Assembly (NCBI RefSeq): GCF_000743945.1
Contig: NZ_CP009238.1
Span: forward strand, 1 to 64,000
Direction of reading: 5' to 3'
Length of the DNA stretch: 64,000 bases
DNA from: Basilea psittacipulmonis DSM 24701
Lineage (GTDB): Bacteria; Pseudomonadota; Gammaproteobacteria; Burkholderiales; Burkholderiaceae_B
Position 1 is the stretch's first letter. Every line of letters starts with the position of its first letter. Both the position numbers and the translations under genes were made by a program. The notes below the pieces were generated by a model. That model was not told the origin of the DNA. It worked only from the letters and a program-made list of their open reading frames with translations, and searched no databases. This document shows, piece by piece, positions 1-64,000 of the stretch.

Positions 1-60
1 AACATTTTATTATTTGATTTTAATAACAAAAATTGACTTATAAAAGAGTTAATAACAGGG

Positions 61-69
61 TTTTCCACA
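61..69 (+). other. DnaA-box-like site upstream of mnmG
   Basis: TTTTCCACA differs at one position from the DnaA box TTATCCACA. It lies in a very AT-rich leader directly before a parS site and mnmG, where the origin sits in several betaproteobacteria. Only one such box is visible in the 174 bases before mnmG, so an origin here is possible but not shown; more of it could lie before the window. Confidence 0.35.
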
Positions 70-70
70 A

Positions 71-86
71 TGTTTCACGTGGAACA
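71..86. promoter_or_regulatory. parS: parS site 1
   Basis: TGTTTCACGTGGAACA matches the near-universal chromosomal parS palindrome with one asymmetric base. It lies about 90 bases before mnmG. ParB would nucleate here and spread as a CTP-dependent clamp. Two further sites occur at 2074 and 2955. Confidence 0.93.
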
Positions 87-174
87 TGTATTTTATAGAG
101 TATTTTTGCTGTATTTTAATTAGGATGAATTTGATACAATTAAATTTTAAATATTTTGTATAAAAAAGATAAAA

Positions 175-2070
175 ATGAACCATATTAAAGAATACGATGT
201 AATTGTTATTGGTGGTGGTCATGCAGGAACTGAAGCTTGTTTAGCCGCTGCGAGATCTGGATCAAAGACTTTATTAGTTACTCATAATATAGATACGCTA
301 GGACAACTATCTTGTAATCCATCTATTGGTGGTATTGGTAAAGGGCATCTTGTAAAAGAAATTGATGCTTTAGGTGGATTGATGGGAATTGCTACTGATC
401 ATGCAGGCATACAGTTTAGGATTTTGAATGCTTCTAAAGGTCCTGCAGTAAGAGCAACACGTGCACAAATTGATCGTTCTTTGTATAAAGCATATGTAAG
501 AGAAATATTAGAAAATACAGAGAATTTGCATATTTTTCAGAATTCCGTTGATGATTTGATTTTAGAAGGTGATAAGGTTGTCGGTGTTGTTACAAAATTA
601 GGCCTTACTTTTTATTCTAAATCAGTCGTGCTAACAGCTGGTACTTTTTTGAATGGTCTGATTCACGTTGGTCTATCTAATTATTCTGCAGGAAGAGCGG
701 GTGATCCATCATCTATTCAGCTTGGGGAACGTTTAAAAGAATTAAAGTTGCCTCAAGGAAGATTAAAAACAGGTACCCCACCACGAATTGATGCTAAATC
801 GATTGATTTTTCTGTATTAGAAGAGCAACCAGGAGATTTTGATCCTATACCTGTTTTTTCTTTTATGGGTAAAGAAAGTATGCATCCGCAACAATTATCT
901 TGCTGGATTACACATACAAATACGAAAACTCACGATATTATTCGTGGAGGTTTAGATAGATCACCACTTTATACAGGCGTAATTGACGGAGTAGGGCCAC
1001 GTTATTGTCCTTCTATTGAAGATAAGATTCATAGATTTGCCCATAAAGATTCACATCAGGTTTTTTTAGAACCAGAAGGATTACATACTCATGAAATTTA
1101 CCCTAACGGTATTTCAACTAGTTTGCCATACGATGTTCAACTAGATTTAGTACATTCATTGCCAGGTTTAGAAAATGCTCATATTCTTAGACCTGGATAT
1201 GCTATTGAATATGATTATTTTGATCCGAGAGGACTTAAAAAATCATTAGAAACGAAATCTATAAAAGGATTGTTTTTTGCTGGACAAATTAATGGCACAA
1301 CGGGCTATGAAGAAGCTGCTGCCCAAGGATTATTGGCAGGTATTAACGCAGCTTTGTATGCAAAAGAAAAAGATCCATGGATACCTGGCAGGGAAGAATC
1401 GTATATTGGTGTAATGATTGATGATTTGGTTACAAAAGGAGTAACTGAACCATATAGAATGTTTACTTCACGAGCAGAATATCGTTTAAGTTTGCGAGAA
1501 GACAATGCAGATTATCGATTAACACCTAAGGGTAGAGAACTTGGTATTGTTTCTGATGAACAATGGAAACTTTTTAATATAAAACAAGATAACGTTGATA
1601 ATGAAATTAAACGCCTAGAAAATAAAAGACTTTTTCATTCAACTTATCCTAAAGATTTAGCTCAAGAATGGATTGGTAAACCTTTAGAACAAGATTATTC
1701 TTTGTTACAAATTCTAAAAAGACCAAACATAAGTTATCAGAATTTAATTAAACAAGTTGATGAAAAAGGTGAAAGCCTTGGTCCCGTTAAACCATTAACA
1801 GAAGAGGAAGCCGATCAGGTAGAAATCAGAATTAAATACTCTGGGTATATACAAAAACAAGAAGAAGAAATTAAGAGATTGAAAGATTTTGAACAACATA
1901 AAATACCAGAAAATATAGATTATGATTCTTTTGGTTCATTATCTACAGAAGTAAAACAAAAATTAAAACTTCATAAACCTGAAACGATAGGTGAGGCAAG
2001 TAGAATTTCTGGTGTAACTCCTGCAGCTGTTAATATGCTGATGGTTTACTTAAAAAGACATAATAAGTAG
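175..2070 (+). CDS. mnmG: tRNA uridine-5-carboxymethylaminomethyl modification enzyme MnmG
   Basis: FAD-binding subunit of the MnmEG complex, which installs the 5-(carboxymethyl)aminomethyl group on the wobble uridine of certain tRNAs. The N-terminus carries the dinucleotide-binding motif [11 protein letters not shown] (from about residue 11), followed by the family signature [22 protein letters not shown], and the later [13 protein letters not shown] segment that closes the FAD site. At 631 residues it has the normal full length. The ATG at 175 has no clear Shine-Dalgarno sequence but is the only start that gives the complete nucleotide-binding fold. It is first in a tight mnmG-rsmG-parA-parB run. 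The partner gene mnmE is not in this window; it often follows yidC but does not do so here. Confidence 0.97.
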
Positions 2071-2072
2071 GG

Positions 2073-2729
2073 GTGTTTCACGTGGAACATTTGAAAGAAA
2101 AATTATTTAATGCGTGTAATCAATTAGATATAAATCTCGATGATGCAAAAGCAGAGAAGATATTAACTTATCTCTTTGCTATGCAAAAATGGAATAAGGT
2201 TTATAACCTTACTGCTATTAAAAATCTAGATGATATGTTGATTCATCATGCAATAGATAGTTTGTCGATTATTCCAGTATTGGCCCAATCGTTGAAATCA
2301 GGAGATTTAGTTTTAGATGTTGGGTCAGGAGGCGGATTGCCTGGGGTAATTATTGCTATTATGTTTCCAGAAGTTAACGTAGAGTGTGTTGACGCAGTAG
2401 AAAAGAAAGTGACGTTTATCAGACAAATAGCTGGAACGTTAAAATGTCATAATTTACATGCAGAACATACAAGGATTGAAAATAGACAAGGTGAAAAGGC
2501 TGAGGTGATTATCTCCAGAGCATTTGCTTCTTTAGAAGACTTTGTCTTTTTAATAAAAGATCAAAAGAAAGTTAATGGAAAAGTTTTTGCGATGAAAGGC
2601 ATTTATCCCGAAAAAGAAATTGAAGATTTGAAGCTAAAAATGGGATGGAAAGTTAAAAATAATTATGAATTAAATGTTCCATTTTTAGATGCAAAACGCT
2701 GTTTGATAGAGCTTGAGGAAGAACTATGA
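2073..2729 (+). CDS. rsmG: 16S rRNA (guanine-527-N7)-methyltransferase RsmG
   Basis: S-adenosylmethionine-dependent methylase that modifies G527 of 16S rRNA; formerly GidB. The Rossmann SAM-binding motif appears as LDVGSGGGLPGV (about residues 80-91), preceded by the family segment NLTAIKNLDDMLIHHAIDSL. Length 218 residues is typical. The GTG start at 2073 overlaps parS site 2, so the first residues MFHVEH are encoded by the parS sequence, as in many gidB genes. It begins two bases after the mnmG stop, and its own stop overlaps the parA start, so translation of the block is probably coupled. Confidence 0.96.
   Translation: MFHVEHLKEKLFNACNQLDINLDDAKAEKILTYLFAMQKWNKVYNLTAIKNLDDMLIHHAIDSLSIIPVLAQSLKSGDLVLDVGSGGGLPGVIIAIMFPEVNVECVDAVEKKVTFIRQIAGTLKCHNLHAEHTRIENRQGEKAEVIISRAFASLEDFVFLIKDQKKVNGKVFAMKGIYPEKEIEDLKLKMGWKVKNNYELNVPFLDAKRCLIELEEEL
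2074..2089. promoter_or_regulatory. parS: parS site 2 overlapping the rsmG start
   Basis: TGTTTCACGTGGAACA, identical to site 1, begins inside the rsmG GTG start codon. ParB loading here sits directly over the translation start region of rsmG. Confidence 0.93.
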
Positions 2730-3508
2730 GTGAGAAATGTATGTTATTTTGTATTGCTAACCAAAAAGGCGGTGTGGGCAAAACTACCACGACAATTAAT
2801 TTAGCCGCCAGTCTTGCAATTAAGAAAAAAAGAGTGTTGTTGGTTGATTTAGATCCACAGGGCAATGCGACAATGGGGAGTGGCTTAGACAAGAATGAAA
2901 TCACAGCTTCAGTATATGAAGTTTTGATTGGAAAAATTGAAGCGAAACAGGCCGTGTTCCACGTGGAACAATCGGGTTATGATGTAATGCCTTCTAATCG
3001 CGAATTAGTAGGTGCAGATTTAGATCTTGTTGATATGGAGCGTAGAGAATTTCGTTTAAAAGATGCTTTACAAACCATCAAAGATGATTATGATTTTATT
3101 TTGATTGATTGTCCGCCAACATTATCTTTGTTGACTTTAAATGGATTGGCTTGTGTAGATGGTGTAATTGTTCCGATGCAATGTGAATATTTTGCTTTAG
3201 AGGGATTGGCAGATTTGACACAAACCATCAAATTAGTGAAAACAAACTTTAATCCAAACTTAAAGAGTATTAATTTATTAAGAGTGATGTTTACACCAAA
3301 TATTACTTTACAGCAGCAGGTTTCTGACCAATTAAAAGAGTTTTGGGGTAAGAGAGTTTTTGATACGATCATTCCACGTAATGTACGTTTAGCAGAAGCT
3401 CCTAGTTATGGACTTCCAGGAGTGGTGTATGACAGAAGTTCGAAAGGTGCACAATCTTACTTAGAGTTTGCATCTGAATTAATAAAGAAAGTTAAAAAAG
3501 GTTTATAG
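2726..3508 (+). CDS. parA: Chromosome partitioning ATPase ParA
   Basis: ParA/Soj-type ATPase that moves ParB-parS complexes over the nucleoid. The deviant Walker A motif KGGVGKTT lies at about residues 14-21, followed by the A-prime region VLLVDLDPQGNAT and the Walker B segment DFILIDCPPTLSLLT. Length 260 residues is standard for chromosomal ParA. The ATG overlaps the rsmG stop (ATGA). A perfect parS palindrome lies inside the gene and is translated as VFHVEQ. parB follows after seven bases with an AGGAGA ribosome-binding site. Confidence 0.97.
   Translation: MSEKCMLFCIANQKGGVGKTTTTINLAASLAIKKKRVLLVDLDPQGNATMGSGLDKNEITASVYEVLIGKIEAKQAVFHVEQSGYDVMPSNRELVGADLDLVDMERREFRLKDALQTIKDDYDFILIDCPPTLSLLTLNGLACVDGVIVPMQCEYFALEGLADLTQTIKLVKTNFNPNLKSINLLRVMFTPNITLQQQVSDQLKEFWGKRVFDTIIPRNVRLAEAPSYGLPGVVYDRSSKGAQSYLEFASELIKKVKKGL
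2955..2970. promoter_or_regulatory. parS: parS site 3, perfect palindrome inside parA
   Basis: TGTTCCACGTGGAACA is a perfect 16-base palindrome within the parA coding sequence. It is the most symmetrical of the three sites. Confidence 0.95.
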
Positions 3509-3515
3509 GAGAGAT

Positions 3516-4661
3516 ATGATGACTAAGACAGGAAAAACGTTAAAAAAAACGGCAGGCAAATCTGAAAAAACAAATGTAAAAGCGTCTTCAAAAGCAACTG
3601 AAAAGAATGCTAAGAATTCTTCAGCATCGAATAAAAAAGAAGGAAAGTTGAAAATGGCAACTGCAAAAACAAAAAAAGCAAGCACTGTTACTAAAAAAAC
3701 ACCAGCGGCAAGTGTGAAAAGAGGATTGGGTAAAAGTGTTGTAATGACCAACAAAACAACAAGTAATGTTTCAAGAAGAGGTTTAGGTGGGGGTGCAAAA
3801 AACTTACTTGTCCCCACTGATATAGATAGCTTGTTGGATGAAGTTAAAAATACGTCAAAAGACAGTGTGATGTATATCAAATTAAGCGACTTACAACCAG
3901 GTCATTATCAGCCAAGAACTTTCATGGATGATACTTTGTTGAATGAATTAGCAGATTCTATTCGTGAACAGGGTGTTATACAACCATTGTTGGTTAGAAA
4001 ATTAAAAGATAACCGTTATGAAATCATTGCAGGTGAACGTCGTTTTCGTGCAGCAAAAATAGCAGGTTTGTTAGAAGTTCCTGCACTAGTAAAAAGTGTT
4101 GACGATCAAAATGCAGCAATTATCGCTTTGATCGAAAATATGCAGCGTGCAGATTTAAATGCCTTGGAAGAAGCGAAAGGGGTAAAACGTTTGATAGATG
4201 AGTTTTCTTTTACTCATGAACAGGCTTCAAAGGCGATAGGCAGATCACGTTCATTCACAACTAATTTATTAAGATTGTTGAATTTGGCAGAACCTGTTCA
4301 AAAAATGTTAAGTGATGGACAGCTTGATATGGGCCATGCAAGAGCATTGTTAGCAACTGATCTAGGTACGCAAATTATTTTAGCGAACCAAGTTATTAAT
4401 AAAAACTTATCTGTTCGTGAAACTGAAAAGTTGGTCGCAACGAGTTCTCAAAAAATTAGACCTAAATCGAAAAAAGATAAAAACGTAGATGCTGATGTGT
4501 TAATGGTACAGCGTGCTTTGTCAGATTACTTACAAACTAAAGTTAATATCAAATTAGTGGGCAAAAAGAAAGGTTCTTTAGTATTTGATTTTTCTGATTG
4601 GGACCACTTAAATGATTTATTGGATAAATTAGGCTTGAATGAGTATTTAGCATCTTTGTAG
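3516..4661 (+). CDS. parB: Chromosome partitioning protein ParB with a lysine-rich N-terminal extension
   Basis: Centromere-binding CTPase that loads at parS. The CTP-binding box is IIAGERRFRAAK, followed by ENMQRADLNALEEA, then a helix-turn-helix region around SKAIGRSRSFTTNLLRLL, and a C-terminal dimerisation segment. At 381 residues it is longer than the common 280-310. The excess is an N-terminal region of about 80 residues rich in Lys, Ala, Ser and Thr, histone H1-like in composition. The short ParA-stimulating motif region RGLG appears twice, at about residues 69 and 89. The start is ATG 3516 or 3519 after AGGAGA; both keep the extension. Probable last gene of the mnmG operon, closed by a terminator at 4724. 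Confidence 0.95.
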   Translation: MMTKTGKTLKKTAGKSEKTNVKASSKATEKNAKNSSASNKKEGKLKMATAKTKKASTVTKKTPAASVKRGLGKSVVMTNKTTSNVSRRGLGGGAKNLLVPTDIDSLLDEVKNTSKDSVMYIKLSDLQPGHYQPRTFMDDTLLNELADSIREQGVIQPLLVRKLKDNRYEIIAGERRFRAAKIAGLLEVPALVKSVDDQNAAIIALIENMQRADLNALEEAKGVKRLIDEFSFTHEQASKAIGRSRSFTTNLLRLLNLAEPVQKMLSDGQLDMGHARALLATDLGTQIILANQVINKNLSVRETEKLVATSSQKIRPKSKKDKNVDADVLMVQRALSDYLQTKVNIKLVGKKKGSLVFDFSDWDHLNDLLDKLGLNEYLASL

Positions 4662-4723
4662 TCTATGTTTTTGTTCTGAAAATAGAGGGAACATAAACCT
4701 ATTTTTATAAATAGTGATTAACT

Positions 4724-4770
4724 CCTATCGATGGTGATTAAACCTCACTTAGATAGGGGTTTTTCTTTTT
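4724..4770 (+). terminator. Intrinsic terminator after parB
   Basis: CCTATC pairs with GATAGG, with an inner GTGA/TCAC stem, followed by a T-rich run (GGGGTTTTTCTTTTTT). It lies about 60 bases after the parB stop. Confidence 0.75.
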
Positions 4771-4904
4771 TCGTAACATATCAGTGTAAGTGATCCGTCC
4801 GACTTTAATAACATTAACTAAGAGATATTTAAGACTAGTTTATTAGGATCACAAAAATTAAATAATGTTGGAGTGGGACAAAGTCTTTTTATGAATGTTA
4901 ATAA

Positions 4905-5390
4905 ATAATGATTAATTGAGTGCCGTAAGACAAGAACTATCAAGGATGATAGAAGCAGGTCATGTAGATGTGGGAGGTTAAAAGTTTAAACGTGCGGTGT
5001 TGTGATGTTTTCAGAAGGATGGTGAATTGAATAAGACTAAGACTGTTTCAAAATATAGCTGTGTAAATAATTCAGCCAACTTTAATATTTAAGTACCGAA
5101 AAGCAAGAACCATCAAGGATGATAGAAGCAGGTCATGTAGATGTGGGAGGTTAAAAGTTTAGACGTGCGGTGTTGTGAGGTTGGCAGAGGGATGGTGTAT
5201 TGAATTAACACCAAGAGTGCTTTAAAACATAGCTGTGTAAATAATTCAGCCACCTTAATAATAGAGTATCGAAAAGCAAGAACCATCAAGGATGATAGAA
5301 GCAGGTCATGTAGATGTGGGAGGTTAGAAGTTTAAACGTGCTGTGTTATGAGGTTGGCAGAGGAATGGTGCATTGAATAAAATATAGACG
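4905..5390. repeat. Direct repeat family A, three copies of about 173 bp
   Basis: The core CAAGAACCATCAAGGATGAT recurs at 4931, 5104 and 5277, exactly 173 bases apart, with long conserved stretches after it (GTCATGTAGATGTGGGAGGTT and the GTGCGGTGTTGTGA segment). The last copy ends near 5390. Stops occur in all frames and no gene is recognised. The unit was not found elsewhere in the window. The rest of the gap between parB and the aldehyde dehydrogenase (4771-4904) holds nothing recognisable. Confidence 0.9.
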
Positions 5391-5433
5391 TTTTTTGATG
5401 TAAATTTTTGACAATAGTTTAAGGAAGTGTAGG

Positions 5434-6864
5434 ATGGAAAATTGCATAATAAATAAAGCTTACATTAACGGCAAATGGGTAGATGCTCAAAGTGGATTGA
5501 CGTTGGAAGTTACTAATCCAGCAACGGGTGATGTGATTGGCACGATTCCAAACATGAGAAAGATAGATGCGGAGATTGCTGTGCAGGCTGCCAAAGAGGC
5601 TTTTGTCACTTGGAGCAAAACAACTGCCGCGTACCGTGGAGATTTAATGAGAAAGTGGTTTGATTCAATTATTGAACATAAAGATATGTTGGCCTATTAC
5701 CTGACGCTAGAACAGGGCAAACCACTAAAAGAAGCAAAAGGGGAGATTGTTTATGGGGCCTCATATATTGAATGGTTTGCAGAAGAGGCAAAAAGAATCT
5801 ACGGCGACATAATCCCTGCGACTAATATAGATCAACAAATTATGGTAACAAAGCAAGCGATTGGGGTGTGTGCCGCTGTGACACCATGGAATTTTCCCAA
5901 CGCGATGATTACGAGAAAAGTGGCACCTGCCTTGGCTGCTGGTTGTACGTTCATCATCAGACCTGCATCAGAAACACCTTATTCAGCCTTGCTTTTGGCG
6001 AAGTTGGCTGAAGAAGTAGGAATTCCAAAAGGGGTTTTTAATGTTATCACAGGTGATGCCAAAGAAATTGGCAAGGTGTTGACAGAAAGTCCCGATGTGC
6101 AGAAGTTTAGTTTCACAGGATCTACGCCAGTTGGTCGTCTTTTGATGGCTCAAAGTGCGTCAACTGTGAAAAAGGTATCGCTTGAGTTGGGCGGAAATGC
6201 TCCGTTTATCGTATTTGACGATGCGGATATTGATAAAGCTGTTGAAGGTGCCGTATTGGCAAAGTTTAGAAATGCAGGTCAAACCTGTGTTTGTGCAAAT
6301 CGCATATATGTTCATTCGAAAATTTATTCAACGTTTGTAGAAAAATTTACGCAAGTGGTACGTACGTTGAAAGTTGGGAACGGATTGACAGAAGATGTGG
6401 ATATTGGTCCTTTGATTAGTCAAAAGGCATTAGACAAAGTATGGGTGTATATTAATGATGCCAAAGAGAAAGGAGGGCAAATTGAAATTGGCGGTAATTC
6501 GCTTTCCGGGCTGTTCTTTGAGCCAACCGTTATTAGTCATGCTAATGATCAAATGCTATTTACAAAAGAAGAAATTTTTGGCCCCATTGCACCGATATAC
6601 AGTTTTGACACGGAAGAAGAGGTAATTAAACGTGCCAATGATACGGAATACGGGCTTGCCGCGTATGTCTATAGTCAAAATTTAGGCACGGTCATGCGAG
6701 TGACGGATGGTTTAGAGTACGGAATTATTGGCGTGAACACAGGTTTGATTTCAAATGCAACAGCACCTTTTGGTGGAATGAAACAATCTGGTTTAGGGCG
6801 AGAAGGTTCTAAATACGGAATTGAAGACTATTTGGAGATTAAATATATCTCTGTTAATTGGTGA
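5434..6864 (+). CDS. gabD: NAD(P)-dependent succinate-semialdehyde dehydrogenase-type aldehyde dehydrogenase
   Basis: Oxidises an aldehyde, by family resemblance succinate semialdehyde to succinate in 4-aminobutyrate breakdown. The ALDH fold is complete: substrate/cofactor segment TPWNFPNAMITRKVAPALAA, coenzyme loop FTGSTPVGRLL, the general-base Glu in LELGGNAPF (about residue 251), and the catalytic Cys285 in GQTCVCANR. KPASETP of GabD is RPASETP here. Length 476 is normal. A GGAAG ribosome-binding site precedes the ATG. It stands alone between two repeat-filled intergenic regions, with no gabT neighbour, so the substrate assignment rests on the motifs only. Confidence 0.85.
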   Translation: MENCIINKAYINGKWVDAQSGLTLEVTNPATGDVIGTIPNMRKIDAEIAVQAAKEAFVTWSKTTAAYRGDLMRKWFDSIIEHKDMLAYYLTLEQGKPLKEAKGEIVYGASYIEWFAEEAKRIYGDIIPATNIDQQIMVTKQAIGVCAAVTPWNFPNAMITRKVAPALAAGCTFIIRPASETPYSALLLAKLAEEVGIPKGVFNVITGDAKEIGKVLTESPDVQKFSFTGSTPVGRLLMAQSASTVKKVSLELGGNAPFIVFDDADIDKAVEGAVLAKFRNAGQTCVCANRIYVHSKIYSTFVEKFTQVVRTLKVGNGLTEDVDIGPLISQKALDKVWVYINDAKEKGGQIEIGGNSLSGLFFEPTVISHANDQMLFTKEEIFGPIAPIYSFDTEEEVIKRANDTEYGLAAYVYSQNLGTVMRVTDGLEYGIIGVNTGLISNATAPFGGMKQSGLGREGSKYGIEDYLEIKYISVNW

Positions 6865-6890
6865 TTTAAATGGTTAAATAACACATTAGT

Positions 6891-7404
6891 CACATCAACA
6901 CAGATGATTAAAACGATAAAGTTGCATTCATCGCGACAGTCTGAAAGCCTGTGTTTATGAGGGTTTTAAGATGTTGTTCACACGAATATGTATTTGGAAG
7001 ATTGTGTGGATATTTAACTGAATGCTGTGTGGTGTGATAGGTGGGATCTTAAAAACATGGTTGCTGTTGACTAACTTATCACATCAACACAGATAGTTAA
7101 AACGATAAAGTTGCATACATGGTGACAGTCTGAAAGCATGTGTTTTCAAGGGTTTTGAGATGTTGTTCACACGAACGTATAGTTAAAAGATTGTGTGGAT
7201 ATTTAACTGAATGCTGTGTGGTGTGATAGGTGGGATCTTAAAAACATGGTTGCTGTTGACTAACTTATCACATCAACACAGATAGTTAAAACGATAAAGT
7301 TGCATGCATCGCGACAGTCTGAAAGCTTGTGTTTGTGCGGGTTTTGAGATGTTGTTCACACGAACATGTAGTTGGAACATTGTGTGGATGTTTAGCTGAA
7401 TGCT
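6891..7404. repeat. Direct repeat family B, 189-bp unit, 2.7 copies
   Basis: CACATCAACACAGATRRTTAAAAC begins at 6891, 7080 and 7269, an exact period of 189. Copies share GACAGTCTGAAAGC, GATGTTGTTCACACGAA and TGTGTGGATATTTA blocks; copy three stops near 7404. No open reading frame of note is carried. The part of the gap after it (7405-7689) is AT-rich and unremarkable except for a TATACT -10-like hexamer at 7650. Confidence 0.93.
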
Positions 7405-7689
7405 TGTTTTTATGCGGGTTGTGAGGTGTTGTCAAAAAATTTAGTAATACTGTTTAGAATGTTGTTTAATTAAACTCGCATTGCCTACGTAAGTTTCTGT
7501 TTGAGTAGGGAATAAAATGAGTTGAGGATAGTGTGTAATGCTAGATTTTAAGCTGTTTTATGGATAAATCTCTTGTGAAAGTCTGAATTTTTTTTGATAA
7601 ATAAAAATAATTTTTTTATTAAAATCAAGGCCTATTTAAAAATAAGGGCTATACTATTAGTGTTTTAAATTATTTTTTAGTAGATTCTG

Positions 7690-7974
7690 ATGAAAAAGTT
7701 TTTTATTTTTATGCTGTTGACAGCAGGGGTTTTGGGACTGACAGCTTGTTCAAATAGTGAAGAAGAGATGTTTAAGAAACATTATATGGAGTCTTGCACG
7801 GACGGGGCCGACAAACAGTTGTGCGAATGTAGCTATGACGAGATAATGAAAAAATATACGATCGATGAATTAAAACAATTAGGTACGAGTAAAAGTGATG
7901 AGGCTAGTTCTCAACAATTTATTCAAGATTTAAGCGGCATCATTTTAAAGTGCCATCAAAAAAATAAAGAATAA
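7690..7974 (+). CDS. Small secreted lipoprotein of unknown function
   Basis: 94-residue product with a clear type II signal peptide: MKKFF, hydrophobic core, then the lipobox LTAC with the lipidated Cys at residue 20. The mature part is short and acidic/basic mixed, contains three more cysteines (in SCTDG, LCECSYDE and LKCHQKN) that could form disulfides, and ends in Lys/Asn. The pattern of a short Cys-bearing periplasmic lipoprotein resembles many uncharacterised families; I do not recognise a specific one. It is monocistronic, followed by a strong inverted repeat at 7989. Confidence 0.75.
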   Translation: MKKFFIFMLLTAGVLGLTACSNSEEEMFKKHYMESCTDGADKQLCECSYDEIMKKYTIDELKQLGTSKSDEASSQQFIQDLSGIILKCHQKNKE

Positions 7975-7988
7975 AAATGTTTGATTGT

Positions 7989-8021
7989 GTCGTGTCTCTT
8001 TCTTTTTTAAAGAGGCACGAC
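7989..8021 (+). terminator. Long inverted repeat after the lipoprotein gene
   Basis: GTCGTGTCTCTTT pairs over its whole length (one T-G wobble) with AAAGAGGCACGAC across a short T-rich loop. There is no U tract after the stem on the plus strand, so it may act as an RNA-stabilising 3-prime hairpin rather than a classic terminator. Confidence 0.55.
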
Positions 8022-8094
8022 AATTGCGGATTCTAACGAATATTATGAAACAGCGATAGGCTGGGCTTCTTTAAATATCAAAGTATAGTGCGAG

Positions 8095-8917
8095 AAGTTA
8101 ATCTAAGTAAAAAATTCCCCCAACAGATCGCACTATAGAAACCGACATTATCTTATCTCCGTTTGCCAGCGGGTTTTAGCATGTATCATCGTTTTACGGC
8201 ATCTGCTGTTAACAAACGTCATTGTGTTATGTCGGCGAGTTTTAATAAGCATCATCGTTTTATCGAAAGAGTGTTGAATAGCGGTGTTGGTTTGTTTTAT
8301 CATGCATCTTGCTTTATCAAAACCGCCTTGTTTTCTTGTTTTGCAAGGATCATCGAACAGTTAAATTCAAACATACTTAACGGGTGTTTTGAAAAATTGT
8401 GCTTGTTATCAATGTCGGGAAAAGTGAGTAAATGAGCGGATTGTGTAGAGAATCTGAATTTCTTATCTGATGTTTATAGAAAAAAAGTTAACAAAAAATC
8501 CCTCCGATAGATCGCACTATAAAAATCGATATTATCTTATCTCCGTTTGCTAGCGGGTTTTAGTATGTATCATCGTTTTACGGCATCTGCTTTTAACAAC
8601 GTCATTGTTTTATGCTAGCGAGTTTTAATAAGCATTATCGTTTTATCGAAAGAGTGTTGAATAGCGGTATTGGTTTGATTCATCAGATAGCTTGCTTTAT
8701 CAAAACCGCCTTGTTTTCTTGTTTTGCAAGGATCATCGAACAGTTAAATTCAAGCTTACTTAACGGGTGTTTTGAAAAATTGTGCTTGATGCAAGGCTGG
8801 AAAAGTGAATAAATGAGCGGATTGTGTAGAGAATCTGAATTTCTTATCTGATGTTTATAGAGATAAAGTTAACAAAAAATTCCCCCAACAGTTCACACTA
8901 TAAAAATCGGTATTATC
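8095..8917. repeat. Direct repeat family C, about 383-bp unit, two copies plus a partial third
   Basis: The segment AGATCGCACTATARAAA starts at 8125 and 8509, and as a degenerate form at 8890 (periods 384 and 381). Each full copy continues with TATCTTATCTCCGTTTGCYAGC, GTATCATCGTTTTACGGCAT and GAAAGAGTGTTGAATAGCGG. Each copy contains a short reading frame (8163-8435 and 8612-8812), but the two differ by indels and have different ends and no ribosome-binding site, so I treat them as non-coding. The remaining 8918-9022 holds nothing recognisable. Confidence 0.9.
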
Positions 8918-9022
8918 TGAATGAACTGAGTGTCCGTAAAACCCCGATATATCGTACTTTCCCTAATTTTATTATGGGCGGATTGAGGTTATGCTAGTGG
9001 GTAGTTGAACAAAAGGAATATC

Positions 9023-10777
9023 ATGAATATTAAGTATCCATTTTTAGTGTTGGCCACTTTGTTTTGTTTTTCATGTCATGAGGTAGTGGCTCAGACAGCA
9101 TCGCCAACGACGGCAACGATAGCAGCCGCCGCGAGATATGATCAGGGAAAATCCATTTTTCATCCCGTTTATGGTCGTCATGGGATGGTTGCAACTGAGC
9201 AGGGGCTTGCGACAGAAGTAGGATTGAATGTTTTGAAAAAAGGCGGAAATGCGATAGATGCTGCAGTAGCTGTTGCTTATTCGTTGGCTGTGGTATTGCC
9301 GAATGCAGGTAATATTGGCGGAGGCGGTTTTATGCTGGTTTATGATGCGAAATCAGGTAAAACGACTGCTATTGATTTTCGTGAGATGGCACCGATCTTA
9401 GCGACGAAAGATATGTATTTGGACGAGAAAGGGAATGTTATTGACGGTAAATCGATGTTTACGCATTTTTCAGTGGGTGTACCAGGCACGGTTGCGGGAC
9501 TAGAATTAGCTTATGAAAAATGGGGAACATTGCCTCGGGAAGATTTGATAACACCCGCTATTGAGCTTGCTGAGAATGGATTTGAAATTAGCCAAACGCT
9601 CGGAAGGATGCTAGAAACTGAGCGTAAGAATTTAGGGAAATGGCCTTCTACTAAAACGATTTTCTTTAAAGGAAATGAGCCCTTAAAAGCAGGCGATCGT
9701 CTAGTTCAGAAAGATTTAGCGAATGCCTTAAAATTAATTCTAAAAGAAGGGAAATATGCTTTTTATGAGGGGGAAATTGCAGATAAGATGGTGGCTGAAA
9801 TGAAAAAGCATGGCGGTCTTATTAGCAAAGAAGATTTAAAGGCATATCGAGCGATAGAACGAGAACCCGTGTCAGGTTCTTATCGAGGTTATGAGATCGT
9901 TACTATGCCAGCACCGAGTTCTGGAGGTATCCATTTGGTGCAGATTTTGAATATTTTGGAACATTTTCCTCTAAGAGAGTACGGGCTGAACAGTGCCAAA
10001 ACGATTCATTATTATGCAGAGGCGATGAAACTGGCGTATGCGGATCGTTCTGAGTTTTTAGGTGATCCTGATTTTGTTAGTATTCCCGTCAAAGGGCTAA
10101 TTTCTAAAGAGTATGCAAACGTTCAAGCACAGTCTATTGATGACATAAAAGTTAGACCTTCTTTGGAGATTAAACCTGGCCAACCACAAGCCTATGAAAG
10201 CGACCAAACCACTCATTTTTCGATTATTGATAAAGACGGTAATGCAGTGGTATTAACCTATACGTTAAATCTTAATTTTGGTAGTGGAATTGTGGCTGAA
10301 GGGACGGGAATATTGCTAAATAATGAGATGGATGATTTTTCATCAAAACCAGGTGTACCTAATGCTTTTGGTTTAATAGGTGGTGAGGCGAATGCGATTG
10401 CTCCCAAGAAAAGGCCATTATCTTCGATGACACCTACGATTGTGATGAAAGATGGCAAACCATTTATCTTAACAGGCAGTCCAGGTGGGGCAAGAATTAT
10501 TACGACGGTTTTACAAAGTATCGTTAATATTATCGATTTTGAACTCAATCCCGCTCAAGCGATTTTGACTCCACGCGTCCACCACCAATGGTTGCCTGAT
10601 GAAATACGTATTGAAAAAGGAATTAGTCCAGACACAATTGATATTTTGAAACGTCAGGGGTATAAAGTCAGTGAAAAAGCGACTATGGGTAGGGTCCAAA
10701 TCATTCAAGTAGGAAGCGATGGTTATTATGGTGCATCAGATACTCGTAATCCAGATGGAAAAGCATTAGGATACTGA
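9023..10777 (+). CDS. ggt: Gamma-glutamyltransferase (periplasmic, glutathione hydrolase)
   Basis: Cleaves the gamma-glutamyl bond of glutathione and related peptides and can transfer the glutamyl group. An N-terminal signal peptide (hydrophobic FLVLATLFCF, cleavage probably near VVAQ) sends it to the periplasm. The precursor self-cleaves before the nucleophile Thr, here the first Thr of QTTHFSIIDKDGNAV (residue 396 from this start), giving large and small subunits. GSGIVAEGTGILLNNEMDDF and PLSSMTPTIV are conserved small-subunit segments. I chose ATG 9023, with AAAAGGAA upstream, over an in-frame TTG at 9005. The 584-residue length fits the family. Monocistronic, after repeat family C. Confidence 0.95.
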   Translation: MNIKYPFLVLATLFCFSCHEVVAQTASPTTATIAAAARYDQGKSIFHPVYGRHGMVATEQGLATEVGLNVLKKGGNAIDAAVAVAYSLAVVLPNAGNIGGGGFMLVYDAKSGKTTAIDFREMAPILATKDMYLDEKGNVIDGKSMFTHFSVGVPGTVAGLELAYEKWGTLPREDLITPAIELAENGFEISQTLGRMLETERKNLGKWPSTKTIFFKGNEPLKAGDRLVQKDLANALKLILKEGKYAFYEGEIADKMVAEMKKHGGLISKEDLKAYRAIEREPVSGSYRGYEIVTMPAPSSGGIHLVQILNILEHFPLREYGLNSAKTIHYYAEAMKLAYADRSEFLGDPDFVSIPVKGLISKEYANVQAQSIDDIKVRPSLEIKPGQPQAYESDQTTHFSIIDKDGNAVVLTYTLNLNFGSGIVAEGTGILLNNEMDDFSSKPGVPNAFGLIGGEANAIAPKKRPLSSMTPTIVMKDGKPFILTGSPGGARIITTVLQSIVNIIDFELNPAQAILTPRVHHQWLPDEIRIEKGISPDTIDILKRQGYKVSEKATMGRVQIIQVGSDGYYGASDTRNPDGKALGY

Positions 10778-10829
10778 AGAAAAAATCTTATGATAGTATA
10801 GATGTTTTTATCTATCTGAGAAGTGAGCG

Positions 10830-11333
10830 ATGACGATTGAATATACACTTGCAACGACAGATGATTTACCTCGTGTGTTAGAGATTTACAATCAAACGAT
10901 TGCTTGTCGTTATATTACTTCAGACCTAGCTCCGGTGAGCATGGCAGACAGACAGGAATGGTTTGATTCACATTTGAATGATGATAAACATCCTATTTGG
11001 GTGGTTAAAACAGACGAAAAAGTAGTTGGATGGTGTTCGTTTTCTGTGTTTTACGGTAGAGTGGCTTATGCACAGACAGTGGAAGTAAGCATTTATTTGG
11101 ATAGTCAGTATCAGCAGAAAGGGCTGGGCAGTCAGGTGATTGAATTTTTAAAATCACAGATGTCCACAAGAGGTATTAAAACCTTATTGGCCTTTATATT
11201 TAAAGGTAATCAACCTAGTATTAATTGTTTCTTGAAAAATGGTTTTGAAATATGGGGAGATTTGCCTAATATCGCGGATATGCAAACGCATCATGAAAGC
11301 TTGTGTATTTTGGGCTATCATGCGAAGTCTTAA
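10830..11333 (+). CDS. GNAT N-acetyltransferase, phosphinothricin/methionine-sulfone acetyltransferase type
   Basis: A 167-residue single-domain acetyl-CoA-dependent N-acetyltransferase. The GNAT core is visible: beta-4 segment VEVSIYLDSQYQQKGLGSQV with the acetyl-CoA pyrophosphate-binding loop QQKGLG, and a C-terminal NQPSINCFLKNGFEIWG segment typical of the Pat/MnaT subgroup that acetylates glutamate analogues and methionine sulfone or sulfoximine. The GAGAAG ribosome-binding site precedes the ATG. It lies 52 bases after ggt and could be cotranscribed. The exact substrate is inferred only from subgroup likeness. Confidence 0.82.
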   Translation: MTIEYTLATTDDLPRVLEIYNQTIACRYITSDLAPVSMADRQEWFDSHLNDDKHPIWVVKTDEKVVGWCSFSVFYGRVAYAQTVEVSIYLDSQYQQKGLGSQVIEFLKSQMSTRGIKTLLAFIFKGNQPSINCFLKNGFEIWGDLPNIADMQTHHESLCILGYHAKS

Positions 11334-11546
11334 TGGTAGGCATCGTTTCAAATAAAGGCCTTGATTCTCGTGTGTTGGACCTTGATAACTTGTTTAGAGT
11401 CACTTGGGATAACGTTTGTATTTGTCGTTACATGATTGCAAAGACGGACGTTTAGTAAGATTGCAGTAGGTGACGTGTATGGACAGGCGTGTTGTTTGTC
11501 GCAAATATTATGTTTGGCTATGCACGGACTCCAATCTAACTGTGAT

Positions 11547-11884
11547 CTGCATGACTCACGCGTATTCTTGCTAACTATCTTGATTTTTAAAGGATAACGT
11601 CTATCTGTGGACGGTATCGCTCATGTCTCATTTTATCGGTTAATGAGTAATTGTGTTGGAATGAGAGAGGGGATTCGTGTTGCATTTCGTTGATTTTATA
11701 GCCAGACTATCTGTGCAGAATTTCATGAGGAGGATAATGCGTAATCATTTGAGGTTCGCGACAGACTGCATGACTCACGCGTATTCTTGCTAACCATCTT
11801 GATTTTTAAGGGATAATGTCTATCTGTGGACGGTATCGCTGATGTCTCATTTTATCGGTTAATGAGTAATTGTCTTGGAATAAA
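11547..11884. repeat. Direct repeat family D, 219-bp spacing, two copies of about 119 bp
   Basis: CTGCATGACTCACGCGTATT starts at 11547 and 11766 and the two copies stay nearly identical through TCTATCTGTGGACGGTATCG and TTATCGGTTAATGAGTAATTG, ending near 11665 and 11884. The 100 bases between them are not repeated. No coding potential. The flanking sequence 11334-11546 between the acetyltransferase gene and the first copy holds nothing recognisable. Confidence 0.9.
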
Positions 11885-12032
11885 GAACGAGTGTCTTTTC
11901 TTTTGTTTGGGAAAAATAGTATAAAAATCAATTAGCTGTTATGAAAAAAAACGGTTTTATTTTGATCAATCGTGTTCAAACATGATTAAACAAGCGCTAA
12001 GTTTTTATATTTGATTAAATTTTATTTTTTTT

Positions 12033-12060
12033 CTTGAAATGCAAAGATATATCCCCATAT
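12033..12060 (+). promoter_or_regulatory. Sigma-32 heat-shock promoter of grpE-dnaK-dnaJ
   Basis: CTTGAAA at 12033-12039 and CCCCATAT at 12053-12060, 13 bases apart, match the sigma-32 consensus (CTTGAAA, 11-16 bases, CCCCATNT) at every position. It lies 36 bases before the grpE start. Confidence 0.92.
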
Positions 12061-12096
12061 AAGTTATGGTCAAGAAAGAAATGAATGGAGTATGTA

Positions 12097-12651
12097 ATGA
12101 GTGAATCTCACGAAAATACTGAAAATAAAGAAGAAATTTTAAATGCTGAGCCATCGCAAGAAGTAGTTGAACAGGTGGATGTTGAAGAGGCCGTTGATCC
12201 TTTGCATGAGTTAGAGGAAAAGGTTGCTCAATATCACGATCAGTTGTTGCGTGCTCATGCTGAGATGGAGAATTTAAGAAAACGTACGCATGAAGAGGTG
12301 GTTAAAGCGCGAAAATTCGGCACGGAATCTTTTGCAGAAAGTTTGATCCCAGTGAAAGATAGTTTGGAAGCGGCATTAAACCAAAAAGAACAGTCACTGG
12401 AGTCGTTAGTGTCTGGTGTGGAAACAACATTAAAACAGCTTGAGTCGGCTTTTGAACGTAATCAGCTTAAAGAAATTAAGCCTGAGGTAGGGGAGAAGTT
12501 TAATCCTCATGTTCATCAGGCTATTTCATCTATTGCGTCTGAACAGGTTGAAGCGAATGCGGTGATTGAGTGCTTACAGAAAGGATATACGATTGCTGAT
12601 CGAGTATTGCGTCCTGCGTTGGTAATTGTTTCGGCAGGTAAATCTGAATAA
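12097..12651 (+). CDS. grpE: Nucleotide exchange factor GrpE
   Basis: Homodimeric exchange factor that releases ADP from DnaK. It shows the family layout: an acidic disordered N-terminus, a long coiled-coil helix (about residues 35-95, including QLLRAHAEMENLRKRTHEEV), and the C-terminal beta domain with FNPHVHQAISSI and VIECLQKGYTIADRVLRPALV. I prefer ATG 12097 with GGAG six bases upstream, giving 184 residues; an in-frame ATG at 12085 would add four. It is driven by the sigma-32 promoter and heads the chaperone operon. Confidence 0.96.
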   Translation: MSESHENTENKEEILNAEPSQEVVEQVDVEEAVDPLHELEEKVAQYHDQLLRAHAEMENLRKRTHEEVVKARKFGTESFAESLIPVKDSLEAALNQKEQSLESLVSGVETTLKQLESAFERNQLKEIKPEVGEKFNPHVHQAISSIASEQVEANAVIECLQKGYTIADRVLRPALVIVSAGKSE

Positions 12652-12666
12652 GAAAATAAATAAGGA

Positions 12667-12694
12667 CTTGAAAATTAAAAATGAGCCCTTATCT
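12667..12694 (+). promoter_or_regulatory. Possible second, weaker sigma-32-like promoter before dnaK
   Basis: CTTGAAA at 12667 is followed after 11 bases by GCCCTTAT, six of eight matches to the sigma-32 -10 element. It lies in the grpE-dnaK gap. Weak evidence. Confidence 0.3.
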
Positions 12695-12733
12695 AAGTAA
12701 CATTAGAAGTTTAAATTAATAGGTTAATGAATT

Positions 12734-14650
12734 ATGAGTAAAATTATTGGTATTGACTTAGGTACAACAAACAGCTGTGTTGCCGTGATGGAAGGCGATC
12801 AGGTAAAAATTATCGAAAACGCTGAAGGTGCACGTACTACCCCATCTATCGTTGCTTACATGGATGATGGTGAGATTTTAGTGGGGGCTCCTGCAAAACG
12901 TCAGGCCGTTACTAATCCTAAAAATACATTGTTTGCAGTAAAACGTTTGATTGGTCGCAGATTCACTGAAGAAGCGGTTCAACGTGATATTAAACAAATG
13001 CCTTATAAAATTATTCAAGCACCCAACGGCGATGCTTGGGTTGATGTAAAAGGTGAACAAATTGCCCCACCACAAGTATCTGCAGAAATTCTTCGTAAGA
13101 TGAAGAAAACAGCGGAAGATTATTTGGGACATGAAGTAACAGAAGCGGTTATTACAGTGCCAGCTTACTTTAACGATAGTCAGCGTCAGGCAACTAAAGA
13201 TGCAGGTCGTATCGCAGGTCTTGAGGTAAAACGTATTATTAACGAACCTACTGCAGCAGCATTGGCGTTTGGTTTGGATAAAGTTTCTAAAGGCGATCGT
13301 CGTATTGCTGTATATGACTTGGGTGGCGGTACCTTTGATATTTCTATTATTGAAATTGCAGACGTTGATGGCGACAAACAGTTTGAAGTGTTATCTACAA
13401 ACGGTGATACGTTCTTGGGCGGTGAAGACTTTGACCAACGTATTATCGAGTACATTATTGATGAGTTTAAAAAATCAGATGGCGTGGACTTATCAAAAGA
13501 TGTATTGGCATTGCAACGTCTAAAAGAAGCGGCTGAAAAGGCAAAAATCGAATTATCATCAAGTACACAAACTGAGATTAATTTGCCTTATATTACAGCG
13601 GATGCAACAGGTCCAAAACACTTGAATCTGAAAATTACGCGTGCGAAGTTGGAATCGTTAGTTGAGGAATTGATCGAAAGAACGATTGAGCCTTGCCGTG
13701 TAGCGATTAAAGATGCAGGTATCAAAGTTAGTGAAATTGACGATGTGATTTTGGTGGGTGGTATGACCCGTATGCCAAAAGTACAGGAAAAAGTAAAAGA
13801 GTTCTTTGGTAAAGAGCCACGTCGTGACGTGAACCCAGATGAAGCGGTGGCCGTCGGTGCAGCTATTCAAGGTTCTGTTTTATCAGGCGATCGTAAAGAC
13901 GTATTGTTGTTAGACGTGACACCTCTTTCATTAGGGATTGAAACACTTGGTGGTGTAATGACTAAGATGATTCCAAAGAATACGACTATTCCTACTAAAC
14001 ATTCACAGGTGTTCTCAACGGCAGAAGATAATCAGCCTGCTGTAACGATTAAGGTTTACCAAGGCGAACGCGAAATTGCGTCAGGTAACAAGGCATTGGG
14101 CGAGTTTAACTTGGAAGGCATTCCCGCTGCTCCACGTGGAACACCACAGATCGAAGTAACGTTTGATATTGATGCGAATGGTATTTTGAATGTATCAGCG
14201 AAAGACAAAGGTACAAATAAAGAAAACAAAATCACCATTAAAGCAAACTCTGGTTTGAGTGAAGAAGAAATCGAACGTATGGTCAAAGATGCAGAAGCAA
14301 ATGCTGAGGAAGATAAACGTATTGCTGAATTGGCTGCGGCTCGTAACCAAGCAGATGCGTTGATTCACTCAACTCGTAAGTCTTTGGAAGAGTATGGCGA
14401 TAAGTTAAGTGACTCTGAAAAAGAAGCCATTGAAACCGCCGCAAAAGATCTAGAAGCGGTGCTAAAAGATGGTGATAAAGCAACGATTGAAGCGAAGACT
14501 GAAGCATTAGCTAAAGCAGCCCAAACTTTGGGTGAGAAGATTTATGCGGATATGCAGGCACAAGCGGCTCAAGCAAATAATGAATCTGCTACGGCGAAAG
14601 CTGATGATGTCGTTGATGCAGACTTTAAAGAAGTTAAGCGTGACGAATAA
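12734..14650 (+). CDS. dnaK: Molecular chaperone DnaK (Hsp70)
   Basis: ATP-dependent Hsp70 chaperone. The nucleotide-binding domain opens with [16 protein letters not shown] and contains the phosphate-2 motif [12 protein letters not shown] and adenosine motif [11 protein letters not shown]. The interdomain linker is [19 protein letters not shown], followed by the substrate-binding domain and helical lid, ending in the conserved acidic tail around VDADFKEV. Full length at 638 residues. It lies between grpE and dnaJ and its TAA overlaps the dnaJ ATG by one base. Confidence 0.99.
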
Positions 14651-15801
14651 TGGCTAAACGTGATTTTTATGAAATCTTGGGTGTTACCAAGAGTGCAAGT
14701 GATGAGGAAATTAAAAAAGCCTATCGAAAACTTGCAATGAAGTACCACCCAGACCGCAATCCGGGGGATAAAGAAGCGGAAGAGAAGTTCAAAGAAGCTA
14801 AAGAGGCTTATGAAATTCTTTCTGATGCTCAAAAACGTCAAGCTTATGACCAATTTGGCCATGCTGGAGTCGATCCAAACTCTGGCATGGGCGGTGGTTT
14901 TGGCGGTTTTGGTGGCTTCTCTGGAGCGGGAGGATTTGATGAAATCTTTGGTGATATTTTTGGTGGTATGTTTGGCGGGGGCGGTCGTGCTCGTCAATCA
15001 GGCCCCAGAGTTTATCGCGGCGAAGATTTAACGTACCAATTAAATATTACCTTAGAACAAGCGGCGACAGGCTATAGCACGGAAATTCAAATTCCTGCGT
15101 GGTCTGATTGTGGCACTTGTCACGGCACAGGTAGTAAGAATGGGGCTAAACGCGAAACTTGCTCGATGTGCCATGGTTCGGGAACGGTTCTTCAAGCATC
15201 AAGTATTTTCTCTATTAAGCAGACATGTCCTGCTTGTCATGGTGAAGGTACGGTGATTAAAGATCCTTGTCCTGATTGTTCTGGAACGGGCAAGAAAAAG
15301 GGATCAAAAGTTTTATCAGTAGATATCCCTGCTGGTATTGCAGATGGTATGCGAATTCGTTCGTCTGGAAATGGTAAACCTGGTTTAAATGGTGGTCCAG
15401 CAGGCGATTTGTATATTCAAGTGCTTATCTCACCCAACAAAGATTTTGAGCGTGATGATTCGGATTTGCATCGTCAGGTCAATATTCCGTTTACAGTTGC
15501 TGCCATGGGTGGTGATGTGACGGTTAAGACTCTAGTGGGTGATGAGGTCGTGATTACGATTCCTGAGGGGACGCAAAATGGTAAGATTTTCCGTTTGCGT
15601 GGCAAAGGTATGCCAGAACTACGTTCTAGTGCCAAAGGTGATTTGTATTGTCATATCAATATTGAAACACCCGTTAATTTGACTAAAGAACAGAAAGAGA
15701 TTCTGAAAAAATTTGAAGAGTCTTTGGGCGAGAATATTACTAGACATCAACCCAACTCATCAGAAAGTTTTACAGAAAAGCTTAAAAAGTTTTTTAACTA
15801 A
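14650..15801 (+). CDS. dnaJ: Co-chaperone DnaJ (Hsp40)
   Basis: Stimulates DnaK ATPase and delivers substrates. The J-domain (residues 1-70) contains the essential HPD in [10 protein letters not shown], then a Gly/Phe-rich region with many GGFGG repeats, then four zinc-binding CxxCxGxG motifs ([32 protein letters not shown]), then the C-terminal substrate and dimerisation domains. Type I DnaJ of normal length (383). Its ATG overlaps the dnaK stop, so translation is coupled; the operon ends at the terminator at 15828. Confidence 0.99.
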
Positions 15802-15827
15802 ACTGAATTAACATAAACGTTCCTTTT

Positions 15828-15859
15828 AAGGGATTGAGGTAACACTCAATCCCTTTTTT
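15828..15859 (+). terminator. Terminator of the grpE-dnaK-dnaJ operon
   Basis: AAGGGATTGAG and CTCAATCCCTT form a perfect 11-base-pair stem with a 6-base loop, followed by a run of T. Confidence 0.93.
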
Positions 15860-15985
15860 ATGGTTTGTGTGGTGGGTGGATAAAAGAATAAAGCTTGTTT
15901 TCAGCTTGATCAAATAGATAAGCGGGTGTGTTGCTTAATGAACTCCCGCTTGAATATTAGGTGGTAGTGGTGGTGCAATGATGTT

Positions 15986-16822
15986 TCAAAGCAGTTTGAA
16001 TCCTGAAATGATCATATCGGTGGCGATGAGCAATATAAACACAGCAAAACATTTTTTGACCTTTTGTGCAGGCAGAACAGACTGTAATTTGACACCATAT
16101 GACGCGGCAAACAAACTGGTCGTCATGAAAGATAAAAATGCGATGAGAGAAAAGTAACCGATGCTATAGGGAATGCCCGTCTCCACGCGAATGCCTGAAA
16201 TAAAATAACTGATGAATCCGCCAAGTGATAGAAAAACGCCACAAGCAGAGGCATTTCCTAACGCTCGTTTGATGGGAAATTTACAGGAGTGGAAAAAGGG
16301 ACCTAAAAAGGCACCGCCACTAATTCCTGCTGTGGCAGCAATGGCTCCAACAGCTATGCCAACGGGAATGCTTTTTTTCTTGGGAATAGGAGGACTCGTT
16401 TCTTGGGAATGTTGTTCATGAGCCTTTTTCTTCATTAACATGTTCAAAGATAAATAGGTGATAACGAGCCCAAAAAATATTTTCAGGTACCCAGGAGCGA
16501 TTTTAGTTACCAAAAGTCCAGTTAATAATGCAGAGCAAAAAAGAATAGGCCCCATTAACTTAATAAGAGGGAGATTGATGTTTCCGATTTTATATTGGTG
16601 AAGTGATGCCGTTAATGTGTTAAAGAATACCAATGCGAAACTAGTTTGAATGGCAATTGGCAAAACATAAGAAGTACTTAATTCTGGGTAGATTGAGGGA
16701 AGTAAATAGCAAAGTATTGGCACGATAACAAGACCGCCACCTAAACCCATTAGACCTGAGGTTAATCCAGCAAAAACACCACCAACAATACAAACACTAA
16801 TAAATAAAACAGTCTCCGACAT
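15986..16822 (-). CDS. TauE/SafE-family membrane permease
   Basis: 278-residue polytopic inner-membrane protein, about eight hydrophobic segments, with the repeated family arrangement of TSGLMGLGGGLVIVPIL in the first half and GIAVGAIAATAGISGGAFLGP in the second half. Members export or import sulfite, sulfoacetate, taurine-derived or other small anions; the substrate here cannot be told. A basic cytoplasmic loop (MKKKAHEQHSQETSPPIPKKK) separates the halves. It is monocistronic, convergent with dnaJ. Confidence 0.85.
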   Translation of the reverse strand: MSETVLFISVCIVGGVFAGLTSGLMGLGGGLVIVPILCYLLPSIYPELSTSYVLPIAIQTSFALVFFNTLTASLHQYKIGNINLPLIKLMGPILFCSALLTGLLVTKIAPGYLKIFFGLVITYLSLNMLMKKKAHEQHSQETSPPIPKKKSIPVGIAVGAIAATAGISGGAFLGPFFHSCKFPIKRALGNASACGVFLSLGGFISYFISGIRVETGIPYSIGYFSLIAFLSFMTTSLFAASYGVKLQSVLPAQKVKKCFAVFILLIATDMIISGFKLL

Positions 16823-17220
16823 GTCACACCACTATTATTTATGCCCAATGCAATTAATCATGCCATATATTTTAGTTATTTACAATTGAAAGTGAGTGAT
16901 TTAATTTAAGTAAAAACACTAGGTATAAAAAAAGACCATAAGGGTTTGTGCATAATTTTCGTTTCTTAATAAAAATATCTAATAACGTGGAACACTGGAA
17001 TTTGCTGGGAGTGGTGGTTTTTAAGTATGAGTTGGAAATGGTGGGGATAGAAAAAAGTGGTGTGATGTTGGGTGGGGAAATGAAGTGTTGCGGTATCGAA
17101 TAAAGACACAAAGTGCGTCAATCAATTAAGTATGGCTTAATACTGTGTTTAAATTTTGGCTATGGTTGCTGTTAAAAAATAATTTTATAATGTGGCTTTT
17201 GAAAATTTGAGAATAAGAAA
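16823..17220. other. Intergenic region between divergent genes
   Basis: About 400 bases separating the TauE/SafE gene from the FMN reductase gene. It must hold both promoters but I see no clear ones. A minus-strand reading frame at 16872-17111 has no family likeness or ribosome-binding site and is not called. Half of a parS-like palindrome (ACGTGGAACA, 16985) occurs but is not a full site. Confidence 0.5.
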
Positions 17221-17763
17221 ATGAGTCAAGTATTAATTGTTAAAGGTTCGGCAAGAAAGGAATCGACAGGCACGAAGGTGGTGGAATGGATTAAAAAAAC
17301 ACTGAATGCTTATCAAACTAGTGCTGAGGTGGATGTGGTAGATTTGGCAACGTTTCATCTTCCTTATGATGCAGAACCGTATATGGCGGCTACAGGTAAG
17401 TATGTTAGTGAGCAAACTAAATTATGGTCTAAAAAGGTTTCTCAAGCCGATGTAGTGGTGTTTGCTGTGCCTGAATATAATGGTTCGTATCCTGCCGCCT
17501 TGAAAAATGCCATTGATCATTTAAAGAATGAATGGAAAAACAAAAAAGTAGTGGTTGTGGCGTATTCACCAAGTGGTGCCAGCAGTGTGACTGAGATATT
17601 GTCGATTTTGTTAAAACGTTTGGAAATGGATGTGCTAGGAACGGTTCAAGTACCGACTTATACTTTAGGTTTTGATGGTGAAACAGGTGTTTCTCACGAA
17701 TTTGAAAAAGTCGCAGAGACCGAAGCAGAACATGCATTAGTTGATATAGTGAAGAAGTTTTAA
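17221..17763 (+). CDS. NADPH-dependent FMN reductase family protein
   Basis: 180-residue flavodoxin-like protein that transfers electrons from NAD(P)H via FMN to a quinone, azo dye, chromate or similar acceptor. The phosphate-binding loop region is VKGSARKESTGTKVVEWI at the N-terminus, and the flavin-contacting segment is VPEYNGSYPAALKNAIDHL (about residues 82-100), the family signature. The start ATG directly follows a short AT-rich leader. Single-gene unit ending in a strong terminator at 17799. Confidence 0.88.
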   Translation: MSQVLIVKGSARKESTGTKVVEWIKKTLNAYQTSAEVDVVDLATFHLPYDAEPYMAATGKYVSEQTKLWSKKVSQADVVVFAVPEYNGSYPAALKNAIDHLKNEWKNKKVVVVAYSPSGASSVTEILSILLKRLEMDVLGTVQVPTYTLGFDGETGVSHEFEKVAETEAEHALVDIVKKF

Positions 17764-17798
17764 ATCTCCCTTTTTCCTCTCTTTCCCTTTGAAGGTCT

Positions 17799-17830
17799 GC
17801 CCCAAGTGCGTTATGTCTTGGGGCTTTTTT
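17799..17830 (+). terminator. Intrinsic terminator after the FMN reductase gene
   Basis: GCCCCAAG and CTTGGGGC form a perfect stem with a 10-base loop, followed by six T. Confidence 0.93.
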
Positions 17831-17865
17831 ATTGATAACGTTCGTGCACTAGCAATGACGCAGTT

Positions 17866-18531
17866 TTGAAAGTTTTGGATATGGTCACGCATAGTGAAAA
17901 TAATCTGAAAACAAAGTATTAAACACCAGTAATGACGCTGGTTTTTAAAGGTTTTAATGTGATCGCGTTTAATGGAAATAATCTAGAAAACAATCGTCAC
18001 GAGATGTTGTTTTGCCCTAAGAAATGATAAACATACGGTTCTTGATCCGCAAGTATATCCACACTCCCTAAGTCAGAGTAGAGTAAGCACCTCAATTCTG
18101 AATCCTCTCAATCCACGTGTGCATCTCAACTGACGTGTATCTCTCAACTCACGTGTATATTTGCACTGGCTAAGTGAAGTGTTGTAGTATTGGGTTTTAA
18201 AAGCTTGAGTATGGTCACGCATAGTGAAAACAATCTGAAAAAAATGTTGAGCACTAGTAATGAAGCGGTTTTTAAAAGTTTGAGTGCGATCATGTTTAAT
18301 GAAAACGATCTGGAAAATAATCGTCACGAGATGTTGCTTCGCCCTAAGAAATAATAAACATGCGGTTCTTGATCCGCAAGTATATCCACACTCCCTGAAT
18401 TAGAGTCAGAGTGAGAAGATCACTTGAGTTCTCTGAATCCTCTCAATCCGCGTGTGCATCTCAATCCACGTGTATCTCTCAACTCACGTGTATATTTGCA
18501 CTGGCTAAGTGAAGTGTTGTAGTATTGGGTA
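17866..18531. repeat. Direct repeat family E, about 330-bp unit, two copies
   Basis: Conserved landmarks recur 327-330 bases apart: GGTCACGCATAGTGAAAA at 17883 and 18213, CGTCACGAGATGTTG at 17995 and 18322, and GCAAGTATATCCACACTCCC at about 18050 and 18377. Each copy ends with TTGTAGTATTGGGT. Inside each is a shorter tandem array of TCTCAAYYCACGTGTAT-like units with about 17-20 base spacing. No coding potential. The second copy ends just before ydfG. Confidence 0.92.
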
Positions 18532-18555
18532 TTGAATGATGAAAAGGAGATAGGA

Positions 18556-19308
18556 ATGAGTCAGATTGCTTTAGTGACAGGGGCGACAGCTGGGTTTGGT
18601 ACGGCGATTTGTCGATGTTTGATTAAACATGGTTATCAGGTGATTGGAACGGGTCGTCGTGTGGAACGATTGGATGCATTGAAAAATGAATTAGGAGAAA
18701 ACTTTAAATCGTTGGCATTCGATATTCAAGATCCAAAGGAGATTGAGAAAGCTTGGGATCAGTTACCTGAGTCATGGAAAAAAATAGATCTTTTGGTTAA
18801 TAATGCAGGTTTGGCATTAGGTATTGAGCCTGCTCATCAAACCAATAGGTCAGACTGGTTGCAAATGATTGATACAAACATCAAAGGGTTGGTTTGTATG
18901 ACGCATTTGGTGTTGCCTGGCATGGTGGCACGTAATCATGGGCATATTATTAATATGGGGTCGATTGCGGGGAATTATGCTTATCCAGGTAGTAATATTT
19001 ATGGTTCCACGAAAGCATTTGTCAAACAGTTTTCATTAAATCTTCGTGCCGATTTGCTTGGCACCAAAGTAAGGGTGAGCAATATTGAACCGGGACTTTG
19101 TGGCGGAACAGAGTTTTCTCAAGTGAGGTTTCATGGGGACAAAGAACGAGCGGATAAGCTATATGATAAAGTGGATTATGTTACGCCTGAAGACATTGCT
19201 GATATTGTTTTGTGGCTGAATCAGCAGCCCCCTCACATCAATATTAATCGTATTGAGGTGATGCCAGTGGCACAAACATTCGCAGGCTTAGTGGTGCATA
19301 AGGACTAG
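18556..19308 (+). CDS. ydfG: NADP-dependent 3-hydroxy acid dehydrogenase YdfG (short-chain dehydrogenase)
   Basis: Classical short-chain dehydrogenase that in characterised relatives oxidises L-allo-threonine or serine and reduces malonic semialdehyde. The NADP-binding motif is VTGATAGFG, followed by TGRRVERL, the NNAG motif, and the catalytic YGSTK (Tyr and Lys) after MGSIAG. ALGIEPAHQT, MIDTNIKGLV and EPGLCGGTEFSQVRF match YdfG closely along the whole protein. I chose ATG 18556, with AAAGGAGA upstream, giving 250 residues as in YdfG; an in-frame ATG at 18532 would add eight. Confidence 0.93.
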   Translation: MSQIALVTGATAGFGTAICRCLIKHGYQVIGTGRRVERLDALKNELGENFKSLAFDIQDPKEIEKAWDQLPESWKKIDLLVNNAGLALGIEPAHQTNRSDWLQMIDTNIKGLVCMTHLVLPGMVARNHGHIINMGSIAGNYAYPGSNIYGSTKAFVKQFSLNLRADLLGTKVRVSNIEPGLCGGTEFSQVRFHGDKERADKLYDKVDYVTPEDIADIVLWLNQQPPHININRIEVMPVAQTFAGLVVHKD

Positions 19309-19313
19309 AGGGG

Positions 19314-19359
19314 AGAAAAAATATTCCCTGATAGGTGATTGTGAAACTTATCAGGGAAT
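19314..19359 (-). terminator. Terminator for the minus-strand membrane protein gene, convergent with ydfG
   Basis: ATTCCCTGATA and TATCAGGGAAT form an 11-base-pair stem. On the minus strand the stem is followed by a T run (complement of GAGAAAAAAT), so it ends transcription from 19722; it may also stop ydfG transcripts. Confidence 0.8.
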
Positions 19360-19371
19360 GAAGGCTGTTCG

Positions 19372-19722
19372 TTAACTTTGTTCGATTTTAGTAGCGTCTA
19401 ATGCGAGTGTTGTTATTTTGTATAAATAAACAAAATAAGCAATTCCCAATGTAACGAGCGTCAAGAGTAAATAGATGACGATAGTACCAACAATGGGAGC
19501 CAAAGTCAGTTCGCATCGTAAGTGCCCTTTTACCTCTTTAGTATTTTTGTCGATAACTGTGGTGTGGTTTAAAATAAATTTGTTCATGTAAAATGGAAAC
19601 AAAATTGAACCAATTCCAAACGTACATAAAATAATAAAGAACCAAAGAATAAAATGTCCAAGGATTTCAGCGACGCTTAGGTCAGATTTAAGTTTTAAAC
19701 CATTCAGTGATAATGTATTCAT
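19372..19722 (-). CDS. Small two-helix membrane protein of unknown function
   Basis: 116 residues with two hydrophobic segments (about residues 24-46, ILGHFILWFFIILCTFGIG, and 78-102, IVGTIVIYLLLTLVTLGIAYF) joined by a polar stretch with HLRCELTLAP. The glycine pattern near the first helix recalls the DUF898-like membrane proteins but the match is not firm. Single gene with its own terminator. Confidence 0.6.
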   Translation of the reverse strand: MNTLSLNGLKLKSDLSVAEILGHFILWFFIILCTFGIGSILFPFYMNKFILNHTTVIDKNTKEVKGHLRCELTLAPIVGTIVIYLLLTLVTLGIAYFVYLYKITTLALDATKIEQS

Positions 19723-20041
19723 AAAAGTTCCCCTAAAAAATAAGAATAACAGCTATATTATAGCGAGGATTGTTTTCTTAAATAAAAAGTTAAAAAATAA
19801 AAACGTTAAAATTATTAAGAGATCAAAAAAGACATCAAAAAACCGCCTAAATACTCGTGTTTGGCAACATGCATAATGTTAAAGTATGAAAAATAAATAT
19901 TCAAAAAGCATTGGCCAGCTTAAAACAAGATAAAGTATTTGGGTGTTTGATGAATGTGAATCGTAACACTCTGTTCGGAACGATTTAAACATTGAAAAGC
20001 GTTTAAATACAGGTGTTCCGAACAGCATGTTAAGTTAAAAA
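19723..20041. other. Intergenic region with a long stem-loop
   Basis: CTGTTCGGAAC (19971-19981) and GTTCCGAACAG (20015-20025) are a perfect 11-base inverted repeat, and inside it ATTTAAAC pairs with GTTTAAAT around a 10-base loop. It lies just after the metS stop on the minus strand and may end or stabilise the metPS message, though there is no U tract. Nothing else is recognised. Confidence 0.6.
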
Positions 20042-20137
20042 TTATTCTTCTTCAGGCAATCTAATCACTGAGAATAAAAGACCGCCCCAGATAATCAAGA
20101 TGGATAAGACCATCATAATGATTGCACTAACGCTCAT
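20042..20137 (-). CDS. metS: Methionine/alanine importer small subunit MetS
   Basis: A 31-residue one-helix protein beginning [19 protein letters not shown] and ending in RLPEEE. It overlaps the 3-prime end of the metP-like gene by 11 bases and has an excellent AGGAGA ribosome-binding site five bases before its ATG. In Corynebacterium glutamicum the small MetS peptide is required with MetP for sodium-dependent methionine and alanine uptake; the position, size and MVLS/WGG pattern all match that family. Confidence 0.88.
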
Positions 20138-21653
20138 CTGTCTCTCCTACAGAAAGTGATGTGGTTTTCTTCCAAGGAATGAATGCCAACAATATCGCGA
20201 TGACGATAAGACCAATCGACATGCCCCAACCAAAATAATTGATAAACCATTGCGGATAGCCATCGTAACCTTCAGCTAAAATTTTCTTTAGCTCGATAAT
20301 GAACATAACGCACAATACAAAAGGCGTGATAAAGCCAGCGAACAAGATCCACGTATAGCCAACTTTGATCGAAGACGTCTCATTAATATGACGAGCTAGT
20401 TTAGGGAAATATCGGCATACTAAAATCAACGCAATTGAAACAAAGGCCACTAACACGATACCGAAGCTGTTGACGAATTTATCCAAAACATCTAACACAG
20501 GTAATCCAGTGGTAGTTCCAAATAAAATGATGGAGACTAATGCCATAGGAATGCACACTAGCAAAGTAGCGGGAATACGTCTTAAATTTACTTTGTCTTG
20601 AAGTGCTGCGATAATGACTTCCAAAATCGAAATCAAAGATGTTAAGCCTGCAAATACTAATGAACCAAAGAATAAAATGCCTAAGACTTCACCAAAAGGT
20701 GCTTTGTTAATAATGGTTGGGAAAGCAAAGAACGCTAGGCCGATACCACCTTTTGCGACTTCACTGACTTCTTGACCATTGGATGTGGCGATAAAACCTA
20801 ATGCCGCAAAGACACCAATACCTGCTAATAACTCAAAACTACTATTGGCAAAACCCACTACTAACCCAGTTCCCGTTAAGTCGGATTTTTTCTTTAAGTA
20901 AGATGAGTAGGTAACCATGATGCCGAAACAAATAGACAGTGAAAAGAAAATCTGTCCATAAGCGGCAATCCACACGCTAGAGTCGGTAAGTTTTGACCAA
21001 TCTGGCGTAAACAAAGCATCTAAGCCTTTTGCCGAGCCATCTAAGAAGAGGGCGATAACCACTAAAATCAAGAACATCACTAATAGCAATGGCATGAAAA
21101 AGCGTGAAGCCCCTGCAATACCTTTTTGTACGCCTAGTGCCATAATGCCTACAGAAATCACCCAGACAGCGATTAAAGGAATCACGACATGATTGACGAA
21201 ATGAAATTCAATTCCTTTAACATCTGCCACCGATTCATACTGAATATATTGGTTCAAAAAGAAAGAAACTGGGTCATTGCCCCATGCACTACTTAGCGAA
21301 TAATAAGTGTAGCTCATGGCCCAGCCGAGAATAACGGCGTAATACAGACCAATGATGACATTGATTAACACTTGCCACCAACCAATGGCTTCAAAATATT
21401 TATTTAAACGTTTAAAGGCCAAAGGCGGCGAGCCTCTAAATTTGTGACCAATCGCGTAGTCTAGAAACAACAATGGAATGCCAGCTGTTAATAATGCAAC
21501 GATATAGGGAATGATAAAGGCCCCACCACCATTTTCATAGGCAACGTAAGGAAAACGCCAGATATTGCCTAATCCAACGGCAGAACCAATGGCAGCAATA
21601 ATAAAAGCACTTCTTCCTGAAAAAGTTGCTCGTTGTTGAGCATGTTTCTCCAT
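20127..21653 (-). CDS. metP: Sodium-dependent amino-acid transporter MetP (NSS/SLC6 family)
   Basis: Inner-membrane neurotransmitter:sodium symporter family protein with about 12 membrane segments. The first helix carries the family signature [21 protein letters not shown] with unwound substrate/sodium site. The association with metS points to methionine/alanine import. I place the start at ATG 21653 (GGAG upstream; [18 protein letters not shown]), giving 508 residues; the frame extends 20 codons further upstream without a good start. The stop lies inside metS. Confidence 0.9.
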
Positions 21654-22183
21654 ATGGAAACTCCATTTATAAGACAAAACCTTAAGTAAAACAGTATTTA
21701 AGCAAATAGTCAAGTTTTAACCATAATGTATAGCATGGTTTCATGCCCCTTATTTGCTTGCTTGACGTGAATGGAACGTTGGTTTGAGAAATGACTTTTA
21801 TAGCAAAAATATTTGATTTTGGATTTAAAGCAATAGGATTTTTGCAACAGGAGGAAGGTAATGTGGAAAGGATAAGCCATTGTATCGGTCACGAGAGGTG
21901 AATTGGATCGAGTTGATTCGATGCAAATAGGAATAAGTGCTTGTTATTTAGAGGGTTCTAATAAATAAAGGGATTATTTAATCAGCGATGTTTTCACAAC
22001 ATACCAAAGAAAAAAAGTAAAGAAAAAAAGCAAGCAAATTGAAACAATTTAGACCTCATTAATATTCATTTTTAAAAAGTGAATGTTTTGCTTACGTATG
22101 GGTAGAACAAAAATGAATAAAAAAACTCCCATCATAAGGGGAAGATGGGAGTGAGCTTATCATAAACAGTAATGGGTGGCAGG
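21654..22183. other. Intergenic region upstream of metPS
   Basis: About 530 bases, AT-rich, between two minus-strand transporter operons. It contains the terminator of the upstream DASS gene near 22115-22152. I see no riboswitch fold or clear promoter. Confidence 0.4.
22115..22152 (-). terminator. Terminator after the DASS transporter gene
   Basis: ACTCCCATC and GATGGGAGT form a 9-base-pair stem; on the minus strand it is followed by TTTTTTTATTC. Confidence 0.9.
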
Positions 22184-23677
22184 CTACCAGTAACCTAATA
22201 CTTTCCACCAGATACCGCCGATGAAAATAAAGATGAGTAGGTTAACAACACTCATGATAAAGCCTGCTTTCCACCACTCGCCCATGGTGACATAGCCAGA
22301 GTTAAAGATAACAGGTGAGGTGCCTGTAGCATAGTGTGTTAAGGACATCATAATGCTAGAGGCGGCAGCCATGATTAAGGCTAGTAGCATGGGCGGTGCT
22401 CCTAAAGAGATACCTGCAACATAGAATGCACCAAACATAGCGGTGATGTGTGCGGTTGTACTGGCAAAGAAGTAGTGAGCATACATATAGGCAAGTACTA
22501 GTAAAATGCTAGCACCTAGCCAACCCATGCCTAAATTGCTAATACCTGTTTGCAACACCCCTGAGAACCAAGAGATAAGGCCAAGTTTGTTCAAAAATGT
22601 CGCCATCATGATTAAGGCACCGAACCAAATAATGGTATCCCACGCCCCTTTTTCAGCTTTGACATCTTCCCAAGTCAAAATATTGGTGAGTAATAACAAA
22701 GATAGGCCAATAAAGGCAGTGGTGGTGGCATTGACAGTAGGAAGACCAAAGATCCAGTTGGGTAAATCAGCCCAAAGAATAAGCATAATGGTAAACACAG
22801 CCAAGGTAATCCATTCTGCGCAGGTCATTGGCCCTAATTCTTTGAGTTTGTCTTTTGCAAAAGCAATGGCATTGGGTGTTGACTTGATTTCTGGTTTGTA
22901 CAAGAAATAAAGAATCAGAGGCATTAATAAAATAGCGGTCAGACCAGGTAACAACATACATAATGCCCAAGTCCCCCAAGATAAATGAATATCGCTGTGA
23001 GTGGCTTCTGCCACTAAATTCACGACTAAGGGGTTAGGAGCGGTAGCAGTAATGAACATCGCTGAGGTAATGGGGTTGGAATGGTAGTTGACCAAGGCCA
23101 GATATTTACCCATGCGATTTTCAGTACCTTTTTCAGGATTGGAGTCATAAGAACTGGCAATCGCTTTCATAATTGGGTGCATAATACCGCCACCACGGGC
23201 CGTATTGCTTGGCGTTACAGGCGACAGTAATAATTCAGAAATCGCTAAACTATAGCCAATTCCCATCGTATGACGACCAAAGATGGCGATAAAAATATAT
23301 CCAATACGAGCCCCAAGGCCTGTTTTCAGAATACCGCGGGAAATCATAATGGAAATACCGATTAACCAAATAAGCGAATTGGAATAGCTACTGAGGGCAT
23401 CGCTAATGGCTTTGTTGGGATTGTCATTAGTGACACCTGTTACGGCAATGCATGCCACAGCGATGATGGACAAAGCTCCGATCGGCATGGCTTTTCCAAT
23501 AATGGCCGCAATAATGCCTACAAACATGGCTAATAGATGCCAAGCTTGAGGGCTGACTTTTTCAGGGACGGGGATGATGAACCAAATGATAAGTGTAATC
23601 GCCAAGGCAATAAGGCTGGGTTTTACTTTGAAGCCGACATGACTAGGTTCTACTTTGAATGCAGTATGCTTGTTCAT
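22184..23677 (-). CDS. DASS-family sodium:dicarboxylate/citrate transporter (CitT/TtdT-like)
   Basis: 497-residue inner-membrane transporter of the divalent anion:sodium symporter family. The paired substrate/sodium-binding motifs are present: SPVTPSNTARGG in the first repeat and an equivalent later Ser/Thr-rich loop (THYATGTSPVIF), plus ATAPNPL, typical of CitT/TtdT-like dicarboxylate or citrate carriers. The N-terminal tail holds an imperfect repeat, FKVEPSHV then FKVKPSLI. AAAGGACA precedes the ATG. The substrate (citrate, succinate, tartrate or malate) is not determinable here. Confidence 0.85.
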   Translation of the reverse strand: MNKHTAFKVEPSHVGFKVKPSLIALAITLIIWFIIPVPEKVSPQAWHLLAMFVGIIAAIIGKAMPIGALSIIAVACIAVTGVTNDNPNKAISDALSSYSNSLIWLIGISIMISRGILKTGLGARIGYIFIAIFGRHTMGIGYSLAISELLLSPVTPSNTARGGGIMHPIMKAIASSYDSNPEKGTENRMGKYLALVNYHSNPITSAMFITATAPNPLVVNLVAEATHSDIHLSWGTWALCMLLPGLTAILLMPLILYFLYKPEIKSTPNAIAFAKDKLKELGPMTCAEWITLAVFTIMLILWADLPNWIFGLPTVNATTTAFIGLSLLLLTNILTWEDVKAEKGAWDTIIWFGALIMMATFLNKLGLISWFSGVLQTGISNLGMGWLGASILLVLAYMYAHYFFASTTAHITAMFGAFYVAGISLGAPPMLLALIMAAASSIMMSLTHYATGTSPVIFNSGYVTMGEWWKAGFIMSVVNLLIFIFIGGIWWKVLGYW

Positions 23678-23730
23678 AGTTGTGTCCTTTTTATAAATCT
23701 ATGTCGGGTAAAATTATAGCAATTTACTAA

Positions 23731-23761
23731 GTTCTAGGGGTTTTCCCTAGAACGTTTTTTT
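23731..23761 (+). terminator. Strong hairpin with T run in the transporter leader
   Basis: GTTCTAGGG and CCCTAGAAC form a perfect stem with a 5-base loop, followed on the plus strand by GTTTTTTT and on the minus strand preceded by an A run. It lies between two minus-strand genes, so its role is unclear: it may end the 23811-24662 transcript or limit antisense transcription. Confidence 0.55.
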
Positions 23762-23810
23762 AAAAATCATGAATGAATGGTGCAGAAGGGCAATGCATTG
23801 CGATAAGTGT

Positions 23811-24662
23811 TTATTCGTTTTCTGAATGTAGGTAGTTTTTGCCTTTTAACTGTATGTGGGCCCCTAGTGGTGCACCGACGGCAAAGGGGAGGTTGGTTTG
23901 TAAGGAACGAGCAAAATCGCCTTGGTACAACTTGCTGCCTTGATGAGTAAGGTTTGAATGAGCATCTGCATAGATTTTGCCACCAATATTACGCCATAGT
24001 TTGCAAAAAGCGTAATCTTCAGAAAGATATCGTTTGGATTGAGGATCAACCATTACATCGAAAAAGCGATAATGAAAGCCTTTGTTTTCTACACCAATCG
24101 AGTCGGGTACATAATTGAGATCAGGATAGGCTTGGATGAGTTTTTCAAACACCTGACGTTTTATCATCATGAAACCAGTAGGTGCTTCATCAATTTCAAA
24201 GAATCCATCAGGTCCAATCACAATATCGGCCGTGTTTTCTTGGATGCTATTGTGATTAACGGTGTATCGCATGTAATGAGCGTTGAACTCAGCTTCTGTC
24301 ATCTTTTCTGGCACACCTTCCGTTGGCCAGTTCTCATGTTTTAACGGATATACACCACAAGCGATATCGTAATCAGACATTAATAATCTTAGAAATGCTT
24401 GTGCCGAAAAACCAATATCGCTATCAATCCAACATAGATGTGTCCATTGGGGGTTAGCAAGAAAATCAGCTACCATATTGTTTCTGGCTCGTGTGATGAG
24501 GCTTTCACCTTGTTGTAATTTGATTTGTAAGTTCAGTTTATGTTCTGTCATGACTGATACAAGATTCAGTAATGAAATAACATAATTATGAAAGTATTTG
24601 CCATCGTGGCTAGGCGTCATCACAATGGGATAAAGAGCGGGCTGTTTAGTGTCTGGTGTCAT
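23811..24662 (-). CDS. Putative GT-A-fold glycosyltransferase
   Basis: 283-residue protein with features of a nucleotide-sugar glycosyltransferase: a SLITRARNNMVADFL segment, a DxD-containing strand THLCWIDSDIGFS (about residue 75), and a later GPDGFFEIDEAPTGFMMIKR followed by SEDYAFCKLWRNIGGKI, which fits the acceptor side of GT2-like enzymes. No signal peptide or membrane span. It stands apart from the main glycan cluster at 44-61 kb. Close relatives occur in many genomes and phages; donor and acceptor are unknown. Confidence 0.65.
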   Translation of the reverse strand: MTPDTKQPALYPIVMTPSHDGKYFHNYVISLLNLVSVMTEHKLNLQIKLQQGESLITRARNNMVADFLANPQWTHLCWIDSDIGFSAQAFLRLLMSDYDIACGVYPLKHENWPTEGVPEKMTEAEFNAHYMRYTVNHNSIQENTADIVIGPDGFFEIDEAPTGFMMIKRQVFEKLIQAYPDLNYVPDSIGVENKGFHYRFFDVMVDPQSKRYLSEDYAFCKLWRNIGGKIYADAHSNLTHQGSKLYQGDFARSLQTNLPFAVGAPLGAHIQLKGKNYLHSENE

Positions 24663-24900
24663 GGTGAGTAAGATTTGAGATATTAGATTGTAAATTTATA
24701 CGGGTATAGCATAGGTTTGATAGCGTAAGGCTATAGGTTATTTATAGCAAATTAAATAAGCCTTCTATTGTTGAATCGGTGGTTTGATTGAACATGACTA
24801 AGCTACACATCATCACTATTTTAGTGGATTTTTGTAGTTAGGTTGAGTTGGTTGGGGAATGAGAGAATTAAAAGCTAGATGAAAGGGTAAAAAAGTGGTT

Positions 24901-24948
24901 CAAAAAATAAAGTATAGCGATTGACGCCAATAATGGACCAATCGCTAT
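24901..24948 (-). terminator. Terminator of katA
   Basis: ATAGCGATTG and CAATCGCTAT form a 10-base-pair stem; on the minus strand it is followed by a T-rich run (ACTTTATTTTTTG). Confidence 0.85.
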
Positions 24949-24960
24949 TCATGACATGGC

Positions 24961-26403
24961 TTATTTATTCAAAGCCAATGCTGTTCTAACGCCCGCGGCA
25001 TAATCAGGATCTGCTTTTTCAAAATGAATTAATTGTTGATCGATGATGGTTTGTGGGACACCTTGCATAGACTCTGAAATGTTTTTAAATAAGCGTTGTT
25101 GTTGTTCTGAACCTAATAGTCGGAACAAAGCTCCCGGTTGAGAGTAATAGTCCTGGTCATCTTCTCGATGGTTGTAGTGGTCTGCTGGCCCACGTAAAGG
25201 TAAAGGTGGCTCAGTTGAACGAACGCTTTCTTGGAATTGTTCTATATGGTTAGGTTGATAATTAATTGTGCCACCTTGGTTGCCATCGACACGCATTGCC
25301 CCATCGCGATGAAATGAAAATGGGCAACGCGGAGCATTGACGGGGATTTGAGCATGATTAATGCCTAAACGATAGCGTTGCGTATCACCGTAAGCAAATA
25401 AACGTCCTTGTAACATGCGATCAGGAGAAAAACCGATACCAGGGACAATATTTGCAGGAGTAAATGCCGATTGCTCCACTTCTGCAAAGTAGTTTTCTGG
25501 ATTACGATTCAGTTCCAATACGCCTACTTCTATTAAAGGATAATCAGCGTGTGGCCAAACTTTGGTTAAATCAAAGGGATTGATAGCATAGGTTTGTGCT
25601 TGCTGTTCAGTCATGATTTGAACGCATACGGTCCACCTTGGAAAATTGCCTTGTTCGATATGTTCATATAAATCTCGTTGGGCAGATTCACGGTCTTTTC
25701 CGACCACTTGCGCTGCTTCTTCATTTGTGTAAAAAGCATGGCCTTGTTGAGATTTGAAGTGGAATTTTACATAAAAACGTTCATTTTGTTCGTTAATAAA
25801 ACTATAGGTATGTGATCCATAACCATTCATTTGGCGATAGTTTTGAGGTAATCCGCGATCGCTCATTAAAATGGTTACTTGATGAAGGGATTCGGGGTGT
25901 TTAGACCAAAAGTCCCAAGCAGCTGTTGCGCTACGTAAATGCGTGCGAGGATCGCGTTTTTGTGTGTGAATAAAATCAGGGAATTTTAGGGGGTCTCGGA
26001 TAAAGAAAACGGGGGTGTTATTGCCTACTAAGTCCCAATTCCCTTCTTCGGTATAGAACTTGACAGAAAAGCCTCTTACATCACGTTCTGCATCAGCGGC
26101 ACCTGCTTCACCCGCCACTGTTGAAAAACGTAAAAATACGTGGGTCTGCTTGCCGATTTGATTAAATAAATTAGCTTTAGTATAGGCAGTGATATCGTGG
26201 GTAACTGTAAATGTACCATAGGCTCCCGATCCTTTAGCATGAACAACGCGTTCAGGGATTCGCTCACGATCAAAATGAGCTAGCTTTTCTACTAGCCAAA
26301 CATCTTGTAATAGTATAGGGCCACGAGGACCTGCTGTTAAACTGTTTTGGTTGTGGGATACTGGACAACCGTTAGCAGTGGTCATTACTTTCTTATCGCT
26401 CAT
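24961..26403 (-). CDS. katA: Haem catalase (small-subunit, clade 3)
   Basis: Cytoplasmic monofunctional catalase that dismutates hydrogen peroxide. The distal His55 lies in [12 protein letters not shown], the distal Asn in [19 protein letters not shown], and the proximal haem-ligand Tyr in [14 protein letters not shown]. Length 480 is typical of small-subunit catalases. AAGGAGA precedes the ATG. Single gene with its own terminator. The upstream 400 bases would hold peroxide-responsive control, but I see no confident OxyR site. Confidence 0.97.
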
Positions 26404-26744
26404 TTACTTCTCCTTATATGATAACTTTTTCAAAACGATTTTTAAATGATAAAGAAAATTTATTAATAAGTAAAATTAAATATTTTTTATAAATCGATAG
26501 TTTTTATTAATGGCGGTAGGCGTAAGTAAGTTAATGCCAATGTTTAAGGGTGTTTGTGTGCATAGATAAAATAGAGTGAGGATTGAAATAAGGGGGGGTG
26601 ACAATTGAGTTAGGAAACCTGAGAGAACGCACACTATAGAGACAGGAGGATTTTAGAGGTGCTTTATGATGTGAGGGGCATAGTGATCTGGTAGGATGGT
26701 TGCTAAGGCTAAAAGGGTGGTTTTGGTGGAGGTGCGTTTTTTTT

Positions 26745-26753
26745 GGGGGGGGG
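26745..26753 (+). repeat. Intergenic G9 tract directly after T8
   Basis: T8 (26737-26744) followed by nine G, outside any credible gene. Of the same length class as the phase-variation tracts in the glycan locus. Confidence 0.8.
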
Positions 26754-26761
26754 TAAGGAGC

Positions 26762-26803
26762 AAAAAAATGACCCTCTATTTTGAAATTGAAAATAGGGGG
26801 TCA
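26762..26803 (-). terminator. Terminator of the rpmH-yidC operon
   Basis: TGACCCTCTATTTT pairs with AAAATAGGGGGTCA (one wobble) and the minus strand continues with seven T. Confidence 0.9.
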
Positions 26804-26826
26804 AGGTTTGGTTGTTTTTTGGCAGA

Positions 26827-28455
26827 TTACTTGTGTTTTAAAATGGCTTCGTTAGCCTCAGCATTGTATTTCTTGCTGATGTAAGCCTGTTGTGCAATGG
26901 AAAGAATGTTATTTACTAACCAGTAGAGTACGAGACCTGCTGGGAAGAAGAACATGAATGCCCCGAAAATCAACGGCATGATTTTCATCATTTTGGCTTG
27001 CATCGGATCGGCTGGGGTAGGGTTCAATGCAAACTGCAAGAACATGGATAAAACCATCAATACAGGTAAAATGTAATAGGGGTCAGTCACGCTTAAATCA
27101 TGAATCCAGCCTAACCATGGGGCACCGCGTAGTTCGACGCTGGACTGAATCACGCGATATAATGTGAAGAATACGGGGATTTGCAATAAGATAGGCAAAC
27201 ATCCACCCATTGGGTTAATCTTCTCATCTTTATACAACTGGAACATCGCGGCATTGAGCTTTTGTCGATCATCGCCATATTGTTCGCGAATCGCATTCAT
27301 ACGAGGAGCAACGCGTTTCATTTTGGCCATGGATTTATAGCTGGCCGCAGACAATGGGAATAAAATAAGTTTGATAACAATGGTCAGAATGATAATGGTC
27401 CAACCCCAGTTGCCCACAATAGAATGGATCCATGCCATAAATGAGAACATGGGTTTGGCCAAAATCGTTACCCATCCATAATCAACCACAACATCTAAAG
27501 TAGGGTTAACGGCTGCTAATCCAGCTTTATCTTGTGGACCTACCCAAAGATTGGCTTGCGTGGTGATGCTGGCGTTAGGAGCTAATGTCGGTAACGCTGA
27601 AATCGTACTTAACGCATATCGATCATCGCCAACTTTTCTAGCACTTAAATGATGTGTGATGGTTTGATCAGGTACCCACGCCGTCACAAAGTAATGCTGA
27701 ACATAACTAATCCAGCCTGCTTTGGTTTCTTTTGTATATTCTGCGTCATTGTCCGCAATATCGCTGAATTTTAATTTTTGGAATTTCCCTGATTCGGTAT
27801 AAAGTGCTAGTCCGTGGAATGAGTGATCAAACTTCTGTGTACCGACTGGATCAGCACTGTTTCGTGTAATTTGATAATATTGAGAAGCAGTAATATCGTG
27901 ATCAGAGATATTGGTAATCTTATCGTTGACTAAAATATCGTAACTGTTGTTCTCAATAGTGTAAGTACGAACGACTTGTAATCCACCTTTTTGTGCTTCA
28001 AAACTAACAAGGGTGCGGTTATCTTGTTTCTCAGTTTTTAAATAAGTAAAAAGTGTTTTCTGATTAGGATAGACATCAGGAGTGGCACCACTCAGCCCTG
28101 TTTGAGCAACAAAGAAATTATTCGGATCGTTGTCCAAAAGAAGCGTTTGTTGGGTGTTATCGACAGCGTGTTGGTGTGCCAATAACTCGGCATAAACAAG
28201 CTGAGCCCCTAATGTATCAAATTTTAGGCGATATAAATCGGTAGAAACGTCAATGAGTTCTCCAGTCGCTTGAGCGAGTGTTGTCTGACTGTCGATAGCC
28301 GCTTCCTTAGTGGTGGATATAGGCAAGTTCGGCGTTTCGTTACCCTGACTGCTCGTTTGGACGGGCGTAGGGTTGGTGTATTGATGCCAATTGTTCCAAA
28401 TTGTAATCGTACAAAAGGCCACAATTAGCCATAACATAAGTTGTCTAAAATTCAT
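26827..28455 (-). CDS. yidC: Membrane protein insertase YidC
   Basis: Oxa1/YidC insertase that folds and inserts inner-membrane proteins with or without SecYEG. The architecture is that of Gram-negative YidC: an N-terminal membrane anchor (residues about 4-20), a large periplasmic beta-sandwich (about 60-330), then the conserved five-helix core with WGWTIIILTIVIKLILFPL, the cytoplasmic hairpin MKRVAPRMNAIREQYGDDRQ and NPMGGCLPILLQIPVFFTLY. Length 542 is normal. It ends the rpmH-rnpA-yidD-yidC cluster; mnmE, a frequent next gene, is absent. Confidence 0.98.
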   Translation of the reverse strand: MNFRQLMLWLIVAFCTITIWNNWHQYTNPTPVQTSSQGNETPNLPISTTKEAAIDSQTTLAQATGELIDVSTDLYRLKFDTLGAQLVYAELLAHQHAVDNTQQTLLLDNDPNNFFVAQTGLSGATPDVYPNQKTLFTYLKTEKQDNRTLVSFEAQKGGLQVVRTYTIENNSYDILVNDKITNISDHDITASQYYQITRNSADPVGTQKFDHSFHGLALYTESGKFQKLKFSDIADNDAEYTKETKAGWISYVQHYFVTAWVPDQTITHHLSARKVGDDRYALSTISALPTLAPNASITTQANLWVGPQDKAGLAAVNPTLDVVVDYGWVTILAKPMFSFMAWIHSIVGNWGWTIIILTIVIKLILFPLSAASYKSMAKMKRVAPRMNAIREQYGDDRQKLNAAMFQLYKDEKINPMGGCLPILLQIPVFFTLYRVIQSSVELRGAPWLGWIHDLSVTDPYYILPVLMVLSMFLQFALNPTPADPMQAKMMKIMPLIFGAFMFFFPAGLVLYWLVNNILSIAQQAYISKKYNAEANEAILKHK

Positions 28456-28461
28456 ATTTCT

Positions 28462-28536
28462 CGTATCAAGTTGAAAAAAACAGAAAGCTAACAGTTTAAC
28501 CTAATATCGGTATTTTCTAATATAAAACTTGATACG
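28462..28536. repeat. Inverted repeat in the yidD-yidC gap
   Basis: CGTATCAAGTT (28462-28472) and AACTTGATACG (28526-28536) are perfect 11-base arms 53 bases apart, just before the yidC start on the minus strand. This gap of 288 bases is unusually long for yidD-yidC. A reading frame at 28551-28808 there shows no family likeness. Confidence 0.6.
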
Positions 28537-28743
28537 GATACTTAAAATTATTAGCGATAGGCAAAGAGGCTGATGTTGAGTGGGGCGTTGAGGTGTGCAA
28601 AAGGTTGTTTGAGTAAAAAAGTGGTGAGTTTTAAATAGGTTTGCAGTGATATCAGCTTCACTGGTGATACGCAAAAGTCTGTGTTGAGTTTAGACGCGTT
28701 GAAGGTGGGTGATGAGGGCGTTAAAAGGAGGTGAATCATCCAT

Positions 28744-29019
28744 TCAAGGCGTATTTTGGTGAGGTGTTTTGTTTTTAGATCGTGGTTCAGGAACAGGATC
28801 ATGCCCACCTTGGCACCAAGGACCGCATCTCAAAATACGATAAGCACCTAAATAGCTTCCTTTAAAAGGGCCGTGTAATTGGATCGCCTGCATGGTGTAG
28901 TGAGAACAAGTGGGCATAAACCGACATTGACGGCCAATAAAAGGACTTAATGTAATTTGATAAAGACGAATCAATTTTAATAAACACCAAGCAACGGCGT
29001 TATTCATCTTTTTTATCAT
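28744..29019 (-). CDS. yidD: Membrane protein insertion efficiency factor YidD
   Basis: 91-residue, membrane-associated amphipathic protein with the compact family signature: LIRLYQITLSPFIGRQCRFMPTCSHYTMQAI then GAYRILRCGPWCQGGHDPVP, including the conserved cysteines. It assists YidC-dependent insertion. It lies between rnpA and yidC as usual, but with a 288-base gap before yidC. Confidence 0.95.
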   Translation of the reverse strand: MIKKMNNAVAWCLLKLIRLYQITLSPFIGRQCRFMPTCSHYTMQAIQLHGPFKGSYLGAYRILRCGPWCQGGHDPVPEPRSKNKTPHQNTP

Positions 29020-29150
29020 AATGAGTAAGGGTCGTAAAAACTAAAGGATAGTAAAAACTTATTTTATCGCTTTTCTTGTTGAGTACCAATACGACTTGTG
29101 TCACACTCGTTATGGAGATAAGGGTTTGAATGGGAGGGTAATTGGCCTCA

Positions 29151-29546
29151 TTATGATTGCTTATCTTGAGGTATGTTGATAAATGCCTTTTGAAGTAAGA
29201 AAAGGGTTTCTTCGTGAACGATTTTTTTTAATGCACGCAAACTGCAGTGGGGCGGTTGTCGATAAAGACGAAACACATAGTCTGATAGGAGGATATCTGC
29301 TTGATGGGTACGAAAGCATTCACGAATCACTCGTTTAATGGTGTTGCGAGAAACCGCTCGTTTGGCAAATTTCTTGCCGATAACCAAACCTAAACGCGGA
29401 TGGGTATAAGAAAAGGAAGAGCTTAGGTCGGTCATCAAAACGAAATGACGGGTCTTTCCTAAGCATCTTCCTTTCAGTGTGCGAGCAAAATCATCCGCAC
29501 GACGAAGTCTAGCATCTGAACGAAATTTAAATAATGAATTATTCAA
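29151..29546 (-). CDS. rnpA: Ribonuclease P protein component RnpA
   Basis: Basic 131-residue protein subunit of RNase P, which matures the 5-prime ends of tRNAs. The RNR-type motif is [18 protein letters not shown]; the preceding [16 protein letters not shown] is also conserved. Translation must begin at TTG 29546, since the next in-frame ATG would remove the substrate-binding N-terminus ([15 protein letters not shown]). It lies 22 bases after rpmH. Confidence 0.95.
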
Positions 29547-29568
29547 GACGTTCTTATTGAAAATTCGA

Positions 29569-29703
29569 TTACACTGCTAGACGTTTGCGGCCTTTTGCAC
29601 GACGTGCATTGATCACAGCACGTCCACCACGAGTTTTCATGCGTACACGAAAACCATGAGTGCGTTTGCGACGCGTAACCGATGGTTGATATGTGCGTTT
29701 CAT
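29569..29703 (-). CDS. rpmH: 50S ribosomal protein L34
   Basis: 44-residue highly basic protein: [20 protein letters not shown] at the start and [11 protein letters not shown] at the end, the invariant L34 sequence. AGGAA lies seven bases before the ATG. It heads the minus-strand rpmH-rnpA-yidD-yidC cluster and diverges from dnaA over a short AT-rich gap that contains no DnaA box. Confidence 0.98.
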
Positions 29704-29806
29704 AATTAATTCCTGAATGTTTTCTAAATAAACGAAAGATTTTAAATGATAATTATAAAATATTCAATCCATTTTTATCTACTAGGTTTAAATTTCTAGA
29801 AAAGTA

Positions 29807-29812
29807 TATAAT
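29807..29812 (+). promoter_or_regulatory. Candidate dnaA -10 element
   Basis: TATAAT lies 25 bases before the preferred dnaA start; no convincing -35 hexamer is visible at the right distance. Confidence 0.4.
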
Positions 29813-29836
29813 GTATGTTTGGAAATTTTGGTGTCA

Positions 29837-31243
29837 ATGATGGAAGAAAAGTTTTGGGATGAGTTTCTTAACTTTGTTCGCCCAAATATGAATGAACATG
29901 TGTTTGCACTTTGGGTTGAACCGATGAAGTTCATTCGATGGGATCAGGCAGAAAAAACCTTAGAGGTGTCTGTGCCTAATCCGATGAAACTCAAGTACGC
30001 AATCGCTAATTATAAGAAAGTAATTGAAAGCCTTGCCGATGATTTTTTTGGTGTTCAAGGGACGGATGTTCGCTTTGTATTAGACACGAATAAAGATGTG
30101 TTGGCGAATAAAATCTCGATATCAAATATTTCTATCTCAAAAAACGTTTCAGAAAATACGGCTCATTCTGCTTCCATGATGCCAAAATCAGCCCCATTGA
30201 GCTTAGATGAAAAGTTGAAATCCTTTGGTATCAACCCCCAACAGAGTTTTGAGAATTTTGTGGAGGGGCAGGAAAATAAAATGGCGGTGGCATCGGCGTT
30301 GCAAGTGGTGAACTGTCCAGGAGAGATGGGTAATAATCCTTTGTTTATTTATGGCAATACTGGGCTAGGTAAAACGCATATGATGCAGGCTATTGGTATT
30401 GAACTGATTAAACAGGATAAGGTCAAAAAAGCACAGTTTATTTCTGCCCAAACTTTTTTGAACAATTATGTTAAAGCGGCCCGCACTAAGGATTATGATA
30501 GTTTTCGACAGGATTATGAATCGCTAGATTTGTTGTTGATAGACGATATTCAGATATTGGTGGGCAAAGAAGTCACGATTAATGAGTTTTTTAATCTATA
30601 CGAGATTTTATTGAATAATCAGTGTCAGGTAGTCATTACGTCAGATGTGCCTGTCAATCAGTTAAAAGGGTTTCATCAGCGACTGATTTCAAGATTTAGT
30701 TCAGGGTTGACGGTGGGTATGCGTGCTCCGGGATTGGAGATGCGACAAGCGATTGTTGAACGTAAGGCCCAGCAACAAGGCCTAGAGCTAGGTGAGGGAG
30801 TGTCCTTTTATATTGCGCGAAATATTGAGCGAAACGTGCGTGAGTTAGAGGGGGCGATTAACCGTTTGAAGACCTATGCTATGAGTTTTGGTCAACGAGT
30901 CATCGATATCGACTGCTGTCGTAGTGTGATTTCTGGCTATATTACAACGACGTTAAGTCATGTTGGGATCGAAGAAGTTAAGAAAACGGTGGCAGACTAT
31001 TATAATGTGAGAATTCAGGATATTAATTCAAAGAATCGTCGCAAAAAAATCGCATTGGCCAGACATGTGGCGATGTACTTGTGTCGAGAGTTGGTCAAAA
31101 AAAGCCAGACAGAGATTGGAGAGGCATTTGGTAAAGATCACACGACTGTGATGCATGCTTGTAATAAAATAGCATCTAACAGAGAGACAGATAGTGAATT
31201 AAATCATCAGTTAAATATATTGGAACAAAGCATTAAGGGATAA
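29837..31243 (+). CDS. dnaA: Chromosomal replication initiator DnaA
   Basis: AAA+ initiator that binds origin DnaA boxes and opens the duplex. Domain I (FWDEFLNFVRPNMNEHVFALWVEPM) leads; the AAA+ core has Walker A GNTGLGKTH and Walker B LLLIDDIQ; domain IV ends with the DNA-recognition signature GKDHTTVMHACNKI. I prefer the ATG at 29837 (MMEEKFW; 468 residues): the TTG at 29819, which gives six more residues, sits only seven bases after a TATAAT. dnaN follows after three bases. Confidence 0.97.
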   Translation: MMEEKFWDEFLNFVRPNMNEHVFALWVEPMKFIRWDQAEKTLEVSVPNPMKLKYAIANYKKVIESLADDFFGVQGTDVRFVLDTNKDVLANKISISNISISKNVSENTAHSASMMPKSAPLSLDEKLKSFGINPQQSFENFVEGQENKMAVASALQVVNCPGEMGNNPLFIYGNTGLGKTHMMQAIGIELIKQDKVKKAQFISAQTFLNNYVKAARTKDYDSFRQDYESLDLLLIDDIQILVGKEVTINEFFNLYEILLNNQCQVVITSDVPVNQLKGFHQRLISRFSSGLTVGMRAPGLEMRQAIVERKAQQQGLELGEGVSFYIARNIERNVRELEGAINRLKTYAMSFGQRVIDIDCCRSVISGYITTTLSHVGIEEVKKTVADYYNVRIQDINSKNRRKKIALARHVAMYLCRELVKKSQTEIGEAFGKDHTTVMHACNKIASNRETDSELNHQLNILEQSIKG

Positions 31244-31246
31244 ACT

Positions 31247-32368
31247 ATGCAGTTGTTAAAAACGTCAAAAGAGTCGATATTAAAACCGTTACAGACGGTG
31301 GCGGGGATTATTGAAAATCGTTCAGCCAAGCCTATTTTGGTGAATGTGTTGATTGAAAAGAAAGGCGGTCAGCTATCTTTTTTGGCAACAGATGAATCAG
31401 TCCAGATTAAAACCCATGCCCAAATTGGATTGGGGGATAGCGAGATGGCGACAACAGTGGCTGCTAGAAAGTTGCTAGATATTTTAAGGGCATTGCCTGA
31501 TGGTGCAGATGTTTCCTTAGAAGAAGAGGGGGGCATGATTGTCGTGAAGTCAGGACGTAGTCGCTATACTTTACAGACTTTGCCTAGCATGGATTATCCT
31601 GTGGTGAAACAGCCAGAAAACTGGACGTTAAGCTTTGCAATGCCTCAGCGTATTTTGTGCAAATTATTGAATCAAGTGCATTATGCGATGGCTGAAAAAG
31701 ACATCCGTTATTACCTAAATGGGGTGTTGCTTGAGTTTAAAGGTAATGTGCTAACAGCGGTGGCAACTGATGGGCATCGTATGGCAAAATCTGTTGCGGT
31801 CGTAGAGGGAATTAGCGGTGCGGATCATTCCATTATCATCCCTCGTAAAGCGATTCACGAATTGCAGCGTTTGTTGGACGAAAGTGATGAGTTGGTGACC
31901 GTTGGCCTTACGGATAGCCAGATCTCTTTATCGTTTGGTGATGTAGAGATTGTTTCTAAACTGGTAGAAGGTAAGTTCCCAGATTATTCACGTGTGATTG
32001 ATACGACTTATGAGATTTCTATTCATATCAATCGTGAGGAATTGTTAGGTGCTTTGAGACGTTCAACAGTATTGTTAGCGGCAGATAAAAAGGACCAAAA
32101 AGGGGTCAAACTGCACTTTGAAAATAATATGTTGCGTTTGCAAGCCCATAATAGCGAACAAGAAGAATCGATGGAAGAAGTAGCGATCCATTATGAGGGG
32201 GTACCCATCGATACAGCCTTTAAATCTTCTTATCTTCAAGATGTGTTAGCGATGGCTAAATCTGAAGAAGTAGTGTGGACTTGCCAAAGCAGTGGAAGTT
32301 CTTCGGTATTTATCACGATCCCCCAAGATGATACGTTCCGATATGTTGTAATGCCCATGCGTGTTTAA
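31247..32368 (+). CDS. dnaN: DNA polymerase III beta sliding clamp
   Basis: 373-residue clamp subunit that forms the ring-shaped homodimer tethering Pol III to DNA. Three similar domains; conserved pieces include FLATDESVQIKTHAQ, LTAVATDGHRMAKSVA and the C-terminal MPMRV, which forms part of the peptide-binding cleft. AAGGGA overlapping the dnaA stop is its ribosome-binding site. It lies in the dnaA-dnaN-gyrB operon. Confidence 0.98.
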   Translation: MQLLKTSKESILKPLQTVAGIIENRSAKPILVNVLIEKKGGQLSFLATDESVQIKTHAQIGLGDSEMATTVAARKLLDILRALPDGADVSLEEEGGMIVVKSGRSRYTLQTLPSMDYPVVKQPENWTLSFAMPQRILCKLLNQVHYAMAEKDIRYYLNGVLLEFKGNVLTAVATDGHRMAKSVAVVEGISGADHSIIIPRKAIHELQRLLDESDELVTVGLTDSQISLSFGDVEIVSKLVEGKFPDYSRVIDTTYEISIHINREELLGALRRSTVLLAADKKDQKGVKLHFENNMLRLQAHNSEQEESMEEVAIHYEGVPIDTAFKSSYLQDVLAMAKSEEVVWTCQSSGSSSVFITIPQDDTFRYVVMPMRV

Positions 32369-32375
32369 CTAGTAA

Positions 32376-34820
<2,445 letters not shown>

Positions 34821-34821
34821 T

Positions 34822-36309
34822 ATGTACATAATGTCCCTAGATCAAGGTACGACTTCCAGCCGTACCTTAATTTTTGGATCAAAAGGCTTGTTGATTTCCA
34901 TTGCTCAAGAAGAAGTGGGTATCCAAGCTCCAAGAAATGGTTACGTGGAGCAAAATGCTCACCATTTGTGGTTATCACAATTTGATACCATGAAAAAAGC
35001 CTTGGAGAAAGCCAATATTCCCGCTTATCAAATCAGTGGGATTGGTATCACGAACCAAAGAGAAACGACGATTTTATGGCGAAAGGATACGGGGCAAGCG
35101 ATTGGTCCAGCCTTGGTTTGGCAAGATAGACGTACGCATGAATGGTGCCGATCTTTGGTGGAACAAGGTCATTTAGAAACCATTCAATCCATTACAGGCC
35201 TAAAATCCGATCCGTACTTTAGTGCGAGTAAAATTCGTTGGATGTTGGATCATTATCCCGATGCGAAAAACCTTGCAGCATCAGGTAAATTAGCCTTTGG
35301 CACGGTTGATAGTTGGTTAATTTGGCAATTGACCAAAGGACAACGACATATTACGGATGTCACGAATGCTTCGCGTACGATGCTGATGGATATAGAAACC
35401 GAGCAATGGTCTGATACCTTATTAGATTTATTTGATATTCCTAAATCAATTTTGCCAGAAATCGTGCCCAGTGCAGGGGAGTTAGCGTACACACATAAAG
35501 ATTTGTTTGGTGTAGAAATCCCTATTTATGCGGTGTTGGGCGACCAACAATCTGCTTTATTAGGACATGGTTGCGAGGAACCTGGCACGGCTAAAAATAC
35601 CTACGGCACGGGTTGTTTCCTATTGATGAATACGGGACAAAAACTACAGCGAAGCACCCATCAGCTATTAAGCACGATTACTTGGAAAAAAGATGTCAAT
35701 GAAGCCAGTAATTATGCACTTGAGGGTAGTATTTTTATGGCAGGTGCGATCGTTCAATGGTTAAGAGATGGGTTGGGACTGTTTAAAGCCTCTCATGAAG
35801 TGGAAGCACTGGCGATGGAAGTGTCAGACAGTAATGGCGTGGTGTTAGTGCCAGCCTTTACTGGATTGGGGGCTCCTTATTGGGATGCACAGGCTCAAGC
35901 CGCAATTCTTGGCATGACTCGTGGTACGCATCGTGCCCATATCGCTAGGGCAGCCTTAGAAGCCATTGCTTATCAAGTCGCTGATGTACTAAATGCCATG
36001 CAAAAAGACACCAATGTTGCATTGACCGAGTTGTGTGTCGATGGGGGTGCCAGCAAAAATGATCTATTGATGCAATTCCAAGCGGATATTTTGGGAGTGC
36101 CCGTATTGAGACCTGTTATGTCAGAGATGACGGCGTGGGGCGTGGCAAAACTAGCGGGTGAAGTGTCAGGACTTTTCCAATCCAAAGAAGTGAAGTGGAC
36201 CTTAGATCGGGCGTTTGAGCCGAGTCTATCGGAAGACGAACGATGCACAAAATTAGCCCTTTGGCATCAAGCCGTCAATAAGGTTCTTTCTAGGAATCCA
36301 TCCCTGTAA
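34822..36309 (+). CDS. glpK: Glycerol kinase
   Basis: FGGY-family kinase phosphorylating glycerol to glycerol-3-phosphate. The N-terminus MYIMSLDQGTTSSRTLIF holds the phosphate-1 loop; GIGITNQRETTILW and the C-terminal segment ELCVDGGASKNDLLMQFQADIL are family signatures. I place the start at ATG 34822, one base after the gyrB stop, giving 495 residues; an in-frame ATG inside gyrB (34759) would add 21 unrelated residues. No ribosome-binding site is seen, so it is probably coupled to gyrB. Neither glpF nor glpD is nearby, an unusual setting. Confidence 0.95.
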   Translation: MYIMSLDQGTTSSRTLIFGSKGLLISIAQEEVGIQAPRNGYVEQNAHHLWLSQFDTMKKALEKANIPAYQISGIGITNQRETTILWRKDTGQAIGPALVWQDRRTHEWCRSLVEQGHLETIQSITGLKSDPYFSASKIRWMLDHYPDAKNLAASGKLAFGTVDSWLIWQLTKGQRHITDVTNASRTMLMDIETEQWSDTLLDLFDIPKSILPEIVPSAGELAYTHKDLFGVEIPIYAVLGDQQSALLGHGCEEPGTAKNTYGTGCFLLMNTGQKLQRSTHQLLSTITWKKDVNEASNYALEGSIFMAGAIVQWLRDGLGLFKASHEVEALAMEVSDSNGVVLVPAFTGLGAPYWDAQAQAAILGMTRGTHRAHIARAALEAIAYQVADVLNAMQKDTNVALTELCVDGGASKNDLLMQFQADILGVPVLRPVMSEMTAWGVAKLAGEVSGLFQSKEVKWTLDRAFEPSLSEDERCTKLALWHQAVNKVLSRNPSL

Positions 36310-36429
36310 CTGTATCAATATGACAACAGTTTTGAGAACTTGCTATTTACGTCAAATATTAACATTGACAGTATTATGGTTTCTTCTTAAAATGAACTCA
36401 TCTATGATATAGATCTTTCAAAGGGGAAA

Positions 36430-36480
36430 GCCCCACATTTAGTTGATTTTATTAGCTTAATGTGGGGCCATTTTTTATTT
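36430..36480 (+). terminator. Terminator after glpK
   Basis: GCCCCACATT and AATGTGGGGC form a 10-base-pair stem around a 19-base loop, followed by CCATTTTTTATTT. It closes the dnaA-dnaN-gyrB-glpK run. Confidence 0.88.
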
Positions 36481-36585
36481 ATTCATCGGCGATTTTTTTA
36501 TTTACCGTACCTCGTTGATCCTTTAATTAGCAGGTGTAATGAGCTAGAATAAGAACGATAATTTGCTAACTTACAAAGGATTGGT

Positions 36586-38118
36586 ATGAGAATTGGAATT
36601 CCAAAGGAAATCCTATCGAGTGAAACACGTGTTGCAGCGACTCCCTCTACAGTGACTCAACTGATTAAATTAGGGTTTGAGGTCGCTATCCAGACAGGGG
36701 CTGGTATTAAAGCGAGTTTCGATGATAAGGCGTATGAAGAAGCAGGTGCTTTGGTATTATCAGATAAAGAGGTTTGGCAATCAGACTTGGTTTATAAGGT
36801 TAATCCACCCACGCTAGAAGAAATCAAACAGATGAAAGCGGGGGCGACATTAGTGTCTTTTGTGCAGCCAAGCTTGAATCCAGATATTGTCAAACAAGCG
36901 GCCACTCAGAACATTACATTACTAGCCATGGATATGGTGCCACGTATCTCTCGTGCCCAATCTTTAGATGCTTTGTCATCGATGGCGAATATTAGTGGTT
37001 ACCGAGCTGTAGTGGAAGCTGCTCATGAGTTTGGACGTTTCTTTACAGGTCAAATTACCGCTGCAGGTAAGGTGCCTCCAGCTAAGGTGTTGATTATCGG
37101 TGCGGGCGTGGCAGGATTGGCGGCGATTGGTACGGCCAGCTCTTTGGGTGCCATCGTCAGAGCATTTGATACACGCCCTGAAGTGGCTGAACAAATTGAA
37201 TCGATGGGTGGACAGTTCCTGAAACTGGACTTTAAAGAAGATGGTTCTAGCTCGGATGGTTATGCCAAAACCATGTCTGAGGAATTTATTAAAGCGGAGA
37301 TGGCGTTATTTGCACAGCAAGCAAAAGAAGTCGATATTATCATTACCACGGCAATGATTCCTGGTAAACCCGCTCCCCGTTTGATTACCAAAGAAATGGT
37401 CGCTAGCATGAAACCGGGATCCGTTATTGTGGATATGGCGGCCGCGACAGGTGGAAATTGCGAATTGACACAGGCAGGCCAATTAACCGTTACGGATAAT
37501 GGGGTGAAGATTATTGGTTACACGGATTTAGCAGGACGTTTGGCCGCTCAGTCTTCTCAGTTGTATGCAAGTAACCTAGTGAACTTGACGAAGTTAATCT
37601 GCAAAGAGAAAAATGGCGAGGTCACTTTAGATCAAGAAGATGTCATTATTAGAAATATGACCGTGGTCTTAGCGGGACAGATTACGTTCCCACCGCCTCC
37701 AATTAGTGTATCGGCGACAGCACCTACCCAAACCGCGAAAAAACAAATGGTGACAAAACAAGCGGAAGCACCTGCTGCCAAATGGCCTTGGGTACTTTTG
37801 GCGGTCATCGTGATGTTGTGTATTGCCCAATACGCTCCTTTGGCTTTCTTGTCGCATTTAATGGTGTTCGTACTATCTTGTGTGGTGGGCTATTACGTTG
37901 TATGGAATGTATCGCATTCTTTACACACGCCTCTTATGTCGGTGACGAATGCTATTTCTGGTATTGTGATTATTGGGGCATTATTGCAAGTCGCTCAAGG
38001 TCACGCTTTTGCGAGCATCCTTGCTTTTGTTTCCGTACTGGTTGTCAGTATCAATATTTTTGGTGGCTTTACTGTCACCCAACGTATGTTAAAAATGTTC
38101 CGTAAAGAGGGTAAATAA
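36586..38118 (+). CDS. pntA: NAD(P) transhydrogenase subunit alpha
   Basis: Proton-pumping transhydrogenase subunit with the NAD(H)-binding domain I and the first membrane part. Opening [17 protein letters not shown], then the nucleotide-binding motif [15 protein letters not shown] and the catalytic loop region [21 protein letters not shown]. After a linker, four hydrophobic helices (about residues 400-505) form the membrane domain, so this is the fused PntA type (510 residues), not split PntAA/PntAB. AAAGGA precedes the ATG. pntB follows after one base. Confidence 0.97.
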
Positions 38119-38119
38119 G

Positions 38120-39583
38120 ATGAGTCAGTCTTACGTTATTACTGCTTATATTGCTGCGTCACTTTGTTTTATCCTTAGTTTATCGGGATTGTCACGACAA
38201 GAAACGGCCCAAAGAGGCAATCTACTGGGTATCGTGGGGATGGCGATTGCCGTGTTAGCGACGTTGTTTTCAAGTGATGTCAATGGTACGGTGGCCATTA
38301 TCTTTGCCATGTTAGTAGGTGGTGCTGCAGGGATTGTGTTGGCAAAACGTGTTGAAATGACCCAAATGCCAGAATTAGTGGCGATTCTACATAGCTTTGT
38401 AGGGTTGGCGGCTGTGTTTGTGGGCTATAACAGTTACATGCTATCAGACCTATCGGCGGCCCCTGCTTTAAATAACTTATCAGAAACGATTTTAACCGTG
38501 TTAACTCAGGCTCAAATCGGTGATGTGAACGCTGATACACAGGCTATGCACAATATCCACCTTATCGAAATATTTTTAGGGGTGTTTATTGGTGCGGTGA
38601 CTTTCTCAGGTTCTATCGTTGCTTTTGGCAAGTTAAGAGGCTTTATTAGTAGTAAGCCTTTAATGTTGCCTTATAAACACGGATTGAATCTGGCGGCTTT
38701 GCTTGTGTCACTCATTCTGATGATCATCTTTGTATCGGTCGATGGTAGTGCATTTTGTTTGATTTTGATGACACTCATTGCGTTGGCATTTGGCTGGCAT
38801 TTAGTGGCTTCTATCGGCGGTGCAGACATGCCAGTGGTCGTATCCATGTTGAACTCGTATTCAGGCTGGGCAGCGGCCGCAGCAGGTTTCATGTTAAGCA
38901 ATGATTTGCTGATTGTAACGGGTGCTTTGGTCGGTTCATCAGGGGCGATCCTTTCTTACATTATGTGTAAAGCAATGAACCGTTCATTTATCTCTGTTAT
39001 CGCAGGTGGCTTTGGTACAGGCGGTTCTAGTGCCTCTAGCGATGAAGAAGAGGGTGAATATCACGAAATCAGTACAGAGGGGGTGGCCGAACTATTAAAA
39101 AATAGTACGTCGGTTATTATCACGCCAGGATACGGTATGGCGGTGGCTCAGGCCCAATACCCTGTGGCAGAAATTACCTCACTACTTCGCGAAAAAGGCG
39201 TGAATGTGCGATTTGCGATTCATCCCGTCGCAGGTCGTCTGCCAGGTCATATGAACGTATTGCTCGCTGAAGCACACGTGCCTTACGATATTATGTTAGA
39301 TATGGATGAGATTAACGATGACTTCCCTGATACGGACACGGTGTTGGTAATCGGTGCCAATGACACGGTTAACCCAGCGGCCAATGAAGATCCTAATAGT
39401 CCGATTGCGGGTATGCCTGTGCTAGAAGTTTGGAAAGCGAGTCAGGTCGTTGTCTTTAAACGCTCAATGAATACGGGTTATGCGGGGGTCCAAAACCCAT
39501 TATTCTTCCGTGAAAACACAAGTATGTGTTTTGGCGATGCCCGTGAAACAGTTGATGCGATTTTGAAAGCATTAAAATCCTAA
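38120..39583 (+). CDS. pntB: NAD(P) transhydrogenase subunit beta
   Basis: 487 residues: about nine membrane helices in the first 300 residues, then the soluble NADP(H)-binding domain III with [20 protein letters not shown] and the [27 protein letters not shown] signature split across the nicotinamide site. Together with PntA it couples hydride transfer from NADH to NADP+ with proton entry and supplies NADPH. Its TAA overlaps the ATG of the next gene. Confidence 0.98.
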
Positions 39584-40530
39584 TGGCATCAATGATGAAG
39601 AAGGGAGGCAAGCCAACGCCTCCCCTTCCTGTTAAAGATGGCATTGCACCCAGTCGGGTACGTTTAGTGCGAGGTGAATGGCCGAATCTTTACGCTTTCC
39701 TATGTTGGCGATTTGCTCACCTCGATTCTCGTTACATTCAAGAACAACTTGCCTCAGGTGCGATGGTCAATGACGAGGGAGAGCCTTTATCCGCAGATAG
39801 TCCATATCGCCCCGACTCTTGGATTTGGTACTATCGCAAAGTCCCTAATGAAGCTCCTAATCCGTTTGAATTAACGATTATTTACGAAGACGAACATCTA
39901 GTCGTTGTCGATAAACCGCATTTTATGGCCACGATTCCAGGCGGCAAATACCTTAAAGAAACCGCTGTGATTCGGTTAAGGGAAATGCTGAACAACCAAG
40001 AGATTAACCCTATTCATCGTTTAGATAGAGATACAGCAGGGTTGCTTTTATTTTCTAAAAAAGTAGAAGTTCGAGGCGTTTATCAAAGTTTATTTCAAAC
40101 CAGAGACATTGAAAAAACCTATGAGTGCGTAGCCCCTTATCGTGCCGATTTAGCACTTCCTTTAACTTATCGCAGTTATTTGGCTCGAAGCGATCAATTT
40201 TTTGTGATGAAAGAATATGACCGTGAACCTAATAGCGAAACGCGTATTACTTTATTAAGCCATGCGAATGGACTGGGGCATTATTTATTGGAACCTGTTA
40301 CGGGTAGAAAACATCAGCTAAGAGCCCATATGAATGCTTTAGGGGTGCCTATTTTAAATGATGAGTTTTATCCTACATTATTGCCTGCTCGTGAAGTGGG
40401 TGATTTTAGCCGTCCCTTGCAATTGCTGGCGCGATCAGTAAGATTTATCGATCCGTTGAGTCAAAAAGAACATGTTTTTGAAAGTCGTCTAACCTTAGAA
40501 ATGGCGAAGCAGTGTTATCACGATCATTGA
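39583..40530 (+). CDS. RluA-family 23S rRNA/tRNA pseudouridine synthase
   Basis: 315-residue RNA pseudouridine synthase. The catalytic Asp lies in INPIHRLDRDTAGLLLFSK (about residue 150), preceded by the family strand IYEDEHLVVVDKPHFMATIPGG and followed by LLEPVTGRKHQLRAHMNALGVPI. The N-terminal 90 residues are a divergent S4-like/extension region. It is translationally coupled to pntB (TAATG). The target site cannot be stated from the sequence. Confidence 0.92.
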   Translation: MASMMKKGGKPTPPLPVKDGIAPSRVRLVRGEWPNLYAFLCWRFAHLDSRYIQEQLASGAMVNDEGEPLSADSPYRPDSWIWYYRKVPNEAPNPFELTIIYEDEHLVVVDKPHFMATIPGGKYLKETAVIRLREMLNNQEINPIHRLDRDTAGLLLFSKKVEVRGVYQSLFQTRDIEKTYECVAPYRADLALPLTYRSYLARSDQFFVMKEYDREPNSETRITLLSHANGLGHYLLEPVTGRKHQLRAHMNALGVPILNDEFYPTLLPAREVGDFSRPLQLLARSVRFIDPLSQKEHVFESRLTLEMAKQCYHDH

Positions 40531-40890
40531 ACGTCGTTAAGGGTGTCTGGTGGCGGATCGACGGGGTGGCCGTTGTTACGTGAGCAAAGAGGCGGTTGTT
40601 CAGTTAACAGATGTGCTGTGGTGGAGGTGGTGATAGAACTGTTTCGATCTACCGATCATTGCTGACGGGGATAAATGGCGAGACTGGCTATGTGAGGGAT
40701 AAGGCGGTTGTTTAGTTAGTGAGTGCTTGATAGCGGATAGGGAATAGGTTGTGATAGAACATCGTTTGAAACATGTTGAGGTGATAGAGATGTCGAGGGG
40801 ATAGTGAAGATGGGTGTTAAGATGGTCGTTTGGTGAAGATAAAACAGACAAGTGATTGAGACAGACAAAGGCTTTATATGGAGATGTGGG
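40531..40890. other. Intergenic region with a degenerate repeat
   Basis: About 360 bases before the helicase gene. GCGGTTGTTYAGTTA recurs at 40592 and 40704 and GTGATAGAAC at 40630 and 40751, suggesting a decayed duplication of about 112-121 bases. A minus-strand frame at 40600-40851 is not convincing. No promoter recognised. Confidence 0.4.
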
Positions 40891-43005
40891 ATGCGGGTAA
40901 ATCGTTCATCTGAATTACAAGTGGATACATTATTAAAAGATAATCTTTTGGTGGAAGCTTGTGCAGGGGCTGGGAAAACCAGCTATATCGTGGATTTGGC
41001 AATTTATGAAGCGAAGTATGAACCTGCAGAGGATGCAAAAAGTTTGATTTTGACTTTTACACGATCAGCCAGAGAAGTCGCCAAACAATACATTAAAGAT
41101 CGCGATGCAGAACATTTTCTTTTAGATGCCGATCTTCTGTCGTCATCCGCAAAAATTAAGGTGATGACACTGGATGAGATGGCTTATTCATTGTTGTCAT
41201 TCTGGGGCGATGATTATCAATTATTGGACTTGGAAACCGTCATTGAACAGATTTTGCCCGATGTGATAGACGAATATGCTCAAGTGTTTAAAGAAGAACA
41301 TATTGATTTACCTTTGTTAACACGTGAGAATCTTTATTTGATTTTTGAAGATATTTCTTTGTACCGACATTCCAAATCGTATCAGTTAGATTCGGCCGAT
41401 GTTTATCAAACATTTCATTTTTCCTTGCCTTTTGTAGAAACGATATTTGCTTGCTATGAACAGTATCGTTCGCATTGGACGAATGGACAAGGACCAAAGG
41501 GCGTATTTGGATTTCGCACCGTACAAGAGTTGTGCTATGACCTATTGGTGATGAGTGAGTATGAACACACGATGCCACAAGCATGGCGTTATGCTCATAT
41601 CATGATTGATGAATTTCATGATGTCACGCCATTGTACCTTGACGTGGTGACCTTGGTTGCTAATTTGATGGCGAATGACAGAGGGCGTTCTTGTCAGTTA
41701 GTGGCCGTGGGAGACCGTTTCCAAAGTTTGAATATATGGCGAACCCAAGACAGCACCTCTGTTTTTGAATTGTATAAAAACGCATATAATCCAGAAGTCG
41801 TGTATCTTGATAAAAGTTATCGTTACGGAAAGGCCATTGCTAAACGCGTTCAGAAGATTACAAACGACCAAAGAGGTACGCATTTAAACAGTCTTGAAGA
41901 CCGCAGCGAGGTGCGTTTTGAGGTGACTTCAGCAGATAAACAATTACCGACTACGCTTATCGTTCAACATCGATCCGACTTGGTCTCTGCGGCCTTTTAT
42001 ATGTTGTCATTCCTGTCGCGAGTCAGTTTTAATTTTCATGAAATCTTTGCCGTGAGATTGATTAATCAGTTTTATATCCAGGTATTTGGGACCTCCGCGT
42101 TTGATGGAAAAATATACCAAACACTAGGTGATTGGCAAGAAATGATGAGGCGTGATGAGTCTGAGAAAAAAGACGAGTTGATAAGAAGCCATGATGTATA
42201 TGTGAGTGATGTAGCTGTTGTCGCAGGGCGTGGTGAAGCGAGTACGGTTGGACAGTTTTGTGAAGATTCGGTGGATGTGAACGGATGGGATAATAAGATA
42301 GGGATAGAACCGTCTGATGTCGTGGACCGTGGTGAAGACGGCGGAAAGCGACTAGGTGAAGAAAGCGACTATCCTTCTTGTGTAACAGACGAAGCACCTC
42401 AACATCACGACATGATGCATACCCAAAGATCGGGTGATGAGCAGGATAGCAGTGTTTATGAAGCTGCTTACACGGATGATAATGTTCAACACTCTTATGA
42501 ACACAATAAACGAGAAGTGATAAGGTCAAATGATAATGAGTGGACAACATGGGAAAATCGTTCGACTTCTGCTAAAAATCAATTGAACGAACACTTTTTG
42601 AGAATGATGCGAGAAGCGGTATTGGTTTGGATGTCTCCCGATGAGACACCTATCTTGACCATCATGGATGATTTTGAACAAAAAACCGATTGGCTATCAT
42701 TCGTTTCGATAGGCGAACAAAACTCTTGGAATGCCCTAAAACACTATATCCAAAGCACAGAACCGAATTTAACTTATCGTGAGTGGCCAAACTTTCATCA
42801 ACGTTTGATCACTAGAAATGGACGTTCGAAATGGAAACTGGATACAGTGCTTAATGCAAAAGGAAAGGAATTTAATCGTGTCGTCGTTTACGATGTGAAT
42901 AAAGAGGGCGATGATTTCGCACATCATAGCTTAGTTTCACAAAATGAATGTTACGTGGCGATGACCCGAGCAAAACAAACCCTTATTTTGTTGAGTTTGG
43001 GGTGA
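40891..43005 (+). CDS. UvrD/Rep-like superfamily 1 helicase with a low-complexity insert
   Basis: ATP-dependent SF1 DNA helicase. Motif I is ACAGAGKTSYI, Ia LILTFTRSAREVAK, II MIDEFHDVTPLY, III VAVGDRFQSLNIWRTQD, IV-like LDKSYRYGKAIAKRV, V LNAKGKEFNRVVVYD and VI NECYVAMTRAKQTLILL. Between IV and V, about residues 415-560, the sequence is acidic, His/Asp/Ser-rich and of low complexity instead of a usual 2B domain. ATG 40891 with GGAG six bases before it is preferred (704 residues); a GTG at 40852 would add 13. Alone, flanked by long gaps. Role in repair, plasmid or phage defence is unknown. Confidence 0.82.
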   Translation: MRVNRSSELQVDTLLKDNLLVEACAGAGKTSYIVDLAIYEAKYEPAEDAKSLILTFTRSAREVAKQYIKDRDAEHFLLDADLLSSSAKIKVMTLDEMAYSLLSFWGDDYQLLDLETVIEQILPDVIDEYAQVFKEEHIDLPLLTRENLYLIFEDISLYRHSKSYQLDSADVYQTFHFSLPFVETIFACYEQYRSHWTNGQGPKGVFGFRTVQELCYDLLVMSEYEHTMPQAWRYAHIMIDEFHDVTPLYLDVVTLVANLMANDRGRSCQLVAVGDRFQSLNIWRTQDSTSVFELYKNAYNPEVVYLDKSYRYGKAIAKRVQKITNDQRGTHLNSLEDRSEVRFEVTSADKQLPTTLIVQHRSDLVSAAFYMLSFLSRVSFNFHEIFAVRLINQFYIQVFGTSAFDGKIYQTLGDWQEMMRRDESEKKDELIRSHDVYVSDVAVVAGRGEASTVGQFCEDSVDVNGWDNKIGIEPSDVVDRGEDGGKRLGEESDYPSCVTDEAPQHHDMMHTQRSGDEQDSSVYEAAYTDDNVQHSYEHNKREVIRSNDNEWTTWENRSTSAKNQLNEHFLRMMREAVLVWMSPDETPILTIMDDFEQKTDWLSFVSIGEQNSWNALKHYIQSTEPNLTYREWPNFHQRLITRNGRSKWKLDTVLNAKGKEFNRVVVYDVNKEGDDFAHHSLVSQNECYVAMTRAKQTLILLSLG

Positions 43006-43463
43006 TTGGTAAAAAATTACCTTCACCACTTGAGCAGTGTGATTGAGAACGTATTTGATTCACTTGTTTGGAAAAATAAGATTGATAAGAGATGATGGAT
43101 GGTGGGGAGTGAAAGGTCGAGGAGGCTAAGGACGCTTTACCATATATACCGTCAAGATCGATGAGTGAATTTTTTGAGAGATAGAGTAGGGGGCTTTTAC
43201 GCCAGCTTCATAATAATTCTTAGTGATTGGTGGATGAATGAATCCTTTTGAAGTGTGAGAGGTTAATGTAAACCTAGTATCATTCAAGAATGAAGTTAGC
43301 CGTTAGCTATCGCGGGGTTGCACTAGAAAAGAGGAGCATTGCTGCCAGTATCCCCAATTTAAAAACGGTATTTGAATAACTTGATATAGGTTTGATAGAT
43401 ACAAAAAACTCTCACAGTTTTTACAACCGTGAGAGTAACGTTTTTAAATACAGGAAATAAGGA
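43006..43463. other. Intergenic region between the helicase gene and fpr
   Basis: About 460 bases between convergent genes. Apart from the terminator at 43400-43446, nothing is recognised. Confidence 0.5.
43400..43446 (-). terminator. Terminator of fpr, possibly bidirectional
   Basis: ACTCTCAC and GTGAGAGT form an 8-base-pair stem; the minus strand continues with TTTTTTG and the plus strand with AACGTTTTTAAAT. Confidence 0.85.
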
Positions 43464-44234
43464 TTAGTCCACAAAAGCACGTTCAATCACATAGGTGCCC
43501 GGTGTGCTTGTATTGCCTTCAATAAACCCGCGTTTATCTAACATCACACGTAAATCTGCCAAAAGACCTGGGCTACCACAAATCATGACACGATCTTCAG
43601 TAGGATTCATCACAGGTACGCCTAGATCTTTGAACAATTTTTCATTTTCAATCAGATCCGTAATGCGACCTTGATTTTCAAAGGGTTCACGCGTAACTGT
43701 TGGGTAGTATTTTAGTTGAGATGCAATCATCTCGCCTAAATATTCATGATGAGGGAGTTCTTTAGTGATGTAGTCACGATAAGCCAATTCAGCCACTTGG
43801 CGAACTCCGTGTACTAAAATCACTTCGTCAAACTTCTCGTAAACATCTGGAGAACGAATCAAACTCATGAACGGTGCAAGACCTGTACCCGTGGCCAAAA
43901 GATACAAACGTTTTCCAGGAAGCAAGTAATCAGCCACTAACGTTCCTGTGGGCTTACGGCCGATAATAATACTATCACCTGGCTGAATATGCTGAAGACG
44001 TGACGTTAAGGGACCATCAGGCACTTTAATACTTAAAAACTCCAAATGCTCCTCATAATTCGGGCTAGCAATACTGTATGCTCGCAACAAAGGCTTACCA
44101 TCTACAGGCAAACCGATCATCGTAAACTGACCATCAATAAAGCGAAGAGCTTGATCTCGAGTCGTGGTAAAACTAAACAAACGATCTGTCCAATGATGAA
44201 CAGTTAATACTTTTCCTTCCAAGAAAGCTGACAT
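43464..44234 (-). CDS. fpr: Ferredoxin--NADP(+) reductase
   Basis: 256-residue FAD enzyme exchanging electrons between NADPH and ferredoxin or flavodoxin. FAD-binding motif RAYSIASPNYEE, the NADP-binding LLATGTGLAPFMSLIRSP, and MICGSPGLLADL; the C-terminal tail YVIERAFVD is the subclass IA type typical of proteobacterial enzymes linked to oxidative stress. I take ATG 44234 (MSAFLEGKVL) rather than a TTG two codons upstream. Monocistronic, with a terminator at 43400. Confidence 0.93.
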   Translation of the reverse strand: MSAFLEGKVLTVHHWTDRLFSFTTTRDQALRFIDGQFTMIGLPVDGKPLLRAYSIASPNYEEHLEFLSIKVPDGPLTSRLQHIQPGDSIIIGRKPTGTLVADYLLPGKRLYLLATGTGLAPFMSLIRSPDVYEKFDEVILVHGVRQVAELAYRDYITKELPHHEYLGEMIASQLKYYPTVTREPFENQGRITDLIENEKLFKDLGVPVMNPTEDRVMICGSPGLLADLRVMLDKRGFIEGNTSTPGTYVIERAFVD

Positions 44235-44322
44235 AGTCAAACCCTTTTAATATCAAAACTCTTATATTTTAGCCTATTCAAAGGATTTTTGCAGATTCGG
44301 TAAGGTAGGGGGAGATGAATGG

Positions 44323-45306
44323 TTATACTTTTTGAAAGTAAGATAATAAGGCCAAGGTATGGCCTTTTATGCCTCCAATGACATGTCGATAATACATTGA
44401 ACGGATGTGTTTGAGCTTTATGCGACGTTTTGTTTTGTAGATTTTACGTAAAATGTAAGGAGGGGTTCTGTTGAAAACGAAAAAATAATCTTTTTGCAAC
44501 AATATGTGCTTTTGTATAAAAATTTTGATAATAAACTCTTCGTTATCAGAAAGTTTTGTTAAATGAGAGATAGTGATATTTTTTTGTTTTCTCGTCTCTC
44601 TTAAATACTCTTCACTTTTTTTGGGAATATATCGATAGAAATAAAATGGCGTAAAATTCATTGCTATTTTCTGACAAGAAATAAGATAAGCTATGGTTAA
44701 TAATAAATCTTCGCTGATATAGTATCTATCTGTAATTTTTCCAATTCTATGGTAAGTGGATAGTAATAATGAACGTTTGTAGACCTTGCCTGCAATAAAC
44801 CATGGGAAGAATTGTCTAATAATGTAAGATCCTAAAATCTGTTCTAAACTAAATGCTTTCTGGCGATAAGTAAATTCTTTTTTATATTGATTTTTGAAAA
44901 TGTTATTTTTTTGTGGCTCTGTTTGTTCTTCTTTCTCTATAAAAATCGAATTGCATAAAAAGTCGGGTTGTGTGGTTGACCATTGATTATGAATATTAGT
45001 GAGTGCATAAGGATAAAAATAATCATCACCATCTAAAAAGGTGATGAGTTCTACATCCTCTGAAGTCGCCAATACTCCTTGATAGCGAGCATTCCAAGTG
45101 CCCGTGTTCTTTCCTAAATCGATGACTTTGATGATATCTGGATGTTTTAACGCATACTGTTGAGCAATGGACAAAGTATCATCACTGCTACCGTCATCCA
45201 CAATGATGAGCTCGAAGTTCTTATAATCTTGACTAATTACAGAGTCAATTGCTTGTGATAAATAAGGGGCCACATTGTAGGCGGCAATGATAATTGCGAA
45301 TTTCAT
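44323..45306 (-). CDS. GT2-family glycosyltransferase
   Basis: 327-residue family 2 glycosyltransferase. The GT-A nucleotide-sugar fold is at the N-terminus: MKFAIIIAAYNVAPYLSQAI, then LIIVDDGSSDDTL and the DxD-like LITFLDGDDYF (about residue 97). The C-terminal part is Lys/Arg/Tyr-rich with HIRSMYYRHVIGG, probably membrane-associated. It opens the glycan region and is transcribed away from it. Donor and acceptor are unknown. Confidence 0.82.
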   Translation of the reverse strand: MKFAIIIAAYNVAPYLSQAIDSVISQDYKNFELIIVDDGSSDDTLSIAQQYALKHPDIIKVIDLGKNTGTWNARYQGVLATSEDVELITFLDGDDYFYPYALTNIHNQWSTTQPDFLCNSIFIEKEEQTEPQKNNIFKNQYKKEFTYRQKAFSLEQILGSYIIRQFFPWFIAGKVYKRSLLLSTYHRIGKITDRYYISEDLLLTIAYLISCQKIAMNFTPFYFYRYIPKKSEEYLRETRKQKNITISHLTKLSDNEEFIIKIFIQKHILLQKDYFFVFNRTPPYILRKIYKTKRRIKLKHIRSMYYRHVIGGIKGHTLALLSYFQKV

Positions 45307-45627
45307 GGTGAATAAGGTAAAAAGTGAGTAATTTTATTATAACGAGATTATAAGAGAAATGATTTTTGCTTTGTTATGTATATTTAAAATTGTATTTTTT
45401 ATAAGTGGATATGGATAATGTAATGGGTACAAAAATTCGTGTATAAATGAGAGTCTCTGTTAAAGACATTGAAAATAAGATACTGCCTTGAAGTAAATAT
45501 TTGTGTGATTAGAAAAACAAATATTGTAAGACGATTGTTTATTATCGGATAAAACGTTGCTTAACCAATTAAATTGCCATTATCAGGCCTAAATTCGTAT
45601 AATAAAGGCAATGACAATAGGTGAAAA
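45307..45627. other. AT-rich divergent intergenic region
   Basis: About 320 bases between two divergently transcribed glycosyltransferase genes; presumably holds both promoters. No distinctive motif or repeat seen. Confidence 0.4.
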
Positions 45628-46440
45628 ATGAAATTTTACAAACCCGTTAAACACGAAAAATTAATCTTAGCAAGTCGTGCGATTACTCGTTTTATAGGAC
45701 ATATTGTTAAATATCTTTGTTATATTTTTCATTTCCTATTTCCGAAAAAGCGTTTTACGATTCCTTTTTACAGTCCTGCAAAAATAAAGAAAACACAGGA
45801 TCAAAAGATTCCTCGTATTATTTGGCAAACGAATTATACTAATAAAGTATCATTGCCCGTTTATTGCAACTACTTAGTTAATCGTTTCTTCTCTCAAGAT
45901 TATGAATATCGTTATATGGGACATGAAGAACGCGAAAAGTATATTAAGGAAAAAGCAGATGAAGTCACCTTTAAAGCTTTTGATCAGATTGCCGATGGTG
46001 CTGCACAAGCAGATTTCTGGCGTTTATTCGTTCTATATACTGAAGGCGGTGTTTATCTAGATATCGATGCACAACTCGCTTGGAATTTATCTGCTATTAT
46101 TGGTGAAGAGGATAAAGAAGTTTTTATTACACGACGCGATCACTACAATAATTTCTTTATGGCAAGTGCTCCTGGTAATCCTTTATTAAAGGATGTACTC
46201 GATCGCATCATTCTAAATATTCAAGACAAAGAAAATAATAAGAAAATGGGTGTTTATGGTTTAACTGGACCCACAGTTCTGAATGCTGTATTGAACCCAA
46301 AAGAAGAAGCTATTACGGTTCGGCGTGATAGCTTAACTTGCAGTCAAGGAACCTTTACAAACGAACATTTTCAATATATTGATAAGAAAAGAAGTAAATG
46401 GACTTATAAATCACCTGATGAAATTTTCAAAAAAGACTAA
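45628..46440 (+). CDS. GT32-type (OCH1-like) glycosyltransferase
   Basis: 270 residues with the sugar-transferase DxD domain: KIPRIIWQTNYTNKVSLPVY, then QADFWRLFVLYTEGGVYLDIDAQ, where DID (about residue 145) is the metal/nucleotide-sugar motif. This layout matches the Gly_transf_sug/OCH1-like family found in lipooligosaccharide and capsule loci. A hydrophobic stretch with a basic border at residues 20-45 may anchor it to the inner membrane. AGGTG precedes the ATG. A membrane-protein gene follows after 25 bases. Confidence 0.78.
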   Translation: MKFYKPVKHEKLILASRAITRFIGHIVKYLCYIFHFLFPKKRFTIPFYSPAKIKKTQDQKIPRIIWQTNYTNKVSLPVYCNYLVNRFFSQDYEYRYMGHEEREKYIKEKADEVTFKAFDQIADGAAQADFWRLFVLYTEGGVYLDIDAQLAWNLSAIIGEEDKEVFITRRDHYNNFFMASAPGNPLLKDVLDRIILNIQDKENNKKMGVYGLTGPTVLNAVLNPKEEAITVRRDSLTCSQGTFTNEHFQYIDKKRSKWTYKSPDEIFKKD

Positions 46441-46465
46441 TTTAATCGTATAAGAGTATCTATTT

Positions 46466-46912
46466 ATGAACTATTACGCTTTTGCCCAAACACTTCACCT
46501 TTATGCAGCCATTATGTTTGTCGGTACGGTGTTCTTTGAAGTACTGATTATGGAAGGTGTACGAAAGCGTGTTAGCGTAGAGTTTATGCGTGATATGGAA
46601 AAAGTCTTGGGTAAACGTATTCGTGAGATTATTCCTTTTGCCTTGTTAGTATTGTACGGCTCTGGGTTAGCAATGATTGCATTACGCTACACTGATGTAC
46701 TCCATCATCCATTTCAGTCTAGTTTTGGGACGCTTTTACTGATAAAGATCATTCTAGCAACCAGTGTATTTGGACACTTTTTAACAGCAATGATCTTAAT
46801 TAAACGTCATCGTCTTAATAAATTTAGAAATCACGTGATTCATACCAGCGTCTTTATTCATGTGTTATTAATTGTTTTCTTAGCTAAGGGAATGTTTTTT
46901 ATTCATTTGTAA
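46466..46912 (+). CDS. Four-helix integral membrane protein, CopD-like
   Basis: 148 residues with four predicted membrane segments and conserved histidines in the first (TLHLYAAIMFVGTVFFEV) and last (VIHTSVFIHVLLIVF). The arrangement resembles small CopD-type or haem-linked membrane proteins. I do not recognise a defined function. It lies between glycan genes but does not look like a glycan enzyme. Confidence 0.6.
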   Translation: MNYYAFAQTLHLYAAIMFVGTVFFEVLIMEGVRKRVSVEFMRDMEKVLGKRIREIIPFALLVLYGSGLAMIALRYTDVLHHPFQSSFGTLLLIKIILATSVFGHFLTAMILIKRHRLNKFRNHVIHTSVFIHVLLIVFLAKGMFFIHL

Positions 46913-46998
46913 TTACAAAAAATCATATTTAGGACAGTTGAAGTTTATTTATCATAGCAATAATGATTTAACTCATTTGAATTTTTAACCTAGTTTCG

Positions 46999-48894
46999 TT
47001 ATTTATCCTCTCTGAGACGAAGTTTCTTAATTAACGTTTCTGAGAATAAATATCTATTTTTATGAAAATTAATTGCTGTCGATTTTGAACCAAAAGCAGT
47101 AAGGTGATCTTGATCCAAATATACTGATTGACCATCAATAAATAAATCTCTGGGTACATATCTATCAATGTCAATGTAATGTACATTTGGAATATCTTTT
47201 ATTTGCTCAAATATTCGCTTATTACTTTCTGCAGTAAATGTATAACGTGAAATATCGGGTAGTATAAAATTTAATCCCCTATTCATGGCTCGTTGATAAC
47301 GTACAGCATACTGGGTTAATGTACTAACATCCCCAAACATATAAACCTGTTTTCCTTGCTCAGAAAGATATTGAACCAAATATCTAAATTTTTGATAAAA
47401 ATGTTTATCTATCAGTCTACGCGGATGTTCTCTAGCAATATAGTAATCTCCAGAAAATCTATCATAGTAAAAACTTAAAATCACAACATCATACTTATTA
47501 AGTCTATCTAGAACACTTTGACAATTAAATTTAGTTATTAAATTTCCATTTTTATCGAATGGAAAGCGACACTCTTCAAATGAATTAGTGTTAAAAATAT
47601 GAAACGCCCAGCCTTCTTGTTCTGCTAAATACGACATAAAAGGAAATAAATGAGTTGCATGTGAATCCCCATAAAGCAATATTTTGGCTTTATCGTTATT
47701 TCCCATTTCTACTTTATAAATTTCTTCTCTTAAATAAGAGTGCTCAGACTTTCTTTGCGTTGACAAATAAAATCCTAAAGATAAAACAATAATACTAGGA
47801 ATTAAATATATGTATATAAATGCATTTTTAAATGTTAATCGTAATGCTCTTATTGGTTTTTCTATTAAAAAATAACTTATTGTCGAAAATAAAAATGTTC
47901 CAATAAGAATAAAATAAAATGCATGGCTATTAAATGAAATACCTAGACCCGCTCCAAATGAGTAAGTAACAATACTAATGATCGCCCAATGCCATAAATA
48001 CAAAGAGAAAGATACTTTCCCAATCGCGACTAAGAAAGGATTAGATAGAACCCGTCCAAGAAAACTAATATCACGAGAAAATAAAAGAATAACGGCGGTT
48101 AGTAAACAAGGAATGATCGATATAGCTATGGACCATGTCATTACTTCTTGAGTAATGAATATAAAACACAATACTAGTCCAAAGAATGCAAGAAGTGCTA
48201 CCCCCCCCCCCCCGTTTATACTAGGTTTTAAGGCATATTTCATCAAATAAGTATGCTGTGAAACAATCGCTATAATAGCTCCAATTAGAATTTCAAAAAA
48301 TCTTAATTGAGATAAAAAATAAGCATTCGGATGCTTGGAAAAGATGCTCCATAAAAAACTAGTTAAAAACAAAAATAGACATAACCATAATAAATATTTA
48401 GTTGTTTTAAATAGTTTATAAGCAATAACAATTAAAAATGGAAATAAAAAATAAAATTGTTCTTCAATCGCCAATGACCAGTAATGTAAATAAGGGTTTG
48501 AATGTGAATCAAGATCAAAATAACCCGTTTTTTTAGACAGGTAAAAATTAGTAAGAAACTGATATGTATAATCACTTGTCTTTTTTACCCGTATAAAATC
48601 GTCTTTATCAAATAAAAAATAAGTAGCAATTAATACTAATAACACTATAAGTAGTGACATTGGATAAATTCGTTTTATCCGTCTAGCATAAAAATCCGAA
48701 AAACTAAATTTTCCTTGAAGTAAATGTTCAATGATAATTTGAGTAATAAGAAAGCCCGAAACTACAAAAAATACATCAACACCAAGGAACCCTCCCGGCA
48801 ACCAATTTGAATTCAAATGAAAGATGAATACCGACAAAACGGCAATCGCCCTTAACCCATCTATTTCTGGCCGATATTTAATGATATTTTTCAT
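46999..48894 (-). CDS. OafA/YrhL-like O-acyltransferase with SGNH domain, phase-variable (readable)
   Basis: 631 residues. The N-terminal 370 residues form the ten-helix acyltransferase-3 domain, starting YRPEIDGLRAIAVLSVFIFHL and with the catalytic RRIKRIYP; the C-terminal part is an SGNH-hydrolase-like domain with LLYGDSHATHLFPF and the late DQDHLTAFGS catalytic Asp/His. Such proteins O-acetylate sugars of lipopolysaccharide or glycans. A G13 tract on the coding strand (48201-48213) encodes GGGG in a loop between helices and is in frame here. Confidence 0.88.
   Translation of the reverse strand: MKNIIKYRPEIDGLRAIAVLSVFIFHLNSNWLPGGFLGVDVFFVVSGFLITQIIIEHLLQGKFSFSDFYARRIKRIYPMSLLIVLLVLIATYFLFDKDDFIRVKKTSDYTYQFLTNFYLSKKTGYFDLDSHSNPYLHYWSLAIEEQFYFLFPFLIVIAYKLFKTTKYLLWLCLFLFLTSFLWSIFSKHPNAYFLSQLRFFEILIGAIIAIVSQHTYLMKYALKPSINGGGGVALLAFFGLVLCFIFITQEVMTWSIAISIIPCLLTAVILLFSRDISFLGRVLSNPFLVAIGKVSFSLYLWHWAIISIVTYSFGAGLGISFNSHAFYFILIGTFLFSTISYFLIEKPIRALRLTFKNAFIYIYLIPSIIVLSLGFYLSTQRKSEHSYLREEIYKVEMGNNDKAKILLYGDSHATHLFPFMSYLAEQEGWAFHIFNTNSFEECRFPFDKNGNLITKFNCQSVLDRLNKYDVVILSFYYDRFSGDYYIAREHPRRLIDKHFYQKFRYLVQYLSEQGKQVYMFGDVSTLTQYAVRYQRAMNRGLNFILPDISRYTFTAESNKRIFEQIKDIPNVHYIDIDRYVPRDLFIDGQSVYLDQDHLTAFGSKSTAINFHKNRYLFSETLIKKLRLREDK
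48201..48213 (-). repeat. C13 homopolymer in the acyltransferase gene (G13 on the coding strand)
   Basis: Thirteen C on the plus strand inside an otherwise AT-rich gene. Loss or gain of one base would truncate the protein in mid-membrane domain. Confidence 0.95.
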
Positions 48895-49069
48895 AAATTT
48901 TAAATTTATTCATTTTAATATTTATAAGTTATATACTATAACACTTATCTCATTGAAATTTTACTAACAATATATAGTACTTTCATTCTCACTCTTTTAC
49001 TTTTATTTCAATAGAGAATGCAGAAAGTCATAGGTTTTAATAGCTTTATAGCTAACTAGGGGTAAAAAT

Positions 49070-50023
49070 ATGACAGATACATTATTAGCAAGAACAAAAA
49101 AAATCCACAGAACAAGCGACAATGTTATTATTTGTGGCAATGGTCCAAGCTTAAAAGCAATTGACTATGATAGATTACCTGCAGATTATGATGTATTCAG
49201 ATGCAATCAATTTTATTTTGAAGATAGTTATTTTATAGGTAAAAAAATTAAAGCCGCCTTTTTTATTCCAAGCGTTCTGATGCACCAGTATATAACGATG
49301 CAGAAATTAATAGAAAATGGAGAATATGAGATAGAAAACATTATCGTTTCTCGCTTTAATAACCCCTTCGTTGAAAATGAACAACAGGAAAAAGAAATTG
49401 CCTATTTAGTAGATGTGATTGATGGATATGAAGCGTTCCTGTCTCATTATTTAGATGTGGATGCTTTACTGCGTCGTTATGAATTATTTGAAAATAAAAG
49501 AATTACATCTGGCATTTATATGATTATTGCAGCGATGGCCTGTGGATATAAAAATATTTATATTGCAGGCATTGATTTTTATCAAGATGGCTTGTATGCA
49601 TTTGATACGGCGAAAACAAATATTTTAAATCTTTGTCCAAATATTGATAAAAAAGAGGGGAAAGGACAAGTTCATTCCTTAAATTTCGATATAAACATGA
49701 TTCAATATTTACGTGCTCATTATGATATTAATCTGTTCAGCCTTTGCCCAGATAGTTGCCTATCTCGACATATCCCATTGAGTTTTAATAAAAATCATAT
49801 GGGGGGGGGTGTATGCAAATTTAATATAGAGGCAAAAACTGGAGAATGGACAAAAGATATTATTACTGTTCCAAGACATATCAGATGGAAAATAAAACAA
49901 CTGTTTGATAGCGATCTAAAGAATAGTAAAAATAATATATACAATAATTTTTATTATAAAATTATCATGGATCTTGTTCGATTTCCTAAATTATTTAAAA
50001 AGCATAAAAATAGAAAAAAATAG
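49070..50023 (+). CDS. GT42 sialyltransferase A (Cst-II/Lic3-like), phase-variable, readable
   Basis: 317-residue family 42 sialyltransferase that would move N-acetylneuraminate from CMP-Neu5Ac onto a galactose of lipooligosaccharide. Matches Campylobacter Cst-II along its length: ICGNGPSLKAIDYDRLP, DVFRCNQFYFEDSYF, KRITSGIYM, IYIAGIDFYQDGLYAFD (the paired Tyr) and the catalytic-base His202 in VHSLNFD. The tail NFYYKIIMDLVRFPKLFKKH is the amphipathic membrane-binding end. The G9 tract at 49801-49809 is in frame. AGGGG precedes the ATG. No CMP-sialic acid synthesis gene is in the window. Confidence 0.9.
   Translation: MTDTLLARTKKIHRTSDNVIICGNGPSLKAIDYDRLPADYDVFRCNQFYFEDSYFIGKKIKAAFFIPSVLMHQYITMQKLIENGEYEIENIIVSRFNNPFVENEQQEKEIAYLVDVIDGYEAFLSHYLDVDALLRRYELFENKRITSGIYMIIAAMACGYKNIYIAGIDFYQDGLYAFDTAKTNILNLCPNIDKKEGKGQVHSLNFDINMIQYLRAHYDINLFSLCPDSCLSRHIPLSFNKNHMGGGVCKFNIEAKTGEWTKDIITVPRHIRWKIKQLFDSDLKNSKNNIYNNFYYKIIMDLVRFPKLFKKHKNRKK
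49801..49809 (+). repeat. G9 phase tract in sialyltransferase A (readable)
   Basis: Nine G after CATAT, read as ATG GGG GGG GGT, keep the frame through the C-terminal membrane-binding region. Confidence 0.95.
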
Positions 50024-50117
50024 TGGGCGGTAAGAAGTATATAAGATTTGCTTTCATAAACTGTAGTACCTTTGTTAAAAAAGTATAATATCACTGATGA
50101 TAATTGATTATAAGTCT

Positions 50118-50904
50118 ATGATTGCAAATACCCCCCCCCCCGCATACACATGAGTCGCAACTCATTAATATTTTTATAATTAATCTTGAACGTTCTGTAG
50201 ATCGTCGGGACATCATTATTCAAAAATTTAAAGAACTAAATATAGAAGTAGAATTTACTTTTTTCTCTGCCATAGATGGAAAAAACAACCCGGACCATTT
50301 TTTATTTAAAAAATATAATCATATTAAACGTCTTTTAAGAAAAAAACGCTCTATGACTACAAGTCAGTTAGGCTGTTATGCTAGTCATTATTCATTGTGG
50401 GAAAAATGTTGCAAATTAAATAAACCCATTATTATTTTGGAAGATGATATTGAGATATTAAGCTCTTTCACTAAAGTCTATCAATATCTCTCATCAAAAG
50501 AGAATATATACGAATTCTTATGGCTGGGAAAACCTTACAACGATAAATATTTAAAACACCATCATGTTATTGATACAACAGATTCTGGGATTGAAATAAT
50601 AAAATGTCATACAGGATGGGGAAATGCTCTTGCTTACTATATAACGCCTATTGCAGCAAAAAAATTTTTAGATGGTTCTAAAGAATGGATTTATAATTTA
50701 GATGTCTATATGGAACGATATTGGGAGCATAAAGTACCATTTTCAGCAATTATCCCTTTATGTTTTCAAGTTAACTCTCAAGGATTGGCTTCTAACATTG
50801 ATTTTTCAAAAGGTAAAAGAAGTATATTTTTTACGTTTACTCGAGAATGGTTTGAAGCAAAAGATAAAGTAACGAAATGGTTTTTTGATTTATTTCATCA
50901 ATAG
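50118..50904 (+). CDS. GT25 lipooligosaccharide glycosyltransferase A, phase-variable, probably off
   Basis: GT25-family transferase: domain start IFIINLERSVDRRDIIIQKF, SQLGCYASHYSLWEKC, ILEDDIEI (DxD-like), HTGWGNALAYYITPIAAKKFL and VYMERYWEHKVPFSAIIPL. A C11 tract (50131-50141) lies just after the start. From ATG 50118 the tract puts translation out of frame and it ends at a TGA at 50151-50153; C10 or C13 would restore it. The TTG at 50122 is in frame with the coding sequence at C11 and would give a 260-residue protein, so low expression is possible. No clear ribosome-binding site. Related to the damaged gene at 60260-61090. Confidence 0.85.
50131..50141 (+). repeat. C11 phase tract at the start of GT25 A
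   Basis: Eleven C eleven bases after ATG 50118. Length changes swap which start codon (ATG 50118 or TTG 50122) is in frame. Confidence 0.95.
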
Positions 50905-50992
50905 CGAATCAACTCTAGACAATAACTACCAGAATTAATCGAAATAAAGTATTATAAAAACTCAATTCATGTACAAAGTAGGATAAAAGGTG

Positions 50993-51848
50993 ATGAACAT
51001 CGTATTCGCTTCCGATAATAATTACGTAAATTATTTATCGATTTGCTTGTGTAGCATACTAGAAAACAATAAACACCACGCTATTAATTTTTATATATTG
51101 AGTCAAGGCATCAGTGAGGATGGCCAACGTCAATTAATGCGTGTAGTGAATGCGTATCCTGATAAGACGATTACCTTTATTCCAATTCCTATGGAAAAGT
51201 TTGTTGACTTTCCTATTACGATTGATTACATCTCTTTAGTCACTTATGCTCGTTTAGCCTTGGTTGATATTTTTGATTGGGGAGATGTAAACAAGCTTAT
51301 TTACTTGGATATCGATATTTTGGTTAATGGTGATTTAGGTCCATTGTGGAATATTGATTTAGGCGATCACGCGATAGGAGCTTGTTTGGATTCTTTTGTT
51401 GAATTTGAAATTCAACAAGATCAACATAAAGAAAAACTGGGGTTACGCTCGGATCATATTTATTTTAACGCAGGGGTATTGTTAATTAATCTGAAAAAAT
51501 GGCAAGAGATGAATGTTTTTAATCAAGCCATTCAGATATTAAAAGAAAAGAAAAACTTACTTCGATTCCAAGATCAGGACTTGTTAAACATAATTTTTAA
51601 AGATAGTCTTTATGTGATTAATCCTAGATTTAATTTTATGCCAAACATTAAACGTAGAATAAAAGATTATAAAAAGAAAAAAATAGACCATCTTAGTTCT
51701 TACGAACATGTAACGATGCCAATATCGATATTATGCAAAACTAGCAAAAGTTTCATTACAAACAGCTCAAACTTTTAAAGAGCGATGCAAATATTTTCTA
51801 AGAAGAAACATGAATTCATTAAAAGACTATTTTTATGGATTTCGATGA
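50993..51848 (+). pseudogene. GT8 glycosyltransferase A, internally deleted and frameshifted
   Basis: Begins as a GT8 galactosyl/glucosyltransferase of the LgtC type: MNIVFASDNNYVNYLSICL, LIYLDIDILVNGDLGPLW (DxD metal site) and FNAGVLLINLKKW. It is nearly identical to GT8 B (56616-57557) through YVINPRFNFM, then diverges. The frame stops at 51778 (about 261 residues). From 51732 another frame, YAKLAKVSLQTAQTFKERC to a TGA at 51848, looks like the true C-terminus. Compared with copy B, about 30 codons including the HYCGKRKPW motif (C-terminal metal ligand His and Lys-Pro-Trp) are missing, so this copy is probably inactive. The ATG 50993 matches the start of copy B. Confidence 0.75.
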
Positions 51849-51955
51849 TATTATTTTGTAGGCATCTTACTTAATTATATGAATTTGTAATTTTTCAACA
51901 TTCTAAATTAAAATTTTGGTATACGATAAGCGTATTGCCAAAAAAGGAAATATTT

Positions 51956-52732
51956 GTGAATCATCCAACTTTAGCCGTAGCATTGATTGTAAAAAATGAA
52001 GCGACACATTTAGCAGATTGCTTGAATTGTGTTAAAGACTGGGTTGATGAGATAGTCATTCTTGACTCGGGTAGCACAGATGCTACTGAACAGATTGCCA
52101 AGCAATTTGGTGCTAAGTTTTTTGTACATACTGATTGGCAAGGCTTCGGTAAACAGCGTCAATTAGCACAACAGTATGTTGCTTCAGAATGGGTATTATG
52201 GTTAGATGCGGATGAAAGAGTGACACCAGAACTCAAAGAACATATTATTCATATCATCCATCATGCTGACACAAAAACAGTTTATGAACTAAACCGACTG
52301 AGCATCGTATTTGGTAAGGAAATACGCCATAGTGGGTGGTATCCTGAGTATGTATTGCGCTTATTTCGTACTCAAGAGGCGGAATATAACGATGCTTTGG
52401 TACATGAAAAAGTAGAGATTCCTGATGGATTTGAAGTAAAAAAAACGAATGGAAATCTCTTACATTATACCTATGATGATTTGCATGAGTATTTGGTAAA
52501 ATCAGCTTTCTATGCCAAACTATGGGCAGAACAAAAATCATTAGAAGGTAAAAAAGCAGGTATTTTTTCTGCTATTACTCATGGCTTGGGAAGGTTTTTT
52601 AAGATGTACTTCATTAAAGCTGGTTTTTTAGATGGTAAGGTGGGGTTTGTATTGGCAGTGTTATTTGCACAATCAACTTTTTCAAAATATATCTATCTAT
52701 GGCTTAAAAATAAGGAAAAACAAGAAAGTTAA
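51956..52732 (+). CDS. GT2 glycosyltransferase, WaaE/KdtX-like
   Basis: 258 residues. Family 2 GT-A fold: [54 protein letters not shown] (DxD) and a conserved [15 protein letters not shown], as in the inner-core beta-1,4-glucosyltransferases WaaE/KdtX. GTG 51956 with AAGGAAA upstream is preferred over TTG 51935. A TATACGAT -10-like element lies nearby at 51920. No homopolymer tract, so it is probably always on and adds an inner-core sugar. Confidence 0.85.
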
Positions 52733-52823
52733 AAGGATATTTGTACCATTCTTAGATTATAGACATGGTCGTATTGAAAGTTTTTTAGACTATAATGATG
52801 GATTATATTTTCGGCACGGGTTT

Positions 52824-53576
52824 ATGATGAAAATTACATTGGCAATTCCTACGTACAATCGATTATCTTTCATTAAGAGAGCAGCTGAGTCTTTAAAACA
52901 ATCTACAGATATTAGCAAAATAAATGTTAGAGTTTATGATGATTGTAGTACGGAATTTTCTGTTGATGAGTTGAAAAATCTTTTACCTTTTGCCAAAGAA
53001 ATTATTGTTAGAAATAAAAATTTAGGGGCGGACAACAACACCCGTCTAATGTACGAAGACTTTCTTAAAACAGAAGATGATATTCTGGTTAATGGAGACT
53101 CAGATTTAATCTATCGTCCTGGTTGGGTGGAGAAAATTCAAGAATTATTGCCAAAAACAGATGGTTTATTATCAATATATAATTCGAACTCTCATGAGTT
53201 CATAGATAATAATTTTGAACATGGAATGGGAATCAAAAAAGATGTAGGAGCGGCAGGGTGTGTCTTGTCCAGAAGGTTAGTTGAATATATTGTAAGTCAC
53301 ACTAATCAATGCACTAAAAATTTTGATTGGGTATTCCCGAAACTTTTGCAGGAAAATAATGTAAGATTATTTTGTACCGTTGAAAGTTATGTTCAACATA
53401 TTGGTATCACAAGAGGTTCTAATCAAATAGGATTAATGCATGCTATCGATTATGGACATCATTTTTTGGCAGGTAGCGAAGTTAATCAAAAAATTATTTC
53501 TGATTTGATATTAGAGTTAAATGCAACTCAAAAGGCTGAAACGACGTTTTGGGTGAATTTTAGTGAGAGAGCTTAA
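52824..53576 (+). CDS. GT2-like glycosyltransferase
   Basis: 250 residues with an N-terminal family 2 transferase domain: MMKITLAIPTYNRLSFIKRA, RVYDDCSTEFSVDEL, then LGADNNTRLMYEDF and DDILVNGDSDLIYRPGW where the Asp-x-Asp lies. The C-terminal half (GAAGCVLSRRLVEYI, VQHIGITRGSNQIG) follows the same fold. The ATG pair at 52824/52827 is the start; the reading frame extends upstream into the previous gene without a family match. No phase tract. Confidence 0.75.
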   Translation: MMKITLAIPTYNRLSFIKRAAESLKQSTDISKINVRVYDDCSTEFSVDELKNLLPFAKEIIVRNKNLGADNNTRLMYEDFLKTEDDILVNGDSDLIYRPGWVEKIQELLPKTDGLLSIYNSNSHEFIDNNFEHGMGIKKDVGAAGCVLSRRLVEYIVSHTNQCTKNFDWVFPKLLQENNVRLFCTVESYVQHIGITRGSNQIGLMHAIDYGHHFLAGSEVNQKIISDLILELNATQKAETTFWVNFSERA

Positions 53577-53775
53577 TAAAAAAATCGCAGTATGTTTTTT
53601 TGTGGTTGCGTCTAATGGTTAAGGTTGGAAATTGGTAAGGTATTAAAGTTATTGCCTTGAATTTCAAAAAAAATATTAAAAAACAAGATGTTAAATTTAC
53701 ATTGTATAACTTAGTAAAGTTTATTGATATGTGATATACTCTAAAGATAATAAAATAAAATTTAGGAGAAATATT

Positions 53776-54409
53776 TTGATTGCCCCCCCCCTTATCACTT
53801 CCGCAAATATTTGTTATTAGTCTAAAAAATTCATCTCGCAGAGAAGTAATAAAGAGTCGGTTAGATGTATTAAATATATCTTTTTCTTTTTTTGATGCAG
53901 TAAATGGTCGAGATTTGACAAAAGAAGATTTGGGTAAAGTGGATTATTCTTTTACAGTAAAAGAGTTTCATGTAAAAAAACCTCTGACATTGGGCGAGAT
54001 TGGTTGCGCCATGAGTCATATTCATCTCTATGAACATATGGTAAAGAATAGTATCGCAGAGGCGATTATTTTTGAAGATGATGCTATTGTTCCACATGAG
54101 TTTAAAAAAATTATTAGCACGGCATTAGCAAAAGTTCCTAGAAGAAAAGAGATTGTTTTTTTGGCACATGGAAAAGGCAATATTTGGCCAGTTAAAAGGA
54201 AACTTCCCGAACGTTATTCTTTAGTTCGTTATAGAGTGCCTTCTAAAAATTCTTTGAGATTCATAACAAAGACATCGGCGTATTACATTACCTTGGATGG
54301 AGCTAAAAAATTATTAAAACACGCTTATCCTATTAGGATGCCTTCTGACTTTTTAACAGGTCTTTTGCAAAGAAATAAATTAAATGCATATGGTATCGAG
54401 CCAGCATGA
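53776..54409 (+). CDS. GT25 glycosyltransferase B, phase-variable start and shortened C-terminus
   Basis: GT25-family: QIFVISLKNSSRREVIKSRL, LTLGEIGCAMSHIHLYEHM, EAIIFEDDAIVPHEF, FLAHGKGNIWPVKRKLPERY and ITKTSAYYITLDGAKKLL. A C9 tract (53783-53791) follows two TTG codons. TTG 53776, six bases after AGGAGA, is out of frame at C9; TTG 53780 is in frame (209 residues). C8 or C11 would put the first TTG in frame. Compared with copy C (57599), a small deletion at the 3-prime end gives an early TGA and removes about 16 residues (the CVFSGVQSEID part). Activity is uncertain. Confidence 0.8.
53783..53791 (+). repeat. C9 phase tract at the start of GT25 B
   Basis: Nine C immediately after the alternative TTG starts at 53776 and 53780, which are in different frames. 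Confidence 0.93.
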
Positions 54410-54621
54410 ACTCAATCTGAAATTAATTCCGTAGAGCAGAGAAAAGAATAGTTTTTTATGTTTGAATGTTCTTAATGAATTAATGAAAGGATGTGGAGAT
54501 TAAAGTAATAAAAAAAGATTTAATAACGCATAGAAAATGTCTTATTAATTTGAATAAAAAAGAAGTAAAAAATTTAATTTGGATGTATGATTAGACCTAT
54601 TTAAATAATAAGTATTGGAGT

Positions 54622-55614
54622 TTGTTTATATTATGCGTACCCCCCCCCCCATTCATATCGGTCATTATGCCGGCGTACAACGTTGAAAAATATATTGAAA
54701 AATCTATCAGAGCCGTGCTTGCGCAAACTTATCGGCATTTTGAATTAATTGTTATTGATGATGGTTCAAAAGACAATACTGGTAAAATTATCCAAAAATT
54801 GGCACTAGAAGACTCTCGTATTAAATTCATTGAAAATAAAAATAATAAAGGAATTGTGTGTACATTAAATATGGTAGTATCACAAGTAAAAGGTGATTAT
54901 ATTGCTCGAATGGATGCTGATGATATGGCTTATCCATTCTGGTTAGATACTATTGTATCTTGGATGGAGGAAAAACTGGACGTATTGATATGTGGTAGTG
55001 CAATGAAAGTTCATGCTGTAAATTCAATTTTGGAGGTACCTGAAACAAATTTAGATATTACTAGAAAATTTTTTATTAATTGCCCAATGTTGCATCCAAC
55101 TGTCTTAATTCGACCTAAGGTGTTTAAAGAATTTGGTTTGAAATATGATGATTATAAACATGCTGAAGATTATAAATTATGGTTTGAAATTTCAAAGAAA
55201 GGAAAATTAGCTAATCTTAGTATGCCATTAGTAGAATATAGGGTGCATGATACCCAAGTATCACGGACTTATTCTAATGAACAAAGAAACACAGCTAATA
55301 GAATTCGTAAAGAAGTCTGGGCTTATTATTTGCCAATTCTTTATCCATCATTGAAAATAGAACTTAATTTAACTTTTGATGATGCTAGAAAACTATATGA
55401 TTATTTTCGTCCAATATATTCACAGATGGAGGTTAAAGAAAAAGAATTTATACAAGAAATTATTTATATGTACTACATGTCGTTAATTCAGTATCGGTGG
55501 GTAGATTTGTTAAAATTCATTAAAATGTCACCTAAAGAAATACTTTCTAGACGTCAAGTCAAGAAAATCATTAAGAAATTTATTCGTTCACAGAAATATA
55601 AGCCTTTTTTGTAA
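54622..55614 (+). CDS. GT2 glycosyltransferase with C11 start tract, probably off
   Basis: About 325-330-residue family 2 transferase: ISVIMPAYNVEKYIEKSI, LIVIDDGSKDNTGKIIQ, YIARMDADDMAYPFWLD (DxD) and HAEDYKLWFEISKKGKLANL. The C11 tract (54640-54650) is just after ATG 54633, which is out of frame at this length; C10 or C13 would align it. A TTG at 54622 is in frame but sits one base from the GGAG, so is a poor start. Internal ATG at 54667 would lose the first strand. Expression in this state is doubtful. Confidence 0.82.
   Translation: MFILCVPPPPFISVIMPAYNVEKYIEKSIRAVLAQTYRHFELIVIDDGSKDNTGKIIQKLALEDSRIKFIENKNNKGIVCTLNMVVSQVKGDYIARMDADDMAYPFWLDTIVSWMEEKLDVLICGSAMKVHAVNSILEVPETNLDITRKFFINCPMLHPTVLIRPKVFKEFGLKYDDYKHAEDYKLWFEISKKGKLANLSMPLVEYRVHDTQVSRTYSNEQRNTANRIRKEVWAYYLPILYPSLKIELNLTFDDARKLYDYFRPIYSQMEVKEKEFIQEIIYMYYMSLIQYRWVDLLKFIKMSPKEILSRRQVKKIIKKFIRSQKYKPFL
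54640..54650 (+). repeat. C11 phase tract at the start of a GT2 gene
   Basis: Eleven C five bases after ATG 54633. Same length and placement as the tract of GT25 A. Confidence 0.95.
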
Positions 55615-55615
55615 T

Positions 55616-56565
55616 ATGGTTGTTAAGCAAGAGAAAAAAATTCATAGAACCAGCGATAATGTCGTTATTTGTGGCAATGGCCCTAGTTTAAAGGCCATTG
55701 ATTATGATCGATTGCCTGAAGATTATGACGTGTTCAGATGTAATCAATTTTATTTTGAAGATAGTTATTTTATAGGTAAAAAAGTTAAAGCAGCTTTTTT
55801 TACGCCACATGTTCTATGGAATCAGTATTTAACCGTACAAAAATTAATTAAAAATAAAGAATATGATATTGAGCATATTGTCGTTTCTTTATTTAATAAT
55901 CCTCTAGTTGAATCAAAAACATTAAAGGAAGAAATTTCATATTTGGTGGATGTTATTGATGGTTACAATGATTTTTTGTCTCGCTATCTAGATATAGATG
56001 CCATGTTAAGACGTTATGAACTATTTGAAAACAAAAGAATTACATCTGGCATTTATATGGTTATTGCAGCGATGGCCTGTGGATATAAAAATATTTATAT
56101 TGCAGGTATTGATTTTTATCAAGATGGTTTATATGCATTTGATACGGCGAAAACAAATATTTTAAATCTTTATCCAAACATCGATAAAAAAGAAGGAAAA
56201 GGGCAAATGCATTCTTTAAATTTTGATATGCAAATCATCCAATACTTGCGAGATCGTTACGATATTAATCTTTACAGTATTTGTCCTGATAGTTATTTGG
56301 CTCAACATATCCCTTTAAATGCTAATAAAAATCATATGGGGGGGGTATGTGCAAATTTAATATAGAGGAAAAGACAGGAGACTGGACAAAAGATATTATG
56401 TTATTGTCTGCAGACGTTAAATGGCGAATTAGAGAGTTATCTGACAACAATAGAGAAGTTAAAGAGCTCAAAAATAATAATATATATCAGAATATTTATT
56501 ACAAGTTGATTGTGGATTTGGTGAGGTTTCCACGTCTATATAAGCAATATATAAAAAAGAGGTAA
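55616..56565 (+). CDS. GT42 sialyltransferase B, phase-variable, interrupted at G8
   Basis: Paralogue of sialyltransferase A with the same motifs (ICGNGPSLKAIDYDRLP, KRITSGIYM, YIAGIDFYQDGLYAFD, MHSLNFD with the catalytic His199). A G8 tract at 56338-56345 shifts the frame after HMGGV, giving a stop at 56365 (249 residues). With G9 the frame would continue through CKFNIEEKTGDWTKDIM to 56565, with the membrane tail NIYYKLIVDLVRFPRLYKQY. All catalytic motifs precede the break, so the short form might fold but would lose membrane binding. The start follows the GT2 stop by one base. Confidence 0.88.
56338..56345 (+). repeat. G8 phase tract in sialyltransferase B (out of frame)
   Basis: Eight G at the same site as the G9 tract of copy A; one extra G restores the reading frame. 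Confidence 0.93.
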
Positions 56566-56615
56566 TGCAAGAATCAAAAAGGCATGTTAAAAGTACAAAT
56601 TTGGGATGTAATGTA

Positions 56616-57557
56616 ATGAACATCGTATTCGCTTCTGATAATAATTACGTAAATTATTTATCGATTTGTTTGTGTAGCATACTAGAAAACAATAAACACC
56701 ATACCATTAATTTTTATATATTGAGCCATGAGATTAGCGAAGATAGCCAACGTCAATTAATGCGTGTGGTCAATGCATATCCTGATAAGACGATTATGTT
56801 TATTCCTATTCCCATGGAAAAGTTCTCTAATTTTCCTATTACGATCGATTACATCTCTTTAGTAACCTATGCTCGTTTAGCCTTAGTTGATATATTTGAT
56901 TGGGGGAGGGTAGACAAACTTATTTATTTGGATATCGATATTTTAGTCAACGGTGATTTAGGTCCATTGTGGAATATTGAGTTAGCCGATCATGCTTTGG
57001 GGGCTTGTTTGGATTCTTTTGTTGAATTTGAAATTCAACAAGATCAACATAAAGAAAAACTGGGGTTATGCTCGGATCATATTTATTTTAACGCAGGGGT
57101 ATTATTAATTAATCTGAAAAAATGGCAAGAGATAAATGTTTTTAATCAAGCCATTCTGATATTAAAAGAAAAGAAAGACTTACTTAGATTCCAAGATCAA
57201 GACTTGTTAAACATAATTTTTAAAGATAGTCTTTATGTGATTAATCCTAGATTTAATTTTATGTTTGCATTGTTTAAGCGTTTAAAACAATTGAATGCTA
57301 AAGAAATAGATGCATTAAATACTCATGAAGAAGTAAAGAACCCTATTGTTATTTATCATTATTGTGGGAAAAGAAAACCATGGAATATTGAAGTAGGGAA
57401 AAAAGATTTATATGAAATAAAAGCTTCTTTGTATCAGCGTTATGCAGAAAAAATAGGGATGCTGAAATTTTGTAATAATACAAGAACCAGTATTTTGAAA
57501 AAAATAAAAATATGGATGAAATCTATTAAAATTTATTTTTTATTGGGGATTAGATAA
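56616..57557 (+). CDS. GT8 glycosyltransferase B (LgtC-like), intact
   Basis: 313-residue GT8 transferase: MNIVFASDNNYVNYLSICL, LVTYARLALVDIFDWG, LIYLDIDILVNGDLGPLW (DxD), FNAGVLLINLKKW, FQDQDLLNIIF, and the C-terminal metal/nucleotide motif HYCGKRKPW absent from copy A. LgtC-type enzymes add alpha-linked galactose to lipooligosaccharide. ATG 56616 corresponds to the start of copy A; an upstream in-frame ATG at 56565 overlaps the sialyltransferase stop and would add 17 residues. The tail is Lys-rich, suiting membrane contact. Confidence 0.87.
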   Translation: MNIVFASDNNYVNYLSICLCSILENNKHHTINFYILSHEISEDSQRQLMRVVNAYPDKTIMFIPIPMEKFSNFPITIDYISLVTYARLALVDIFDWGRVDKLIYLDIDILVNGDLGPLWNIELADHALGACLDSFVEFEIQQDQHKEKLGLCSDHIYFNAGVLLINLKKWQEINVFNQAILILKEKKDLLRFQDQDLLNIIFKDSLYVINPRFNFMFALFKRLKQLNAKEIDALNTHEEVKNPIVIYHYCGKRKPWNIEVGKKDLYEIKASLYQRYAEKIGMLKFCNNTRTSILKKIKIWMKSIKIYFLLGIR

Positions 57558-57598
57558 CTAAATGAATCTTTAAATGCTGATGTTTATGGAGTGTTCTT

Positions 57599-58279
57599 GT
57601 GATTACCCCCCCCCTACCACAACTATTTGTTATTAGTCTAAAAAACTCATCTCGCAGAGAAGTAATAAAGAGTCGATTAGATGCATTAAATATATCTTTT
57701 TCATTTTTTGATGCAGTAAATGGTAAGGCATTAACTGAAGATGAATTATCTCAAGTGGATTTTTCGTTTTATACCAATGAAATAAAATCAAAGAAACCGC
57801 TAACTTTAGGTGAGGTTGGTTGTGCCATGAGTCACATTAACCTTTATGAATACATAGTAAAGAACGGTATTGCAGAAGCGATTATCTTTGAAGATGATGC
57901 TATTGTTCCGCATGAGTTTAAAAAAATTATAAGCACAGCATTAGCAAAAGTCCCTAAAAGAAAAGAGATTGTTTTTTTTGCACATGGAAAAGGCAATATT
58001 TGGCCTGTTAAAAAGAAACTCCCTGAGCGTTACTATTTGGTTCGTTATAGAATACCTTCTAGAAATTCATTGAGGTTTATAACAAATACGTCAGCCTATT
58101 ATATTACTTTGGAAGGTGCGAAAAAGCTGTTAAAACAGGCTTATCCAATTAGGATGCCAGCAGATTATTTAACAGGCCTTTTACAAAGAAATAAATTAAA
58201 AGCATATGGTATCGAGCCGTCATGTGTTTTTTCAGGGGTTCAGTCTGAAATTGACAATATGGAAAAAAGAATAAGGTGA
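57599..58279 (+). CDS. GT25 glycosyltransferase C, phase-variable, readable
   Basis: 226-residue GT25-family enzyme, close paralogue of copy B: QLFVISLKNSSRREVIKSRL, LTLGEVGCAMSHINLYEYI, EAIIFEDDAIVPHEF, FAHGKGNIWPVKKKLPERY, YGIEPSCVFSGVQSEIDNM. The GTG start at 57599 has GGAG seven bases upstream and is followed by a C9 tract (57606-57614) that is in frame here. The complete C-terminus makes this the best-preserved GT25 gene of the cluster. Last gene of the plus-strand glycan run. Confidence 0.88.
   Translation: MITPPLPQLFVISLKNSSRREVIKSRLDALNISFSFFDAVNGKALTEDELSQVDFSFYTNEIKSKKPLTLGEVGCAMSHINLYEYIVKNGIAEAIIFEDDAIVPHEFKKIISTALAKVPKRKEIVFFAHGKGNIWPVKKKLPERYYLVRYRIPSRNSLRFITNTSAYYITLEGAKKLLKQAYPIRMPADYLTGLLQRNKLKAYGIEPSCVFSGVQSEIDNMEKRIR
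57606..57614 (+). repeat. C9 phase tract at the start of GT25 C (readable)
   Basis: Nine C directly after GTG ATT A; in frame from the GTG start. Confidence 0.95.
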
Positions 58280-58304
58280 TATCTTTCCCCCATATTTATT
58301 ACAA

Positions 58305-58745
58305 TCAATCAAACACCAATTGATCCAACCCTAAGTGGTGCATGATTTCACGTATAAAAACAAGCAATACCACAGACAAATGATGGCGTAATAGTGGCAC
58401 AAACTGGTCGTGTGGGTGTTCGATACTCATCGCAACATTATTGAACGCTTGTTCTACTTGTTCACGAGTAAGCTGTTTGAGGTTATCCACGTCCATCACC
58501 GTTTTAAACAAATTTAATCCCTCTGCACTTTGGTTGAGCAACGTGTTTGCATGGACGTGTTTGAGTTCGGTCATGTGTGTTTCGAGGAACTCTTCAATTT
58601 CATAGATCAATGTTTCAATCTCGAAGAATGAGGCACTGGGCTGTTTTAGATGGTAATACAGAGGTTTTAAATCGAGTCTTAAATTAAGGCTTTCTGCTTT
58701 GATCATCAAAACATCTTGTTGTACATTCAATGTAATCGGTTTCAT
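58305..58745 (-). CDS. Protein of unknown function
   Basis: 146 residues from ATG 58745, which has GGAG seven bases upstream. No recognised family. Mostly helical in pattern (LKPLYYHLKQPSASFFEIETLIYEIEEFLETHM and a later HDQFVPLLRHHLSVVLLVFIREIMHHLGLDQ), soluble, slightly acidic. It starts only a few bases after the DODA remnant, as part of the same minus-strand unit. Confidence 0.6.
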   Translation of the reverse strand: MKPITLNVQQDVLMIKAESLNLRLDLKPLYYHLKQPSASFFEIETLIYEIEEFLETHMTELKHVHANTLLNQSAEGLNLFKTVMDVDNLKQLTREQVEQAFNNVAMSIEHPHDQFVPLLRHHLSVVLLVFIREIMHHLGLDQLVFD

Positions 58746-58747
58746 GT

Positions 58748-59002
58748 TCAACTCCACAAAAAACTGGTCATGGACAAAGAGGCCATTTCGTAGTGACGGT
58801 TAAAGATATGCAACTTATCTGTTTGAGCAGACGCACCTAAGCAGTAGATCAATGGATAAAAATGTTCTGGTGTGGGAGCGGCATAAGAAGCCAAAGGATG
58901 TTGGCGATAATGCAATAGCTCCTCGATATGTTGCGTGAGGGTATCATTCTGAATCGCATGCATGGGGCTGCCATGTCCGATAAATAATACAGGTGCTTTC
59001 AT
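58748..59002 (-). pseudogene. ygiD: Remnant of a DODA-type extradiol dioxygenase (YgiD family) with a large internal deletion
   Basis: Encodes the N-terminus of a 4,5-DOPA dioxygenase-like protein (MKAPVLFIGHGSPMHAIQN) joined in frame directly to its C-terminus (PTPEHFYPLIYCLGASAQ and EMASLSMTSFLW). The usual protein is about 260 residues; this product is 84. About 180 residues in the middle are gone, including the metal-binding histidines of the SAHW region and the later catalytic His. The frame is open and starts properly, but the product cannot be a working dioxygenase. Confidence 0.82.
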
Positions 59003-59341
59003 ATGCTTTCCTTTATTTAAAACACTATCATAATGATCGCTTGCTTAAAAATAAAGTCAAAAAACTGAAAACAATTTTTAGTAAAGTTAAAGAATCAAAG
59101 TGGTAGAGGGATGATAATTGAATACAATAGTGATGGTTGGTGAGTGGTGTGTTAGAACGAGTGAAAAACGGTTTCTGTTGTCGTTGTGTCAAGGTCTTCA
59201 ATATAAATACGGATTTACTTTAATCACTCCCTATGATAAGGTAGATAGTGTCTCGTACGTTTTATTAATCAGCTAAGGGTTGAAGGAATTAAAGCTTAAA
59301 AAGTTAGTCTTATAAGTGGTGCTTTTTTACGATGAGGGGGA
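59003..59341. other. Intergenic region before the Panacea gene
   Basis: About 340 AT-rich bases between divergent genes. No repeat or recognisable promoter pair beyond generic AT-rich elements. Confidence 0.4.
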
Positions 59342-59791
59342 ATGATGTTAACTTGTTATGATGTGGCTAAGTATTTTTTGTCATTATGTAACGATGACGA
59401 AAGTGGCGATTTGATTTCTAATTTAAAAATCCAAAAACTAGTGTATTACGCACAAGGATTTTCTTTGGCTATCCATAACAAACCTCTTTTTCAAGAAAAA
59501 ATTCAAGCTTGGATGCATGGTCCAGTGGTTCCCGATTTATACAATAAATATAAAAAATATGAAAATGGGGCTTTACCTACTACGGATTTAAATATAGATT
59601 TCGATAAATTTTCTGTTGAAGAGAAAAAACTACTTGATGATGTTTATGATGTCTACGGTCAGTTTTCTGCTTGGAAGTTAAGAAATATGACTCATGACGA
59701 AATGCCATGGAAAAGTACCTATCAGCTAGGTAAAAGTAATGAAATTTCTAATGAAGTGTTAAAAGAATATTTTCTTACCTTAACTGAGTGA
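59342..59791 (+). CDS. Panacea-domain (DUF4065, SocA/GepA-like) antitoxin
   Basis: 149-residue single Panacea domain: TCYDVAKYFLSLCN, LISNLKIQKLVYYAQGFSLAI, ENKPLF-like segment then IQAWMHGPVVPDLYNKYKKY and DVYGQFSAWKLRNMTHDEMPW. The KIQKLVYYAQGF and AWxxGPVVPxLYxxY pattern is diagnostic. Panacea proteins act as antitoxins paired with diverse toxins, and relatives also occur in phages. AGGGGG lies right before two adjacent ATG codons (59342 and 59345); the second has better spacing. The next gene, three bases downstream, is the probable toxin. Confidence 0.9.
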   Translation: MMLTCYDVAKYFLSLCNDDESGDLISNLKIQKLVYYAQGFSLAIHNKPLFQEKIQAWMHGPVVPDLYNKYKKYENGALPTTDLNIDFDKFSVEEKKLLDDVYDVYGQFSAWKLRNMTHDEMPWKSTYQLGKSNEISNEVLKEYFLTLTE

Positions 59792-59793
59792 TA

Positions 59794-60221
59794 ATGGTCA
59801 AAATAAAGAAAAATTACTCGATAATTCAAAGTAAAGGCAAGGTGGGTTTGTCTAAAGCAAGTTTGTCGAATGTTGAAAATAACGATAAAAATCACCTATC
59901 TTTTCTTTTTATCAAATGGGAAGACATTATTGTTTAGATGCTTGTGAAGGTGAAGAGAAAATTGCTCTTTTAGAAACACTTCATAAATTAAGTCAACGCA
60001 CATGGCAGGAATTAAGAAACTCCAATAGACATGGTCTAGGAACTGAAAAGATAGCGTATACTGCCATTAAAGGATGTCCTGTACCAGATTTTATTGTTGA
60101 GCAAAATATCCCGTTACTGGCTTTTAGATTTCATGAAAAAAAGCCGATGGTCGGGTATAGGGAGAATCAAATATTCCATATACTTTGGTTAGATAGAAAT
60201 TTTACTTTATATAAACACTGA
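59794..60221 (+). pseudogene. Probable toxin partner of the Panacea antitoxin, frameshifted
   Basis: An ATG three bases after the antitoxin stop opens a frame (MVKIKKNYSIIQSKGKVGLS) that ends at 59935 by shifting into a stop; a second frame (QMGRHYCLDACEGEEKIAL from about 59907) continues to 60221 and ends FHILWLDRNFTLYKH. The two join smoothly if one T is added to the T4 run at 59901-59904. The combined protein would be about 142 residues. The C-terminal motif of His, Trp and Asp before a Tyr-Lys-His end is seen in small toxins, but I cannot name the family. As it stands the gene is broken by a -1 shift. Confidence 0.68.
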
Positions 60222-60259
60222 GACCCATGCTCGGTAAATCGTTATAGTCGTTCTCTTGT

Positions 60260-61090
60260 CTAGATTCCCCGCTTCATAATATCAAAGATTTTTTTGTGAA
60301 GATTGTCTAGAAATTTAAACCATTCTCGTCTGATGCGAATGGCAAGGGTTCGATTTGATCCGCCTTTATCGTAGGGAATATCGGTATCGTTGATGTGAGG
60401 ATGGTAAGTAATACAAAAGGGCATCAGTGCAAGGTAAGGGACGTTATGTTCCCAATAACGACTCATTACAATATCTACTTCGTATATCCATTATTGTGCG
60501 TAATTCAGGAGTTTTTGGGCGGCTTGAGGGGTGAGGTAGTAACCCATCGTGTTTTCCCAATTTTTGTGACAACGTTGAATGCTGATTTTTTCATTGTATT
60601 GTTGAACCAATGTCGTGTGGCGATAGAATTTTTCATATCGTGCTTGGGCTAGCCACATAAACTCAAAGGTGTTATCGAGAGAATTCAGGTATGAATAGAT
60701 CTCAGTGAAGTTATCTTGAATATAAATATCATCCTCTAACACAATCATGGGCATGTTGAGTGTCACGCATTTCTCCCACAATAGATAATGGCTCGCAAAA
60801 CAACCGAGCTGCCCTAAATTCATGTGATTGCCTTTTCTAAAGAAACGTTTGGCATCGTTGTATTTTTTGAAGAGAGGATGGTGTGGCTGTTCTTTGCCAT
60901 AAACCGCATCAAAGAATTCAAAGGTAATGGGTGTCTCGCTAAGGCGGTTAATGCGTTGGAATTGTTCCTGAATCTCAGAACGGCGATGCGTGGATTTTTT
61001 TAAATTAATCACAAAAATGGGCAAAGAAGTTGTGTGGCGGGCTGATTGAGTTATAAAGAATGTGGGGATAACAATATTGAGTGAGTTCAT
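60260..61090 (-). pseudogene. GT25 glycosyltransferase with an in-frame nonsense codon
   Basis: A GT25-family gene: LPIFVINLKKSTHRRSEIQ, FDAVYGKEQPHHPLFKKYND, LGQLGCFASHYLLWEKC, IVLEDDIYI, KNWENTMGYYLTPQAAQKLL. It is cut by a single TAA at 60491-60493 after LLNYAQ; the same frame resumes with WIYEVDIVMSRYWEHNVPYL and runs to 60260, matching the end of GT25 A (WIYNLDVYMERYWEHKVPF). One substitution would restore about 276 residues. No homopolymer tract. On the minus strand, convergent with the toxin remnant. Confidence 0.85.
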
Positions 61091-61272
61091 TTTATCAAAT
61101 GTTGGGTGGTAAGGAGTGAGGAGAGGTGTTTTGAATGAGGTGTTGATGATGATTTTGGTAGAGGTGGTTTGGTCTAAGTATTTGTAACAAAAGGATAAGT
61201 TCGGATGTTTTGTTCGGTGGTTTTGTGCGAAAATAGGTTTTGTGGTGAAGTGAGTGTATGTATGTTTATTAA

Positions 61273-62292
61273 ATGGATAAGTTAGTGACTATGTTAAATG
61301 AAAGGCAAAAGATAATTGCTAATATTAGCCATATATTAGCCACTATAAAACTGGATATTGAACACAGACTGAGAATAAGAGATCTTAGTTTAAATTTTTT
61401 TAGCGAAAACTATTTCAGAGATATTCTTAATTTTGTATATGGATATGAATTGGAAAATGAAAATGTTTATATTGAAAATAGTCCATATATTGATTTGATC
61501 GATAGAAAGAGAAAAGTGGCGATTCAAATTACGTCTACGCCTACAGTTAGGAAAATGGATGAAACCTTTTCTGCGTTTAAAGACGATAAGTTTAAAGGGT
61601 ATGATATTAGAATATTCTTTCTGTTAGAGAAGTCTAATCCCACGAAAAAGACACAGGATAAATTTCGTGATAAATATGGGATTGATTTAAAAGCTTGTCT
61701 ATTTGATAGTAAAGATTTGTTTGTTGATATTAATAATTTGGAACTCACTAAATTAGTTGAGCTTTATGAGAAATATTTTAAATCTATTAAAGAAAGATAC
61801 ACCGATCATATCGTATTAAATCTAGTATGTAATAAGTTAATTTCTAATGTAAATACCATACAGAAAAATTATGACGATGATTTTGGTAGTGTTCATGTGG
61901 ATAAAAAATTGCAGTTAAATAATCTTAATGAACGAGTAAGGAATTTGATTAATACTGGATTAGATTATGTCACCATACTTTATTCTGGCGATGAATCCAT
62001 GTTAACGGATTTAAGAACCTATGTGATAGATGTACTCTATAAACAGACGCTTATAGAGTTGTTGTGTTCTAACATATCGGATATTTCGGTGCGTGCAAGG
62101 CTAAAAGAAAAAGAAATAAATGAATTGCATCAGTTGGCAGTGAACGCTAAGGTGGATTTTAATAAGGTTATTTTTCAGTTATATCATAAAATAAAAAGTG
62201 AAATTCATGAATCTGATTTCAATGCTAGAGATGTCATTGGAGTCATTATTGCTTATTTCTTTGAGATTTGTGATGTAGGAGTAAAATCATGA
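61273..62292 (+). CDS. SMEK-domain protein of an ABC three-component (ABC-3C) conflict system
   Basis: 339 residues. The N-terminal half matches the SMEK domain: SLNFFSENYFRDILNFVYGY, ENSPYIDLIDRKRKVAIQITSTPT, DDKFKGYDIRIFFLLEKSN, resembling a restriction-endonuclease-like fold with conserved Asp and Gln/Ile-Gln in the DLID...AIQITS segment. The C-terminal half is helical with no clear family. SMEK proteins are the sensor/effector component found next to a small middle component and a DUF2326 ATPase; here both follow immediately. The ATG lacks a strong ribosome-binding site. Its stop overlaps the next start. Confidence 0.78.
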   Translation: MDKLVTMLNERQKIIANISHILATIKLDIEHRLRIRDLSLNFFSENYFRDILNFVYGYELENENVYIENSPYIDLIDRKRKVAIQITSTPTVRKMDETFSAFKDDKFKGYDIRIFFLLEKSNPTKKTQDKFRDKYGIDLKACLFDSKDLFVDINNLELTKLVELYEKYFKSIKERYTDHIVLNLVCNKLISNVNTIQKNYDDDFGSVHVDKKLQLNNLNERVRNLINTGLDYVTILYSGDESMLTDLRTYVIDVLYKQTLIELLCSNISDISVRARLKEKEINELHQLAVNAKVDFNKVIFQLYHKIKSEIHESDFNARDVIGVIIAYFFEICDVGVKS

Positions 62293-62522
62293 TCCTGCCA
62301 AGCAAAACCGTCGCGCCCGTTGATAGTTTAATTTGCATATCGGCATATGTAATTGAGATATTAAAAGATAAGGCGATGAACATTGATGAGTTGCTAGAGC
62401 TATTTAATGAGCGATATGACAAACCCATATCTATGGATAAAATGATGTTAGCCATCAATTTTCTATATCTTATTGACGTAGTGGAATATCACGATGAAAT
62501 TATTAAAATTAACGTCAAGTAA
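62289..62522 (+). CDS. ABC-3C middle component protein (MC6-like)
   Basis: 77-residue winged-helix-like protein starting MILPSKTVAPVDSLICISAY and with DELLELFNERYDKPISMDKM and LNxLYLIDVVEY-like end (AINFLYLIDVVEYHDEIIK). Small middle components of ABC three-component systems link the effector to the ATPase. It overlaps the SMEK gene (four bases) and the ATPase gene (29 bases), a tightly coupled unit. Confidence 0.75.
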   Translation: MILPSKTVAPVDSLICISAYVIEILKDKAMNIDELLELFNERYDKPISMDKMMLAINFLYLIDVVEYHDEIIKINVK

Positions 62523-64000
62523 CCCTAACTTCCGAACAATAGTGTTCAAATCTGGATTGAATATTGTTGTGGGTACTCAGTTAACTAAGGAACAAAAAAA
62601 ATCTATTAATGGCATTGGTAAAAGTATGTCATTAAATCTTGTTCATTACATTTTAGGTGGCAGTTTTAAGAAAAGATCTGAACAGAAGTTTGAAAAATTT
62701 TTGGCTGAATATGGTGACTTTATATTAATGTTTCACCATAAAGGTAAGGACTATACCATTAAGAAGAATTTTGGGCAGCCTGAATTTTATATTAATGATG
62801 AGAAGGTCAGTAAGTCAGCGTATCCTAAAAAATTAAATGAAATTTTTTTGGGAGCAGAAACCACACAGCCCTCGTTTAAACAGATTTTTAATTGTTTTGC
62901 AAGACGGTATAGTAGTCAAACCGCTTATTATGGAAATGTGTTGACTCAACAAGGTCGTGATGTGGAAGATTATTTTCAGCGACTGACAAACTTATATTTG
63001 CTGGGGTTTGATGTAACGTTAATCCAAGCGTGTCATGACATTAAAGAAAGTATCTTAAAGCTTGAAAAAACACAACAAGTGATTAATGAATATAAAAAAG
63101 AGTGGGATGATTCCATTCTCAAAGATATTGAAGAGGGGATTGCCGAAGAGATTCGAGAATTAAGTGTTAAGCTTGAAAATTTTCGGATACAAGAAAATTT
63201 TGATTTCTTAAAGAAAAAGGCTGATGATATGACGGCTACGATGGGGAGAATGAGAAATCAGATTTATGATCTAGAACAGGTACTAGCACGGAAAAAAGAC
63301 AGTTTTGAAACATCGAAAAATACGGAAGTTGATTTAGAAAAAATTGAAAAATTGTTTAATGAGGCCAGTGTCTTTTTTGATGAAAAAATCAGCAAGCGAT
63401 TGGCGGACGCACAAAACTTTCATGAACAACTGATTAAAAATAGAAAAGAACGATTGGAAAAAGAAATTCAAACCATTAAAGGCCAGTTAATGGATTTGGA
63501 AAAAGAACTTATCAAAGTGGGTAGTGAACGAGATAGTTTGCTCAAGGATTTAGATAATTCGGGGGCATTGGAAGAAAGGGACTCGATTAAAAATCGTATT
63601 GTTACTTTAAAAAATAAACAGGCGGAACTTGAAAAGTACGAACGCTTATTGGAAGATTTTAAGCAAGACAAAATTCAATTAGAACTTAAAAAAGTACAAA
63701 ACAGAAAAGAGGGCTTGGATTATTTGGCTATTCATAAAAATAGACTCAATGAGATAAGTAAAACGTTTCGAAGTTTAGTCAAAAAGTTTTATGACCATAC
63801 TGGCGGTTCTTTGAGTATTGATGTGGCTAAAGATGCTAAATATCTTTTTGATATTTCGGTGAGTATTCCTAAAGAAGATTCTCAAGGAGTCGGCGAAGTT
63901 AAGATATTTTGTTATGACGTATTATTGTTTTTGATGAATAAGGCGTTGCTTGGTTTTCTGGCTCATGATGGTTGTCTTTTTTCAGAGATGGATCCAAGAC
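62494..64000 (+). CDS. DUF2326-type SMC/Rad50-like ATPase of the ABC-3C system (partial at window end)
   Basis: Open from ATG 62494 to the window end, 502 codons, no stop. The N-terminal ATP-binding loop is NGIGKSMSLNLVHYILGG; a family region YPKKLNEIFLGAETTQPSFKQ follows, then a long coiled coil from about residue 185 to 420 (rich in Glu, Lys, Leu), then the start of the second ATPase half (KFYDHTGGSLSIDVAKDAKYLF, FCYDVLLFLMNKALLGFL, HDGCLFSEMDPR). The gene overlaps the middle component by 29 bases. The last few dozen residues with the catalytic His/Asp loop lie outside the window. Confidence 0.85.
   Translation, partial: MKLLKLTSSNPNFRTIVFKSGLNIVVGTQLTKEQKKSINGIGKSMSLNLVHYILGGSFKKRSEQKFEKFLAEYGDFILMFHHKGKDYTIKKNFGQPEFYINDEKVSKSAYPKKLNEIFLGAETTQPSFKQIFNCFARRYSSQTAYYGNVLTQQGRDVEDYFQRLTNLYLLGFDVTLIQACHDIKESILKLEKTQQVINEYKKEWDDSILKDIEEGIAEEIRELSVKLENFRIQENFDFLKKKADDMTATMGRMRNQIYDLEQVLARKKDSFETSKNTEVDLEKIEKLFNEASVFFDEKISKRLADAQNFHEQLIKNRKERLEKEIQTIKGQLMDLEKELIKVGSERDSLLKDLDNSGALEERDSIKNRIVTLKNKQAELEKYERLLEDFKQDKIQLELKKVQNRKEGLDYLAIHKNRLNEISKTFRSLVKKFYDHTGGSLSIDVAKDAKYLFDISVSIPKEDSQGVGEVKIFCYDVLLFLMNKALLGFLAHDGCLFSEMDPR

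Follow-up and report, generated by a model that had tools for sequence, protein, structure and literature searches.

A probable simple-sequence contingency locus for the lipooligosaccharide outer core of Basilea psittacipulmonis

Phase-variable glycosyltransferases of lipooligosaccharide (LOS) are known from Neisseria (lgt), Haemophilus and Campylobacter (cst, LOS loci), and Neisseria is itself a betaproteobacterium. The organism considered here, Basilea psittacipulmonis, is a low-GC betaproteobacterium of the family Alcaligenaceae known from the parakeet lung. In Bordetella pertussis, a member of the same family, phase variation occurs at homopolymeric tracts, which are located in the fim2 and fim3 fimbrial promoters and within bvgS, a sensor kinase gene; the part of that study relied upon here names fimbrial, regulator and autotransporter-type loci, and no dense glycosyltransferase cluster (PMC1891110). 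In Helicobacter canadensis, a poly-G tract near the 3′ end of a gene alters the tail of the protein, and in the cases treated in the section cited mostly a few residues change (PMC2823697). A literature search found no report of phase variation in Basilea or in Taylorella, and the string "phase varia" is absent from the Basilea genome paper.

The locus described here occupies positions 46999..58279 (11,281 bases of 30% GC DNA) of the window, i.e., the 64,000-nucleotide stretch analyzed. Its glycosylation kit comprises two GT42, three GT25, two LgtC-like GT8 and three GT2 glycosyltransferases and one O-acyltransferase (Table 1); the two GT8 genes and two of the GT2 genes lack a tract. The best reading, with a probability of roughly 0.8, is that of a simple-sequence contingency locus for the LOS outer core. 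An earlier note had proposed a phase-variable glycan locus in a low-GC betaproteobacterium, and this stands as to organism and reading, but the switching is deduced from the anatomy of one assembled genome. Like the LOS systems of Neisseria, Haemophilus and Campylobacter, the locus combines LgtC-like GT8 and GT42 families and has its tracts in surface-sugar genes; among the GT42 loci compared, those of Campylobacter and Helicobacter frequently have G/C tracts as well. Unlike those of the first three genera, the GT8 genes of Basilea have no tract, the host belongs to the Alcaligenaceae, and the GT42 tract is placed late in the coding core region, neither where the gene begins nor at its very end. 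Two parallels to B. pertussis were found elsewhere in the Basilea genome, namely a G8 tract that precedes a FimA-type gene by 97 bases, as for the fimbrial promoters, and a G11 tract towards the end of a histidine kinase gene, as for bvgS. The opinion that such a set would be new is too strong given Neisseria and B. pertussis, low-GC betaproteobacterium though the host is: the mechanism is known and the host is new.

Table 1. Genes and G/C tracts of the locus, with one neighboring gene (positions in the window)
Feature	Position	Strand	Remarks
Membrane O-acyltransferase, AT3 fused to SGNH, 631 aa	46999..48894	-	PF01757 1.7e-28, PF19040 3.9e-26
C13 tract	48201-48213		inside acyltransferase gene
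GT42 A, predicted sialyltransferase, 317 aa, full length	49070..50023	+	PF06002 4.4e-85, 286 bits
G9 tract	49801-49809		late in GT42 A
GT25 A	50122..50904	+	PF01755 5.6e-45
C11 tract	50131-50141		5′ end of GT25 A
GT8 A, 262 aa from listed GTG, no tract	50990..51778	+	PF01501 2.1e-51
GT2, no tract	51935..52732	+	PF00535 1.9e-18
Second GT2, no tract	52632..53576	+	PF00535 8.1e-12; listed ORF start probably too far upstream
GT25 B, 209 aa	53780..54409	+	PF01755 2.3e-46
C9 tract	53783-53791		5′ end of GT25 B
Tract-bearing GT2	54622..55614	+	PF00535 5.3e-34
C11 tract	54640-54650		5′ end of tract-bearing GT2
GT42 B, predicted sialyltransferase, truncated, 249 aa	55616..56365	+	PF06002 8e-79, to profile position 230/295
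G8 tract	56338-56345		GT42 B, same place as GT42 A tract
GT8 B, LgtC-like, no tract	56565..57557	+	PF01501 4.6e-54; ATG 56616 likelier as start than the listed one
GT25 C, 226 aa, GTG start, GGAG 7 bases upstream	57599..58279	+	PF01755 2.3e-46
C9 tract	57606-57614		5′ end of GT25 C
Fourth GT25, no tract, beyond locus	60491-61090	-

The window was scanned for every G or C run of at least 6, and the seven tracts claimed by the earlier note are all present at the lengths given there. Run statistics predict 0.024 runs of at least 8 in the locus, as against the seven observed, and 500 first-order Markov simulations yielded a mean of 0.022 and a maximum of 1. Thus, the locus has more homopolymeric tracts inside or immediately ahead of coding sequence than chance would give, as is expected of a contingency locus. 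According to the Pfam assignments, all seven are housed in surface-sugar genes. An eighth tract of the window (G9, 26745-26753) lies outside the locus, and no A or T run of at least 9 occurs in the 64,000 nucleotides. No known RNA family explains the tracts scanned with Rfam, since the window contained no Rfam family and six tract loci yielded tRNAs only. Protein-level constraint was also considered as a cause of the tracts and set aside: the Gly triplet encoded at the GT42 tract site occurs at that place in none of the 39 other aligned GT42 rows (by eye). For the GT25 tracts, the Pro-Pro near the start that is frequent in relatives may have been the seed. The assembled length of a tract may be wrong by one base.

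When the frames were followed through the tracts, the earlier reading of them was borne out. The acyltransferase, GT42 A and GT25 C are read through in frame, while a stop 5 codons 3′ of the tract interrupts GT42 B. The other three genes depend on the start chosen and are open only from TTG, a weak alternative start. The GT25 A frame from ATG 50118 halts after 11 codons and that from TTG 50122 is open; in GT25 B, TTG 53776, with the better-spaced Shine-Dalgarno sequence, leads to a stop after 14 codons and TTG 53780 is open; and in the tract-bearing GT2, ATG 54633, the sole start with a Shine-Dalgarno sequence, leads to a stop after 17 codons and TTG 54622 is open. A crude test detected no Shine-Dalgarno sequence for either GT25 A start, nor for the acyltransferase and both GT42 genes. 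A change in tract length would shift the frame, because the tracts lie inside coding frames and the other frames followed meet early stops.

The proposed mechanism is as follows. The predicted product of the GT25, LgtC-like GT8, GT2 and GT42 enzymes is a set of short, galactose-rich branches with sialic acid caps, which the AT3-SGNH enzyme would O-acylate. Replication slippage in the G/C runs would alter their length and so put a gene into or out of frame, randomly from cell to cell. The 5′-end tracts of the three GT25 genes and the one GT2 gene would act as on/off switches; that of the acyltransferase has an internal position, and the GT42 tracts sit 3′ of the part encoding the catalytic core, which means that switching off would leave a truncated enzyme lacking the C-terminal helices. 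The structure of the glycan, its placement on LOS and a role against host immunity or phage are likewise putative. GT8 B is an LgtC-type GT8 by similarity (the LgtC structure 1ss9 matches residues 18-300 at 1.6e-54), with a putative alpha-1,4-galactosyltransferase linkage. Slippage had been expected to give dozens of surface forms, a figure to be taken as an upper bound only, since several enzymes are paralogous pairs and two have shortened C-termini that are not near any tract: GT25 B relative to GT25 C, and GT8 A (about 261 aa, against 313 for GT8 B, both from ATGs). The two GT8 genes are 90.9% identical in DNA over 671 columns and differ in their tails.

NeuC-type, NeuB-type and cytidylyltransferase genes, which would supply a sialic-acid-type precursor, adjoin at ~1,556.6-1,559.5 kb, outside the locus. 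NeuC scores 392.1 against a cut-off of 235.9 and NeuB lies just above its own (401.2 against 399.65). The capping sugar could be another nonulosonate, since the cytidylyltransferase is known only from a PseF match below the cut-off (152.6 against 205.7).

The unusual detail of the locus is the late switch, common to both GT42 genes, which are paralogs with 79% identity. Profile and fold place GT42 in the Cst-type family, with CMP-Neu5Ac as the putative sialic acid donor: the AlphaFold model of GT42 A (mean pLDDT 89) matches Cst-II with a TM score of 0.94 by target, and Cst-I was matched as well. Its tract is in a low-confidence loop (block 241-250, mean pLDDT 58) between the catalytic core and the C-terminal helices; the core strands and H202, which aligns with the catalytic histidine of Cst-II, all precede it. 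The tract-encoded Gly residues are absent from the Psittacicella relative, and six GT42 rows, five of them named Campylobacter, have a Gly triplet near the N-terminus instead (by eye). Of 30 named GT42 loci elsewhere, 17 are no more than 200 bases from a G/C tract of at least 8; Campylobacter or Helicobacter account for 16 of these 17.

Such a position, as in C-terminal phase variation, allows a different view of the pair, in which the tract would not switch the enzyme on and off and the truncated form would be active, released from the membrane or changed in acceptor. H. canadensis offers a precedent as far as the cited section goes (PMC2823697), and H202 and every core strand are ahead of the tract. 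Nonetheless, D263, invariant in all 40 aligned GT42 sequences, and the nearly invariant K256, P267 and N293 lie beyond it, and the model is confident for residues 251-270 (block means 92 and 94), so the truncated form probably loses function; about 70 residues including two helices and the invariant Asp would be lost, more than in H. canadensis. This view is therefore unlikely. Slightly less likely still is its extension, according to which the paralogs would be two-state enzymes (membrane-anchored or core-only, with another location or acceptor range) within a genome-wide switching programme of 37 tracts that arose in the Alcaligenaceae lineage after part of the sialylation kit was imported from Pasteurellales in a shared bird host. 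It is also conceivable, although improbable, that the whole locus is an imported cluster in decay, the G/C runs being scars or bystanders without selected switching. The ends of GT25 B and GT8 A missing away from the tracts, the four of seven tract genes that are not plainly readable, and the broken-up counterpart module of Psittacicella all fit decay. Yet decay does not generate seven G/C runs of 8-13 in DNA of 30% GC, nor does it place a late tract at the same site in two paralogs as divergent as the GT42 pair, and the frames of the tract genes cover their Pfam domains nearly end to end, except for GT42 B. Least credible is an artefact of assembly or base calling that lengthened the tracts. 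The describing paper does report homopolymer errors in its 454 data, but errors of about one base cannot create 37 runs with lengths of 8-15, of which half lie in surface genes; that paper's draft comprised 195 contigs (PMC4028982), against one contig here, so the present genome is probably a later assembly.

The contingency reading is also consistent with the rest of the genome, which has 37 G/C tracts of at least 8 (lengths 8-15). The locus is the densest spot, but it belongs to this set and is no stand-alone feature: 7 of the 37 fall within 0.58% of the genome (binomial 2e-9, a guide only, as the locus was chosen for its tracts). By our own classification, 19 are in surface genes (two sulfatase-type genes by inference), two in the histidine kinase and Csm1 genes, and eight no more than ~150 bases upstream of a start. 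The other eight neither lie in a recognised gene nor have one in the ~150 bases downstream, so mutational bias may account for part of the excess. Extrapolation of the window run statistics gives ~10 runs of at least 8 and ~2 of at least 9 for the genome; the 30 tracts of at least 9 are a clear excess, and the seven of exactly 8, that of GT42 B included, are not. Uncorrected for GC, C9 positions amount to 27.6 per Mb in Basilea, whereas the median of 60 relatives is 2.0; two of the 60 exceed Basilea, and in both of them more than 100 positions are on a single strand and may represent one long run.

Judging from homologues, Pasteurellales look like the source of part of the kit. Psittacicella hinzii, of bird origin, has a GT2-GT42-GT8 module (L033) with the same gene order and 79.8% DNA identity over 1,723 columns to 54833-56550 of the window; unlike that of Basilea it has no tract of at least 8, its GT2 is split over two frames and has a foreign start, and its GT8 is a remnant. 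That genome has 5 tracts of at least 9 in 2.5 Mb, and its best GT25 match is only 34% (residues 5-104). No GT42 was found in 398 other genomes sampled from the host's order. A single donor for the whole kit was rejected: GT42 points to Psittacicella; the nearest named relatives of GT25 C are Pasteurellaceae (best 120 of 215 matches, 2 of these 120 being named "lipooligosaccharide galactosyltransferase I"); and no one donor can be assigned because those of GT8 B are Neisseria and Pasteurellaceae alike, at only ~41-45% identity. The GT42, GT25 and GT8 homologue matches listed include no second Basilea isolate. GT25 B and GT25 C were each matched on two contigs; GT42 B and GT8 B themselves are not among the matches listed.

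If this reading is true, a bird-associated member of the Alcaligenaceae would join the bacteria with large sets of candidate phase-variable genes, and a sialylation module would be seen to move between bacterial classes. With a slippery tract in one host and none in the other, the origin of contingency tracts would become testable by comparison.

Every G or C run of at least six bases across the window was enumerated, and this list bears out the seven tracts of 8-13 bases which the earlier note had named, with their lengths, in the surface-sugar genes of the locus. About 0.02 runs of at least eight bases are expected in these 11,281 bases (30.4% GC), and A or T runs of at least nine are absent from the whole window, though A and T are commoner than G and C. 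The seven-tract set is no chance outcome. The frames of the tract-bearing genes were followed from each possible start, and the tally proposed previously (three readable, one interrupted and three start-dependent) holds. The frame runs through the tract in the acyltransferase, the sialyltransferase GT42 A and the glycosyltransferase GT25 C, and GT42 B meets a stop five codons past it. TTG is the sole start that gives an open frame in GT25 A, GT25 B and GT2. In GT25 B, the TTG whose Shine-Dalgarno sequence is better spaced leads to an early stop, as do the ATG of GT2, which is the start with the only Shine-Dalgarno match, and the ATG of GT25 A, a gene with such a match at neither start.

Basilea psittacipulmonis (Alcaligenaceae, Burkholderiales, Betaproteobacteria; NCBI taxonomy) has a genome of 1,959,069 bases in one contig. 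Primers from the literature for strain DSM 24701 (PMC4028982) match this genome exactly at one site only, where they enclose 522 bases, as published for the Per-2 amplicon. According to Pfam, the minus-strand acyltransferase gene combines AT3 and SGNH, accompanied by two GT42, two GT8, three GT2 and three GT25 genes, with one more GT25 outside the locus. Comparison of the DNA revealed three paralogous pairs: GT42 A/B (82.0% identity, 779 columns), GT8 A/B (90.9%, 671 columns) and GT25 B/C (82.9%, 639 columns). GT8 B matches the solved LgtC (1.6e-54), and its nearest named relatives belong to Neisseria and Pasteurellaceae (about 41-45% identity). For GT25 C the solved structures are distant (procollagen galactosyltransferase, 4e-13; a bacterial GT25, 9e-8); among the best 120 of its 215 matches the nearest named are from Pasteurellaceae (among them Avibacterium, Actinobacillus and Lonepinella; 60-65% identity), and two carry the name "lipooligosaccharide galactosyltransferase I". 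In a database protein related to GT25 (P0124, 63% identity), five consecutive prolines at the start precede the same motif, and its gene is perhaps another that bears a tract. Since NeuC-like, NeuB-like and cytidylyltransferase genes adjoin elsewhere in the genome, CMP-activated sialic acid, or a sugar closely related to it, is probably synthesised by the cell itself; the cytidylyltransferase matched PseF below the cut-off, so another nonulosonate may be the product.

In the genome as a whole, 37 G/C tracts of at least eight bases were counted (8 in the window and 29 outside; overlapping matches merged by hand), 30 of them of at least nine. Extrapolation of the run statistics of the window predicts about 10 and 2, respectively, so the seven tracts of exactly eight are not in excess. 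C9 positions reach 27.6 per Mb against a median of 2.0 in 60 relatives, uncorrected for GC; two of these relatives exceed this genome, and in both of them over 100 positions fall on a single strand. Tracts lie in a gene, between gene halves or at the very start of a gene in 21 of the 37 cases: the seven genes of the locus, two sulfatase-type genes, GT52, a GT10 fucosyltransferase, GT9, two further GT2, a second AT3-SGNH gene, an autotransporter, two YadA-type adhesins, an opacity-type porin, a histidine kinase and Csm1/Cas10. By our own classing, 19 of the 21 are surface genes, the two sulfatase-type genes being counted by inference. Three genes outside the window, namely the autotransporter, GT52 and the second AT3-SGNH gene, are each broken in two at the tract. 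Eight more tracts precede an ORF by at most about 150 bases, measured to its first start codon (FimA-type fimbrial, polysaccharide-export, YadA-type adhesin, lipase-like, MsrAB-type, DUF2569-like below the cut-off, and two without family), and the remaining eight have no gene assignment, short ORFs being outside the count. The tract ahead of the FimA-type gene recalls the Bordetella fim promoters. Csm1/Cas10, of type III CRISPR, is possibly a phase-variable effector, and its run of exactly eight may be chance.

Coordinates of tracts and gene groups (L-numbers are fetched loci)
Feature	Position	Locus coordinates	Context
Surface-sugar locus	window 46999-58279		
G9	window 26745-26753		between catalase and YidC genes, outside any recognised gene
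G7	window 26592-26598		near the preceding G9
Gene group	window 59342-62292		downstream of locus: SocA/Panacea-domain gene, fourth GT25 (minus strand), SMEK-domain gene; perhaps a variable island
G8	genome 89156-89163	L064:1997-2004	97 bases upstream of FimA-type fimbrial gene
G9	genome 487123-487131	L069:2004-2012	between divergent polysaccharide-export and WecB genes
G8	genome 1266582-1266589	L079:2003-2010	very start of Csm1/Cas10 open frame
C15	genome 1438242-1438256	L082:2003-2017	5' edge of GT2 gene; longest tract found
G11	genome 1494007-1494017	L083:1998-2008	about 13 codons before end of histidine kinase gene
NeuC-like, NeuB-like, cytidylyltransferase	genome about 1,556.6-1,559.5 kb		
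Tract	genome 1686476-1686485		upstream of gene

An AlphaFold model of GT42 A, built from 40 sequences (mean pLDDT 89), resembles Cst-II (TM 0.94 by target) and Cst-I (0.89). Codons 245-247, together with the final base of codon 244, make up the tract, which falls within a block (241-250) of mean pLDDT 58 that the model places past the last core strand and ahead of two C-terminal helices (269-290 and 294-316). H202, aligned with the catalytic histidine of Cst-II, precedes the tract together with the core, and D263, invariant in the alignment, lies beyond it; thus, on this model, the short form would keep the core and lose a conserved part, and is more likely to be off than altered. Tracts are frequent in the rest of the family: 17 of 30 named GT42 loci carry one no further than 200 bases from the match, 11 of them on the 5' side and the other 6 on the 3' side alone. 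This is a hand count; some of the tracts fall beyond the open frame, and several of the loci share a genome.

GT42 (PF06002) was present in one of the 101 genomes of the relatives search and in one of 399 sampled from the order, in both cases this genome; the protein search named one further betaproteobacterial GT42, in a MAG of Alysiella (36% identity). The nearest relative is from Psittacicella hinzii (Gammaproteobacteria, Pasteurellales; 69% protein identity), in which a fetched locus (L033) carries GT2, GT42 and a GT8 remnant in that order and aligns with window 54833-56550 at 79.8% DNA identity over 1,723 columns. GC content is 31.5% at window 43301-58300 versus 42.6% at 28001-43300. Horizontal exchange of the GT2-GT42-GT8 module is well supported; the support does not extend to its direction or date, nor to a donor for the remaining genes. 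L033 has no tract of at least eight bases, the 2.5-Mb genome of P. hinzii has five of at least nine, and its search returned no close GT25.

Slippage of G/C tracts in surface-sugar genes has long been known. Published work describes C-terminal phase variation in Helicobacter canadensis (PMC2823697) and homopolymeric-tract variation in Bordetella pertussis, of the same family as Basilea (PMC1891110). Among the papers searched, none on phase variation in Basilea was found. The more interesting parts of the finding are the genome-wide set of tracts and the module shared across classes.
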